In this document: positions 1 to 64,000 of the stretch, in pieces
How positions within the stretch are numbered: position 1 is the stretch's first letter
How the letters are laid out: every line of letters starts with the position of its first letter
DNA from: Bolinopsis microptera
Taxonomy: Eukaryota; Ctenophora; Tentaculata; Lobata; Bolinopsidae
DNA: 64,000 nucleotides
Assembly: GCF_026151205.1 (NCBI RefSeq)
Contig: NC_087077.1
Coordinates: forward strand, 5,542,483 to 5,606,482
Direction: 5' to 3'
The notes under the pieces: model-generated
What the model saw: the letters and a program-made list of their open reading frames with translations, nothing else
Database searches by the model: none
What the model was told of the DNA's origin: nothing
Translations under genes and position numbers: made by a program

Positions 1-332
1 GGGATGTGAAGGTAGCGGTTGTTTCACCCCGATAATCCCAGGCATGGCATCCTCCGGTTTTCCTTTGTCTAATACTTTCTGGTGGATCTGAGGAACAGTG
101 TTATTCCAATAGGTTTCACTTTATAATTCTCTCCAGGAATTACACCCCCGAAAAGTGGTGAACACGGAGCGCGCACTGATAATGTCCCACGAGTGTTGCG
201 GACATTATCAACACAGACTGCGAGTTTGATACACGTTGTATACCTCTTTTCGCACCATGATGAGCAGCGCGTATCACATTAGTATTAATACACATTCTTT
301 CATACAGAAATAGTCGTAAATCATAACACATA

Positions 333-534
333 CAGTTAAACCCCGATTTACTGCGCCCCGATTTACCGCAAACCCCGATTTAACGCGGCCATCTCCTTTC
401 CCCAAACAGAGCTTAACATGTATAATGTAAACAAACAAAACCCCGATTTACTGCAAACCCCGATTTACCGCAAACCCCTATTTACCGCGGATGTTTCCTT
501 TCCCCAAACTCCGCGGTAAATCGGGGTTTTACTG
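333..534. mobile_element. pogo/Tigger-like MITE with TA target duplication
   Basis: The ends are inverted repeats beginning CAGTTAAACCCCGATTTACT on the left and the complement of CAGTAAAACCCCGATTTACC on the right, each flanked by TA (331-332 and 535-536). Several internal copies of the AACCCCGATTTAC motif lie between them. A CAGT(A/T)AAACC(C/T)C terminus with TA duplication is typical of pogo/Tigger elements of the Tc1/mariner superfamily. There is no coding capacity, so it is non-autonomous. Related short copies occur at 23459-23589 and 30090-30152. Confidence 0.7.
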
Positions 535-536
535 TA

Positions 537-1379
537 ATTAATACGCTTTAGTTTCGTGCCGCACTCGCCCTCACCTTCGGTTCGTACATTAATGCGCGTA
601 GTGGGGGGGGGGGGGGGGGGGCACTTCACTTTTTTACACTATTTTACACTGGTATAATGCAATGTGGTAGATACTTGTATAGCGTACTCTGCAATCTAGA
701 TCTATAAAACGGAGTACGAGTTACCACGATAGTCATACTCATGTATCTCTCCGCTAAGTCTACAATTCTGCTAACTAACAACTGAGTCGGAGGTCAATTA
801 AATGTTCATAGATATGGATTATAGAGACTAGCAGGAACCCGTATAACCCTAAAATAGTTTCAAGACTCAAGAGACTAAGATAATTATTATCTGGAGGCCA
901 TTAAAGCATTTGAACCAGTCAAAAAAGTTTCAGTTGTATATCTTTTACGGTTTTTTGCGTTAAAGTTGATGCCGTGGTGTCAGTAAAATGGTACAGATAA
1001 ACACACATATACATATATATATATATCGTCTCGCTTTATAAATAGTAAGTAAGATTAATCACTCTAAACTTGACTGTCACGTGACTTTTTAGCACGTTCT
1101 CGCGGTGGCCCTAAATGACTATTCGAAACCATAACCCTCTAATCTGATCCCAACACTAACAGTAACCCTAACCCAATCCCTAACTGAAAAATATGCTGAA
1201 ACCCTAACCCTAGAGAGAAATTATACCAACTTCATTTCATGGTCGTATCACGTGATCAAGATGAAGACAGTTGTTCGCCGATATCTCGCCAGGGGAGCAT
1301 TTTAACCGTATGCCATGAGGGTGATTCGGAATCAGCGTTCGAAAATACATCGATAAGTCGAGTGTTGAGTGATTTAGCA
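537..1379. other. Non-coding flank with simple repeats
   Basis: No gene recognised. It contains a 19-base G run at 603-621, a short (TA)n tract near 1012-1027, and degenerate telomere-like CCCTAA/ACCCTAAC units between about 1161 and 1213. An open frame at 1239-1553 (+) has no recognisable family and overlaps the edge of the lectin-locus duplication, so it is not called a gene. Confidence 0.5.
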
Positions 1380-1571
1380 AGCTCGCACAATGCAACCACA
1401 CTTCGCATTCAAGTGAGGGCTTTTGTTTCGCAGCCCGAAAATAGGGACAAAGGTCAGGGTCTAATGGGGTACGAGGTGCACTATAAAGTGCTTGACTTAA
1501 GAGAATACATAAATTCTTACATTTATTACATTTATTATACGCTTCGACATTAAAATATGTGCATCTAAGTC

Positions 1572-2476
1572 CAGTGGTCGACCGGGGGCAGGATTCTGAC
1601 CGGGGCCGGGGAGCCCCAATATAGCCGGGGCCGGGGCCGGGGCTGAACACTGAGAATTGGCCGGGGCCGGGAAATTTTCCATTTTGTCGGGGCCGGGGGT
1701 AGTTTACCAAATTGAAGTCAGAAATTGAAACATGAATTTGATAATAATTTAGGCTGGTGTGATGTAATCGGGAAGGATTAAAGTCAAGGTGCGGCTTATC
1801 CTCACCGACTTGAGGATTAAACTGCAACTTCGTGCTGTGAACCAACTCAGGATAATCCTCATAATCTTGAGATCCATACTTAATTTCTAATCCTCAACTC
1901 GGAACTGAGGATAACCCTCAGCTGCTACTTTATCTGGACCTCGGGATTTAAAAGTAATCCCACATCCAAATATGGCTCGGTTCACAAAAATTTACCATAA
2001 ATGTTAGGCTCTGTAGTTTACGTTGAGCCGTAGTTTTAGCTGCAGTGCAGTATGTTTACTTTCTAGTTTCTACGTATGTTTTATCGTAAATTTCTCGGAG
2101 ACGATTAATTGAAAAGTCTGATCATACTAAGGAAGAACCACGGTTTTTATGTTACTAGCCGTAGTCTAATTTAAGCCGTATGTTGTATTTTCTATATTTA
2201 AACGTACTCAACGTAGACAATAAATTTTTCAACTTTGAAATCTCATAATTACCATAAAATTGTGTTTGATTTTTTTCAAAAATGTGCCAAAATCATTCAT
2301 GAAATCCCCGGCTGTGCCCCCGGCAAATGCATGGTTTTTGGCCGGGGCCGGGGTTAAATTTATTGGCCAGAGCCGGGGTTTACCGCCGGCGATTTGCCAA
2401 ATTTTGGCCGGGGCCGGGAAGGGCCGGGGGTTGTGATTTTGGCCGGGGCCGGGGCCCGGCCCCCGGTCGACCACTG
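1572..2476. mobile_element. Non-autonomous hAT transposon, G-rich termini
   Basis: Terminal inverted repeats begin CAGTGGTCGACCGGGGGC on the left and end with the exact complement on the right. The element is flanked by a perfect 8-bp direct repeat, TCTAAGTC (1564-1571 and 2477-2484), the hallmark of hAT insertion. Both subterminal regions (about 1590-1700 and 2330-2465) are arrays of GGCCGGGG-type units. No transposase is present; apparent minus-strand frames inside it are by-products of the G/C-rich repeats. The insertion site lies within the left copy of the lectin duplication, and the equivalent site near 5590-5605 lacks the element. Confidence 0.85.
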
Positions 2477-2746
2477 TCTAAGTCATACAATCAAGACTAC
2501 AGTTGATAATGCTCTCACTGAGAACTGAGAAGGGAAGTTCATTCTACATTTATGGTCAAGGATTAGAAACAGAGTTATAGATAGGTATAAATAATAAGGC
2601 AAAGGGTTAGATACTCTTTAATTAAATTTCATCTTCAGTAAAATTTTATTGGCACAAAACTAATGTAAAATAGTAATAGTGTACAAAATAAAGTGTTCAT
2701 AATAAAATTTCTACCAAAATTTATATGGTGCACGTATCTGATGAGC

Positions 2747-3797
2747 TTAAGTCCCAGGACATTGACAAGCGAAATGCCTTATCTTCACAGCGTAGGAGTC
2801 ATCAACTGTTCCCCATCTTGAGACCGCCAAAACATCCTGTCCACCCACATGATGGCGGTCTCTGTTGTCATTTCCTCCGCCACGCGCCCACTTTATACCC
2901 CACTCAATATGCTGCCCGTCAGACCACTCCCATCCCCCCTCTTCGTGCATGTCGTGCCCACCTATCCACACCCAGTTGTCATCATCCCATCTTTTTTCTT
3001 CAGATCTGGGTCCGAGGAAATATTCTATTGCTCCCACCAGTTTCGTTAACTCGTCATCAGACCGGATTTTAGCAAATTCCAGACCAGCATTTTTGCAAGA
3101 AATGTTAGCTTCGTCCCAGCTTTTACGCTCTCCTGAAACCATATACTTTCCTTGGTACTGACACACGTATGGTAACGCCATATTGACAAACGAATCATCC
3201 CAAAAGCCCTCGTGGTTCACTCTCACGAATTTTTCTCGGCATGGCGTATTTCCTCCACACAGTTTTTCTACATCACTATCAGAATGGCCGGATCTCCTAT
3301 AATCAGGCTGTCTTGGCATCCAGCTCTGATATTCCCCTGCTTGAGTACCGTCTGCATATTCCCACTGTCCAGGATAATTTACCCCTGAAATAAATTCCTC
3401 GTTTAGCATTTGACTCTTCACTCGAAGTCCGACCCAAGCCCATTTCGTAGGAGCCCAACGATCCAGTGGCTGTTCATTTATTGGATAGGCCGACTTCTAG
3501 CAGTTTTGCGACCTGCGAGTTCCTCTTTTCGTCCGTTATTTTTGCCAACTGTCCACCTCTTCCAGTCCCCATCTCGAACTGTTCACATTTTTCCTCTGCA
3601 GTCATGTAGTCAGTGAGAGCGGGAAAGAGCGCCAGATTGCATATCAAAACAACATCTTCCTTCAATCCTGTCAGATTCTTTAATCCGTTTAATTGACTCG
3701 TTTCCTCGTCTGTAAACGATTTACATATGCAGATATCGAGAACAAGGATTATGCTTAAAGCAGCAATCGAGGGAAAATTTAATCGTTTCACAACCAT
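2747..3797 (-). pseudogene. C-type lectin, frameshifted left copy
   Basis: A duplicate of the intact lectin at 5880-6917. It opens with the same hydrophobic signal peptide at 3797 and reads in frame to about residue 100. A single extra base near 3491-3493 (GGCCGACTT against GGCCACTT in the other copy) then shifts the frame and ends the product at 3474. The rest of the two C-type lectin domains continues in another frame down to 2747 (start-like Met at 3421), still highly similar to the intact copy except for a replaced stretch just after the RVK motif near 3380-3420. If the extra base is real this is a recent pseudogene or encodes a truncated secreted peptide; an assembly error or a polymorphic allele is the alternative. 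A polyadenylation-like AATAAA (minus strand) lies near 2643-2650. Confidence 0.8.
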
Positions 3798-3958
3798 AGC
3801 TACAGTTACAACAATGACTGATGCTTAAAGCTGTATAACTGCTTATAACTACATAACTGTATATTATAACTGCTAGTTTTACATGGTTATATCAATACAA
3901 TTTCGCATTGAATACGAGCATATGCAAGAATTCGAAGGAATGGGAGCACAAACCTATC

Positions 3959-3961
3959 TTA

Positions 3962-3992
<31 letters not shown>

Positions 3993-4733
3993 GGGGGGGG
4001 CGGGGGCCGGGGGGGGGTTTTACCCTGATTAAATTGTGAAATTTGATTTCGAGATAGTAATTGACCAACAAACTAGGGCCTCTGGACGAACTTTTGAGGG
4101 GGTTCCGGACTCCGGGTGCCCGCGGGACAGCCACGCCCATTATGCCAAATCACATTAATATGCTCAAAACCCATATTTTAGGTGCTGTACTTGTAACTGG
4201 TGGACCCTTGAACTCGAACATGAATTTTCATCAAGATTAGACATAAAATGACTGAGTTATGAGCCAAAAACCATATGCAAATGCATCAGGTAAATGCACC
4301 AAATTTGATTGATTTTGGCCCATAAATTGGTCAAATATCAATATTTTTTAATTAAACCAACTTTATATAAAAGGTAAGCCTAAACTACACATTCTCTATG
4401 ATTAGGTATCAGCTCAACGTCTACCTAACTGTGGATTCTGTGTTCAAATAATCGCAAAAAATTAACAAAATCGCCCATAATATATCTCAGTTCGCGAAAT
4501 TCGCGAAACTGATTTCACTCAAAACAATAGAACTCAATAGGGTTTCAATATTTTTTCATGACATTTTCAGAATCAATGTAGAATTGCATATTTTCAACCT
4601 TAAGTTTTGTAGTGGAATTTTGAGTTAGGCCTGGAGTCCGGAACCCCCTCAAAAGTTCGGTCATAGGCCCTAGACCCTAGTTTGTTGGTCAATTGCTATC
4701 TCGAATGAGGGTGAACCCCCCTCCCCCCCTTAA
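3959..4733. mobile_element. TTAA-flanked MITE with long inverted repeats
   Basis: Long inverted repeats (about 3959-4105 and 4625-4733) share GGGTTTCACCCTG-like ends, the TTTGTTGGTCAATT block and a GAACTTTTGAGGGGGTTCC block. Outermost are TTAA at 3959-3962 followed by a run of G, and a C run followed by TTAA at 4730-4733. TTAA targets point to piggyBac-like or related DNA transposons, but the G-run ends are unusual, so the superfamily is an inference. It is non-coding and absent from the paralogous position near 6970-7080. Confidence 0.65.
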
Positions 4734-4942
4734 GTCTTAACAGGACCATTGTCCATTGTCTAGTTGCGTCTAATGACCGAGACACTCAGAACTGAGAACA
4801 CAGTACGTGTCTTTAGTACCCTCTGGATACCTGCATCAAGTTCAAGGACAAATATACATGTCATATATTCGTTAAACTAGCTCGTTAGTCTAGTTAGATT
4901 AGGGAGCGATAGTTAAAACAATAGCATATAACATAATCTCGA

Positions 4943-4961
4943 ATATATATATATATATATA
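4943..4961. repeat. (AT)n microsatellite
   Basis: Short dinucleotide run in the upstream flank of the left lectin copy. Confidence 0.8.
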
Positions 4962-5602
4962 AGTTAGATAATGTTCTTCATTAACCAGCTTTGACAATGG
5001 AAACCAGAAATACGGTGGTGGATAGTAGTAGTACGGAGGTGGAGTGAATTCGTTGGCACGGTAAACATTGGGTTCTATTTTACATCCAAGTTGAAAATTT
5101 TAGTCAGGAATATTGGCATCCGTTAAATGGCATAAACAAAAGACCTTGATTCCTAAACGTATCACAGTGATTGAGGGGCATAAATTACTTCGACCAAATA
5201 CGAGCGACTGAAAGGTTGCACTTCAATTTCACCATTACACGTTACAGTGGAGTTAAACTGTGTATTAATAATATTTGGTGGGTCGGGTTTCTTGGATTAT
5301 ACCGAACTTTTAGGATAGCTTGGCGATAGCTGATTCTTTGTATTCAGTTGTATTTTCCAGTTTCCTAGATTGGTTCTTATGTTTACTCCATTATTCGTGC
5401 ACAATGCAAACATCGCACGCCAAGTGGGTGCCTTTGTTTCGCAGCTTGAATCTCGATCCACGAGAGTGAACAGACTAAGGTTAGCGCCAATGGGGAACGA
5501 GGTTTACCAAGTATTAGACTTGCAAGAATAAATAAATTCTTACATTTATTACACGATTCGACATGAAAATATTAGCTAACGAAGATGTACATTTAAGTTA
5601 TT

Positions 5603-5674
5603 AAAAACCGACCGGACCGGTAAAAAAAAGCCAAAACCTGAACCGAACCGAAATGTTGGTCGTTTCCAACCCTG
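5603..5674. mobile_element. hAT-like terminal fragment
   Basis: Read on the minus strand, this stretch begins CAGGGTTGGAAACGACC, a common hAT-type terminal sequence, followed by GGTTCGGTTC repeats. It sits close to the place where the left duplicate carries the 1572-2476 hAT element but belongs to a different family. No matching opposite end or target duplication was found, so it is probably a remnant. Confidence 0.4.
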
Positions 5675-5879
5675 GATATGTGTTACGGATATGGAAATAA
5701 GGTCCAAGGATTACGAACTTAGTTTTAATAGACTATAGTAAGGTATTTAATTAAATTCAATTTTCAGTAAAATGTTATTGTCAAAAAACCAATGTAAAAT
5801 AGTAATAGTGTACAAAATAAAGTGTTCATAATAAAATGTCTACCAAAATTTATATCGTGCACGTAAGTATCTGACGAGT

Positions 5880-6917
5880 TTAAGTCCCAGGACATTGACA
5901 AGCGAAATGCCTTATCTTCACAGCGTAGGAGTCATCAACTGTTCCCCATCTTGAGACCGCCAAAACATCCTGTCCACCCACATGATGGCGGACTCTGTTG
6001 TCATTTCCTCCGCCACGCGCCCACTTTACCTCCCACTCAATATGCTGCCCGTCAGACCACTCCCATCCCCCTTCTTCGTGCATGTCGTGCCCACCTATCC
6101 ACACCCAGTTGTCATCATCCCATCTTTTCTCTTCAGATCTGGGTCCGAGGAAATATTCTATTGCTCCCACCAGTTTCATTAACTCGTCATCAGACCGGAT
6201 TTTAGCAAATTCCAGACCAGCATTTTTGCAAGAAATGTTAGCTTCGTCCCAGCTTTTACGCTCTCCTGAAACCATATACTTTCCTTGGTACTGACACACG
6301 TATGGTAACGCCATATTGACAAACGAATCATCCCAAAAGCCCTCGTGATTCACTCTCACGAATTTTTCTTGGCATGGCGTATTTCCTACACACAGTTTTT
6401 CTATTTCACTATGTCTGGATCTCCTATAATCAGGTTGTCTTGGCATCCAGCTCTGATATTCCCCTGCTTGAGTACCGTCTGCATATTCCCACTGTCCAGG
6501 GTAGTATTTCCCCGACATTAACCAACCCTTTTGATCCTTCACTCGAAGTCCAAACCAAACCCATTTTGTGGGAGCCCAACGATCTTTTTGTTGTTCATTT
6601 ATTGGATAGGCCACTTCTAGCAGTTTTGCAACCTGCGAGTTCCTTTTTTCGTTCGGTATTTTTGCCAACAGTCCACCTCTTCCAGTCCCCATATCGAACT
6701 GTTCACATTTTTCCTCTGCAGTCATGTAGTCAGTGAGAGTGGGAAAGAGCGCCAGATTGCACGTCAAAACAACATCTTCCTCCAATCCTGTCAGATTCTT
6801 TAATCCGTTTAATTGACTCCTTTCCTTGTCAGTAAACGATTCACATATGCAGATATCGAGAACAAGGACTATGCTTAAAGCAGCAATCGAGGGAAAATTT
6901 AATCGTCTCACAACCAT
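5880..6917 (-). CDS. Secreted protein with two C-type lectin domains
   Basis: Single-exon reading frame of 345 residues. Residues 1-26 form a signal peptide (basic start, hydrophobic core, then CICES), so the product should be secreted. A first C-type lectin domain spans about residues 47-210. It has the conserved glycine/tryptophan core, a QPD triplet at 161-163 (typical of galactose-type calcium-dependent sugar binding) and WDD at 195-197 in place of the usual WND. The second domain, about 211-342, has the WVWIGGHD...GGWEWSDG core but no clear EPN/QPD, so it may not bind sugar. Function is inferred as carbohydrate recognition, for instance in innate recognition or cell adhesion. There are no transmembrane segments after the signal. 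It is a tandem duplicate of the frameshifted gene at 2747-3797. The start is supported by the signal peptide and by the same start in the duplicate. Confidence 0.9.
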   Translation of the reverse strand: MVVRRLNFPSIAALSIVLVLDICICESFTDKERSQLNGLKNLTGLEEDVVLTCNLALFPTLTDYMTAEEKCEQFDMGTGRGGLLAKIPNEKRNSQVAKLLEVAYPINEQQKDRWAPTKWVWFGLRVKDQKGWLMSGKYYPGQWEYADGTQAGEYQSWMPRQPDYRRSRHSEIEKLCVGNTPCQEKFVRVNHEGFWDDSFVNMALPYVCQYQGKYMVSGERKSWDEANISCKNAGLEFAKIRSDDELMKLVGAIEYFLGPRSEEKRWDDDNWVWIGGHDMHEEGGWEWSDGQHIEWEVKWARGGGNDNRVRHHVGGQDVLAVSRWGTVDDSYAVKIRHFACQCPGT

Positions 6918-7400
6918 AACTAAAGCTGCAAAAATGACTGATGCTTAAAGCTGTATATTGCTTATAATATTTTCCCTGGAAAGTCGTGGACAATGGTACA
7001 TATTATTATTATGCTTAGACTATTATTTTAAATTTACAACTAAGTAAACGACCCTATCGTCCCCAATGGGTTAATAAAGTTTCGCATCATAGAATACGTG
7101 CACGTCGAGGACCATTGTTAACTACGGTCTCGTGATCAGCTCACAGAACACGTGACTTTTAATACCCTGTGATTACCATTACCTCTGATTAAGTTAACTA
7201 ACATTCTTCTTTAATCACCTTTCACAAGGGAAACTGAACACGGCAGTGGACCCGTGGAGTGGATTTGTTGGGCCTGGTTAAAATTCGTTGGATCCTGGTT
7301 TACGTCTAAATTGGAGATTTCACTTCAATTCCACTATATTTTTAGTCAGGAAAATTAGTGCCCGTATGGAAAAAAGTATAAACAAGGTGGTAAATATACT

Positions 7401-8751
7401 ATTTATGAAGTCCGAGGAGTCATAATTCTCATTGCGTCCTGACTCTCTTGACTTATATACATTATACATACATTAGTAAGCTTCTTTGTTAAAAGCTTTT
7501 GTGATTCAAAGGGAAATATTGCAATTAATATAGAGTAGTCCGTTTCGAATATTAACCAAAATATTGTTAAAAATAATTAACCTTTCTATCCTATTATTTG
7601 TGTCAGCAAATTTAACGAGAATGAATCGCATGTCACACGTCGTTGATCAGGATAGGAGACGTGAGTCACCACACATTAAAGCTTCGGAATTTATTCTAGC
7701 GGAAATTTCGGGATACCACGGCGGACTTTCCGCCGTACTGTCCTCCACCTTAGTGTCATAGCCTTCACGAACCTAACAGATGCCTATTTAATATGCTCCA
7801 ATACGCCACAAGGAGTAAGAGTGCGAGTTGGAATGGGATGATGTAACTAGAATCTGATCAGATGAAACGAACTCAGATTGATGTTGGTTTCGTAGCCTAT
7901 ATAAAGTGCCCTCGGATGTCTGAATTCTAGTTTGGTCATATTTTATCAGATTTAAAATCAATCGCTGAGGAGAAAATCCAGCAGAAAAACACTGACAATG
8001 AGAATTATGATATATTGACAGTTCAGTTAGTGGCAGGAGCTGTACAGAATTGCCACAATTCTATTGGCTAATGTCCAAGGTGAAATAATGGGCGGGAAAA
8101 TATACTCAGAGCTGTAGCCAAATGATTTGAGTCTTTTTAGAATGTATACTCGATAAATGAAGCCACTGTAAACATAAAGGTGCCCCTGTAAAAACACCCA
8201 TTTCCGTGTATGTCTGTCCACTACGGTTGGGACCAGGTAAGGTCTTGGTAGTAAAACAAGGCCAAGGTTAAGAAATTCTGTGTACCGAACGTTTCAGGAG
8301 ACCTAAAATGTTCAGAGAGGATTTTATCTTATCATCCCAAACCATGAAAAGCGGGTTTTCTCAGCTATATCGTCCCGCAGAGCATGCTCATCTGTCAATG
8401 CTATTAGTGCTCGCGGGACCTAATTGACTTTTGAACAGAGAGTCAATACACTTTCTGTTTGATTTAACTCATTTTGTTGTAAACAGAAACTATTAAATGC
8501 GAAAATACTGTGACCAGGTTGTTGGTCGCTAATTTTATTTTGTTGAAAGTGAAACTCCCGTTTATTTAGTTGTGCAATATGAAAATGACATTTTGCAGAA
8601 TTCAAATATTCCTAGCGCGCGCGTTTGCGCTGTCGTGCGCGCGAAAAGCCCTGCAAAAAAGATGAACGCGCGTTCCATCAATGATATGCTAATAAACATT
8701 TTCCTTGTGTTTGAGATTAGTTAAAATAATAAGCATGAAAATAACACAAAC
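7401..8751. other. Intergenic DNA
   Basis: No convincing gene. Small open frames at 7564-7761 (+), 8027-8221 (-) and 8420-8605 (-) show no family signature. A GC-rich block of CGCG repeats is at about 8617-8645. Missing C-terminal exons of the UBFD1-like gene would be expected on the minus strand here, but none was recognised. Confidence 0.5.
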
Positions 8752-9482
8752 CTTTTGTTTACTAAGAGGCTCCTTCTTAGTGACTGATGAGGTATTTGCG
8801 ACTATTTCTGATGAGCTGGGTTTAGTAGTGACAGCTACAAGGTCTGACATTGTAGTGCCGACACACATCATTTTACTATTTTTAACTACTTTGAGTTCTT
8901 TCAAAGTCTTCGTGTCGTCTTTCACTAGACCTGAAAGAGATAGATGATTCGTGACAGAACTTAAATTTTGCCATAAAAACCAGGCGTTATTCTAAAACCT
9001 TTAGCAAACACGTAGTATGGAGGCAGTAGCACAAATGGGCTTACACATATTTATGAAACATGAAACTATACTAAAGGACTTAACAGTTGACAAGACAAAA
9101 AGTTCAGCAAGCTCAATTTAAAGATACCAAAGAAAAGTCTCCAATAACCTTTAAACATAAGCTTCTGCATGGCTCTTGGTAATTTAGTCAGAGTCTCTAT
9201 GTGATCCTTTAGCTCCCTGACCGTTCTGTTTTCCCCCATGACTATCTCATAGTTCGTTTTGTTATAAACTAATTTAAACTTCACTTCAGGTCCCGGATCA
9301 GCAGCTGGGGTTATCTGATTCTCAGCCGCAGGCGCGTCCAAGTTTTTAACGAGCTCATTAGCAAGGAGTTTAGTGTCGATGAGGTTTGCTTCAGGGGTAG
9401 TTGCAGGATCTGGAGGAGGTGTGGAGGCGGCCGCAGCGTCGGGAGGGGGCGCTGCGTTACCAGCTACGGGATCGCTCATCAA
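8752..9482 (-). CDS. UBFD1: UBFD1-like ubiquitin-domain protein (partial, two exons)
   Basis: Exon 1 is 9149-9482 and exon 2 is 8752-8930; the junction splits a glycine codon (phase 1) with a normal GT donor and CTTTCAG acceptor. The N-terminal ~70 residues are Ala/Pro-rich and low complexity. From about residue 75 comes a ubiquitin-like fold whose LVYNKT...LPRAMQKLMFKG and KTLKEL segments match the UBFD1 ubiquitin domain. The KKEPLSKQK tail after it also matches UBFD1. The family is linked to polyubiquitin binding and NF-kB signalling in mammals; that role is not shown here. Exon 2 ends at a good donor in phase 0, so further exons encoding the C-terminal domain (about 140 residues in vertebrates) are expected but were not found. 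They may lie left of this window or have been lost. Two adjacent ATG codons start the frame at 9482; either could be used. Only 363 bp separate it from the upstream glycerate kinase gene. Confidence 0.8.
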
Positions 9483-9845
9483 CAGACTCCTTCAGCTAGG
9501 GTTTAATGTACAAGTTACCAATACCGTTGTCAGTTTCAGCCTTCCTAACTTGTTACTTATCTAAATGATGAATTTTGAGAACTTTTTACAAAACAAGATC
9601 ACTCGCAAGTGTAATTAATCAAGTGTAATTCATAAAATAGATAAAACATGAAAACAACCGGTTTGTTCTGATGTGTGAATCATCTAAATATGAATTAAAT
9701 TGTATCATTCAACCCCGATAAAACGGTGCGAATATGTATCAGCTTTCATTTTATCCTCGTAATACATTTTGTAAAATAAAATATTAAGAAATTGTTAAAG
9801 ATACACACTATACGTCTGCATACTGCTATACTGTAATGATCAACC

Positions 9846-12800
9846 TCACAAGTCAATAAAAATAAAAATAATATCCATTAAGTTAGTTCCTGTAAGTCCC
9901 GACTTCAACTGATTATCACCTCCATTTAACAACCTAAAGAATCTATACGAATCGCTCTCCTCCAAGAAGACCCCCATATCCAATCCCTGTTGAAGTGCCT
10001 GGCAAGCTGTGTTTTGAGTAATGACAGCACCGCTGGCGTCAGTGGGCCCATCCTGGCCGTCAGTGCTCGTCGCTAGAAAAGTGATCTTGTAACTTGTGTC
10101 AACTTGTCCTGAAAGTGTTATGAAGTTTTACCCACGACGTTTAATTTTAAATGAGCTGCACATCATATAATAATTTCAGTACTAACAATTCAAAAAATTG
10201 TTATATATGACAGGCAGTTGAGATTTTTATTCACTTATGCGGCTAAATAATGTATATATAATATACATAGAAACAAAATAAAAAACACTGTAATAACTGA
10301 CCGAGGATTAGTGCTGCAGCTAGAGCCATTTCCTGGCACCTCCCACCCAGCCCCTCACCTTGCACTGTCACTGTTGTCTCTCCACCAAATATTAAACACC
10401 TTTTACCACTATCTGAGGGCGGGATTTAGTGTATAAATCTAAAAAAGGGTACGTATGAATAATACCTGTATGTCTAGTGTCTACAACAGTTCGGCGGGGA
10501 TAATGTGATGTCATCAAACATATTTAGTTAATATTCTTTAGTTAATATTCTTTAGTTAATATTCTTTAGTTGATATTCTTTAGTTAATATTCTTTAGTTG
10601 ATATTCTTTAGTTGATATTCTTTAATCGATATTCTTTAGTTAATATTCTTTAGTTAATATTCATTAGTTGATATTCTTTAGTTGATATTCTTAAGTTGAT
10701 ATTCTTTAGTTAATATTCTTTAGTTGATATTCTTTAGTTGATATTCTTTAATCGATATTCTTAAGTTAATATTCTTTAGTTAATATTCTTTAGTTAATAT
10801 TCTTTAGTTAATACTCTTTAGTTAATATTCTTTAGTTAATATTCTTTAGTTGATATTCTTTAGTTGATACTCTTTAGTTCATATTCTTTAGTTCATATTC
10901 GTTAGTTAATATTCTTTAGTTAATATTCTTTAGTAATTTCTTCCAGAAATTGGGACCTAACTTTTCCCTTTTGTACATTGTTGAATAATCTGTACATATT
11001 CGTAATATTATTAACACGAACACAATAATTAGGGCTTCTGTTCTGATGAAACTTGAGGACACACCCAACACTTTTACATGACATATTATACTTATATGTA
11101 TAATATTTTATACATATAAAACCTGCCTGATGAATATATTACATGACGTGGAAACGTCACATCGATGAAATTGTATTGAGTTATTAACGTACATGATATT
11201 TTTAAATGCAGTATGAAAAATTTCATTGAAAATACTAATAACTTAATAATTTATTGAGAAAACACAGATTTGTTGGTTAGTTTATATAATTAAACACTAA
11301 ACAGCTCCATTGTTATAAAAAACCAATTTATAGCAATGTAATGTAATGTACAAACTGTTATGTTTAGAAGATAAAGCTGATCTGATCTTGCCACCAGTTT
11401 CAGGAGAGATATGTTCGTATTTTTTGTCTTCAGAGGGTATTGCCACACATTCCATCAGCTCTCTTGCTACATCTCTGAGGAAATTGAATAATTTACATAT
11501 CTTACTTGTACATACATTCGAAATCGATTTTCGTTTAAAATGATAATTTTTTAATTGAGATTCTACACTTAAAATCTGTAAGTGTATAGTTTATCAACAG
11601 TACGGTCAACGGTGTACATAAAAACCATTTGCATTCAACGCGATTAAGCCAGCTGAAATAGTTGATATCCTAATTGAAAGAAGTTGACGAAACTGACGAA
11701 GAATTCTAACCTAGCTTCCCCATCCAAAGTGTCTGTAATAATAAACGGACTGTATCCCTCGCTCTCACTTACACGTGACGCTATATCTAACGCTACCTAA
11801 ACAGGAATAGGATGATATCTATCAGCGGTCACGTGACATCACTTGTCAATACTAAAAAGAGGTATACTTCCGTTAAACTACCGTGCTATAAAATGGTAGC
11901 ATTGATTAATAAGGTTTAAGTCAGGGTTTAAGTCAGGGTTACATATATAACAAATTTAAATGTATCGACACCTAGATTATGTCCAATCAAGGGTAGACAA
12001 GATGAAAGTGTATTAAGACCTTGTTGGAGGCGATGATGAGGTTGTAGATGTCATTTCCACACGTGGCAACAGATGAATGTTCGCAATGAAGCAGACCCTG
12101 AACCGACTGTGGTAGTTGGGTGGGAGTCACGGAGAGTTCTGCCAAGGTTCTGATGACGTCATCTCTTGTCACCTTGGTAGAGCGGAGGTTATAGTTAAGT
12201 TTCATAGTTAAGTTTCATAGTTCAGTTTCATAGCAGAGCTTCATTTTTCAAGTTTAGGTTATGATTGGAAATTTACAAATCATTAACGTGTGGAAAATAG
12301 AAAAGGGTAAAATTCTAAAATATTCACCTTGGTGGGTAGGGTTGGACCACTTGCTATGAAGTTGATAGGATCCCCGATGACATCTGATATTATCAGAGAT
12401 AGTATCGTAGCAGGAGATATGAAGCGGGCCAGACCACCTCCCTTTACTTTACAGAGGTATGTTCGCACTGTGTTCAACTAGTTTGGGGAATCGGGTTGAG
12501 AACATGTTCAGTCGGTAAACATTCATTTGGTGTAGATCGTAGTTTAAGCGAATCATTTTAATAGTACGGGATTGATTCTTTCCCGACCTAATAGATAAAT
12601 TAAAATTCACAACACTCCAATATAATTATAATAGTGAGTTGATCAATAAATTACTGACATATTGAGATCGCATTTTAATGGTAATTTATATCTATATATA
12701 AGTTAGGAATTCCCTCCATCTAAATAATAATGACCCAGAGTTATACCAATTGATAAAATGCGAATATAATCATTTATATTAATCTTTAACGGATTCGCTT

Positions 12801-15433
12801 TGCATTTAGATTATTCAAGCTTAGCTTAAATTTCATATATTACTTCTAATCTTACAGTGACAGTAAACAGTAGAGACTAAATAACTAAGCATAAGATGAG
12901 ACTAAATAACTAAGAATGAGATGAGACTAAATAACTAAGCGCTGTAATTTCAAACTATTCACCTTTTGTGAACGCTTAGTCAATACTCTCGCCATGACAA
13001 ACCAACAAACTGAGTCGTGGCACTATGATCGTGGCCCTGTGATTTATATCTTATTAATCCAGACTTAAATCTAACAGTTTGCACAAAAAATATTGCAGAT
13101 TTAAAAGTTCCTATAATAGAGAAGAGCAGGGAGCTCTTTAGAGAATATCCGCGCAGCCACCTCCTCTCCAGAACCTGTTAAACCCTTCCGTCTTCTCCAC
13201 ACCGTCTCCGGAGATTCGTCTGTATCCGTGTTGACTTCAGCAGCAATCCGCTCACGTATCTTCTTGAAGTATTTGCGAACTGTAGCTCTGGAGACACTTC
13301 CCTCAAAAGCTGTTTCCCCGACAGCTTTCCCGTCTGAGAAGCCAGCCATGATTACAATAAACTGCCCGGCTGTAATGCTGCTCCGGTGCAGCACGCTCCC
13401 AACTTTAGGGGTGATACACTTTTTACATGTCGGGCATTTCCAGCGAGTTATGCATTGTGTTGCAGCACACTGGGCCAGGGTCATGGGTATGTTACAGTTA
13501 GGGCAGTGGTTGTGAGTCCGCAAGATCTTCATGTCGAGGAGGAACTGCATACAGTTAGCTTCAGTGGTAAACATTCCCTCTCTATCGTAGTCATCGTAGC
13601 TGCCGTATTTGTGGGGTCTGGAACAGTGAGTCATGACTGTAGAGAGTGGCAAGTAAAGGAAATGATATCATGTGTCATGGGAGCTGAGTCTTTTGTACTT
13701 ATTTCCATCCAAGATTGCATGGTGAAACGTATCGCTCAGACTTCCAAATATGTACTTGGATCGTAATATTGCTACGTCACAGGTCACGTGATTCTTAACG
13801 GGACCTGTTACCGACACCCAGACTAACTTAATGCACTCTAAAACGTCACCAGACCCTACTACTAGACCACGGGGTGTATTGTGAGATGTCCAAATCTGGA
13901 TGCAGAAGGTTGTCCGATGGTGAGGGGCTTGCATTTTAATGTCACGTGATCTAGCAGCGAAATACGCAAACAGCCAGTTTTAAGTGCATTCCTATTTAAT
14001 TTCCAGCTTTTACTAGCCAGGTTATCAATACTATGGCTGCACGGTATAAGCTATGGTTGTAAGAGGTAAGTGCCCTCAACACAGACCTCATTTCAGAATC
14101 AGACTATTTTCAGATGCATAGCTTGTCAGTTTAGTGCCAACTATTTTGCAAATTTTGCAAATTTAAACTTTAAAGTGATGCAACGCATTTGATCTTACTT
14201 TTTTTTGTAGTGATGTCCTATTTCAAATAGTGTATCAATGATGGGAAAATGGTATGCATCTAATTCCTAAATACCAATGGCGATATTGATGCCGAAAATA
14301 AAGTGTTTAAATTTATTTGACTACTTGAAGTCAAATGGTTTTAAACTTAATGTTTCTCACTTCTCATAAAGTTTTACAGTCAGTGATTAGTGAACTCACG
14401 TTAGCTGCTCGGAAAACGTTTTTAATTACAATTGCGATAGGTACCTAATAGTTTTCCGTTCTTGTTTGATTTTTAACAACAAAAAGTAAATGAAAAGAGA
14501 ACAAAAATAAGAAGAAGAAAAAACCGGAAATAAATATGTAATTTAGTTGTTAGTGTGGTATCTGGTCGTAAAGCCAAGCGAATCCTCTGATAAATAATAA
14601 TGATAACCTATTTAGTTACATGTAGTTATGTAGTTACATGCTTAGGGATATACATTAATTTTTCTTTCAATTTCAGATATTCATAATTCATATTCACATG
14701 CTGGAAACACGGCCAACATTAGGGTTTCGTAGCTCTACTCTTAAAGATCAAGCAACGACTTCCTTAAGCTAATGTTCTCAATAACGTCCTGAATTGAGAA
14801 AACCCAAACTTTAGATGCTACTAAAAAGAGAAGTTAGAAGTAGTATTACCTGTTGTATAGTAGCAGAGTGAGAAGTTAGTAGTTTTATAGTATCTATCAT
14901 GTCCGGTAACGGAACTACAGGATCACACAGCAGAGCGGATCCGCCACCTAAATACACCTGCAGTGAGGAATCATAGGTGGTGTCTGGTGTAAAGTGGGGA
15001 AGAAAACAATTAAATTTAAAATTCGATGAATTTATATTTATCAATTTTCGCAATTTTCTGAAACCAGCACCCCACTTAAACTTAAAGTATTATCAGCTAG
15101 AGCTATTGAATTAATTAACAATAAAAAAGTAAGAAAGTTGACCTTTGCTGGACCACGTATTTTAAACAAGCTGTAAGCAAAATTCCTCCAACTACCAACT
15201 CACCTGATATGAGACAGATACACAGATCCCCCTCTGATAAACTCTCCGAGTACTTGATAATATCTCCTGTAATAGCGAGAGTGTTCTCGTCAGGCAGGTT
15301 GTTGCGCGCTGCACGTGCAACTACCTCTGAGGAATTGCTACTCGTATCTATTGTGTTGCTATTTGTAGTCATGGTAACGTGAGATGACTCCGGTATAGAG
15401 AAATAGCTGCGCTTTATATGCCTCCCCAGCTTT
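9846..15433 (-). CDS. GLYCTK: Glycerate kinase (GLYCTK, MOFRL type), 5' end not resolved
   Basis: Class-II glycerate 2-kinase, which phosphorylates D-glycerate to 2-phosphoglycerate in serine and fructose breakdown. Exons on the minus strand: 15204-15433, 14850-14947, 12328-12477, 12020-12172, 11711-11796, 11356-11474, 10302-10412, 9846-10108. All introns are GT-AG and all phases agree, ending in TGA at 9846-9848. Recognisable blocks in order: NLPDE, the SGGGSALL loop created exactly at the first junction, GGGLA and DVIGDPINFIASGPT, a helix ending IIASNK, GYSPFII...DGEAR, IFGGETTVTV with GRCQEMAL, and the MOFRL-domain signature TDGQDGPTD followed by TGTNLMDI. The N-terminal Rossmann segment with its GKA motif should come from exons upstream of 15433; weak exon-like stretches near 15938-16010 and 16690-16745 could not be joined in frame. 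Introns contain a 14-bp tandem array and a Merlin-like transposase fragment. Confidence 0.9.
10523..10933. repeat. 14-bp minisatellite, about 29 copies
   Basis: Tandem units of AGTTAATATTCTTT with TTGA, TCGA and TTCA variants fill about 410 bp of the glycerate kinase intron between the exons at 10302-10412 and 11356-11474. Variants are interspersed rather than blocked, suggesting repeated unequal exchange or slippage. Confidence 0.9.
12874..12940. repeat. 25-bp tandem repeat, three copies
   Basis: Units begin GAGACTAAATAACTAAG and differ by one or two bases. Located in the large glycerate kinase intron. Confidence 0.8.
13101..13652 (-). CDS. ISXO2/Merlin-like transposase N-terminal fragment
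   Basis: 183-residue frame inside the glycerate kinase intron, on the same strand as the host gene. A pair of CPxC-type knuckles (CPNC at about residue 48 and CPTC/CKKC near 75-80) form a zinc ribbon after a helical segment rich in ANCMQFLLDMKIL-like residues. A helix-turn-helix-like segment ending in RKYFKKIRERIA follows. This arrangement is that of the N-terminal region of ISXO2/Merlin-superfamily transposases. The catalytic DDE domain is absent: the frame ends after the linker. It is either a truncated transposon relic or a stand-alone zinc-ribbon ORF of the kind often seen in invertebrate genomes. Terminal inverted repeats were not identified. Family assignment rests on motif layout only. 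Confidence 0.55.
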   Translation of the reverse strand: MPLSTVMTHCSRPHKYGSYDDYDREGMFTTEANCMQFLLDMKILRTHNHCPNCNIPMTLAQCAATQCITRWKCPTCKKCITPKVGSVLHRSSITAGQFIVIMAGFSDGKAVGETAFEGSVSRATVRKYFKKIRERIAAEVNTDTDESPETVWRRRKGLTGSGEEVAARIFSKELPALLYYRNF

Positions 15434-16735
15434 CTGAAAAATTAAAAATAAATTTTTCAAAGTAATCTGATGATTTAAAATAAAGTAAAAATCAAGATGA
15501 CCCTTCCGAAATTAATAATCAAATATGAAGATATGATAATACTAAATCGATCGATTAGGTAACACTATAATATATACTGTGGACTTGAATATTGGGGGTT
15601 CTTTGAATTTGTTTAGAATTCGTATAAATTGATTAGCAGTGTTTGTAGCCGATTTAATTATCTACGATTTTGACAGCTATTATGATCATGTTGATTGCAT
15701 GACTTAGCAGAATTGATAGATGTCTGCTTAACGTGGATTATGTCGTTAGTCCACGGCGAGAAAACACCACACATTACATTACTTCTTGAACTAGTATTCA
15801 AAGTTATACTTATAAATATATTAGTTATTTTTCGTACAACGAATTGCGAATTTCAAGATCTTGTAGTTCTGTTTCTTCAGTTTCTTCAGTTTTCACTCTT
15901 TTGGTTGACGTTCTCCCACATATAATCTACTGTCTTACCATCGGTTGGAACACGCCTGCCAAGACCTCCACGAATGGGCTACCCCACACACCCCGTAAAT
16001 TCTAATGGTGTTCTCAGGCTGAACTTCTAGAGTTATTAATACAAATAACTTGGTCTCCTTTCTCTTGTGACACCCTAAACAATCACTGTACAGTCCACTA
16101 TAACACATATGACCCTTTAAATCTTTAACCACTCCCTTTCGGGATTAATTTCGGAGAATAGAAGCTGAAAGTGGAGTAATTAAAGTACTAGATTCAACAG
16201 CCAGAACGCCATGAAAATATGACCTCATTCACCGCTCAGCCGTTAAATTGAGGTGCTGCTCTCAATTTTTGACATTTAAATTATTCGTTTTCGACACGAG
16301 GGTCGCGATTCGTTGATTTTCATGGTTGAGGGCTTTCTAGTTCGGTAATTCCTGTATAATTGGGATTATGGGCATCACATTGTGATTTAGAAGAGCATCT
16401 TTTGTGAGCACTTCTTTATTGGTCTATTTTCGAACCGAGGAATATTATCATGTTGAAATACTACTACTTTTCATCAATGTTTTGTCTTGCACTAGTGTTA
16501 GGACCACTTAAGGTAAAGAATAGGGCCAAGTAGGAATAAGAACAAGACAGCCCTGATAATGTGTCCAGTGTCCACCATTAGTGAGGGATAACTCAATATC
16601 TAGCCATTGAACAACAGCTGTCCTCTCAAAAGTTGGGTGATGGAATGAATTGACATAACAAAGTCCTCATAAAAATATAATTCACATGACGTAACTTACT
16701 GGTGTCTGTCCTGTTCTCTATGATGAGTGCAAGTG

Positions 16736-16857
16736 ATGACATCATCACTTCTCTACCATGACGTCATCACTTCTCTACCATGACGTCATCACTGCTCTAT
16801 CATGACGTCATCACTTCCCTATCATGACGTCATCACTTCTCTATCATGACGTGACGT
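16736..16857. promoter_or_regulatory. Tandem cluster of CRE octamers
   Basis: Five to six 22-bp units, each carrying the CREB/ATF palindrome TGACGTCA followed by TCACTTCTCTA(C/T)CA. Four octamers are perfect; the first unit has TGACATCA and the last TGACGTGACG. The spacing of 22 bp is about two helical turns, placing sites on one face of the DNA. The cluster lies about 1.3 kb upstream of the first recognised glycerate kinase exon. A regulatory role is inferred; a simple minisatellite that happens to contain CRE sites is the alternative. Confidence 0.5.
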
Positions 16858-17617
16858 GGTCCCACGCCAAATTAAACCAGTTCTCTAGAACTTAAGTTCA
16901 TCTAATCTGAACTTATAACTATAAGGTTAAATGTATTATGGTATTATAACTACTTAACCACGAAATAAGGTGCCCCATTAATCTGGAAACCACTCAAGAT
17001 TACCATCAGCGGCACTACCTACAGCTTTACTAAGCGACCGTATTTAACGTACCAACTATAACCGGTTTTGCAAAGGATTTGACGGGGAGTCTAGAGGTAG
17101 TGTTAATAACTTAAGAAGGGTGTTTAAATTACAATTAACTTCTAGTTAGGACAGCAACAATTTGTTGACGAGAAGGTCGTGGGATTTGTTCAATGATGAT
17201 AGCTTTTATCGAGCTCTGTGGTGTACTAAGTCAATGTAGGGCGTTGCCATGATTCTATTGAGTGTTACTAAGTTGATGCAGTGGACCAGTATGTTACTAA
17301 GTAACCAGAGCGTTACTAAGTAACCGTGGATTTGTAGAGTGTTACTGAGTTGTTATGCACTATTAATGCTTTTCATACAAAGTTACAACAACGTCTTCAT
17401 GTTATGTATCCTATGTTCAACAATTTAGCTTTAAATTTAAGTTCAAACGTTTTTGAGAGTTGGGAGAGAAGTTGGGCTGATGCGTTACAAGATTATTCCC
17501 TGACAGGGTGTTCACAGTTTGCACCTCTAAAGCCCAAATAATAGTACTCGGAAGATGAATAGATAGATGAAATTGATATCTATTCTCATCTATCATTATA
17601 TTTCTGATCGGTGGAGT

Positions 17618-17838
17618 CATTTTTTAAGTCGTCAACTGGACTAGCATTGAAATGAAGCATACCGCATAATCATAGTAATTAATATCCATTCTCAACGAAC
17701 CTTAAATATCCTATTCAAAAGTATGAAAGGTAAGGTATTAACTGGGTCACCTTTTAACTCGTCAACTAGATTGCACTGGTATTGAGTTGAAGCATACCGC
17801 ATAATAGTTATAATTAATATCCATTCTCAACGATCCTT
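17618..17838. repeat. Imperfect tandem duplication (about 100 bp)
   Basis: 17618-17712 and 17746-17838 share GTCAACTGGACT/GTCAACTAGATT, GAAGCATACCGCATAAT and TTAATATCCATTCTCAACGA blocks in the same order. Confidence 0.75.
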
Positions 17839-20800
17839 AACTTTATTATTGAGTCACTTTTGAGTTTTTAACTCATCGAGTTTGACGCTCTTGCTTTGCA
17901 CCGTTACTCTTTACGATAGTTTCTGACGTTCTGATACATGATCTCATGTTTTTGTCGATATTAAATGTCTAAGATTGCATTAATTGAAGATCTCCGCCCA
18001 TGACCCCTACAACACATAGCGTAGACGTTTATCACTCATTATTTATCATATCACTATTCATATTATCATAATTGCGGGGACGAGCTCTCGATTTTAGACA
18101 ACGTTGTTGAATATTCAAAATAATAAATTGATACAAAAAGGTCAAGGTCTCCTCAAGAATGGTTACACTGTATAACGTTAGAGTGACCTGTACAGCTGTT
18201 ACTGTTAGTTGGAATTTAAGCTCGGGGTTGTACCATGATCATCATCATCAGCATGGTAAAACCATACCGGCAACCCTTAATCTGGTGGTCTGGCATATTA
18301 ACTGTTTGTCTGGATTACTTTAACGAATTTAATATAAATTTCAAACCCAGACCTTAATTTTCAATCGTTTTAAATGGCGGACGACCTAAATACTACTTGA
18401 TCGGACAACTAGTTCAGTATTCACCCAATATATCAGTCCGTTACTGATCACGTGATGGCGCCAGGACACGCATCTTATTTTCTTGCCATTTTTATTACTT
18501 TATTGGATTCTACAACCAACTGGTGCTTGTACTAGAACCGCGATTAAATCTGAAATTCCGAGTTATCATTGCATTATTAATTGGCTATGAAGATGGTACG
18601 ACCAGGTAGAAGATGGTTAGCGGTTGCCCACTCATTTTATCATCTCCGTCAAATTTGACTCGCCGAATTTATTTCGGTACTCTCTAGGAATTCTTAAGGC
18701 AGGACTTCACTACAACGTTGTCAATGCCAACTTGGCATCCGTTGGTAAGGACTGATTCATTCCGGAAATTAAGTAGAAGTTTCAAGTGTGTGGTCCTTGG
18801 TTCTGCACTGTAGAACCAGCATCCGCACACGATCACGAGTATGAATTTTTTTTAAATTACTCAATTATAATATGATTTTGAGTAAAGGAAGATATTTCCA
18901 AGGTATCATAGTTTTCGCATCGTTGGAGATTTTATCTGGTTCAAAATTCTCATTTTGACTGAAATTTTAAGCTGAACTAACAATATATCGGGAATATAGA
19001 TTATCTCTAGTACTATTTTCTTAAAATTTCGGCGTAATATTTTTGCATACTTGTGGATTTAGGCACTCACAAGTCTAGTTTTGGGCCCAATGTGAGGTGT
19101 GCGAGGAGGACTGGAGGAGTTTGCGTTACGTATAGTCTAGTCAGTGTCAAATGATGCAGTCCCCGACGTGACGTACTGCATGACTTATTCATTTTTAATC
19201 TGTCGTGAGTAAGAGACAATTATAATGTTTGGCCAAATATTATGAGCAAAATAATGAAATCTCCATCGAGAGATCAAGGATAGCGAGGGCTTCAGGGATG
19301 ATGAATGGTTAACTATAAATAGCGATTAAGATTTAATGAAGTTAATGACAGTTACGAGTACTGATTAGTGTGACGTTTCTGTGACATATAACTGGTGATG
19401 CTAGATCTGACGCTGCAGATGCCACTTTTGAATTTGCCGAGTTCATCTTGTCGTTTTCTTGGTATCACAGAATAGACTATCATCAGCTCTCTTTTGAAAA
19501 GACACCTTGGCCAAAAAAGCATACCAACTACGTGCAGATAATATATTATCCGGAATCAATTACAGTCTCAAAAGACGCCACGCTTAGGATCTCTGGATAT
19601 AATTATTGGATATAATTATTAATTATTTCATACCACTACGGCCCATGTGCTCAGGAACCATCTCGTCATTATTTGGCATAATACATGGATCTGCCCTACT
19701 GGTCACTGTCAGGTAATCATAATCAAGTACCTCATATCCCCAATTCGTTTAATATAGACACCTTGCAGTTTCTTTTGCAGAGGTCTTCGGTCTTCCTAAT
19801 TTGTTGATTATCTTTAGTTATGATGCACTTGGATAATTCAGTGTTTTTGTTCGTATTTCAATTTTGGTAGCAGCTGACTTGATTGCCAGCTTGGAAATAT
19901 CGTGTTTCAATCCAAATGCAGTTGAATGCACTGACGAAATGGAGAAAGTTGACTAGATTAATATAAGTACGTCCAAATGTATTTAGAGATTAATTTCAGT
20001 AAACGAACACTTAAAGTGTCATTCATGGGTTGGTATACCAGTTTATAATTCCAACACTATTTGGAAATATCTCAATCGCAGAGATAGCCACTGTCCCCTT
20101 AAGATCCTATTTATATGGGCCAAGGTGCATTTGACTGCCATTAGTAAGTACTTTCGGCTGCATTTAGTGCCAGCTGCTTATTTTCATTATTGTTGGTCCT
20201 GTCAAACCGGTATTACGCTAATCAGGATTATGAAGATATGCCAGCGTAATTGATAATAAGTTTATATTTCAACTGCAACTGGTTCTTTCTGTGCCGTATT
20301 GCCTATGTCTAAGCCTTGTCAACAGTAATACTAATTTCAAGGGCCAAGGATCAAACTGAATCCTAAGATATCCTGCTTTATGATCCTGCCGGGTATGATT
20401 GTAACTATGATTTGTACACAAACACTTAGTGGCTTACGGAAGGTGGTTTAAAATGGCCAAAATGTGGCTAACGTAATACAGAAGGAATATATCTAATGTA
20501 GTTCGAGGAGTCATAACACCATAACCCTCCTCGCATCCTCAAGTGGCGTTTCTCTTGGCGATCGTTTTTTTAAATGACAGCCTGGAATCTTGATCACTTA
20601 GACATGAGAATTTGGCCAGTATAGTAGGGCCATATGAGGAAATTTGACGACGATTAAATTAGGTCAAAGGAGGATAGGCTAGTGATGTGTCATGTGTGTA
20701 TAAAGGGGTGAACCGCACCTACCTTCTCTTATCTTTAGATTAATCATTTCTTTTAAATTCGATTGCCCGATTCTTATTGTCTCTGATCCGTCTAACTATT

Positions 20801-22593
20801 TCTATCCTCTTCCACATCCTCAATTTCAACTTCCCGTTTCCCGAACTCCTACTACTTCTACACTACTCAAAACCTCTGAACTTTTTCCTTGCTGTCCCCT
20901 CGGCCTTCTCTTTGACCCCTCTCCTTCTACCTAAAATCTAAATGATTGATTGATGAGTTTGACAGTCGACTGGTGGAAAATCTAAGCTATAGGGCGACAG
21001 GTAGAAAAATTAGTTTTTATCTTATCTGATGGTTTAATTTTACTCTGATTGCGATGGCTATCTATTCGACATTCTTAGGCCTGGAATATTGTCCGAAACA
21101 GAAAGACGAGCCAGGCGCCGTCTATTCATCCAATTGACTATTGCTTGAGAATAATACGTTTGGCGTAGATGTTTATCGAAAATAAGCTAGGAAGGGAAGC
21201 AATTTTAATGTTGGTCTCGGTGATAGCTAGTAGTAGTCCTTTAAAGAATATTAAAGCAACTATATTTCTCAAACCAATCACTAAGCAGTGCTACTTACAA
21301 GGTCGGAGCGGTATTTTGGCACTTGGCATATTATGCTACTATAGAATAATAGAGTTTGATACTGAGTACTGACTCAGGGAAATACTTCATTTCTTGCACA
21401 AGTATAAACTATAAGAGCGTTTTTTTAATTTTTGCTATGATTCCGGGCACTGTGAGTATCTTATATTCTTTAGAACTATCCTTGGTATGTGGTGGTAACG
21501 TGTTTATAGAAGTGCAAGTGGTTAACGTATCCTGGTGTTAACCACTTCTTGGTCTCCTCACCATCTTTACAACTTTTTCCGGTTTGCTAAATAAGGAGTT
21601 AATATGAATTATGATGTGTTTTTATATGAAACCACGGACGACTAAACAACAAAATGCAGATACGCTGGTCGTTGATATTTGCTCTGGCAAAAGCAATTTA
21701 TATTTTCCATGTAGTCTATACTCTATTATTGTCGATATTAACAATTGAACTCTGTTTCAGGTTCGCTAAGAAATTTGCTGCTTATAATCATCACGATAAA
21801 CTGCGCAGTTCACTTGTCGCATTTTATTTTTCCTTCGTTTTTAGCGGATCTGTTGACGAAATACTTGCGACTACAAAAGCTTTCTTGTCTTGTGAGATCC
21901 CATTATTTCGCAATAAGGACATAATAATTAATCATTTTGGCCATTACGTAGTTTAATCTATCAGCTCTTTATCTCGTCGAGCAAAAAACCTATTACTCCA
22001 AATGATCTGACCACCCTTAAAACGATCAGCGATTAAGTACAGATAATTAAAGAATAGGTGGCGCACCCAGCACGTGCACTCAAAAATATCTAGATCTTTT
22101 CTTTTTCCAGCAGATTCTATTTCCCACGTGCACACGTCTGGATTCTTGGGATTCCTTCGTTAAGGAATAAAAGATGTATTGCGGCCCACAAATCGAAATA
22201 GCATTACTATTGCCGATTTGCACGTGTAGAGTAGCACTGGATCAGAGGCCACAAAGTAGTTAGAGCCCGAGCCATCGATATAATTTATCACAGCAGTTAG
22301 TCGAATCACGTGCACAATTACCGATCAGGAAAAAGTGAGATAACTGCGGTCACGGGTCATAGCGCACGAAGCACGTGCTCAATAGGTGCTCTAGTGATAT
22401 TACGTCTTGTAGCTGTTGGAAACTGGTTATATTTAAAGATTGTTTCTATGACGACCATTAATTCTTATGCCACGTCAGATAGCATTGTCTATAAATGTCA
22501 TAATTGTATTATCATTTTCGTAGTGAAATATTTTTGATCAGTTTGACATCTTAGTTCTAGGGTCTCTTTCATTTTGCTTTAGTTATAAAACAG

Positions 22594-23203
22594 ACCACGT
22601 TTATCAATTTCAATGTTCTGTGACGAATATTGCATGGCGAAACATTCTTGGAAACATGAGGCAAGTTCATCAGCCGATCAGGTGTAAATCGCGGCCTAGA
22701 TTATTTATATGTTTCAAGAACCCCCTCCAGGCCTAGATCTTAATTACAAATTCTGGAAAATGAACGACAGCGGTATCGATTATCGAATTATTTCAACATG
22801 CATACCTTCTCCAAATTCATCACTAATCAAACTAAAGTTTAACAGCTTCTGGGTTCTGACGGATCTACTCCAGGAGGAAACCCCATGGACACCGCTCTCA
22901 CCTCTGCTCGGGTACAAGAACAACCCTCTTACCATGTGTCACTGCTACCTCGCCCTGTAACGACTTTATAACGACAGCACCATATAGTGACATGTCATTA
23001 TAAAGTGCTTGTCACTATATTATAGTGTTGTCACTATATAGTGTTGTCACTATATAGTGCGGGAATCAATTCCTCGCATCGCTCAGAGGTACGCTGAAGA
23101 ACAACCCCTGTCGGCGACTCAGAATCTGAACCAGATGTCCTTCAACAGAAGTGATTTAGATGCTCCCATCTATGTAGTCCCTCGCTCGAATAGTTTTGCT
23201 TGA
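22594..23203 (+). CDS. Uncharacterised gene, last three coding exons
   Basis: Not recognised. Exons 22594-22681, 22846-22956 and 23087-23203 are joined by two short introns (164 and 130 bp) with GT donors (GTGTAA, GTAACG) and AG acceptors (TTTAACAG, CGCTCAG). The two junctions are both phase 0 and the joined frame is open to a TGA at 23201-23203. None of the pieces is long enough to stand out alone. The encoded ~105 residues are Ser/Pro/Gln-rich and polar, with no hydrophobic segment, ending IYVVPRSNSFA, which would suit a cytoplasmic tail or a disordered C-terminus. The second intron is filled with CACTATATAGTG palindromes. Upstream exons are not identified; the first exon's acceptor (ATAAAACAG) is weaker. 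The gene model is an inference from splice sites and phase. Confidence 0.4.
22962..23060. repeat. Cluster of CACTATATAGTG palindromes
   Basis: At least four overlapping copies of TGTCACTATATAGTG or close variants, each self-complementary, within 100 bp. It lies inside the proposed second intron of the gene tail at 22594-23203. Confidence 0.75.
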
Positions 23204-23902
23204 TTTGTTTTACTTTCAATTGGTTCTTAAATGTCAGATAAATTCCAGTTCTTCAGTGTCTCGAGATAACGTCATGTGAATTACTTGATGACGTTGGAGG
23301 AGTCCTAACTTTCCTCACGTCCGAAAATGGCGTTTCTCTTGTATCAAATATTATGATCTATTAAATTGTAGGTTTGTTGCTTAATATAGCCAATCAAACG
23401 AAGATATTGAAAAGCATTGCGATTGTTGTAGTACCAGTAGCTTAGTCAAATTGTTTTACAGCCGAACTTTTCTATAGCGTGCCTCTCTATAGCGGTCCTC
23501 TTATTTTCTCCCAAACTTTAAGTCAATTAACTGTAACTTTTTGTTTCCCCCCGAGAGGGCCGGTATAAAGAGCTAAAGAGGTTTTACTGTATTAAAATTG
23601 CAATGCTATTCCAAAAACATTGAGACAATTCTACGTATTTTTCTTGGGGGTCAGTTTTTTTCTCAGACATATTTATGCTTGTAATTGTATTATTATGGTC
23701 CGAGTCGGTCGCCAATTAGATGCGAAACAAGAACCTCTTAAGTTAAATTGTTAGTCTGGATATTTATTATTTAAGCATGTTCGATGCTAAAGATTCAACC
23801 ACTCGAGAAAATTGATTTGCAATATTGCTCAGCCTACTTTGCCGTTCTCTTACTAACTACCACTAACTCACTCAAATAGCTATCGGGACACTACTACTAG
23901 GC
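23204..23902. other. Intergenic DNA upstream of the transporter
   Basis: Contains the MITE at 23459-23589 and otherwise nothing I recognise. The transporter promoter presumably lies here, but no clear core element was seen. Confidence 0.4.
23459..23589. mobile_element. pogo-like MITE (131 bp)
   Basis: Termini CAGCCGAACTTTTCTATAGC and the complement of CAGTAAAACCTCTTTAGC are imperfect inverted repeats flanked by TA at 23457-23458 and 23590-23591. The same CAGTAAAACC-type end and TA duplication occur in the element at 333-534, but the interior differs. Confidence 0.6.
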
Positions 23903-25479
23903 ATGGAAAAATCCTTCCTGGAGTCGGAGAGGACAGATGAGGCTCACAAACGGAAAAAGAAGTGGGCCCTGTTCTTGATTGCTCTGTGCTGTTTTATCAC
24001 TAATATGTGCTTCAGTGCTCGTGATGGGTTCCTAGCGCTCTTTGCTGATCAACATGGTATAACAGGTAAACTCGCTTTAAAGTTCCAATTTCCACCAATC
24101 TTTTAAATGTATCATTTTATAAACTCGTTTAAGATTTTCAAATAAATTAAACCTGGTGCAAGAGTGAAAGTAAATGTGATATTAATATATGGGCATATCA
24201 TATAAAATTGACGATACAAATTGACGAAACTTTTTTAATTAAGTACTAAGACAATTAAACCATATTTTCAGGTTACGTTTACGGACTATTCAAAGCAAAC
24301 TACATCGTCGGCTACGTCCTCATGGGTTTCCTCAACAAAACGATCCTCAGATTCTTCTCCGCTCGCTGTGTCATCCTCTTTGGTCTGTTCGGACACGGTG
24401 TGTGCATGATCCTAGCAGCAGTGGTGTACACAGTGCTCCTGGACACTAAGGAGCCCCCTCTACCTCACAACAAAGTCCTGTTCCAGATCCTGACTTGTCT
24501 CTTTCAGGGGATCCAAGGAGGCCTGATGAGCTCTGTTACCCTCAGTAGTCTCTCTCTGGGGTCAGCTTACTTCAGGGATGATATGGGAAAAGTTAATGGG
24601 ACTTACTATCTGGGAGCGGTTATTCCACATGGAGTGGTGCCGGTCATCGCTAACTGGATCTACAACACTTGGAATGGTTACGCGCCCCCACTCTACATAT
24701 TTGGATGCCTTGCCTTTGCTCTGTCTGCCGCTGCCTACGTTATCTTCGTCACTAAGGACTTTGACTTCAAGTTTGAAGAAGATGATAAGAGTGGGGCCAT
24801 TAGTTCTCTCCCATACAGGAGTTTTATTCCTCTCGTACAGTCCTACATCCTGACTGCCTACCTCAGCTACCTCCAACTGGCTCTACCAAAGTTCGCAGCA
24901 GTAAAGCTAGGATTCTCCGTGGTGGCAGCAAGTACGCCTCTCTTCGTTCTGATGATCTCCATCGCCATCGTCAACGTCATCATCACATTCCTCTTCACCG
25001 GCAGCTCCAACAAAATCCTCCACATTCTTCTACTGTGCTGCACTATCGACACAGTAGCTGCTTTCCTCATCTTCCCTGCTAACGATGCGTCTCCGCAGTG
25101 GATCTCCGCTGCTCACATTGCTACCTATCCTTTACTCTGCCTTATTGGAATGTCTGACGCATACAGCACTATCAACACCACTCCCGCTATGATATACCTC
25201 TACTGCACCGCCAGAGCCAGGGAACCCAGTGATAGTCAGAAACATACCATGGCTTCTCTTTGGATAGCTGGTAATGGCCTGTCGTACGCGTTTGGAGCAT
25301 ATCTGGCAGGTTTCATAGACCAGGTATTTGAGGAGGATTTCCATCGTGCGGGTATTTTCTGGGGCTGTCTGGCCCTGGTCTGTGTGGTTTCTTTAGTTGT
25401 GCCCATTCTAAGTTTTAACAATAGTGGAGAACAGTACAAGATTTGTGATAATGAGTCAAGTTCTTCCGCTTCCGAGTGA
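23903..25479 (+). CDS. MFS transporter, SLC18-like
   Basis: Two exons, 23903-24065 and 24272-25479, joined in phase 1 through a Thr-Gly-Tyr sequence with a GTAAAC donor and TTTTCAG acceptor; 456 residues. A short basic N-terminus (HKRKKKW) precedes twelve predicted membrane segments in two groups of six, separated by a charged cytoplasmic loop (DFDFKFEEDDKSG) near residue 210. The layout, the loop and the weak resemblance to SLC18B1/drug:proton antiporters (DHA1 family) suggest a polyspecific amine or organic-cation carrier, possibly vesicular. The substrate cannot be read from sequence. Apparent frames on the other strand are shadows. It is flanked by a hAT relic 660 bp downstream. The start Met is the first in frame and has a conventional context (GGCATGGAA). 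Confidence 0.85.
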
Positions 25480-26136
25480 TAGATACTTTAATAGTGAATT
25501 ATTCCTTAATTTGTTCGCTCCACTAATGTAACAGCTTGTTATGAAGCATACTAACATTACGATAGGGCACACTTGATTAATCTTAGAGCTTGACCAATGA
25601 CCAGTATAATAGTGATAAATCAGAGTAAGTATTTAATGATAGGATTAGATGTAAGATGACAAATTATATCTGATGACCGACAAATTTGTCCAGTTCAGAA
25701 TAGCCAGTTGCGTTGACGCACTGAGTTTTAAATACTTCACTGAAAATAAGAGTAATTTAAAAGTTCACCCCGTTTAAATGTGAGTGTATAAAACTGCATA
25801 CATACTGCACATTCTTTCGTGTGGAAAATCCAGAGTTTGAGTTTAACTTCTTTTTTATACTTTGTGTTAGTAATTTAATTACTGTAGTTATCCATACATA
25901 AATATATTATTTGTTTTATTACAATACTCATTATTAATTTATGCTTATCAAATTACAATAATTATCAATTATTGATGTTTAAATGTACAATTATTTCTTA
26001 ATTCGCGTTTCATTCAATATGATTTTCATTGTTATTCATGTAATGAATTATTAAAAATATGCGCTCGGACAAAATTTTTGAGTTGATTTTTAACTGTTTA
26101 AAGTACATCTTATCAAATATTTTTCGTTACAATTAT
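25480..26136. other. Intergenic DNA
   Basis: AT-rich 3' flank of the transporter. No gene or repeat recognised apart from AT-rich low complexity. Confidence 0.5.
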
Positions 26137-26144
26137 ACTTAAAC

Positions 26145-27274
26145 CTTAGTTGTAGTGAACGCTGAACTTAGTCGTACTGAACGTACGTTCCAATCATTTT
26201 GTAGTGAACGTTTGTGAACGTTAGTGAACGTTAGTCAATATTTTGATAATTTTTCCGATAGTTTTTAACTTTAAGGGGTCATTCATAAACAATGAGAGAA
26301 AACCATGTTGTCGGAATTAGACAGTAAATAAACAATAATGAATAAAAATAAGTCACTAGTATAGCAAATAGTAATGAAATTATTGCTCTTTAATTCGTGA
26401 ATTGTTCATAAGACGCAAACTTGCGTTAACATAAATATAAGGTCTCGCTGCTTGTCAACTGTGAGGCGGTTTCTTTTTTGTTTAATACCCAGTCGTACAA
26501 GCTCCAATTCGTCTCACAGGGTGAGGCTGATGTCGATTGCGACAGCGCTTTCATTGCAAAACTCTGTAGTTCGGGTACCTCGCAACCGAAGTTGCTCCAC
26601 CAAGAGACTGGATCGTCAGAATCTTGGCTAAAACTTGAGGCAGCGTCAGTAGAGAATGAGCATCTTTTCTCTCGGTAGAACGTGTGCTGCGAAAGTATCT
26701 TCTTCTTTGTTGCGCCGTCACACCACGTGTCCATGACATCAAGAAACTCCTTCCAGACATCCTGATTCGTGTGCTGATCATATCCCTGATAAGCCGGGTG
26801 AACACAAAACCCTACTGAATGTAGAGGGGAATGGAGCTCGAGCCACCTTTTGTTGGCAAGACTAACCATATCACTTTTATGGTTTCTATTGCGGAAAGCA
26901 AAATTTGCTAACTTTAAGGTGAACAGATAATATTTGTAATAAATTACACCGATGAAACCAACAGGAATCTTAAGACTATTGTCTGAAAATCTAAGCAAGA
27001 CTATTATCGGCTCGAGAATTGAGCATAAATAGTCGACTTCTATCCAGAAATGGGGCTCAAGATCAAACAACATTTGTATTTGTAACATACCTCAAGGCCC
27101 TGAAGGCCTGGCAATGGAAACGCTATAGTACTTAGCCGGATAATTGGGCTATGTCCGGTATTTTAATTTCATAATAGCAATTAACGTTCCTTATGTTCCG
27201 AACGTTAAAATCTTTTAGCAAACGCGTTCACAAACTATTTTTAGTGAACGTTCCGTACGTTCACTACAACTAAG
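26145..27274. mobile_element. Deleted hAT transposon with 8-bp target duplication
   Basis: Terminal inverted repeats CTTAGTTGTAGTGAACG (left) and its exact complement (right) are flanked by the 8-bp duplication ACTTAAAC (26137-26144 and 27275-27282). GTGAACGTT repeats fill the subterminal regions, as expected for hAT transposase binding sites. Only about the last third of a transposase remains inside. Confidence 0.9.
26426..27088 (-). pseudogene. hAT transposase C-terminal remnant
   Basis: 220-residue frame corresponding to the C-terminal part of a hAT transposase. It includes the HPAYQGYD region and the hATC dimerisation block (W..FG.EVPELQSFAMKALSQ then SASPCETNWS..DWVLNKK). The N-terminal zinc finger and the first catalytic aspartates are missing, and there is not enough room between 27088 and the terminal repeat at 27274 for them. 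The element is therefore an internal-deletion derivative that could move only with a transposase supplied elsewhere. Confidence 0.8.
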
Positions 27275-27282
27275 ACTTAAAC

Positions 27283-28443
27283 TGATCTTTTTAAACCTTA
27301 AAACGAATAATCAACAAGATAAATGAACTGCTTAAATCAAATTCGAATTAATTTTATTAAGTTACCTGAACCCCCTCCAACTCATCTGAATATTTCCTTA
27401 CCGTTTAATTGGAATGAACATATCCAGGGCAGCCTTTCCAAATCCGATAACGCTGACATTACCATCTAGCTCATACTCTCTTACCCCCACGTACAACCTA
27501 AAGAATGCGTTATGTTTATATTCATTATATAATACCAATCTTAAAATGGAACTATCAGCGAAATGTGCTGCAGCTATGTTATATTTCTACAGCTTCTTTT
27601 TTAGATAATACGGTGTTAATGTTTAAGGTATCAAAACCATTATGGTCTTAAAAAAAATAATAAAACAAAATGATAAAACATGGTGACAGTGTTACTAAAC
27701 CACCACACCACCACACCACACCACACCACACCACACCACACCACCACACCACCACACCACACCACCACACCACACCACACCACACCACACCACACCACAC
27801 CACACCACACCACACCACACCACACCACACCACACCACACCACACCACACCACCACACCACCACACCACACCACACCACACCACACCACACCACACCACA
27901 CCACACCACACCACACCACACCACACCACACCACACCACACCACACCACACCACTACGTACTTGTTTTTCTCGACCCGTAGGGCTCTTTCAACAAATAAC
28001 TGTGGGTTGATCTGTTTTATCACCTGATCTGTTATTCTCTTGTACATGAAACCTAGCATAATAGTTCAAGTTAGACAATTATCAAACTTTGTGTAGTATC
28101 CGATAACATAAAAAAGATAATCAAAGAAATTATAATAAAAAAACTGGGTCGATAGCACATGATGATCATTACTGTCTTCATTATAATAACCACTATTACA
28201 CTATGCATTAGAGGTGGATAAACTTAGTAAGAGGAAACATAATATTTATAAACACGTTTTATAAATATCTTGCCGATAGAACAAAACATTCAAGAGCTAG
28301 AAGCAAAGAAAATTGTATGCCACCTAAAGGTAAAGGTCCATGATATGAAAAACTTTACTAAGTCCAGTTGTTTAGTTTTTGTCAAATAATTTGTAAGATA
28401 TTTCTCAAATAGATCTTAAGGCTGAGCGTGAGTTTGAGACGAA
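27283..28443. other. Intergenic DNA with microsatellite
   Basis: Contains the (CCACA)n array at 27700-27954. The open frames across that array on both strands are artefacts of the five-base repeat. No gene recognised. Confidence 0.6.
27700..27954. repeat. (CCACA)n microsatellite
   Basis: About 50 pentamer units with occasional CCA insertions that shift the register. Confidence 0.95.
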
Positions 28444-28559
28444 TTTAGCTTTCATTTTAGACTTCACGTCTCCCGAAATAAAACTGCGAACAAAGTGAAA
28501 CAAGGAACTTTGTTCGCAGTTTTATTTCGGGAGACGTGAAGTCTAAAATGAAAGCTAAA
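28444..28559. repeat. Perfect 53-bp inverted repeat (hairpin)
   Basis: Arms 28444-28496 and 28507-28559 are exactly complementary, with a 10-base loop (GAAACAAGGA). The arms start TTTAGCTTTCATTTTAGACT and end GCGAACAAAGT. A 12-base direct repeat AGATATTTCTCA flanks the structure loosely (about 28397 and 28560). It could be a recent foldback element, a replication-generated palindrome or a small-RNA precursor; nothing in the sequence decides. Confidence 0.9.
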
Positions 28560-28582
28560 GATATTTCTCAGTAATTCCGTCG

Positions 28583-28692
28583 ACCAGTCAGTCAGTCTGT
28601 CTGTTTGTCAGTCTATCTGTTTGTCAGTCTGTCTGTTTTTCAGTCTGTCTGTTTGTCAGTGTGTCTGTTTGTCAGTCTATCTGTTTGTCAGT
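28583..28692. repeat. 16-bp tandem repeat (GTCAGTCTGTCTGTTT)
   Basis: About seven units with small variants (TATCTGTTT, TGTGTCTGTTT), starting about 25 bp after the perfect hairpin. Confidence 0.85.
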
Positions 28693-29066
28693 TAACAAGT
28701 TTAGAGCAGCTATTTTTTTGGTCTGTCAATCTGTCTGTATCTGATAACAAACCAAGCAGTTTCGACCTGAAATTATGATATCTTCGTTGATAGGAATCGC
28801 GAGCTTTGAATTTAAACACTCTGGTTAAAATTATTAAACCATCAAATTGCATACATTTTTCAAGGGGAATTTGAAAACAGTTGTACTTGGTTAAAGAAGG
28901 TTGGATAAAAACCACGTCACCCCAACAAACCACGTGATCAATTAACAGATTAGATTTTTTTTAGATTTGAAAAATTTTCAAAACGGTATATACAAATCAA
29001 CAGGATTATAAAACATAAAAATAAAAACCGCTTTGTCGGCAAATGCCAGGGCCCTAACAATCCACT

Positions 29067-29067
<1 letters not shown>

Positions 29068-29113
<46 letters not shown>
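29068..29113. repeat. Poly(A) tract (46 bases)
   Basis: Uninterrupted A run 22 bp beyond the iRhom stop codon. Because the gene is on the minus strand this is a T run in its 3' UTR. Confidence 0.95.
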
Positions 29114-29114
<1 letters not shown>

Positions 29115-29135
29115 AAACCTTACAAGACGTGGACT

Positions 29136-32100
29136 TTACACGTTAGTGATCCTTGGTTGTAGATCCATGTAGGTGTCTTTACAGAAGTTTGAGGTGAATG
29201 GGAGGCAGTTAAAGAAACCAAGGTTTAACTTGGTATAAATATCCTGGGTTATTTCAATACAGCTGTAACATCCGACCACAATTACAATTTTCAATTCAAG
29301 ATATTAAAATAGCTTCCTGTAACCAACAATTCCCATAGTTTAACAGTACTTACCTGTTTTAAGAAGAAAAGATATGTAAGAAGAAAACCAGCAAGAACAC
29401 CAAAAGAAGCCAGAATAATCCTGACAGTGATCCGTATTAGGTAGTCACCAGTGCACCGTGGTACTTCATGTCTCAACGTTACCATGGATACGAGGAACCC
29501 AAACACTAACCTGTCAATCATCGTGTGTTTTTACTTCTACTTCATGACACTAGTGATTTAAAATAAACTATTTACATAAAATTCAGTACTGTCCTTTACC
29601 TCATAACTCCCGCCTCCCGGAGAGGGTGCATTTACTGTTAGGACCCCCCCCCCACTGTTAGGACCACCCCCACTGTTAGGACCTCCCCCCCCCCCCCCCC
29701 CCCCCCCAGTTAGTACACTTACCCGCCCACATGAGCCCAGTTATCTATCCAGGGGAGGAGGCCAGGTATAAGAAGGAACACACAGATACCCAGCCAACAC
29801 AGCATCTTCCTGGTCTGATGCTCTCTTAGTAAACTCCTCCCTTGTCTCCATTCTCGTATCTTTATTATATCCCGGGCTATGTGGGAGCCTATGATACCGA
29901 ACAAGGATCCTGATGCTCCTACCTGAAAGGAAGGGGGGTTCATATTTAGTTCTGTGGGCAGCTTATTTTGGTAATAATACTTACTAACTATGTATATAGC
30001 AGAAGAATTAATAGCGTTACTAATAAAAACAAAAAACTTCTAAATATTTAAAAGAGAAAAAAATCGTTATTAATTATGAACATGTAGTAAAGTAAAACCC
30101 CGATTAACTGTATTATTTCCCCAAATTGTACGGTAAATCAAGTTTTTTTCTGTACAACTATCCTGAGTAAAACGCACCATTGGTTGATAAGGGGTAAGAA
30201 CAGCAGATAACAAGATGCCTCCAGTACCGCTCACACAATAAACCAGAGCTGTCCTCCACCAGCCAACCCCCTCTTCGTAGGGGCGCACAATAAAATACAG
30301 AAACACCAAACTGTGGGTTTTGTGTGTGATTTTCAAAAGTTTCAGCCGCTAGAACAGCTATTAATATTATATATTATCATAGCATATATTATCATAGCAG
30401 AATTGAAAAGTGAGATAACACTTCATACACATATAAACCCTGGCCTTGTTGAAATGCAGTAACCAACTAGATATTAATTTCCAGTAAAATATTAAGATAA
30501 TCTAATAATAATATTAAGATAATGTTTGTTCACAATGATGTGTTTACCTAGTAAGAAGATGAAGAATGCCACCATGAATAAATATAGGCAGTAAGAACCG
30601 GTAAAACTGATATAGCCCTGATACGTCAACACCACACACATGTTTAACGCAATCAACCTGAAACAAAATATATTATGAACAAAATATTCTGAATAAATAC
30701 CATGTATTAACGTAATTCCACAGGTACGTAGCTGATCTTAATATTCATATTGAAAAATGTCAAGCTATTCAAACAATTGTTCCGTGCTTTTTATAAGACA
30801 TAAATCAGGATTAATTGTATATTTTGCACGCATACGACATAAAGCTATTCAATATTTGAACGTAAAACCAAACTTTCCCAGTATAAATAATAATACTATA
30901 TACCAGAGATGTTTGAAACTTCTCAGAATGAGTCACCTAGATGAATTAGTGTCACACAAACCTTGCTACACAGACCAGCATGAGGGTGGAAATATCCGCT
31001 TCTAAACGCACATTCTTCCTGGAAAACAAATCTTTAATATAAAAACGATCATCAAACTTTTAAAAAGAAGTTATATACTCTTGTCAATTCAAGGCCTCGT
31101 ATAAATCATTATTATTTCAATAAATTTTCGATTCTCATTTGTCAAGAAAAAAAACTTACGTCAGGTCATGACGAAGGACAATATAACACCAACCTCAGAT
31201 ATGATAGCACACTGGCCCTGAAGTCCAAAACAACAAGGTCTAGCTGTTACCTCGCACGCCAAGGTGGGAGACTTCTCTCTTCCTGACCACATGTGTTAAA
31301 AAAGGACGGAACATTTTTTTAACTAACAAAACGTAATAAAACTCGAATTAATACATTTATGTTGATTTATATTGTAGTTTTAATCATGTTAGCAATTTGA
31401 AGATGACAATGACATTGAAACATTGAAACGTGACAATTTTATTAATACTATTTGACAGGTAAATATGACTCACTGAATATTGTACGATTCTCTCCGACCT
31501 CACAGTGAGTGGGCCAAGTTGTTATGGGTCCCTTCCATGCTGAGTCATTAGCTTTATCTTCGGGATGATGACAAAACTCTCGACTCATGCCACAGATCTG
31601 AGAAAAAATGCATGCAAACGTAAATTTAGAAATTGAACCAATGTCGAAGAATGAAGAGTTTTTAAAAACGATACTATCAGAAATTAACATTTAATGGGAC
31701 ATTTGTAAATGATATTTTTATCTTTGAGCATATTCCTCAGATCATTATTACTGTTAAGTTATATTGTATGAAATTCCAAAGTCACCTTGCTTTCATAGAA
31801 GTTAGAAAAAGCACTGGTGCAATTTTCAGACAGGGATTGCCAACAAACATTCAGATCTTTTCTTACGCAGCAACCAGTTTTATCTTCAACCTTCTTTTCT
31901 GCCTCCGCCTAAAAATAATGGAATTGATATTAGTTGCAATACTGAGAGCGAGTAGACCATTTTGTATCTTTGTTAGTACATTACAATAAATTATTCACAC
32001 CCTGAACCTTAAGACCATGATAATATCATCTTACCATTTCCAAGATTGCAACATCGCTTCTCATGCAAGGAGCATATTTAGCACCAAGATGAATCAAGGC

Positions 32101-32639
32101 TTGATACTCTGGACCAATCCAAAAGTTCTCCTGCTGCATATGAGTGACAGTTTCATAGGCAAGATTGTGTCTTAACAGTTGTTTTTTGATTGGTTTATAT
32201 GTTGTTCCTATTGGTGCAAAACTAAAACTGCACAGTGCTGCTATAAGAACCAAAGTATCCACAAGCATCACCCAAAGAGTAAAATACGGCCTGCAAAATA
32301 TAGATAAGTTGCATACGTATACTGGGTATAGTATCTGATCTAAAAATGTATTTACAAAAAAAAGGACATCTCATTTCAAATTGTTTAACAAAGTGTGCAA
32401 TATTTCAAAACAAGAACATACATAAAAAACGAAATTTTAAATCTGAACTACCTGCTAAATGTGTGAAGATGTTTCCCATTATTCCTGCTCATCTGATCCC
32501 TGTACCGCATCTTTGAAATTAAATCCTTTGCAGATGTTGGTGGAGAACAACATGTTTTGGAACCTTTGCATTGTAAACATGGAACAGGGAAGAATAACTC
32601 TGATTTGATTTCTTTAAGAATCACAGAAATCCTTGCCAT
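29136..32639 (-). CDS. RHBDF: iRhom-family rhomboid protein with an intact GASG motif
   Basis: Eleven exons with consistent phases: 32452-32639, 32035-32290, 31786-31908, 31504-31597, 31194-31243, 30962-31018, 30548-30657, 30178-30310, 29723-29922, 29354-29510, 29136-29243; 491 residues, stop TAA at 29136. A short cytoplasmic N-terminus is followed by the first membrane segment (about 64-90). Next comes the luminal cysteine-rich iRhom homology domain with its markers (APIG, QQENFWIGP, LIHLGAK, CCVR, RPCCFG, GYFHPHAGLCS), then the rhomboid core (QFYR...HGGILHLL, PYEEG.GWWR) and the C-terminal NCLPFTSNFC tail. iRhoms escort TACE/ADAM17 and EGF ligands through the ER and Golgi and are considered proteolytically dead. 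Here the catalytic loop reads G339-A-S341-G rather than the GPxG of vertebrate iRhoms, and H401 is present in DNWAH, so a Ser-His dyad exists. The TM2 oxyanion position is Ser, as in iRhoms. The N-terminus is much shorter than the vertebrate one; upstream coding exons are possible. Confidence 0.9.
29640..29707. repeat. Poly(C) and GTTAGGACCCCCC repeats next to a splice donor
   Basis: Three ACTGTTAGGACC-type units separated by C runs, ending in a C run of about 22 bases, 15 bp from the donor of iRhom exon 29723-29922 on the opposite strand. Confidence 0.8.
30090..30152. mobile_element. Short pogo-like MITE in an iRhom intron
   Basis: 63-bp inverted-repeat unit (AGTAAAACCCCGATTAACTG and complement of CAGAAAAAAACTTGATTTACCG) with TA on both sides; a small relative of the element at 333-534. 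It lies within 30 bp of the exon at 30178. Confidence 0.55.
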
Positions 32640-33372
32640 GTTTGTGGTAACCTATAAAAAGAGTTAACTGTTGGAATGATTACATGATTTCACTCAAAGC
32701 GTTATATGAATGAGAATTTTAATTTTTATTTAATAATTATATGATTCAACTATAAATGTAAAGGTGTTGATGTTATAAACATATTGAATTTTATTCATCT
32801 TGGGTATGAGATTGGGAAGATGGTTGTTGTAACCAATGTATAAAGAAGACTGTTGAAAATTGTCTTCTCATCCTCCTCTTCTCATCCTCCTCACATCCTC
32901 CTCACATCTTAAAGTTGTGTTTTTTCTTGCATCAAGTATGCTTTGCCAAAGTAGATGTCAATGTAAAAGGGTTGGGATGATATAAAGCTAGGCAATGCTG
33001 TTCACCATGGTAACGAGACTGGATTAATTTTATTGCGTTTTCAAATGTGATGATATAGTCACATGGCACAGGTTTATAATATATATATAATTGGAAGTTA
33101 TCTCCCAGTATTGTGCACAGTGTCAGATATGGAGCATGGTGCTGCAGCCATAAACAGGAGTACATACTCAAAAATTATTCAAACAGTATACACAGATAAT
33201 TCTAACAATGGTAATTGCCTAGTTTTAAGGTTATACACCCTCAAAAATGAATAAGCCAATAAATTAAATTAAATGTAATAATAGAAATTTTTAAAAATCA
33301 CGGTATAAAATTTAAAAAATTTGTTTTACTAACAAGCGATTCTGGCCCACGCCCACCAAGCACTCCCGACCT
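32640..33372. other. Upstream flank of iRhom
   Basis: Contains an ATAG acceptor immediately before the iRhom start (32640-32650), suggesting a 5' UTR exon further right, and a CATCCTCCTC-type repeat at 32866-32905. No other gene seen. Confidence 0.4.
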
Positions 33373-33760
33373 TTAATAATCTAGGAGTGTTGATCGCAGG
33401 TTAGGGTCCAAATCACTTCTTGTAGTGGGTGGTAAACTTTTTTGTATCACCGTAACCCCTGATAGCGATGATACAAGTTCTGACCGGATCGATTCGCAGT
33501 CTGCGTCTGATAAACGACATTTCATCACAGTACCTTTGGCCTTCTTCTCATCAAGGTGCTTTAAGAATTGTGATGCCTCCAATGCCATTCCTCCTGTTGT
33601 ACTGAACACAAGTGGGGTAAACATAGCTTTCTCTACATTCAGGAATCTTTCGTTGTACTCACGTTTTTTGTTTTTCTCATGAGTTTGGCATATCTGTGAG
33701 ATGCTCTTGTCACTGTGAGACTGGGCTTGGTCGCGGAGTACCCTTACGCCTGTGAATGCC
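33373..33760 (-). pseudogene. LINE reverse transcriptase C-terminal fragment
   Basis: The frame ends at 33373. It contains the conserved post-RT segment (REYNERFLNVE then FTPLVFSTTGGM followed by an E.....F...L region) found at the C-terminus of many invertebrate LINE polyproteins. Everything upstream (RT core, endonuclease) is missing, and a MITE starts just beyond it at 33786. It is a dead 5'-truncated copy. Confidence 0.6.
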
Positions 33761-33785
33761 CTGTCCAGTGGTACGCGCGGCGTGG

Positions 33786-34131
33786 CACAGTAACACATCG
33801 CGCTACAACATAATTTGTTCGTTGTTTGTATTATTTAGATTTCAAGGATTGTTTTTGACGGATGTTTCTCGTTTAAATTTCTTAAAAGTAGCGCGCGTCG
33901 CTTTCTTTTCAAAATTTTATTACAGCCGTTGGTGCACGTTGTAGGCCCGCCGCGCACGAGTGTGCGGCTGTTTCTGGGTTTGCTGCTTTCGCCCCGGTAC
34001 TTTAGCGGTGATAAGAAAATGAGGGCCACGTCGTGATACAAATAGCACGCGCTGGGTTAGTCTAGTAACAACGGACAAAAACCTGAAATCTTTTAGTCCC
34101 AAAATTCATTGTAGCGCGATGCGTTACTGTG
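33786..34131. mobile_element. MITE with 23-bp inverted repeats
   Basis: Left end CACAGTAACACATCGCGCTA and right end its complement with one mismatch, over 23 bp. The interior is non-coding. GC-rich GCGCTGCGC/GCCGCGCC blocks border it. The target duplication is not clear, so the superfamily is unassigned. Confidence 0.6.
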
Positions 34132-34920
34132 CTGCGCTGCGCACTCAATGAGGCTTCTAGGTCGGCGAGAAGCGCTACTGTGCCGCGCCGAGCTGAGATG
34201 AATTGACATCGTCAATTAACTTACCTGGGGACCTCAGGCTATCATGTTCATAAACATATAGAATAGAGATTACTAATCTCAGATTAGGCGGAATGACAGG
34301 CTGAGCGCGGCCCAGTTTTAATACTTTCAAGAGTTTTAATACTTTCAACACTACTATATAACAAATAATTTGAGGATGTCCAATATGTCCATGGCTTGCT
34401 AAAGTCAACTGCATCGGGGGTACTATGATGGTCCAGGGGGTGCTGAAACAGAAGACTGGCACTCTTAACCTATTAAGAAGTTAAGTAGTTGTAGTGAATA
34501 ATGTTTCTGTTTGGCAATGTATAACTCCATTCACACCACAATCCACAATTGGACAATTGGACAACCCTGATTAATGTGTAGATAGTGTTGAAAGAATTTT
34601 AAACTTTTAACTTGAACATCACTTCTGATAACTTTTGGGGCTGTGCTCCAAGAACAGGCTGACATATTATGTGGCCTATGGATTATATATGTAATGTATT
34701 CTGATTCAATGATAGGGCTTGCCAGTCCAACCACCTCATATTTTTCATACTCACTCACTCTCTTGTCCCATGTGTCGTAGTCCGTCAGTCTGTTCAATTT
34801 TTCAATCTTTTGAATCATTTTGACTAATCCCGTTTACACTTTCATTGTTGTAAACTGGATTTTTTCTTCCAATACAGAACATTCGAAACTGCTATCTGCT
34901 CTTCTTTCTTTTCAGGGAGT
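34132..34920. other. Flank and 5' region of the AlkB-type LINE
   Basis: The 5' end of the LINE is not delimited. A minus-strand frame of 95 codons at 34531-34818 has protein-like codon use but no recognised family. A pyrimidine-rich TTCTTTCTTTTCAG just before 34917 looks like a splice acceptor and may mark the 5' UTR of the element. Confidence 0.35.
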
Positions 34921-36945
34921 GTGCTGGTTGGACGTGAAGGTGCCCCCTGGTCTGTCTGGTACCCTCAACGCTTCTACGCCATGATTGATACATCCAACGA
35001 CACTCACCCAGAAAAGTGTGAGAGTCCACAACCTGTTCCGGACCAGACTACACCCGCTACGGTTCTGGACCAGACTACACCCACTATAAATATCATTGCC
35101 GATATTGATGTTCAAGTACTGAACGACGTCGACAAAATACTTCATGAATCAGAGGAAAATAAAAACTGTAGCAGCCTTATTAGTTTCTTCTCAAATGGGT
35201 CTGCCCCCTTCGACAACTTTTTGTTAACTCATTCGCAGAGCCTGCGCTCAGAGATAGATATCATCAAGCTTAACATTTCTAACCTTTTGAAAGTTGAAGT
35301 GAACAACTTTGGAATCATAACGCCATCTATGGTGAAGGGTTGTTCCTCTCTTAATAAAATCACCCTGGCAGAGGGTCTCCTATCCTTGCTTGGCCTTGCT
35401 GAAAGTGTTTGTGCTGTTGTTAGTGGCAAGAAATGTGACCACGACGTTAAGTCCCCGTCATACTTGTCAGCTCCCTCCAGCATTCCAATGGGTCATACTA
35501 TCTCTGACGGAAGCTCTATACACAAGTCTTTAGAAGCCATCCAAATATCCATCAAAAGCTTGAAAGACAACGATAGCCATCTTAGGACTCTTGACTCCAT
35601 CAACTCCAAGCTTGCTGAACTTAAACTTGATATTAACTGTTTCAAAAACAGTAGGTCTTCCAACGTGTCCACTCCTGACCTGGCCTTACCTCCTTTTATC
35701 ATAGGGTCACCAGCAGCCTGCGAATCAGACCATGAACAACTCCTACTGGATGCACAGAAGCCATCAAGTGCAGACGAACCTAAGTCCAAGCACATTATGT
35801 CTTATGTACCAGAATTCATTGATACCACCTTGAACTCTGGGCTCTTAGATTTCCTTGATCAACAGAAAGATGCTTTTGACTGTAACTCAGAAAATGGGCA
35901 TGGAGTTATAAGCTTTGGAGAACCATATGATTACCCTGGGGCAAAAGCTGCTAAGCCCAAATCAGAAGACCTCCCCGATGTTCTTGTTGAACTTGCCTCA
36001 AGAATAAAGAAGCATTGCCCTGGTACAGTTATTAATCAATGCTTGATCAACCGGTACAATGATGAGAGCAGCTTTCTCCCCAAACACTCGGACAACGAGA
36101 ACTCGCTTGTGCATGACAGTTCGATTTTCACAGTATCCTTAGGAAGCCAGTGCTCGGTTAAGTTCTCAATGAAAGGCTCAACAAATGGGGAAGTCATTGA
36201 GACGATAGAGGGACGCAGTCTTTATATCATGAGCAAGCAGTCCCAGTTCCTCTGGGACCACAGAATAGATAAGAGCACTGAGAAGAGGGACATAAGATTC
36301 AGTATAACGTTCCGTTATGTTAGCAACAGCACCAATGCAACATTGATTATTGGTGACTCAAACACCCGGTTCCTCAGGTTTGGTGCAGGGAAAGGGACAT
36401 TTGGTCACAAACTGCCTGGAAAAAGAGTTGAATGTTTCACAATAGATCAGTTAGACCCTGCTATTTGTGTAGGATACAAGAACGTTGTAGTACACTGTGG
36501 TGTAAATAATATTAAAAGGGGAGGGGGTGATGTTAAACATTGGGCTAATGAGCTGACGAAGAAGCTCAAGAATATTTGTGATTTGTGTCCATATTCTAAA
36601 GTTATAGTCTCACCCATCCTACCAACTAGGTCCTCCTGGCTGAATGACAGAGCCATGGAATTTAATAGTTTATTATTTGGTTACTGTAATACTAACACTA
36701 GGATAGGAACTTTAGATTTTGATAGTTTTGTCGATGAAGAGGGTCTACTGAACAAGCAGTTCTGTAGATACAAGAAGCCGGATGACCCAATCCACCTTGG
36801 ATCAAACGGTATCTTTAAACTCTCCCCCGGGGCAATTGCCCATAAGATCCTAGGTAGCCCAGTTGATGGGAGGTTGTTCAGTGCTGTTGCCAAGGCCCAA
36901 AATAGATTTTCCCCACGTCCCCGTAGATCTGTACTTCAGTCATGA
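34921..36945 (+). CDS. LINE ORF1 with AlkB-like dioxygenase and SGNH esterase domains
   Basis: 674-residue frame (674 from 34921; Met at 34981 is an alternative start). Residues 1-320 are polar with coiled-coil-like stretches. An AlkB-type 2-oxoglutarate/iron(II) oxygenase follows at about 325-468. It has an H389-S-D391 pair, a distal H447 and the RDIRFSITFR arginines that bind 2-oxoglutarate, so all metal ligands are present. An SGNH/GDSL hydrolase lies at about 474-650, with GDS (S480), the glycine and asparagine blocks (HCGVNN at 525-530) and D622-x-x-H625. SGNH esterase domains are known in ORF1 of CR1-type LINEs. AlkB repairs or demethylates alkylated nucleic acids; a role in protecting or modifying the retrotransposon RNA is inference. 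The stop overlaps the ORF2 start as ATGA (36942-36945), suggesting coupled reinitiation. Confidence 0.8.
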   Translation: MLVGREGAPWSVWYPQRFYAMIDTSNDTHPEKCESPQPVPDQTTPATVLDQTTPTINIIADIDVQVLNDVDKILHESEENKNCSSLISFFSNGSAPFDNFLLTHSQSLRSEIDIIKLNISNLLKVEVNNFGIITPSMVKGCSSLNKITLAEGLLSLLGLAESVCAVVSGKKCDHDVKSPSYLSAPSSIPMGHTISDGSSIHKSLEAIQISIKSLKDNDSHLRTLDSINSKLAELKLDINCFKNSRSSNVSTPDLALPPFIIGSPAACESDHEQLLLDAQKPSSADEPKSKHIMSYVPEFIDTTLNSGLLDFLDQQKDAFDCNSENGHGVISFGEPYDYPGAKAAKPKSEDLPDVLVELASRIKKHCPGTVINQCLINRYNDESSFLPKHSDNENSLVHDSSIFTVSLGSQCSVKFSMKGSTNGEVIETIEGRSLYIMSKQSQFLWDHRIDKSTEKRDIRFSITFRYVSNSTNATLIIGDSNTRFLRFGAGKGTFGHKLPGKRVECFTIDQLDPAICVGYKNVVVHCGVNNIKRGGGDVKHWANELTKKLKNICDLCPYSKVIVSPILPTRSSWLNDRAMEFNSLLFGYCNTNTRIGTLDFDSFVDEEGLLNKQFCRYKKPDDPIHLGSNGIFKLSPGAIAHKILGSPVDGRLFSAVAKAQNRFSPRPRRSVLQS

Positions 36946-37935
36946 TAGTCAAATTAATATGCGAAATTTGCTGCTGCTGCAATAGACGTGTGCGTGCTGG
37001 ACATCCATTCATAATTTGTCAGATGTGTGACAAAATAATGCACAAAAAATGCAAAACTGATGATAACATAGTCAAATTTCGAGATGGAACATACTGCAAA
37101 ATATGCACTGATGCCAATGATATTGTTCGGTACAACCCTTTCTACCAAGCTCCCCACTTTGCAAACAATGGCCTCATTGATGATGAGCCAGTCAATTATA
37201 TAGAATCTATCTACAATAGCTCAAAGGTTCTTGAAAATTGCAAAATATTCTCCATAAAAGAGTTGAATGCCACCATCCTACCTAAAAATTCAGTTAAATA
37301 TTTGTCCAAATTATTTCTTAACATTGATGGAAATGCATCCAACTTTGACAACTTTGCAGTTGAGCTGTCTTGTATCGACCACAAATTCTCTGTTATCGGC
37401 CTTGCAGAAACAAACACCAATCCCGAAAATGGAGCCCTGTATCAGCTTAACGGATACTCCTCCTGTTACCAATCACGTTACTTTTGTCAAAAGAAAAACC
37501 AGTTCAAGAGTAAAGGGTCAGGAGTGTGTCTTTACCTGCACGATTCCCTTAACTTTAACAAGATTACTGGCTTATCTCTCTGTAATGAACACATAGAATC
37601 ACTATTTGTATCTATCACTAGCTTGCAAGACCCAACTGTTGTAGGGGTTATCTACCGTCCCCCAAACGCATCACTTGAACTGTTCAACGAAGCATATGTT
37701 CGTATTCTCTCAAAATTGAATGGCAAAAAAGTATACATTCTTGGTGATTTCAATGTCAACATTTTGAAAGACCCATCTCCATCAGAGGACAAATTCCAAG
37801 AAATAATATTCAACAACGGCTTCACACCAACCATATCAGTACCAACACACCAAATGCCTGGCTGTTCCAGGACTTGTATTGACAATATCCACACCAATGT
37901 AGTAGACCAATCCCTTATTTCTGGTGTGATATCTG
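36942..37935 (+). pseudogene. LINE ORF2, zinc finger and first part of endonuclease
   Basis: ORF2 of the same LINE. Residues 1-56 are a cysteine-rich PHD/RING-like finger (CEIC...C..CC, H, C..C ending YCKIC). An apurinic-type endonuclease (EEP fold) follows from about residue 120, with IGLAETN, a GVIYRPP strand, ILGDFN and CIDNI motifs. The last motif, a histidine-rich SxHHP segment, is separated from this part by the 391-bp satellite that starts at 37936. The open frame runs only a few codons into the repeat, so the protein is broken. Confidence 0.8.
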
Positions 37936-40735
37936 GTTGTGGAACACAACAAGAAAATTGAGAATAATCTTGTGCGAGGGTAGGGACCCAGATGTCGTTT
38001 CTAACCCAAATAAACTTTAAGGAGGCTTCTCATCAGTAGCCGCACCTCCTTACTCGGTTTCTGAACTGGAATTCTATGGGCTTCCAGACGGCCAGACCGA
38101 GTATTACCACCCCATCCTTCTAGAGTTCATCACAAGTAGCACCCACCTTGAAGATCTTTGACACCCAGACACACCCCATTGGCGAACAAACTTTGGATAT
38201 AATCTTACATGCTCCCGAAGGAATCCCTGGTTTATGGTCTTTCTCATCGTCACTAGCACTTTCACTAGAGTCACCAGCCCTTTCACTGGAGTCATCAGCC
38301 CAATCACTGAAGTATACAGAAGTATAGTTGTGGAACACAACAAGAAAATTGAGAATAATCTTGTGCGAGGGTAGGGACCCAGATGTCGTTTCTAACCCAA
38401 ATAAACTTTAAGGAGGCTTCTCATCAGTAGCCGCACCTCCTTACTCGGTTTCTGAACTGGAATTCTATGGGCTTCCAGACGGCCAGACCGAGTATTACCA
38501 CCCCATCCTTCTAGAGTTCATCACAAGTAGCACCCACCTTGAAGATCTTTGACACCCAGACACACCCCATTGGCGAACAAACTTTGGATATAATCTTACA
38601 TGCTCCCGAAGGAATCCCTGGTTTATGGTCTTTCTCATCGTCACTAGCACTTTCACTAGAGTCACCAGCCCTTTCACTGGAGTCATCAGCCCAATCACTG
38701 AAGTATACAGAAGTATAGTTGTGGAACACAACAAGAAAATTGAGAATAATCTTGTGCGAGGGTAGGGACCCAGATGTCGTTTCTAACCCAAATAAACTTT
38801 AAGGAGGCTTCTCATCAGTAGCCGCACCTCCTTACTCGGTTTCTGAACTGGAATTCTATGGGCTTCCAGACGGCCAGACCGAGTATTACCACCCCATCCT
38901 TCTAGAGTTCATCACAAGTAGCACCCACCTTGAAGATCTTTGACACCCAGACACACCCCATTGGCGAACAAACTTTGGATATAATCTTACATGCTCCCGA
39001 AGGAATCCCTGGTTTATGGTCTTTCTCATCGTCACTAGCACTTTCACTAGAGTCACCAGCCCTTTCACTGGAGTCATCAGCCCAATCACTGAAGTATACA
39101 GAAGTATAGTTGTGGAACACAACAAGAAAATTGAGAATAATCTTGTGCGAGGGTAGGGACCCAGATGTCGTTTCTAACCCAAATAAACTTTAAGGAGGCT
39201 TCTCATCAGTAGCCGCACCTCCTTACTCGGTTTCTGAACTGGAATTCTATGGGCTTCCAGACGGCCAGACCGAGTATTACCACCCCATCCTTCTAGAGTT
39301 CATCACAAGTAGCACCCACCTTGAAGATCTTTGACACCCAGACACACCCCATTGGCGAACAAACTTTGGATATAATCTTACATGCTCCCGAAGGAATCCC
39401 TGGTTTATGGTCTTTCTCATCGTCACTAGCACTTTCACTAGAGTCACCAGCCCTTTCACTGGAGTCATCAGCCCAATCACTGAAGTATACAGAAGTATAG
39501 TTGTGGAACACAACAAGAAAATTGAGAATAATCTTGTGCGAGGGTAGGGACCCAGATGTCGTTTCTAACCCAAATAAACTTTAAGGAGGCTTCTCATCAG
39601 TAGCCGCACCTCCTTACTCGGTTTCTGAACTGGAATTCTATGGGCTTCCAGACGGCCAGACCGAGTATTACCACCCCATCCTTCTAGAGTTCATCACAAG
39701 TAGCACCCACCTTGAAGATCTTTGACACCCAGACACACCCCATTGGCGAACAAACTTTGGATATAATCTTACATGCTCCCGAAGGAATCCCTGGTTTATG
39801 GTCTTTCTCATCGTCACTAGCACTTTCACTAGAGTCACCAGCCCTTTCACTGGAGTCATCAGCCCAATCACTGAAGTATACAGAAGTATAGTTGTGGAAC
39901 ACAACAAGAAAATTGAGAATAATCTTGTGCGAGGGTAGGGACCCAGATGTCGTTTCTAACCCAAATAAACTTTAAGGAGGCTTCTCATCAGTAGCCGCAC
40001 CTCCTTACTCGGTTTCTGAACTGGAATTCTATGGGCTTCCAGACGGCCAGACCGAGTATTACCACCCCATCCTTCTAGAGTTCATCACAAGTAGCACCCA
40101 CCTTGAAGATCTTTGACACCCAGACACACCCCATTGGCGAACAAACTTTGGATATAATCTTACATGCTCCCGAAGGAATCCCTGGTTTATGGTCTTTCTC
40201 ATCGTCACTAGCACTTTCACTAGAGTCACCAGCCCTTTCACTGGAGTCATCAGCCCAATCACTGAAGTATACAGAAGTATAGTTGTGGAACACAACAAGA
40301 AAATTGAGAATAATCTTGTGCGAGGGTAGGGACCCAGATGTCGTTTCTAACCCAAATAAACTTTAAGGAGGCTTCTCATCAGTAGCCGCACCTCCTTACT
40401 CGGTTTCTGAACTGGAATTCTATGGGCTTCCAGACGGCCAGACCGAGTATTACCACCCCATCCTTCTAGAGTTCATCACAAGTAGCACCCACCTTGAAGA
40501 TCTTTGACACCCAGACACACCCCATTGGCGAACAAACTTTGGATATAATCTTACATGCTCCCGAAGGAATCCCTGGTTTATGGTCTTTCTCATCGTCACT
40601 AGCACTTTCACTAGAGTCACCAGCCCTTTCACTGGAGTCATCAGCCCAATCACTGAAGTATACAGAAGTATAGTTGTGGAACACAACAAGAAAATTGAGA
40701 ATAATCTTGTGCGAGGGTAGGGACCCAGATGTCGT
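37936..40735. repeat. 391-bp satellite, 7.2 tandem copies
   Basis: Units start GTTGTGGAACACAACAAG at 37936, 38327, 38718, 39109, 39500, 39891 and 40282, with a partial eighth from 40673 to 40735. Spacing is exactly 391 bp. The copies look identical wherever compared, including the two overlapping minus-strand frames (79 and 72 codons) in every unit. The period is not a multiple of three, so the array cannot be one continuous coding repeat. It sits inside the endonuclease coding region of a LINE. The ORFs probably reflect the origin of the unit from a coding sequence rather than present function. Confidence 0.95.
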
Positions 40736-41365
40736 CTCCCACCATCACCCTGTATTCACTCTTGTTGAGCTTCCCCCTAACTCTGTGCCTAAACCTGATT
40801 CACCAGACAAAATTACCATACACTACGACTATTGTAATGCTAACCTAGAGAAGCTCTGTCTTGAAATAGAAAACGATATAGATAGGTTCCAGCACAGCTG
40901 TGACACATTTGACTCTTTCATGCAGTTATTTCAAGAAAAGATAGATTTGTCTTGCAAACTTCTCACTCCTAGAACCACTAAACGCAACAGCATAACTAAC
41001 CCTTGGATTACCCAGGGGCTAATTAATTCCATAGACAAGAAAGCCAGGTTGTATTTCGAATGAAAGAAGACTTGTACATAAAAACTACCTGACGGGGATC
41101 AAAACAAGCACATCTGCTACAAGGAATTCGACAAGTTTCTCAAAAACTCAATAAATATGGCAAAAGCTATGTGCTATACTAGAAAATTCGAGAAGTACAG
41201 CATGAACTCAAAAAAGACCTGGGAAGTTATCAATGAACTCCGTGGTAAGAATATGTCTAGACGTAAGGACGATTTTGTCATAGATGGCCAGAGAATTACT
41301 TGCAGACGAATAATTGCTAACAAATTTTGTGAATACTTTACATCTCTTGCAAGCAATCTCAATAG
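40736..41365 (+). pseudogene. LINE ORF2 continuation (endonuclease end to pre-RT)
   Basis: Resumes right after the satellite with the HHHPVF motif that closes the EEP endonuclease, then a linker. It breaks at a stop at 41061-41063, and continues in another frame through KTWEVINELRGKN, VIDGQRI and FCEYFTSLASN, the segment that normally precedes LINE reverse transcriptase. The RT core is missing after about 41365, where AT-rich sequence begins. Confidence 0.75.
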
Positions 41366-41565
41366 AAATTTGTATTGTCGAACAATAGTATTAATAAAAC
41401 AAAAGTTAATAAAACAAAAGTTAAATTTATTACCAATTATTCAATCAATACATATCATAAATTCTAATATTGGAAACACAATGCAGAATGGATGTCTTAA
41501 ACTATAATTTTGTTGTCACTAATAATCTATTTACTTTCAAAGTTGAAATTTAGTTAAGTATGAAA

Positions 41566-42307
41566 TGTTATAATATATGAGTTCTAAGATTATTCTTTGT
41601 ATTATAAATATATATTATAGCTAATGTGAGAAGGTGTCACGGTGAAGAAGAGGTAAAGAAGAGATCCAACGAGGAAGGAGTAACAGAAGGTGTGTTAGAG
41701 TAACAGTGCTGTGTAGAGGTGTACCAGCCTGCGAAGTCCTTCGTGGATAGTGTAGTAGAACACCGGTAGGTTCTAGTGTAGGTTATAGTTTAGGTTTATT
41801 CTTTTATATTGATTGATGATAGTTGTAGGTTTATATATTTCTTATGTTGTAAATGATTCATATTTATTGTATTACTTATGAATCATATTTCAGGTGTTTT
41901 TAGTGTGTGTGTAGTATTGTAGTGGAGTGTGGAACGAAGATAAGAAGATATAGTAAACAGTAGCTAGGAGTGTAAGTAGTAGTCAACTAGAAGAAAGAAG
42001 ATAGTAACGAAGAAGTGTATTTTGTATAAACATAGTTTTAGTAGTATATTTTAGTAGGAAGTAAAGACTTTTAGTTCGGATATTATTTGGTGATATTTTA
42101 GTGTAGTAGTTTTAGTAAGTAGTTAGTTAGTAGTTAGTTTATAGTGGGAATCGGGTACAGGTCTAGGGAGGTTAGTGAGTAAGTGAATTATTATAATATC
42201 TAGTGTTAATTTATTAACACCTTCTATTTCAGTTTATTTATTATAATTCCGAGTTTTATTTTGTATTAACATTCCATTTAATTGTGTATCAGGAATAGGT
42301 TGTAACA
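41566..42307 (+). repeat. Left LTR
   Basis: 742-bp long terminal repeat with TG...CA ends. AATAAA-like and TATATAT sequences occur in the first 60 bp. Confidence 0.9.
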
Positions 42308-42406
42308 GTGGTAGCAGGAAGAAAACCATCAGGAGTCAAAGAAAAGTAAAGTGTTAAAAGTAAAGTAAAGTGTAAAAGAAAAGTAAAGATTTAAAGTAAA
42401 GTAAAG

Positions 42407-44599
42407 ATGGGTAGTGAAAGAATACCAGTATTGAATGATGCGACAGATTATGGTCTATGGAAGAAAGAAGTCAATATATGGGTACTTGGAACTCAAGCTA
42501 AAGAAGCACAACAGGCGGCCAGATTGATTGGATTTATGTCTGGAAAAGCTCACGAAGCAGCAATACAGATTCCTCCTGAAGAACTCGGAACTGTAGCGAA
42601 GCTGACAACTGAGTTGGACAAACTCTTCTTGAAAGATGACACGCAAAATTTGTTTCAAGCCATAGAAGACTTTGAGCAGTACAACCGCTCTAAAGAAACT
42701 AGTATTGACGAATACATCAGATCATTTGAACAGAAATACAAGCGCCTAAAGGCTCTTAGATCAGACAAAGAAGCTTATGAGGACGGGATTAAAGCATTCA
42801 AGTTACTTCACCAAGCAAGCCTAACATCAGAACAGAAAAGACTCATACGAGCAACTACAGAAACGCTTACGTATGATGGCATGGTAAAAGCTCTGAAACG
42901 TACTTTTGGAGATGGTTCTGGAATTATTAGCAGTACCAGCAATGATCAAGGAAAGAACGCAAATCCTTACTTCTCAGCAGCTAGTTCTAGTGGTATAAAA
43001 ATCAAAGAAGAACCAGTATTTTATACCAAAGATTCTTACCACAGCAGCAGCTCAGCTAGTGACAGAAGCGGATATTGTTCGTCTGGTAGTGACAAGAGAA
43101 ACCAGCATAGCAGTACTAGTGACGGAGAAAAAGACGATGAAGAGAATGTTCTGTATTTCCAAGGTGGAAAATACCGAAGACAAAGACCATCAGATCAATC
43201 CTACCAAAGACCTAACTCGTCAGAGCAACAGTTTCAAGGACAAAGACCTACAGGACAATCCTACCAAAGACAAAGTCCCAACTACTACCAACAACAACAT
43301 CTTATGAAAAAGGCAGAGAATTTCAAGAAAACAACTTGTCTAATATGTGACTCGCCTGAACATCGAGTAATCGGGTGTCCTTATAATAAGTTCACTCCAG
43401 AAAGAAAGAAAGAAGATGACAGTAAAAGATTGACGTTTTTAACCAAGGTAGTACAACTGGAATCAGCAATAGCCCATCCAGAAAGAGCTGAAAGATGCAC
43501 ATTTCTTCTCGAAGAAACAGTGAATAAAGCACTGTTGGACACAGGAGCAAGTTCTACTGTCTGTGGAAAGCAATGGTTAAAGATCTATAAAGAATCGTTA
43601 TCACCAGAAGAAGCTATAAAGATAAAGACTGAACATTGTGAAACAACGTTCCGCTTCGGAGACGGAAATAGGGTAACATCTACTCAACTGGTAACACTAC
43701 CAGTAAACATGTTTGGAAGAAACTTCACTCTGAAGACTTATGTAGTAAATAGTGAAATACCGTTGTTACTATCAAGACAAATGATGAATGACTTTCGTTT
43801 TGTTATCGACATGAGGCAGAAAAAAGTTTATGCAATGGGAGGAGAGGAACCCATTTTAGATACTACATCAGGGCATTTAGTGGTGTCAATAAACGGAAGA
43901 GCGTTTAACCGCGTTAACCCCTGCAGGATAGTACAAAATGAACAGAGCTCACAAACTGATGATGTACCAGAGAAAGAGCAAAGACCTCATCCAAAGGCAA
44001 AGACTCGTGATTCTCATGAGAGTGAGGGAGAGAAAAGAATCCCGACAAAGACAGCGACCTGGTTCTACGAGACTGTGTATTATTCAGACTCAGACTCAGA
44101 AGAAGATTCAACATCTACTTCAGCAATTAATGACGAAGTTGATACAGCAGTACGACAAGAGGAGACCACACCCTTACCACAAGAGGCTACCCCCTCAGTT
44201 GAAGTAGAGGAAATCACACCTATACCACAAGAGGTTACCCCTCCGGTTGAAATCAAAGAAGAAGAGACTCAACCGAAATGGACAAGTAAAGAACAACCTA
44301 AAGGAAAGAAAAACGCAGTCATACTGAAAAAGGGTGACACAATAAGATTCAGAGATGGAGACAATGAAGAATGGAAATGTGGGCTGATAGACAGTCGAGC
44401 AGGAAAGGCGACAGGTGCACAAAAGAACAGCTATAATGTGCACGTTGATGGTGAGGATGAGGCTCAAGTAATCGACCTAACTGATAAAAAGGTGGAAAGA
44501 TTGCTTTGTACAAAAGAAGACAAACTCACAGTCACGAAAGAAGTACCAAAACAGGTCCCAAAAAAGGTCCCAACGCAGAAGATCGTCAGAAAGAAATAG
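42407..44599 (+). CDS. Gag-protease polyprotein of LTR retrotransposon
   Basis: 730 residues. The N-terminal ~190 residues are a copia-type Gag (DYGLWKKEV near the start, then a helical capsid-like region with FEQYNRSKETSIDEYI). A Ser-rich linker and QSYQRP repeats follow. A CCHC zinc knuckle is at 311-324 (CLIC....H....C) and a retropepsin active site LLDTGAS around D378. The C-terminal part is acidic/Ser-rich. It ends in a segment (W..G.I.SRAGKATG near residue 660-680) resembling a domain normally found near integrase C-termini of related elements. That suggests an internal deletion has joined the protease to the end of pol, or that the element has always carried it. The frame is intact, consistent with a young non-autonomous element. 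Confidence 0.8.
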   Translation: MGSERIPVLNDATDYGLWKKEVNIWVLGTQAKEAQQAARLIGFMSGKAHEAAIQIPPEELGTVAKLTTELDKLFLKDDTQNLFQAIEDFEQYNRSKETSIDEYIRSFEQKYKRLKALRSDKEAYEDGIKAFKLLHQASLTSEQKRLIRATTETLTYDGMVKALKRTFGDGSGIISSTSNDQGKNANPYFSAASSSGIKIKEEPVFYTKDSYHSSSSASDRSGYCSSGSDKRNQHSSTSDGEKDDEENVLYFQGGKYRRQRPSDQSYQRPNSSEQQFQGQRPTGQSYQRQSPNYYQQQHLMKKAENFKKTTCLICDSPEHRVIGCPYNKFTPERKKEDDSKRLTFLTKVVQLESAIAHPERAERCTFLLEETVNKALLDTGASSTVCGKQWLKIYKESLSPEEAIKIKTEHCETTFRFGDGNRVTSTQLVTLPVNMFGRNFTLKTYVVNSEIPLLLSRQMMNDFRFVIDMRQKKVYAMGGEEPILDTTSGHLVVSINGRAFNRVNPCRIVQNEQSSQTDDVPEKEQRPHPKAKTRDSHESEGEKRIPTKTATWFYETVYYSDSDSEEDSTSTSAINDEVDTAVRQEETTPLPQEATPSVEVEEITPIPQEVTPPVEIKEEETQPKWTSKEQPKGKKNAVILKKGDTIRFRDGDNEEWKCGLIDSRAGKATGAQKNSYNVHVDGEDEAQVIDLTDKKVERLLCTKEDKLTVTKEVPKQVPKKVPTQKIVRKK

Positions 44600-45888
44600 A
44601 GACAGGACTGTTCCAGAATTCGCAGTGTCAACCATCAAAGACCTGAGCTTATACTCAGGAGTGTCAAAGAACCATTCATGTCATTTTAATTACCAACACG
44701 TGTAATGTAATTTACCAATTTGTGTCATTTTATTAATAATTACTTTAACAGATTTGTTTTACAAGAATTTATCTATAGTTTTGTATTGTAGTTCAAAACT
44801 ACAACTTTTAACGGGAATTTTATATACTTTTTACGTGCATATTTAAACGCTTGTTTTAATATTCATGTATATTTTCAATTTTGTAACCTGTTTAACAGCG
44901 AGTGTTTTGACAGGGAAATTTGTAATATTTCAAACATCACCTGTTATGATGTTGATAACTGCAGTGTGGCAGTGTTTCCTAACAGTTAGATTTTAAAATT
45001 TTAGAAAGTTGGGTATTTTAAACTAAGAAAATTGGATACATTCACTGTGTAAAGTTAACCTCATTTACGTATTTTCCTATAATTTTAACCCCGAATTACA
45101 GATCCCTATCTTCATGAACGGAAACTTTTTAAACTTTCAGGTCGAGTATATGATCTCGAACTGGTAACTATTAACAACAAATTTTCAGTGCCAAAGTCCT
45201 ATCTCCTAACATCACTTTATTTTTTTTCGCAGTTAATTTCTTGTCAGTTAGTCAGTACCTGTCAGTATCAATTTTAACACTGCTAACAAATAGATCAATT
45301 CATATAAAATATAAATATCGAGTGTGCATGTTAAGATATTGTTAAAGCTGTTGATTAGTTTGTATCTTACTGGAAAACTGAGTTTTAGAAACAGTTGAGC
45401 AATAACCTATATTTTGATTGTTACAGTTGGTGGAAGCTTTTTTCCAGTTCAACTAAGAGAGGTTTTGCTAAACTGTCGGCTTATTCTTCGGAATATTGAC
45501 CTAGCTCCAGTTTAATCAGTTTTCTAGTAAAATTCTAACACAGCAATTTCTCAAGAAAAACGGTATGTTTTAAAAAGGGAGTTTCGGTGAAAACACCATT
45601 TTTAATCGTAAGTTATGATTTTGCAGAATTCTGCAGTATTATGGGGTACTTTGAATTTTGTAAATCTGATAATTTTTGATTCAGATGATTGAGACGGAAG
45701 TTTTAAAATGACGTGGATTTTAAACGATTTTTTAAGTAGACTTTTTTCCTTTGTGAGAGGAAAATTTTGCTTATTACTAGCAAAATTTGAAATTTAGAAC
45801 GGCGCGGCGTGTTGTGCACGACAGTTCTTTTTGTATTTTGGTGGATCGGTTTTCGGGCTTTTTTAAAAAATTTTTAAATTGGGATGAG
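44600..45888. other. Non-coding internal region of the LTR element
   Basis: 1.3 kb between the gag-protease stop and the right LTR with no open frame of note. A pol gene would be expected here in a complete element. Confidence 0.7.
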
Positions 45889-46633
45889 TGTTATAATATA
45901 TGAGTTCTAAGATTATTCTTTGTATTATAAATATATATTATAGCTAATGTGAGAAGGTGTCACGGTGAAGAAGAGGTAAAGAAGAGATCCAACGAGGAAG
46001 GAGTAACAGAAGGTGTGTTAGAGTAACAGTGCTGTGTAGAAGGTGTACCAGCCTGCGAAGTCCTTCGTGGATAGTGTAGTAGAACACCGGTAGGTTCTAG
46101 TGTAGGTTATAGTTTAGGTTTATTCTTTTATATTGATTGATGATAGTTGTAGGTTTATATATTTCTTATGTTGTAAATGATTCATATTTATTGTATTACT
46201 TATGAATCATATTTCAGGTGTTTTTAGTGTGTGTGTGTAGTATTGTAGTGGAGTGTGGAACGAAGATAAGAAGATATAGTAAACAGTAGCTAGGAGTGTA
46301 AGTAGTAGTCAACTAGAAGAAAGAAGATAGTAACGAAGAAGTGTAATTTGTATAAACATAGTTTTAGTAGTATATTTTAGTAGGAAGTAAAGACTTTTAG
46401 TTCGGATATTATTTGGTGATATTTTAGTGTAGTAGTTTTAGTAAGTAGTTAGTTAGTAGTTAGTTTATAGTGGGAATCGGGTACAGGTCTAGGGAGGTTA
46501 GTGAGTAAGTGAATTATTATAATATCTAGTGTTAATTTATTAACACCTTCTATTTCAGTTTATTTATTATAATTCCGAGTTTTATTTTGTATTAACATTC
46601 CATTTAATTGTGTATCAGGAATAGGTTGTAACA
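45889..46633 (+). repeat. Right LTR
   Basis: 745 bp, nearly identical to the left LTR. The preceding sequence has only a weak purine tract (GGGATGAG). Confidence 0.9.
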
Positions 46634-46638
46634 TGAAA

Positions 46639-48194
46639 TGCCACCACATCATAGTTAGGGTAAAATATAATTCTTAAAAATTTTAAAATTGAGAAGATTG
46701 CTCAATGACTTAAAATTTAAAATTTAGCAAAAGATATCTAATTTTTAAATAGTTGGTTACAGTTTATGACAAGATGACAGTACTGGCATGATCAATTTTA
46801 TTGTGGCTGGTAAAAGGACCCAGTTGCCTGTAAGGGCTTTACCGAACCCCTGGGGACCACAATGTGATAGGATCAGGCCAGATGTAGAGCAATTTATTTA
46901 TTTCGGAGCTATGGTTACGTGGTATAGCTGGTGGTCATGTTTAAAGGTCAGTTTATCTTTGTGTGCTAATTATCCATCCAGATGCTTAGTGATGTGAGTA
47001 AATCATGCCCTTCTACAATATATAACGTTTAACTATAAATTTGTTTTTACCACAGAAACTGTGGCACTAAGGTCAAGAATTAAAAATTTGTACTCTCATT
47101 GATAGTTAAAGCGTTTTTTTCCCCAGCACTACTACACAACAAAAACCTGTCGGCCCACCGAGGAAACACAGTCGCAGAACAGGGAACCCAATTGTGCTCC
47201 TCTATTCTGCGATCGTGTGTATTTACTATAAACTAGCTAAATGCAGTTAGTAAAATTTTCTGGAATCATTAAAGTCGTTTGATTAGTTTATGTGTCAAAG
47301 TAATGTCCATGATAATCATATATTTGGATCCCCGTTGGGCAAACACTCGTCCCAAAGGCTAAGGCAAACCTTTCAATGTTTCACCATACGAAGTAAGGAG
47401 ATTTGTACACATACTCAGCCTACAACTCCACCCATGGGACGAGACGCATATACCCAGTCAGCAAACACTATACACAACATACACACGATAACAAACAATG
47501 TATAATGCCATTACTTCATTTAAAAGAAAATATATCTGCTATCTAATTTTAAAAATTGAAGAATAAACCTGAAGAGAGGAGAAGGAGAGAGGGGTTTGGG
47601 AGAGGTAGAGTAGGAAAACAACAGGATCCTGTGCCGCAGGATTTTAAAATTTGTTGTATGATGATTCGTTTTGTGTCGTCTCTTAGATTAATATAGGTCT
47701 GATACCCTTGTCATGGTTTTTTGCAATAACACCGTGGTTTACTCATATGATTATGTTTACTAAATCAACCTATTTCAATGATAATGCATGGTATGACTGA
47801 ATTGTAAACACGTGATAATTGAACGAAAAATAAATGATGAACATGATTCAAAAACTGTAAACCACCAAATGAATTATCGCTTAAATTTAAATAAGTATTT
47901 AAACAAAAACCATCATGTGCCGTTAAGCAGCAGGGCGCGGCTCATCTGGGCCACAGCAATTCGGCGAAAATGGGTTCGAAAAAGCCACTATTGGCACTCG
48001 AGTCCTTGATCTTTCCGATGGTTCACTGGGGCTTTTGAGCTGCCGTCCTTCAGCTTCTGTAAACTGAAATTACTACAAATCCAAGTTGAGGCAATCAGCC
48101 GACGCGCGGCTTTTATGGTTATATATGATATGTTTAATCTGTAATAAAGATCAAAATTTAAATTTGTATCTCTAAAATTTGTTTCTCTATCCAC
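46639..48194. other. Intervening DNA between retroelement fragments
   Basis: No gene recognised. A GC-rich block at 47925-48010 contains GGGTTCGAAAAAGCC and GGCACTCGAGTCCTT, similar to a block at 50610-50650, so a dispersed repeat family is present. Confidence 0.5.
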
Positions 48195-49586
48195 TTTAGA
48201 CCGTCACGTGTCAAAGAGGAAGTAGAAAATGACGAGAACATATTAACTTTGAACAATGTTGTCATTAAAAAAGTCCAAGAAGCTAAATTTCTAGGTGTCA
48301 TTATCGATGATCAACTTAATTGGAAAACTCACACACGGTCACTTAACTCAAAACTTAAATGTGAAGTAGGTAAGTTATGCAGAATACGACACATTGTCCC
48401 TAAACAGTATTATAAGGATTTATATCATACTTTATTCGAATCACATTTGGGATTTGGAATATCTGTATGGGGTGGTATTAGCAACAACCGACTCGAACCT
48501 CTCTTTAAAACACAGAAAAAGTGTATAAGAATTCTATTTGGGGATAAAGAAGCTTACTTCTGGCAACTGGCTCCTTTTGCCAACTGCTTTTGGTTTAAGC
48601 GCTGACTCACATTTGGAACTGGCACTGGTATAATTGTAATATCCTACGAAGTCAGCATGCTATATTATTTTGCAAAACTCGTTTAATATCTTGACAATAT
48701 TTAAAGTTTATGGTTTTAGGTTTAGGCGCGGCGCACGCGCCGCTTATATGTTATAGCTCATTCAGCTTCTGTTTTCAGCGCTGTGTTGCTACACACTGTA
48801 TAGCATGTGGGTCAAGCGCGGTGCCGCGCCTAAACAGCAAAAGAGTTATTTATTTTAAAATTTATTTTTGTATCTCAAAAATGACGTAAAGTTTTTGATA
48901 TGACGTAGAATTAAAGCTATTTCCGTACAGCCTAAGTGCTAAGCATGCTCGTTAGAAAAACTATGAACAATGAACATAACATGCTAGCTTTCTTTATTTT
49001 TGTAAGTCGCGTCGGCTGACATCTTGGGTTGTACTGGATGTAACAAGTTTATTATCGGATGTCTACTTATATTTATTATGATATCATTATTCATTGTAAT
49101 GGCAATAAAATTTAAATTTTGTTTTACCTAAAATTTTGTTTTACTTAGAAAAATTTAGAACTTGTGCCCGGACACGACCATTTGGTGAGCAAAGACTAGG
49201 TGTGGACTTTTACGAAAAAAGAACACTCTAAGCCCTTGTTTAAGAATCAGAAATTGTTAACTGTTCACAACCTGTATAAGTACACTTGTCTCTTAGAACT
49301 ATTCAAAATTAATAAGTTAGAGGAACCATTATCACTGTACTCATCATTCAACAGGTCACCACGACGAGAGGATTATTTCATCACATCACAACCATCCTCA
49401 CAATTCATCTACCAATCATCCTACATGTGGAACAGCTGTCGACAAACATCAAGTAAGATAATTTTTAATACTCCGACAAACGGGTTCAAGAATACATTGA
49501 AAATTGCTTTACAAGAATTGCAATTCAAGCGTGATACACTTGATTGGTGTGAGCTTAATTTTGCCACAAATGAGCTCAAGTTTTGA
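48195..49586 (+). pseudogene. CR1-like LINE 3' end split by an insertion
   Basis: The first piece (to about 48555) carries the end of a CR1/jockey-type reverse transcriptase: AKFLGVIIDDQLNWKTH, then LYHTLFESHLGFGISVWG and the thumb KTQKKCIRILFG. The frame is interrupted at about 48556 by roughly 590 bp and resumes near 49147, with a TCARTRPFG and LFKNQKLL...HNLYKYTC region, to a stop at 49584-49586. Orientation matches the AlkB-type LINE at 34921-41365, so it could be the 3' end of the same copy after loss of the RT core and insertion of the LTR element, or a separate copy. Confidence 0.75.
48556..49146. mobile_element. Non-coding insertion within the LINE 3' end
   Basis: Placed between ...GAAGCTTAC and TTAGAAAAATTT. 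Removing it restores a continuous conserved LINE frame, and TTAC occurs at both borders, so a short target duplication is likely. An internal hairpin pairs GTTTAGGCGCGG (about 48718) with CCGCGCCTAAAC (about 48825-48836). Family unknown. Confidence 0.6.
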
Positions 49587-51470
49587 TTAATGTGAGTTAC
49601 TAAAATAACCACTTATCTTTCCTCATACATGCAACCACTGCACTCCAACTAAACACATTATTTACCACAGTCCACACACCATACTCCACAGATGATATAT
49701 ATATATATATACACACAAACACACTAGTACTGAACAATTGCACTGTAAAACATGCTCACGATACACTCAAAATTGGAAATATTCAACGGCTCGTATATGA
49801 AACTTAGCGACTTACACTCAGTGTACACCCAGTGTTAACCAGTATTACACACTAGTAAATTCTACGTAACGCGCGAAAACAATAATTCTGTAGCGTTTTC
49901 ATTGTCACATCTCACGTCGACGGGATTAAACGCGCGCGCGCGTAACAACTTATCTTACTGCTAACTCAGCGACTAAACACACGACGACTTTGACTATTGA
50001 CAGATGATTAAACAATTGTGAGTTATGACGGACTTAACTGTATGGGTCAACTACTGAAACTGTATTGTTTACTATCTTATTCATTATACTGGACATGAGA
50101 TGACGAAGTATCTTAAGCAGCACTTTATACCCCCACTTAGAACTTGATTAGTCACGAACAATAGAATCATCAAAAACCAATACAATAAAACATCTTGATC
50201 AACAAATGCCTAGCAGCACCAGACAGCAGCCGTGTACCTTTTTCGACTCCGTGGAGTCCCTGATGGACTTTTGTTTACTTTTGTTAATAATCGGACCAAC
50301 CTTTCTTTCTCGAAACATGTATCCTATTGTATTTCATTATAGTATTAAGATGCGAAGATATACTAGATATTACAACGAAATAGCGGTATACCAAATTGGC
50401 CCTTGATATTAACTATAACCGTGTTGATGGTTTTAAATTTTGTATGTTGTAAGTATTTTAGTTTGTGAAGCGTTTACTACTCCCCTCAGCAAGACAGTTA
50501 GATTGTAGATTAATGATAATAATTGTCAAATGACGTTATATATTATATAACAGTTATAAATGTTCAATAGTTGTACTGTTGTAGAGCGATTTCAAGAGTA
50601 GTGGTCCACAGGGGTCCGAAAAAGCCGTACAGGCACTTGGGTCCTTATCCTTGTCACTAATCTCAATTGGATTCGGTTTATACAAAACATGAACATTTAG
50701 ACGTACACATTGACACGATATTTATTAGAAAGCAAAAAGTATAAAATAATACGTGCGTGCGCAGCTTGAGCCGCGCCGCATAAGAACGGATGCGTGCAGG
50801 GGCTGGAGTACGCTTGTATGTAGATTAATGAAATGTTGCATTGTAAATATTGAGTATTGACGATATTATTATGATCTAATAGTAAATTTTACAAAGCTGG
50901 CTTTGGATTTAGGTAAGATTATAATTTGTAATTTATTTTAAAAAAACCACAGATAGTTTTAAATTTATTTCTATTTGTCGTATAATCATGAACAATTTAA
51001 TCCTGTTTTCAAGAATGCGCGGCTTTGGCGGCCAGTTATTGACTTATACATTAAATTGAATTTTAAATAGAAATGTGAATATAAAACGATCTTCGGTGCG
51101 AAGCAAGAATACTAGTTTGCGCGGCGCGTCGAAGCGGCGAAGTCCTCCAAAGTAGAGCAAGTAGAGCTTGTAGGTTTACAACCTACCAGGACGCGCGTTG
51201 AGTACCGAGTTGGACTCGTCGACGGTCCTGTATATATATATATATATTTTGATGTTTACTTTCACCTCTGCATCTTTTGTTTATATCTTATGATTGAATG
51301 AGACTTACTCACAAATTTCCCATCTCAGTATTGATCTATTTTTGTCATGTTTTTAATTTACTTCATAGAACAGTTATTTTAATAAACTTGCTTTCAGAAT
51401 GAGACATGTAAAGATTACACAATCGATAGCTTAATGTGAATTTCGTGTTTTACTGTTTCACTGAATGTCT

Positions 51471-51474
<4 letters not shown>
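49587..51474. other. Intergenic DNA with GC-rich repeats
   Basis: Contains a (TA)n/(CA)n tract at 49697-49726, CGCG-rich stretches (49932-49944, 50757-50790, 51118-51135) and the GGGTCCGAAAAAGCC block at 50614. Nested small stems (GTAGGT/ACCTAC, CAGGAC/GTCCTG) lie at 51165-51235 just before a (TA)n run. No gene recognised. Confidence 0.5.
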
Positions 51475-51531
<57 letters not shown>

Positions 51532-51532
51532 C
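51475..51532. repeat. (TA)n microsatellite at the 5' edge of the Penelope element
   Basis: About 28 TA units. They read through in frame as alternating Tyr-Ile into the Penelope ORF, so the apparent start at 51465 is not a real start. Confidence 0.9.
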
Positions 51533-52885
51533 CAAGCGTCATGAATCTAAGTTGAAGAGAGATAAGGACTATGCTATTTATGTTGCACCTTCATATGTGG
51601 ATAATGCTAAACCTGTGAAGAAGAGGAGAAGAAGGAAGAGAAAAAAGATTAATCGTACTACATCCCACAGACATCAGAGGACGTTAATCAAAGGTACTCT
51701 TCCCAAGGTTGAAGACTTGTCAATGGAAAACATGTCCAGAACAGTTGTAAATCTTACAGACAAAGAGCTTAGTAAAGAGCAACTCTATGTCTTTTTCTTG
51801 TCTCACAAGTTTGCACCTACACCTCCCCTACCAGATCTAAGCCGCTTCGAGAACGATTTGTGTAGATGGTTTTCTAAAATGAGAGCTAAAGTTGTATTTG
51901 ATAGCTTTAAATGTGGACCCAACAAAGCAGATAAGAGAGTTACTGACATGGAACGTTGTCTTATAAAGACTGATGCATCACGTACTTTCGAATCTTGTAA
52001 AAACCCTGCACTTGAGGCGTTTATAAAATGCTGCAGAGCAGAAGTAGACCTCCACAGGCCAACTCAGAAATTCGTCTCACCAGATAACATCGCTGCGCCC
52101 ATCAGAGCAGCTCTCAAAGAAGTCAAAGGTTGGAAAGACATTGTTATCAGACCATTCGATAAAGGAGTAGGATTCTTCCTTCTTAGTGAAGAAGATTATA
52201 TTCAACGAATAGGTGTACATTTAAATGATAGATCTGTATATAGTATTGTAAATAATGTAGATGATTTAGTTGTAGAATTGATTGATAAAATTTCGAATTG
52301 GACAATTGAGTTTAAAGATGAATTAGGTATGTCCAAAAAAGGTCAAGGAGTGGGTTATTCCATGTACTGAGCTTAACCAGCCTGGAAACATGTACCTGAA
52401 TCCCAAGGCACACAAACCACCTTTGTATCCTGGGAGGATGATTACCACCGGCTGTGGTTCATACATTGAAAACCTTTCTGCCTTGACTGCGTATGAATTG
52501 AAGAAGGCTACTTTGAATTATAGAATTATTGATACCCCTCACTTTCTGAGGAAGATTGATAGCCTGAACGAGTCTAGCATATTGTTGGGAAAGGAGGTTA
52601 TACATGTTGCCATCGATATATCTAACATGTTTACCAACATTCCTAGGGATATGGGGATCCAACAATGCACTAAGCACCTGAATAAAAGGAGTAGTGGTGA
52701 TCAATTGTTTAGTACAGAATGCATTATTAGTGCACTAGAAATTACTCTTGATTACAACATTGCTTCATTTAACGGTATAACATACCGCCAGGAGCGTGGA
52801 GCAGCGATGGGTCCTAAGAACTCATGTGAGTATGCTGATTGTGCTATGGATAAGATTGATATCTTAGTTAAGGCCAGAGGGGGGG

Positions 52886-54318
52886 GTAAGGGGTCAAAAA
52901 ATTCTACCAAAATATTATTTTCTAAATCGATTTAATTTTTGATGACAAAAACATTGCTGCTATTCACATATTTGTAGCTGATTAACTTTATTTTATAATT
53001 GAGGTTAACCGATTTTCACAAAATTGACTATACAACATTGAGGTTAATAAAATTGAGGTTCATATTTTATTACACGCCATAATTTTTTGTTATTTCGGTC
53101 AGCAAATGTAAACTCTAAATTTTAGGTTCATAATTATCAGAAAAAGTAATATCCAAACGTGATTAAATGAGGTTAACCTCTTCTTTTAGATATATCGAGA
53201 ATAGATCAAATGATAGAGTTATTATTTTCATCGTAAGTTTACGGTATACAAATTTCTAAATAGATGACGTGTTGATTGACTTTCTTTTATCTTGAGAAAA
53301 TGAAAAAAATGAGGTTAACCATCACATTTTGGTACCGTAGGGAATATACATACGATTCTTACTTATGTAATGTACCACAATATCGAAGTGAGGTATCTAT
53401 TGGTATCACAATGCCTACAACTATAATCACGTGACAAAGGTGATTTGAACTGACCATATTTTAGTAGAAGATTTTACCCGTAAATGGCTAAAAAATGAGG
53501 TTAACCTCTCATTTTTTGAATATCTGACCAGTCAATTACATGTTAACCTCAAAAACTTAATCGTTATACTGTACAAATGTTTTACTACATATATAGTAAC
53601 ATATTGATAAACCAATCCCAGTGTTATATGGTCTAAAGCGAGGTTAACAACCAAATTCTAAGCAGTTAGTGTTTACAGGAAGTCTTGGTTAACCTCATTT
53701 TTTACAATACAAGGACATTAACTACTGAAAGTGGCTAAAATCATTTAGGAGACGGCCAGGTCTGATCAAGCAAACGTTATTAAGTGTATAAAAAGTCCTA
53801 ACTAACGAACTGTGATACATTCCAGTGAATATTCAAAATTTTGAAAACACTAAATTGCATCTATCTCAAAACACATTTTTTGACCTTTCGATTCCTTAGT
53901 TGAGAAAACCGGCCACTCCCTGATATTGAGATTTGGTACAGTGGTTCCTTGGACAACTATCTAGATATCTGGTGCAGCGATTTTTTTTATTTGACTCGTT
54001 TCTCGAATTATGAGGTTAACCAATTAAATTTTCCGAATTTTTGACATGGTTAACCTCATAATTTGAGAACAGAGTCAAATAAAAAAAATCGCTGCACCAG
54101 ATGTGAGGATAATTGTCCACGGAACCACTGTACCAAATCTCAAGATCAGGGATTGGCCGGTTTTCTCAACTAAGGAATCGAAAGGTCAAAAAAGTTACAG
54201 CCGTTTAAAGTTCCAGTTTAACATGTAATTACAGGTAAACCTCAAAATTGAGCGCGCGATATCTCAGAAGCGCAAGGTCAGATTTTGATCCGGTTTTTTT
54301 CTTTTTGTTCGTCTCCAG
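52886..54318 (+). other. Intron-like segment inside the Penelope RT
   Basis: Begins GTAAGG and ends TTTTTCTTTTTGTTCGTCTCCAG, an ideal donor and pyrimidine-rich acceptor. Joining 52885 to 54319 keeps the RT frame (a split GTA codon, phase 1) between motifs B and C. The segment contains about ten copies of GAGGTTAACC or GGTTAACCTC and a large inverted repeat (53876-54193). Confidence 0.75.
53876..54193. repeat. Imperfect inverted repeat with ~146-bp arms
   Basis: Arms 53876-54021 and 54048-54193 pair from TTTTTGACCTTTCGATTCC / its complement inwards to GGTTAACC / GGTTAACC, with a 26-base loop. A few mismatches are visible (for example TATTGAG against CTCAAGATC). Lies wholly inside the intron-like segment of the Penelope element. 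Confidence 0.85.
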
Positions 54319-55685
54319 TAGCTATTATCAAATATGCAAAAACTACAAAAGTGCCATTTACCCCCCCCTCTGGCCTTAACGAAGGAGATCTAGAATATGG
54401 CCCGCCTCATAGACCAGCATTCTGGGGTAGATTACGTGATGACATTTATATGGCTTGGCCCGGTACTGTTGAGGAACTATTACAATTCATGGAATGGCTC
54501 AATAGTATCCACCCAAACCTTTTGTTTACTTACGACTACTCTAGGGACGGCGTTGAGTTTCTAGACACCTATGTCTATGCTGTTGGTGATGTTGTCCACA
54601 CCAAACTCTACTCTAAACCTAGTGACACCCACTGCTACCTTATCCCCACGTCATGCCATAGGAACCATGTTGTAAAAAACATACCTTTTGGAGTGGCGAG
54701 GCGGGTGAGACAGAACAACAGTGAAGACACTAACTTCTTGGAGCAGAGAGAGGTCTATACACGTTACCTTCTAGCCCGAGGTTATCATTCCAGTATTATA
54801 GAAGATGCCTTTAACAAATTTAGTGATATAGCTAATAGGAAAAACTTGTATACCCTTAAAGACAAGGATGAGTCGACTGCCTGTTTAATACCCATGGTGA
54901 TGGATCAAAATCCAGCACTTCCCAACATGGGGGGCATTATCCATAAGTATAAGCACCTTCTCAACCTTGATCCGGCCCTGAAGAAGCTGGTACGTGCGGA
55001 CAGTGTATTCGTGAGTCATCGAAAGAATCAAACTATCGGTGGCATGCTTGTACACAATAAGTACCGTGCCAGTGGAACTTTAAACTGTGATAATGAGAGA
55101 GAAACAACTGCAAGTCAGATCCAGGAACCAGACTCCGAAAGTCTAAGGGCGGTTCCCGGGGCTGTCGACCCAGGGTGCCATGCTTGTGGTAAATGCTATG
55201 TTTGTAAGCAAAATTTCCTGTCCCCCTGTTCCAACTTTAGTAGTCACCATTCTAAACAAGTTTTCCCTATAACTAAGTATATATCTTGTCAGAGTTATAA
55301 CCTCATTTATTTAATGGAGTGTAAGACTTGTAAACAGTCGTATGTCGGTTATACTACCTCAAATCTCCCTAAGAGATTCTCTAACCATAAGAGTCACATA
55401 AAGAAAGGTATAAGAAGTTGTAAATTAGTTAACCATTTTTTAGATATTGATCATGATTTAGATTTTAGTACCATAGCCTCCTATAATTCCTCACTTAGTA
55501 AGCACCTTTCTGTCATTATAGTAGACGCTTTAGTATTTGAGCCTAATATTAGTAAAGCAGACAAAGAAAAGGCTATGGAAGCTAGAGAGGGGTTCTACCA
55601 GACCCAATTGAAAACCCTTGAACGGTTTGGGGGTATGAACACCCTTGATAGTAACCATATACTTTTTAAATCTGCCGGAGCTTAG

Positions 55686-56875
55686 TTTTAGTTTTAGTAT
55701 ATTCTTGTAGATTTTATTTAGTTATACCATTATTCCAGAGACGTGCATACTACATTTTTTACTTTAGTATTAATTTTACAGGTTTTTTGTTGTGATTTTA
55801 AGTGATTTTCCGAGAATCAGTTATCAGTATTTAGATGAGAGATAAGATAAGAGTACATTTTTAACGGCTTTCAGTTTCTTTTTTAAATTTCAGTTCATCA
55901 GATTTTCCCACTGCTTTTAGTTTGTATTTATTCTCAATTGTATATGATTCGTATTTGTTGTAGTTACTTTAATGATATAATTTCTCAGAATTGATGTAAA
56001 TAAATGATGCAAAGACTTTCGACGATCTAATCACAACCGCTTTCTTTTATTGTGTAGAAGTCCAGCCATGAAATATATATATATATATACAATATATGGA
56101 ACAGATATTTTACGAGTATCACCCGTTAAAGTAGAGCAAACAATAAAATAGCAAATTAAGTAACCGTAAATATTGGTTTAATTGCGTATTTAAAAGTTTT
56201 TTCTTTATAATATTGCTATAATGTATAACATATTATAAATTGTTGTTTTCGCGCTTGTTTCACAAGTAGAATATAAGCTTCGGCGGTCACGCGCTACTGC
56301 AAGCGAGAGGGCTCTGGTTAGAGCAATATTTTATACTAAAAATAAACGTTGCTTTATTTAGTTGAATTGTTTTTATATAAATATTATATCAAATTAAAAA
56401 TAGTTGTATTTCTGCACACAAAAATTGCAATTGCAATTGCATTTATATTTGGATATGAAATAATTTAATACATAGTAAAATACACGCTGCGCAAATTTAT
56501 CATCACGTACATTTAAATAATCCGACATTATGTATATATCAAAAATCGAGCGCTATCTCGAATTAAACTGGACGAGTTTGTTGTCAAACTAACGATATGC
56601 AGCAATTACATTTTTACTACTCTTTATTTTCATTATTTCCTTTTAACATATTTATCCATATTTATTTTTGGTTTCATTCTTACGTGGCAAAAAAGCGTTT
56701 TATAAATCTTTATTCCACTGGGAAGTTTGATAAGGTTTTTTAAATAGAAATTTGGCTATTGTACCGAATTGTTTTAACTTACTAAACTGTCTTTGAAATC
56801 AATCAAGAGGATCAGGAAATCTTTCTTCCTCTTTCTGGCTATGAGATCAGCTAATCTGTTGACAAATCAAAAGAA
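55686..56875. other. 3' flank of the Penelope element
   Basis: AT-rich, with a short (TA)n at 56071-56088 and no gene. The 3' boundary of the element is not visible. Confidence 0.5.
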
Positions 56876-58467
56876 TTATATAAATTTCGCTGTCGTTTCA
56901 ACTACATTTTCAAGCTTTATTATCAAGACAGATCTGAGGTGAATAAGTGCAGCGGCTTCAACAACAGTAAATAGATTACCTGATAGTGCATCTCCTTGAA
57001 ATGCTCCAGTTGTGCTTCGGAACTCAATTGATACAGTATTATTGACTTTTACTTTCAACACTGTGTTTGATAGTAGGAGCCGTACCATCCTAATTTCATC
57101 ACTAGTACAGCCAGCATCTTCAAGAACATTGAGTACTGTTTCTCTGCTGATGGTGTCAAAGGCACTTGACATGTCTATACTCATTCTCAGATCTGTACTC
57201 TCCCAAGTATCATCAACACCTTACCCAGTGAATCATCCAATCCCTAATCCTCCTATCTCAGAAGAATTCATGCCACTCGAAACAGGATACTCTGATGATA
57301 TTGACTTTAATAACACTGAACTTGCTCCACTCAAAGAAATGCTTCCTATCGCTAAAGATATATTCCAGCAGTGGGACCTTCATATCAATTCTTCCAAGAC
57401 TGAATTTGTCCATTTTTATTTAGCAGATCCTAAACCCACTGTTAAACGCAAGGTGATTGTTGGAAAAGTGTATAGAGGTGATGAAGAGTGGCGCTCTAAC
57501 AAAACTTTAGGATCGTTGATGTGCACTGTTAAGGATATCAAGAATCGAATATTCCTTGGTGATGTTGCCTTTAGTAAATTTCAGAAAGTTTGGATGAAGA
57601 GCAAGATTTCAGTCCAAAGGAAGATCAAAATCTACGAGGCACAAGTAGTCTCTATTCTACTCTACAACTGCAACTCCTGGGCTGCACCACTAGCTTCGTT
57701 GAATGAACTTGATATTGCTCATCGCAAACACCTCCGAAGAATCCTCAACATCAGATGGCCTACTGGGGTTATTTCTAATGAGGCACTCTATGCTCGTTGT
57801 TATGTCACTCCCTTGTCTGTGAGAGTCTCTAAGTTTCGATGGAGAATGTTAGGACATATCTTAAGAGGACAGGAAGACTCACCAGCATACACCTCTATGT
57901 TATTTGCTATAAATTCTGATATTTTTATGGAAGGGAGACGGGGTAGACCATGTTTAAACTTATTAGATGTTATTAGAAAAGACTTGACTAGTAGAAATCT
58001 TGATATTAGACTTAAGAATTTGACTGATTTCGAAGACCTTAGATTTTTAGCTTTAGATAGGGAGGAGTGGAAGAAGTTAGAAGATGGTTGATGTTTTTTG
58101 TTTTCTTTTTTATGCGTTTTGATATCTATAAGGTGCCTAGGATGCTCTTTTAAAGAGATATTTCGTACTTTGAAAGATTTACTACTACTACTATTATCAA
58201 GACACTTATTTTACTTTGGTGTATTCCAACAGTTATTCACCATGGATTTGTTTGTTATTAAATAGTTTTTCATAAATTTTTGGATTTAGATTAATTCGAT
58301 GTAATGGGTCCAAGTTACTGCGGACATAGTTCACTATGTGTTTACCGTGTTTGGGTGCCCATCATATTTTACAGATGGGGGCGATATTTTGAACGATTCT
58401 ATTTTATATTCATCTATTGCTGTACTCTGTAAAATTTGAAAAGCATTTAATAAAAATTAAAAAAACA
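56876..58467 (+). pseudogene. LINE copy with inverted 5' segment
   Basis: The minus-strand piece (57184 down to 56930) encodes RT motif A (SIDMSSAFDTI) and motif B (TTGAFQGDALSGN). The plus-strand piece from about 57192 continues the same RT with motif C (TGYSDDIDF), the thumb region (WDLHINSSKTEFVHF) and the C-terminal RWRMLGHILRG segment to a stop at 58089-58091. CTCAGATCTGT occurs at both junctions, showing that the two pieces were adjacent in the parent. The 3' end has AATAAA near 58449 and an A-rich tail. This geometry is the one produced by twin priming during target-primed reverse transcription. The clade (RTE-like or related) is uncertain. Confidence 0.8.
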
Positions 58468-58469
58468 GC

Positions 58470-58779
58470 CACATTGTTACACAAGTGCAACCAGCCAATT
58501 ACAGGAAGCCGAAGGATTTATTTGGCCAGTGACGGTTAAGGTAGTGTGTACCATACTTTCTTCGCCCGAGACTTTGCTGCAATGTGCAGCTCCTCATTTA
58601 ACCCTCACACCCGATTTCTCGAGTATTTGGCTGAGTAGACCGGGGGCTGCAAAGACCACTCAGGCTCCTTAGCTGAACATCAACAACGCTCACCCCACGA
58701 CCAGGCAGACAGTGGGATTCGAACCCGCAACCTAACGATTGTAAAGCTGGCATTCTAACCAACTGCGCTACCTGGCCGC
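58470..58779 (-). mobile_element. tRNA-derived SINE
   Basis: On the minus strand the 5' end at 58779 has a tRNA-like head of about 75 bases. A box-A-like TAGCGCAGTTGG and a perfect box B, GGTTCGAATCC (58715-58725), form the RNA polymerase III promoter. A seven-pair acceptor stem (CGGCCAG with CTGGTCG) can be drawn. A body of roughly 230 bp follows, without coding potential. The anticodon arm is imperfect, so this is a SINE rather than a functional tRNA. Its end abuts the A-rich tail of the LINE on the opposite strand. Confidence 0.75.
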
Positions 58780-59587
58780 TTCAAATGTCTACTTGGTTAT
58801 TATATTTTAATTTATACGATAACGGTTCAGTCAATTTATTTAATGCGCCTTAATTTAAAACTAATTGCAAACATAATATTATATGCTAATATACTATTAT
58901 ATACAATATTCTAATGGACCATACCTGGGCTTTTGTCATGTGCAACCTTGATGTGTTCTTATTTGTAAAATTAACAGGTTGAAACTTGGACTTTAATGAT
59001 CATTTTAGTTAAAACCAGAGCATTGATCAAATACTGCAATATGCACTCCATATCAAATCACGTGCTAATATCTGAAGTCAGCATGATATCATGTCCTTGT
59101 GTGCTAGCTGGATCGTTAATTCTCTAATACTGCTGTTCTCGTCTTGTTGGATATTAGAATTAAAATAGTAGTTTAAGTATATTATTTCACACTCACCATC
59201 AATGTTTAAGAGTTGTCATGACCATACAGTGCAAACTGTAAGAATAGTTGCAGTCAGAGATTTCAGTTCCCATGCACATTGCACATGGCTTTGAGCAGCA
59301 CAGATGTATTCCAATTCAACAGGAACATATCGCTACATTTCATTCCATGGTGTTAAGAGCATTTCATCCAATATTTGCAGAGTTTTGTCAGGAATGTCAT
59401 CAAAGGTGCAGCTGTGCATTATTTATAAGATGATTCACCTCAATGAAATTTGACTTTAATATTTTATCATGTTTGTTTTGTTGACTTTCAATTTCCCAAT
59501 GCAAAAGTAGAAAGTAGACCAAACAATTACTTAAGATTATCCTCAGAATGTTTATGTAAGTGCGCTTGTCAATTCAATGATCCGAAA
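58780..59587. other. Upstream region of the NCK-like gene
   Basis: AT-rich. No other gene recognised. Small open frames at 59248-59433 and 59450-59635 are not supported beyond the real NCK start at 59588. Confidence 0.4.
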
Positions 59588-61007
59588 ATGGTAGAAGAAG
59601 TACTTGTATTAGCCAGGTTTGTTGTTTTTTGTTGATAAAACAAAGATTTGATTTCATACCCATAATACATAATATGCAACAACAACAATTTAAGTTACTC
59701 AACAATGTTGAAATCCCTAATTTGATTCAAAATGTCATTTTGTACCATTTCAATATTTTACAAACAATGTAACTTAAATCATAGATTATGACCATGCTAC
59801 AATTTTTAAGCGATAAAAACAATTTTTGTCCTGCAACTAGACTCTGGTTCAGCGCATAAATGGATCAGATATAAGTATAAATTCTTGACCATTCAACTTT
59901 ATTTTGTTTGCCTAAATCCATCCTTTTAACCAAAATATCACCAGGTTTTCCTACACTGCTAACCAAGACTCTGAACTAACGATACACAAGAATGACAGAT
60001 TGGTCGTATTAGATTCTTCTAGTTCTTGGTGGCGAGTCCGAAATGACAATCAGCTCTGTGGATATGTCCCATCCAATTATCTTGAGGTATTTCACTGTTT
60101 CAACATGTTTCGTCGTTATCACTGAAGTGAAATTTATATTACTATGTAACTTAAGTCTTAATGAGATTCACTGAATATTATTATTATTCAAATTTTGGCT
60201 TTAGTTAGGTTACCCCATTAAAAGAACAGGATTCTTATAGGAAGCATTATACAACACATCAATTTAAGTTACTTAACAAAAGCACCGTTTAATACAGCTA
60301 AATTAATGAATATTTATTTGTGTTGCAGATGAAAAAAAATCTGGTGGCTAACAACTGCATTTCGCTGTGGTTTTTATTTTTTGATAAACTATTATAAATT
60401 CAGAGAATAAAAGGAGAATCGTTTGTTGATAAGTTGTTCAAGAAGAAAAAGAAGAAAGCCAGCACAGCAGCACCCAAGCAGTCCACATCTGAAGCAGTTG
60501 CAGCTCCCCTCAACATCATGGCTACTGTCAAGTTCAAATTCGAAGCTACAAGAGATGATGAGCTTAGTCTTAATAAAGGTTTTGGAAGAACATTATTTGT
60601 TGTGCTTGGCAAATTAATGAATTACTTTTTTTCATAATCAAAGTGACTTCATCGTTTGTTGTAATCGTGAATAGAATGCTACATTCAGTTTCACAAAATA
60701 AACCTTATTTTAGCTGACAAATCTCCACTCAGGTGACAAGTTAATAGTTCTGGAAAAGAAGAAAGATGGATGGTGGAAGGGGGAGAAGGACGGACAAACA
60801 GGATACTTCCCCTCAAACTATGTGTCAGAAGGAGACCTCACTCCCAGCCCCACGACACCCTCGCATCCCACACCTCCCTCCTTCAGCATACCCCCTCCCA
60901 ACGCTCCGTACACCCAGCCGCCTACCCCCACGTATCCTCTCCCACCACCCCCTGTGCAGACAAACAGTAATAATGGCGTAAACGTGCAACAGCAACAGCA
61001 ACAACAG

Positions 61008-61075
<68 letters not shown>

Positions 61076-63796
61076 GCAGCAACAGCAACAGCAGCAGCAG
61101 CAGCAGCAGAGTGCGTTTGATCCAGATGATGTGAGTAAAAGTGAAATATTTCAAAAACCTCTTAAACATATGAACAACAAGCTGATGATCGATTTTTTAA
61201 TTTTTTATTTGAAAATTCAATTAATCATTATATATATAAATCAAGCGTTACATTTCAGCCATGCAAAATTACAATGACATATTTTGATATACTAATTGAT
61301 AAATGTTACTGCAATATAAGTTGCTTAATGTTTGGCTGGATGACAACTAACGAGAAAAATAAACTTGATTACATAATAATTCATTCGGCTGAACCAACAC
61401 ATTATATGCATAGCTAGAGCCACATTAACGTTTGGGCCGTCTACCAAATTTGAATGACAAACAAAAACAAGAAATCAAACATATCATAAATAATTATAAG
61501 GATTTTGTTCATTACAATTCCGTCACAACGAAAAAAGAAAAGGACAAGCAGATAGGAAATTTTACGGACAGAATTGTAACCAACAAAAACTCATTTCTGA
61601 GACTCATAACAACAAATATTAGTTCTGAGTAATCTTATGAATAAACATTGCTGGAACATTGTTTTTGGGTCGATTACCTTACTCGGGAATATTATAGCGG
61701 GTTAATTTATGACTGGGAAAATTAATGACCGGGAAAAATATGGCGGAATTTTCCAAAACCCACCAAGCATCAAAATGCATTACTATTAGTTTACCTTACT
61801 CGGGAATCTTATAGCGGGTTAATTTATGACTGGGAAAATTAATGACCGGGAAAAATATGGCGGAATTTTCCCAAACCCACCACTTTATCCCAGTCATAAT
61901 ATTCCCGAGTAAGGTATACACGATCAAGTTTAGTCCTTGCGTTAAACTGTTAAAGTTGTATTTATGTAAACAGTTTTTACAATTTATTGTTGTGTCTACT
62001 TGGAATGAAATCCTATTATATGGTACACCTCAATAGCTGTGTCGGTTACTCTTTCAACTGTCCTATCTATTGACCGATCATATCACGTATATATATATGT
62101 GCAATTATTGTAATATATGTATAACATTTCTCGCGAAACTTTGCTTTCATTAGTTGGAAAGTTGTTAGCTGTAAAATACTATTTATACATAAAAACCAAG
62201 CCATGAGACGTTTTAAAACAATAACTACCTTAATAATCATTTGCAAAAAGCAAATTTGGGCACCCAAAAAACGAAATACCTCTCTTTACGGTATCAAGTT
62301 CAAATACTTCTCTGACCCAAAATTCGAAATGGGATCACCAAATCTCAATGATCTAATACCAAGACCTTAGATCACCTCACCTGCCGGCCAAGATGAGACA
62401 AACGATAATATTTATTGTGTACTAATCCGTAAGTTAGTATTAAGTGTATAATGTACACATTTCAAACGACCAGCTGTGTGTAGCATATTATATAACACGG
62501 ACAGTAGGAAGTTAAATCTAACCACTTTTCTGAAATAAGTACAAATTGTAACGGCGTGTATTAATAAGATAGTTATTCTGGACACAGAACATCGTAAAAT
62601 TTCTTTACCACGTGACTGGATCTTAAGACACGTCATTGGTAGGCTCGTCTGATTGATGACTTCGTGTCTGACGTCATTCTCATAAGTTGACAACAGTGAC
62701 ACATGATAAGAAGCCACCCCTGAAGTTTTATGGTAATTCTGAGGAATTAGATTAGTAATTAATTCTGGTCCCTTAGTAAGATTGTGCCGCTTCGGAAATA
62801 GTTTTACGCAATTCATTTGGTATGGTGTGGATTGTGGAATGATACTTGGAGACTTTCGATTAAAAACAATTTCTTTGACGGCCTCCATTTGAGAAGCTCT
62901 GCCGAAAACATACGACTAAATAACAGTTGGAAGTTGGTATCACTGTAATTTAACCCGTTAAAACTTGTCTAACTTTACTAAAACTCCTCTCATTGATATC
63001 CAAACTTACTCTCTTTAATCACAATCAGTTCAACCCACATTTCCATAATATATATTACAACTTGGATCTACAGTTCCAGAAAATTCCAGCTAATATGCAG
63101 TATGCACATTGCACATATATGTGTAAGAAATATAATCCTAACATCTGAACATATGAAGTAAGGTGGAACTAGCTGCAATGTAGATATGTAGATATGCGCA
63201 CTCTTATCTACACTGACCAGTACTCGTCAGTACAATGTGTCATGTTCAATTATTATACCCATATTTACCATCTCTGCTGTTGGTGGTATCAGATCTTGAA
63301 ATACTTTGAGTTCAAGGCATATTAAATGTGATGTTTATTGCCAAACTCAAAGTGGCTTACTTGACATGTGACAGCACTGAAATTATCAGCCTGCTGCAGA
63401 ATATGGATACAAAATATACGGAATTTTCAAATATGTATCGATACAGTGCTGTGTAAAATTTGAATTTGTTATTTATTTGCACATATTATGTTTCGCCAAA
63501 TCTGTAAAGTGTGGTCTCTGATGTGATGTAATGTGTGGTTTGAAATATGATAAGGGTTATGACTAATGAGACAGAATAATGAGTACTTAATATGACGAGA
63601 TAATGACTTTATTTAAGAGATGACTTATTTAAGAGATATTAACATTTAATTTCCTCAGGAGTACGAATTTGTTTGCGGAGTTAGAGCCAAGGATAACTGC
63701 GAGGCTGTCTCACACAACGATCTCAGCTTCGTTAATGGAGAACTGATGGACATTGTTAAGAATCCCACCGACCAACCTAAATGGATCGCAAGAAAA
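59588..63796 (+). CDS. NCK: NCK-type SH3 adaptor, N-terminal part
   Basis: Coding exons 59588-59616, 59945-60086, 60404-60578, 60733-61130 and 63659-63796, all GT-AG with agreeing phases; 294 residues before the gene leaves the window after 63796. The start [10 protein letters not shown] matches the NCK N-terminus. SH3-1 is residues 3-57 ([16 protein letters not shown]). After a basic linker ([11 protein letters not shown]) comes SH3-2 at about 98-148 ([25 protein letters not shown]). A proline-rich segment follows, then 41 consecutive glutamines (201-241), and SH3-3 starts near 252. NCK proteins couple phosphotyrosine receptors, through a C-terminal SH2 domain, to actin regulators bound by the SH3 domains; the SH2 exons should lie to the right. 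The third SH3 is diverged, with WIARK where NCK usually has WWKCRK. The 2.5-kb fourth intron holds MITEs and a possible unrelated ORF. Confidence 0.9.
60987..61109 (+). repeat. Coding CAG/CAA repeat (41 glutamines)
   Basis: Mixed CAG and CAA codons in frame within NCK exon 4. The interspersed CAA codons argue for a selected or stabilised polyglutamine rather than a fresh expansion. Confidence 0.9.
61675..61916. mobile_element. Tandem MITE pair in NCK intron
   Basis: Two direct copies of a unit starting TACCTTACTCGGGAAT (61675-61766 and 61792-61883). Only the second ends with the inverted terminus ATTCCCGAGTAAGGTA at 61901-61916. The complete 125-bp element carries terminal inverted repeats of about 21 bp with TA at both ends, suggesting a TA-target DNA transposon; the first copy is truncated. 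Confidence 0.7.
62412..62888 (-). CDS. Hypothetical ORF in NCK intron
   Basis: 158-codon frame antisense to NCK within its fourth intron, starting [10 protein letters not shown]. No family recognised. The first ~100 residues have ordinary composition and the rest is hydrophobic/basic, as in translated non-coding DNA, so only the first part could be an exon. Chance is a serious alternative. Confidence 0.2.
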   Translation of the reverse strand: MEAVKEIVFNRKSPSIIPQSTPYQMNCVKLFPKRHNLTKGPELITNLIPQNYHKTSGVASYHVSLLSTYENDVRHEVINQTSLPMTCLKIQSRGKEILRCSVSRITILLIHAVTICTYFRKVVRFNFLLSVLYNMLHTAGRLKCVHYTLNTNLRISTQ

Positions 63797-64000
63797 GTAG
63801 GTGCAATTATTTTAGTGTGCATGGGGTGCGGCATTAATGCAACTTATTAATGATAACTTTTTAACTTTTTCCAAGTAGGTGATGATATCATGGAAATGAC
63901 AGGAAGATATATAATATATTCCCCCTTTAAATTATCCTGCGACATCATACCCCTGACTCAGAAATCATTCCAATTATTTCATTATGTTAAAAATTAATAA

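Follow-up and report, generated by a model that had tools for sequence, protein, structure and literature searches.

AlkB-type dioxygenase domains are part of the viral replicase in some plant RNA viruses, and the locus analysed here resembles these viruses in that AlkB is used by an RNA-templated replicator, a likeness by description rather than by compared sequences. The nearest precedent is an orchid Ty3/Gypsy retrotransposon with an ALKBH5-like ORF, the AlkB domain of which binds RNA and demethylates m6A in vitro, according to the available part of the report (PMC9289625). Like the present element, it is a retrotransposon encoding an AlkB domain; however, it is a plant LTR element with an additional ORF, for which the available text mentions no esterase, whereas here the domain lies in a LINE ORF1 and its solved relatives are ALKBH3, ALKBH8 and ALKBH2. 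In its other half, the locus resembles the esterase ORF1 protein (ORF1p) of the zebrafish element ZfL2-1, which also has an SGNH domain with a catalytic triad, oxyanion residues and a transposon-specific His and Ser, encoded upstream of an ORF2 with endonuclease and reverse transcriptase (RT). In ZfL2-1, CR1 subgroup 7 and L2 subgroup 9, as given in the available part of a survey of such elements (PMC4120745), the esterase is combined with a coiled coil or zf/lz, whereas here an AlkB domain stands between the N-terminus and the esterase; Table 1 of that survey, covering 20 subgroups and 448 elements, gives AlkB in none. SGNH/GDSL modules also occur in unrelated retroelements, namely in the GDSL ORFs of bdelloid LTR and Athena elements, for which one account makes no mention of AlkB in its available part (PMC5408684). 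Among the open-licence PMC matches listed, none describes an AlkB domain in a LINE ORF1; the preliminary description of this DNA, made without a search, knew of no standard description of the pairing. An esterase-type LINE ORF1 to which an AlkB domain has been added, and which is spread unusually widely through one mobilome, appears new within the open-licence PMC text covered; a prior description in subscription papers, in RepBase or in work on Helitrons is possible. The wider question is whether methylation of RNA or DNA holds mobile elements in check and whether the elements fight back.

The window, i.e., the whole stretch of 64,000 nucleotides that was analysed (G000:C6:5542483-5606482), belongs to a genome of 264.65 Mb in 232 contigs. 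The preliminary description had assigned positions 34921–36945 to a LINE ORF1 fusing an AlkB-type dioxygenase to an SGNH esterase, and a 674-codon GTG frame is indeed present there on the + strand. The longest stop-free run here is 705 codons, versus 212 across 100 equally long windows generated by a first-order Markov model. A genome search with ORF1, in which 66 of 929 first-look candidates were scored, gave a match for all 66; 20 long examples (designated by L numbers below) were fetched, 19 of which were aligned, with L070 left out for its broken frame. The ATG at 34981 is likely the start of ORF1, giving 654 aa, because this Met is aligned in 18 of the 19 copies and the frame upstream of it varies between subfamilies; the single copy lacking it, L069, differs in its 5′ part. 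Residues in Pfam ranges are numbered along the 674-codon GTG frame and active-site residues from the ATG (654). A chance ORF or assembly artefact was ruled out by profile scores, copy number and dN/dS, a host AlkB–SGNH gene adjoining a LINE by the repetition of the ORF1–ORF2 unit at many places, and a single freak fusion by the recurrence of AlkB and SGNH across the genome.

Table 1. Features of the LINE copy in the window (positions are those of the window)
Feature	Position	Strand	Evidence and remarks
LINE copy	34331..41392	+	blastn vs L063, L064, L065, 98.3-99.2% identity per segment
ORF1	34981..36945	+	654 aa, ATG start; 66 scored genomic matches
ORF1 N-terminal region	34981..35775	+	acidic (34 D+E, 20 K+R), no Pfam match
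AlkB-type 2OG-Fe(II) dioxygenase domain	35776..36324	+	PF13532 E=2.8e-17; PDB ALKBH3/8/2; N357, Y359, H369, D371, H427, R439, R445
SGNH esterase domain	36325..36942	+	family-profile match PDB 4c1b E=5.5e-5; S460, G480, H505, N509, S544, D602, H605
ORF2 5′ part	36942..37935	+	PHD-like finger and first part of AP-type endonuclease; PF03372 E=4.8e-4, PF00628 E=0.097, both under cut-off
Tandem array	37936..40735	.	391-bp unit x 7.2, 100% matches, inside endonuclease-coding part
ORF2 resumed	40735..41392	+	last part of endonuclease and linker leading to RT; contains in-frame stop; LINE sequence runs to 41392

The profile PF13532 (2OG-FeII_Oxy_2) matches ORF1 residues 334–465 of 674 with E = 2.8e-17 and 64 bits (cut-off 31.2), inside the span (residues 325–468) that had been proposed as AlkB, and the domain also matches phrog_21963 (E = 3.9e-15). 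PDB sequence searches using a single protein returned solely AlkB homologues 3, 8 and 2 (17 rows each), while a family profile placed ALKBH3, ALKBH8 and ALKBH2 on top (5e-9 to 6.2e-7), with three unrelated rows below them at E > 0.5. The HxD...H iron ligands (H369, D371, H427) and the RxxxxxR arginines (R439, R445) noted in the preliminary description are present in the window and, together with the Asn and Tyr listed in Table 1, identical in all 19 aligned copies. By a profile score over the curated cut-off and by these ligand and arginine motifs, the domain belongs to the AlkB family.

The SGNH domain is matched by PF13472 (Lipase_GDSL_2) at residues 507–628 of 674 with E = 0.0035, under the Pfam cut-off, and remains under it when queried alone (E = 4.1e-4); a PDB sequence search with the single domain gave no match. 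A profile built from seven sequences of the family, however, matches PDB 4c1b at the E-value given in Table 1, and two SGNH esterases trail far behind it (E = 0.13 and 0.16). We take 4c1b to be the ZfL2-1 esterase; the PDB record itself shows the molecule name "ORF1-encoded protein". All seven residues named for ZfL2-1 in the available part of its report, S143, G165, H191, N195, S228, D279 and H282 (PMC3905857), have counterparts in the window, with spacings of 20, 25, 4, 35, 58 and 3 residues versus 22, 26, 4, 33, 51 and 3 in ZfL2-1. H505 and S544 correspond to the transposon-specific H191 and S228, and since the same text states that a double mutation of these two blocks the activity of ZfL2-1, their retention in the window ORF1 is a strong signature. 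All 19 aligned copies agree in the residues S, G, H, N, D and H, H505 among them, and 18 agree in S544, with M in L081. By its catalytic residues S, G, N, D and H, the protein is a predicted esterase-type (type IV) LINE ORF1p. The claim that an SGNH domain follows AlkB was thus borne out by the 4c1b match and the seven counterpart residues, and the profile searches that the preliminary description had proposed as a check, once run, placed AlkB over its cut-off and SGNH weakly by Pfam, backed by the family profile. Ahead of both domains, the first 265 residues of ORF1 contain 3 arginines. A coiled coil before the esterase was sought in this region, the best heptad windows being residues 80–114 and 170–207, and gave no significant signal, 84 of 300 shuffles reaching the best score.

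The ORF1 stop and the ORF2 ATG overlap as ATGA at 36942–36945, as they do in 14 of the 19 aligned copies; in L066–L069 the ORF2 ATG lies a few bases before the TAG stop, and in L074 ORF2 is lost at the ORF1 junction. The window copy reaches the 5′ end common to L063 and L064 (which have 6.6 kb in common), is split by the tandem array and stops inside ORF2. Where the array was inserted, 6 bases of the LINE site are missing compared with L063. Owing to the array, the in-frame stop and the truncation, the ORF2 of the window copy is dead, and its ORF1 is open. The open ORF2 of L064 (1134 residues queried) matches RVT_1 with E = 2.6e-36; its endonuclease models stay under cut-off (Exo_endo_phos_2, E = 0.0067), its PDB list is headed by L1 ORF2p and R2 RTs, and the genome has 44 ORF2 matches. 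By its multi-copy ORF2 with endonuclease and RT, the element is thus a LINE (non-LTR retrotransposon), and together with the profiles and residues above this supports the original proposal of a LINE ORF1 fusing AlkB to an SGNH esterase.

Among ten copies viewed, eight have a common 5′ start (not L067 and L068) and eight carry a 17-bp unit, once or twice, at their end (all but L079 and L082); no clear target-site duplication was seen in the ten, whose ends share words of 5–10 nt, some of them inside the element. According to the available part of PMC4120745, the CR1_4 and L2_5 subgroups have RRM or Tnp22 domains in ORF1 and a PHD finger that is probably encoded at the start of ORF2. The present element likewise has a PHD-like finger before the endonuclease, and this finger and the short tandem 3′ ends fit the CR1/L2 group, a likeness of these features rather than a placement of the RT among reference clades.

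At least 645 of the 674 residues are covered by 27 of the 66 ORF1 matches (the window copy included), two of which have an inside stop; their identity to the query falls at 98–100% (4), 85–86% (6) and 79–80% (17), and six further rows, spanning 81–669, are 52% identical. ORF1 is open over at least 600 codons in 19 of the 20 fetched copies (L070 being broken), and in half of the 20 an open ORF1 is accompanied by an ORF2 at least 1100 codons long. Nei–Gojobori dN/dS was calculated for five representatives, giving six usable pairs of ten, as the four L079 pairs had saturated dS. Across these six subfamily pairs, dN/dS was 0.060–0.194 for AlkB (with some dS values near saturation, up to 2.3), 0.097–0.146 for SGNH and 0.143–0.193 for the N-terminus; judged by these ratios, the AlkB and SGNH domains of the family are demonstrably under purifying selection. 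Four compared copy pairs are 99.6–99.8% identical over 5.9–6.6 kb, indicating recent activity. The modules of the family recombine, as read from two cases: L073 is a chimera whose ORF1 belongs to the 79–80% group and whose ORF2 shares 97% identity with the L079 one, the changeover lying close to the ORF junction (around 3551–3566 in ORF1 orientation), and the ORF1s of L063 and L075 differ by a dS of 1.5 in AlkB and 0.28 in SGNH, a gap which suggests mosaic ORF1s.

Across the genome, PF13532 has at least 151 matches (the best 150 of 587 candidates were scored, all over cut-off); those listed lie in open frames of 142 to 3,388 codons, and many have identical scores. The repair family HhH-GPD, used as a control, has one match; as host genes are split into exons in a profile search, this control can tell no more than that an ordinary repair family has not been amplified. 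When three lists of the best 150 matches each were merged within 450 nt, at least 361 AlkB places resulted, a count which includes host ALKBH genes and in which a few places may be two pieces of one copy. A listed AlkB starts within 900 nt upstream on the same strand at 70 of the 150 best SGNH places, compared with a mean of 0.125 in a shifted-place control. Such a partner is found at 55 of the first 74 SGNH places (the window's families, fragments included) and at 15 of the 76 others listed, where, among the matches listed, a missing partner is not evidence of absence. Each of the 20 best-scoring AlkB loci has a frame fitting the ligand pattern. At 11 of the 20 loci fetched from the PF13532 search, the AlkB frames were scanned for GDSL/SGNH; six (L086, L087, L093, L096, L101 and L102) have a match with E ≤ 0.01 in the AlkB frame itself, all under the Pfam cut-off, with weak scores for L096 (0.0027) and L102 (0.0078). 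In L085, AlkB (1063–1950) and SGNH (2662–3438) lie in separate neighbouring frames, with SGNH downstream. No GDSL/SGNH was found in the scanned frames of L083, L084, L097 (cut by the locus end) and L099, of which L083 and L084 look like host ALKBH genes.

Several of these loci belong to other elements. In L093, an endonuclease and RT follow on the same strand (RVT_1, E = 1.1e-40), and the first catalytic block of its esterase is non-canonical, so that this esterase may be inactive; in L102, an RT follows on the same strand (E = 8.3e-29), in which a simple DD-motif pattern was not matched. The RT of L064 is 31% identical to that of L105 (the element of L093) and 26% to that of L104 (the element of L102), indicating LINEs deeply different from the window family. 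L096 is followed on the same strand by a frame with a PHD finger and a weak endonuclease match, the fetched sequence stopping before any RT. Its ORF1 and the L064 ORF1 align over 456 aa that span AlkB, the junction and SGNH (31%, E = 4e-49), and hence the fusion probably predates the split between L096 and the window family; L096 carries M and V at the positions of ZfL2-1 H191 and S228. The pair thus recurs in at least four LINE families, in three of which RT was seen. Endonuclease-like frames also lie on the opposite strand just upstream of the AlkB–SGNH frame in L093 (2670–3359, +) and L098 (2–565, −), which are one family.

The pair also occurs in reverse order. One 2459-codon frame, in L087 (with L103 at G000:C12:2468302-2475678), holds SGNH (E = 4.2e-7, just under cut-off), AlkB and then, in L103, DUF6570, Helitron_like_N (E = 1.8e-22) and PIF1 (E = 6.3e-21), and by these domains, checked in this one copy, L087/L103 is a predicted Helitron with the order SGNH–AlkB. 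Its AlkB has at least 10 further matches at 78–94% identity, five of them in frames of 2,225–3,388 codons. Beyond the one element of the preliminary description, the genome carries hundreds of AlkB places, and the pairing is present in several LINE families and in a Helitron. In an AlkB tree of 27 rows, the deep forks are unsupported (the program warns that long branches meet), and only two joins between groups are supported, i.e., the window family with L096 (98/95) and L085 with the host-like L084 (95/96). Short exact peptide scans, which reach close relatives only, found none of ORF1, AlkB or SGNH in IMG/VR and none of ORF1 in GTDB contigs; in phages, no relative of the SGNH domain was found, and AlkB relatives occur in 6 records at 25–30% identity.

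With confidence slightly above even, we propose that the ORF1 protein of this recently active LINE family would use its AlkB domain to demethylate the element's own RNA in the ribonucleoprotein (RNP), or its cDNA. The ORF1p would coat the element RNA together with ORF2p, and the AlkB domain would remove the methyl groups of m1A, m3C or m6A by oxidation, either in the bound RNA or in the new cDNA strand, and could thereby clear lesions at which RT stalls or wipe out marks set by the host. As the substrates of AlkB relatives vary, the one proposed here is a guess. The esterase would anchor the RNP at membranes or lipids, in keeping with ZfL2-1, for which liposome binding as well as hydrolysis was measured according to the available text (PMC3905857). 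Protection of RNA or removal of host methyl marks, the functions put forward in the preliminary description, is now better motivated by the purifying selection, the invariant ligands and the recurrence of the domain, and the recurrence of the AlkB–SGNH pair in mobile elements suggests a use in protecting or cleaning their own messages; should AlkB and a lipid esterase have come together in both orders, one in LINEs and the other in the Helitron, the two activities probably work together. Counted against RNA demethylation are the inability of the window copy to make ORF2p, the SGNH score under the Pfam cut-off and the AlkB dS values near saturation. Unlikely, in our view, but the best placed of three rivals to the RNA reading, is an action on DNA, in which AlkB would demethylate or dealkylate target-site DNA or new cDNA and thereby aid integration or prevent silencing. 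The nearest solved relatives do include ALKBH2 and ALKBH3, AlkB is also found in a Helitron, which moves as DNA, and, in the available part of one study, knocking out Alkbh1 increases N6-mA on young L1s, accompanied by more repressive marks (PMC4982230). However, the carriers in which a replication enzyme was seen are three RNA-templated LINE families against one Helitron, and the orchid precedent was demonstrated on RNA (PMC9289625, available part).

The AlkB domain might also double as the nucleic-acid contact otherwise missing from esterase ORF1ps. According to the available part of PMC3905857, no esterase ORF1p in RepBase had an RRM or other structural RNA-binding domain, which, together with the few N-terminal arginines here, makes AlkB a candidate for the nucleic-acid-contact part said to be missing from these proteins. 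The same two points would favour a fold acting mainly as a binding module in place of the RRM or basic motif of other ORF1ps, with catalysis secondary; we consider this somewhat less probable again than action on DNA, as none of the 19 family copies deviates in its ligands and the ligand pattern is fitted at the 20 best AlkB loci, including families with RTs 26–31% identical to that of the window family. The number of AlkB places, at least 361, and the occurrence of AlkB and SGNH in LINEs and, in reversed order, in a Helitron would suit a counter-defence accessory swapped between unrelated elements and directed not at the element's own RNA but at the RNA modification or small-RNA defence of the host, but no host target is known and the AlkB tree leaves exchange between families undecided, so that we regard this as very improbable. 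More credible than these three, yet still tentative and short of even, is that AlkB–SGNH may be a shared accessory module of the mobilome, present in deeply diverged LINE ORF1s and, reversed, in Helitrons, which selection has kept catalytically intact and which erases epitranscriptomic or DNA-methyl marks to counter host control. The genome offers many natural enzymes for assay in its hundreds of AlkB places, those of one LINE family being demonstrably under purifying selection by their substitution ratios.

The surroundings of the LINE copy hold further elements. LINE-like pieces at 48162–49586 were considered as its 3′ end and ruled out, as the copy ends at 41392 compared with L063–L065; they are pieces of the C-terminal RT region which, judged by eye alongside the aligned ORF2s, seem to come from a distinct though related LINE family. 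An LTR element at 41566–46633, with LTRs (41566–42307 and 45889–46633) that are 99.5% identical, contains a 730-aa gag-like ORF (weak match) and gave no RT by a simple RT-motif pattern. The frames at 51465–55685 are presumably Penelope-like, and a GIY-YIG domain is found at 54252–55685 (E = 5.7e-7). Near the start of the window, a duplication (2617–3848 and 5746–6967) is 92.8% identical, with a C-type lectin match in the second copy.
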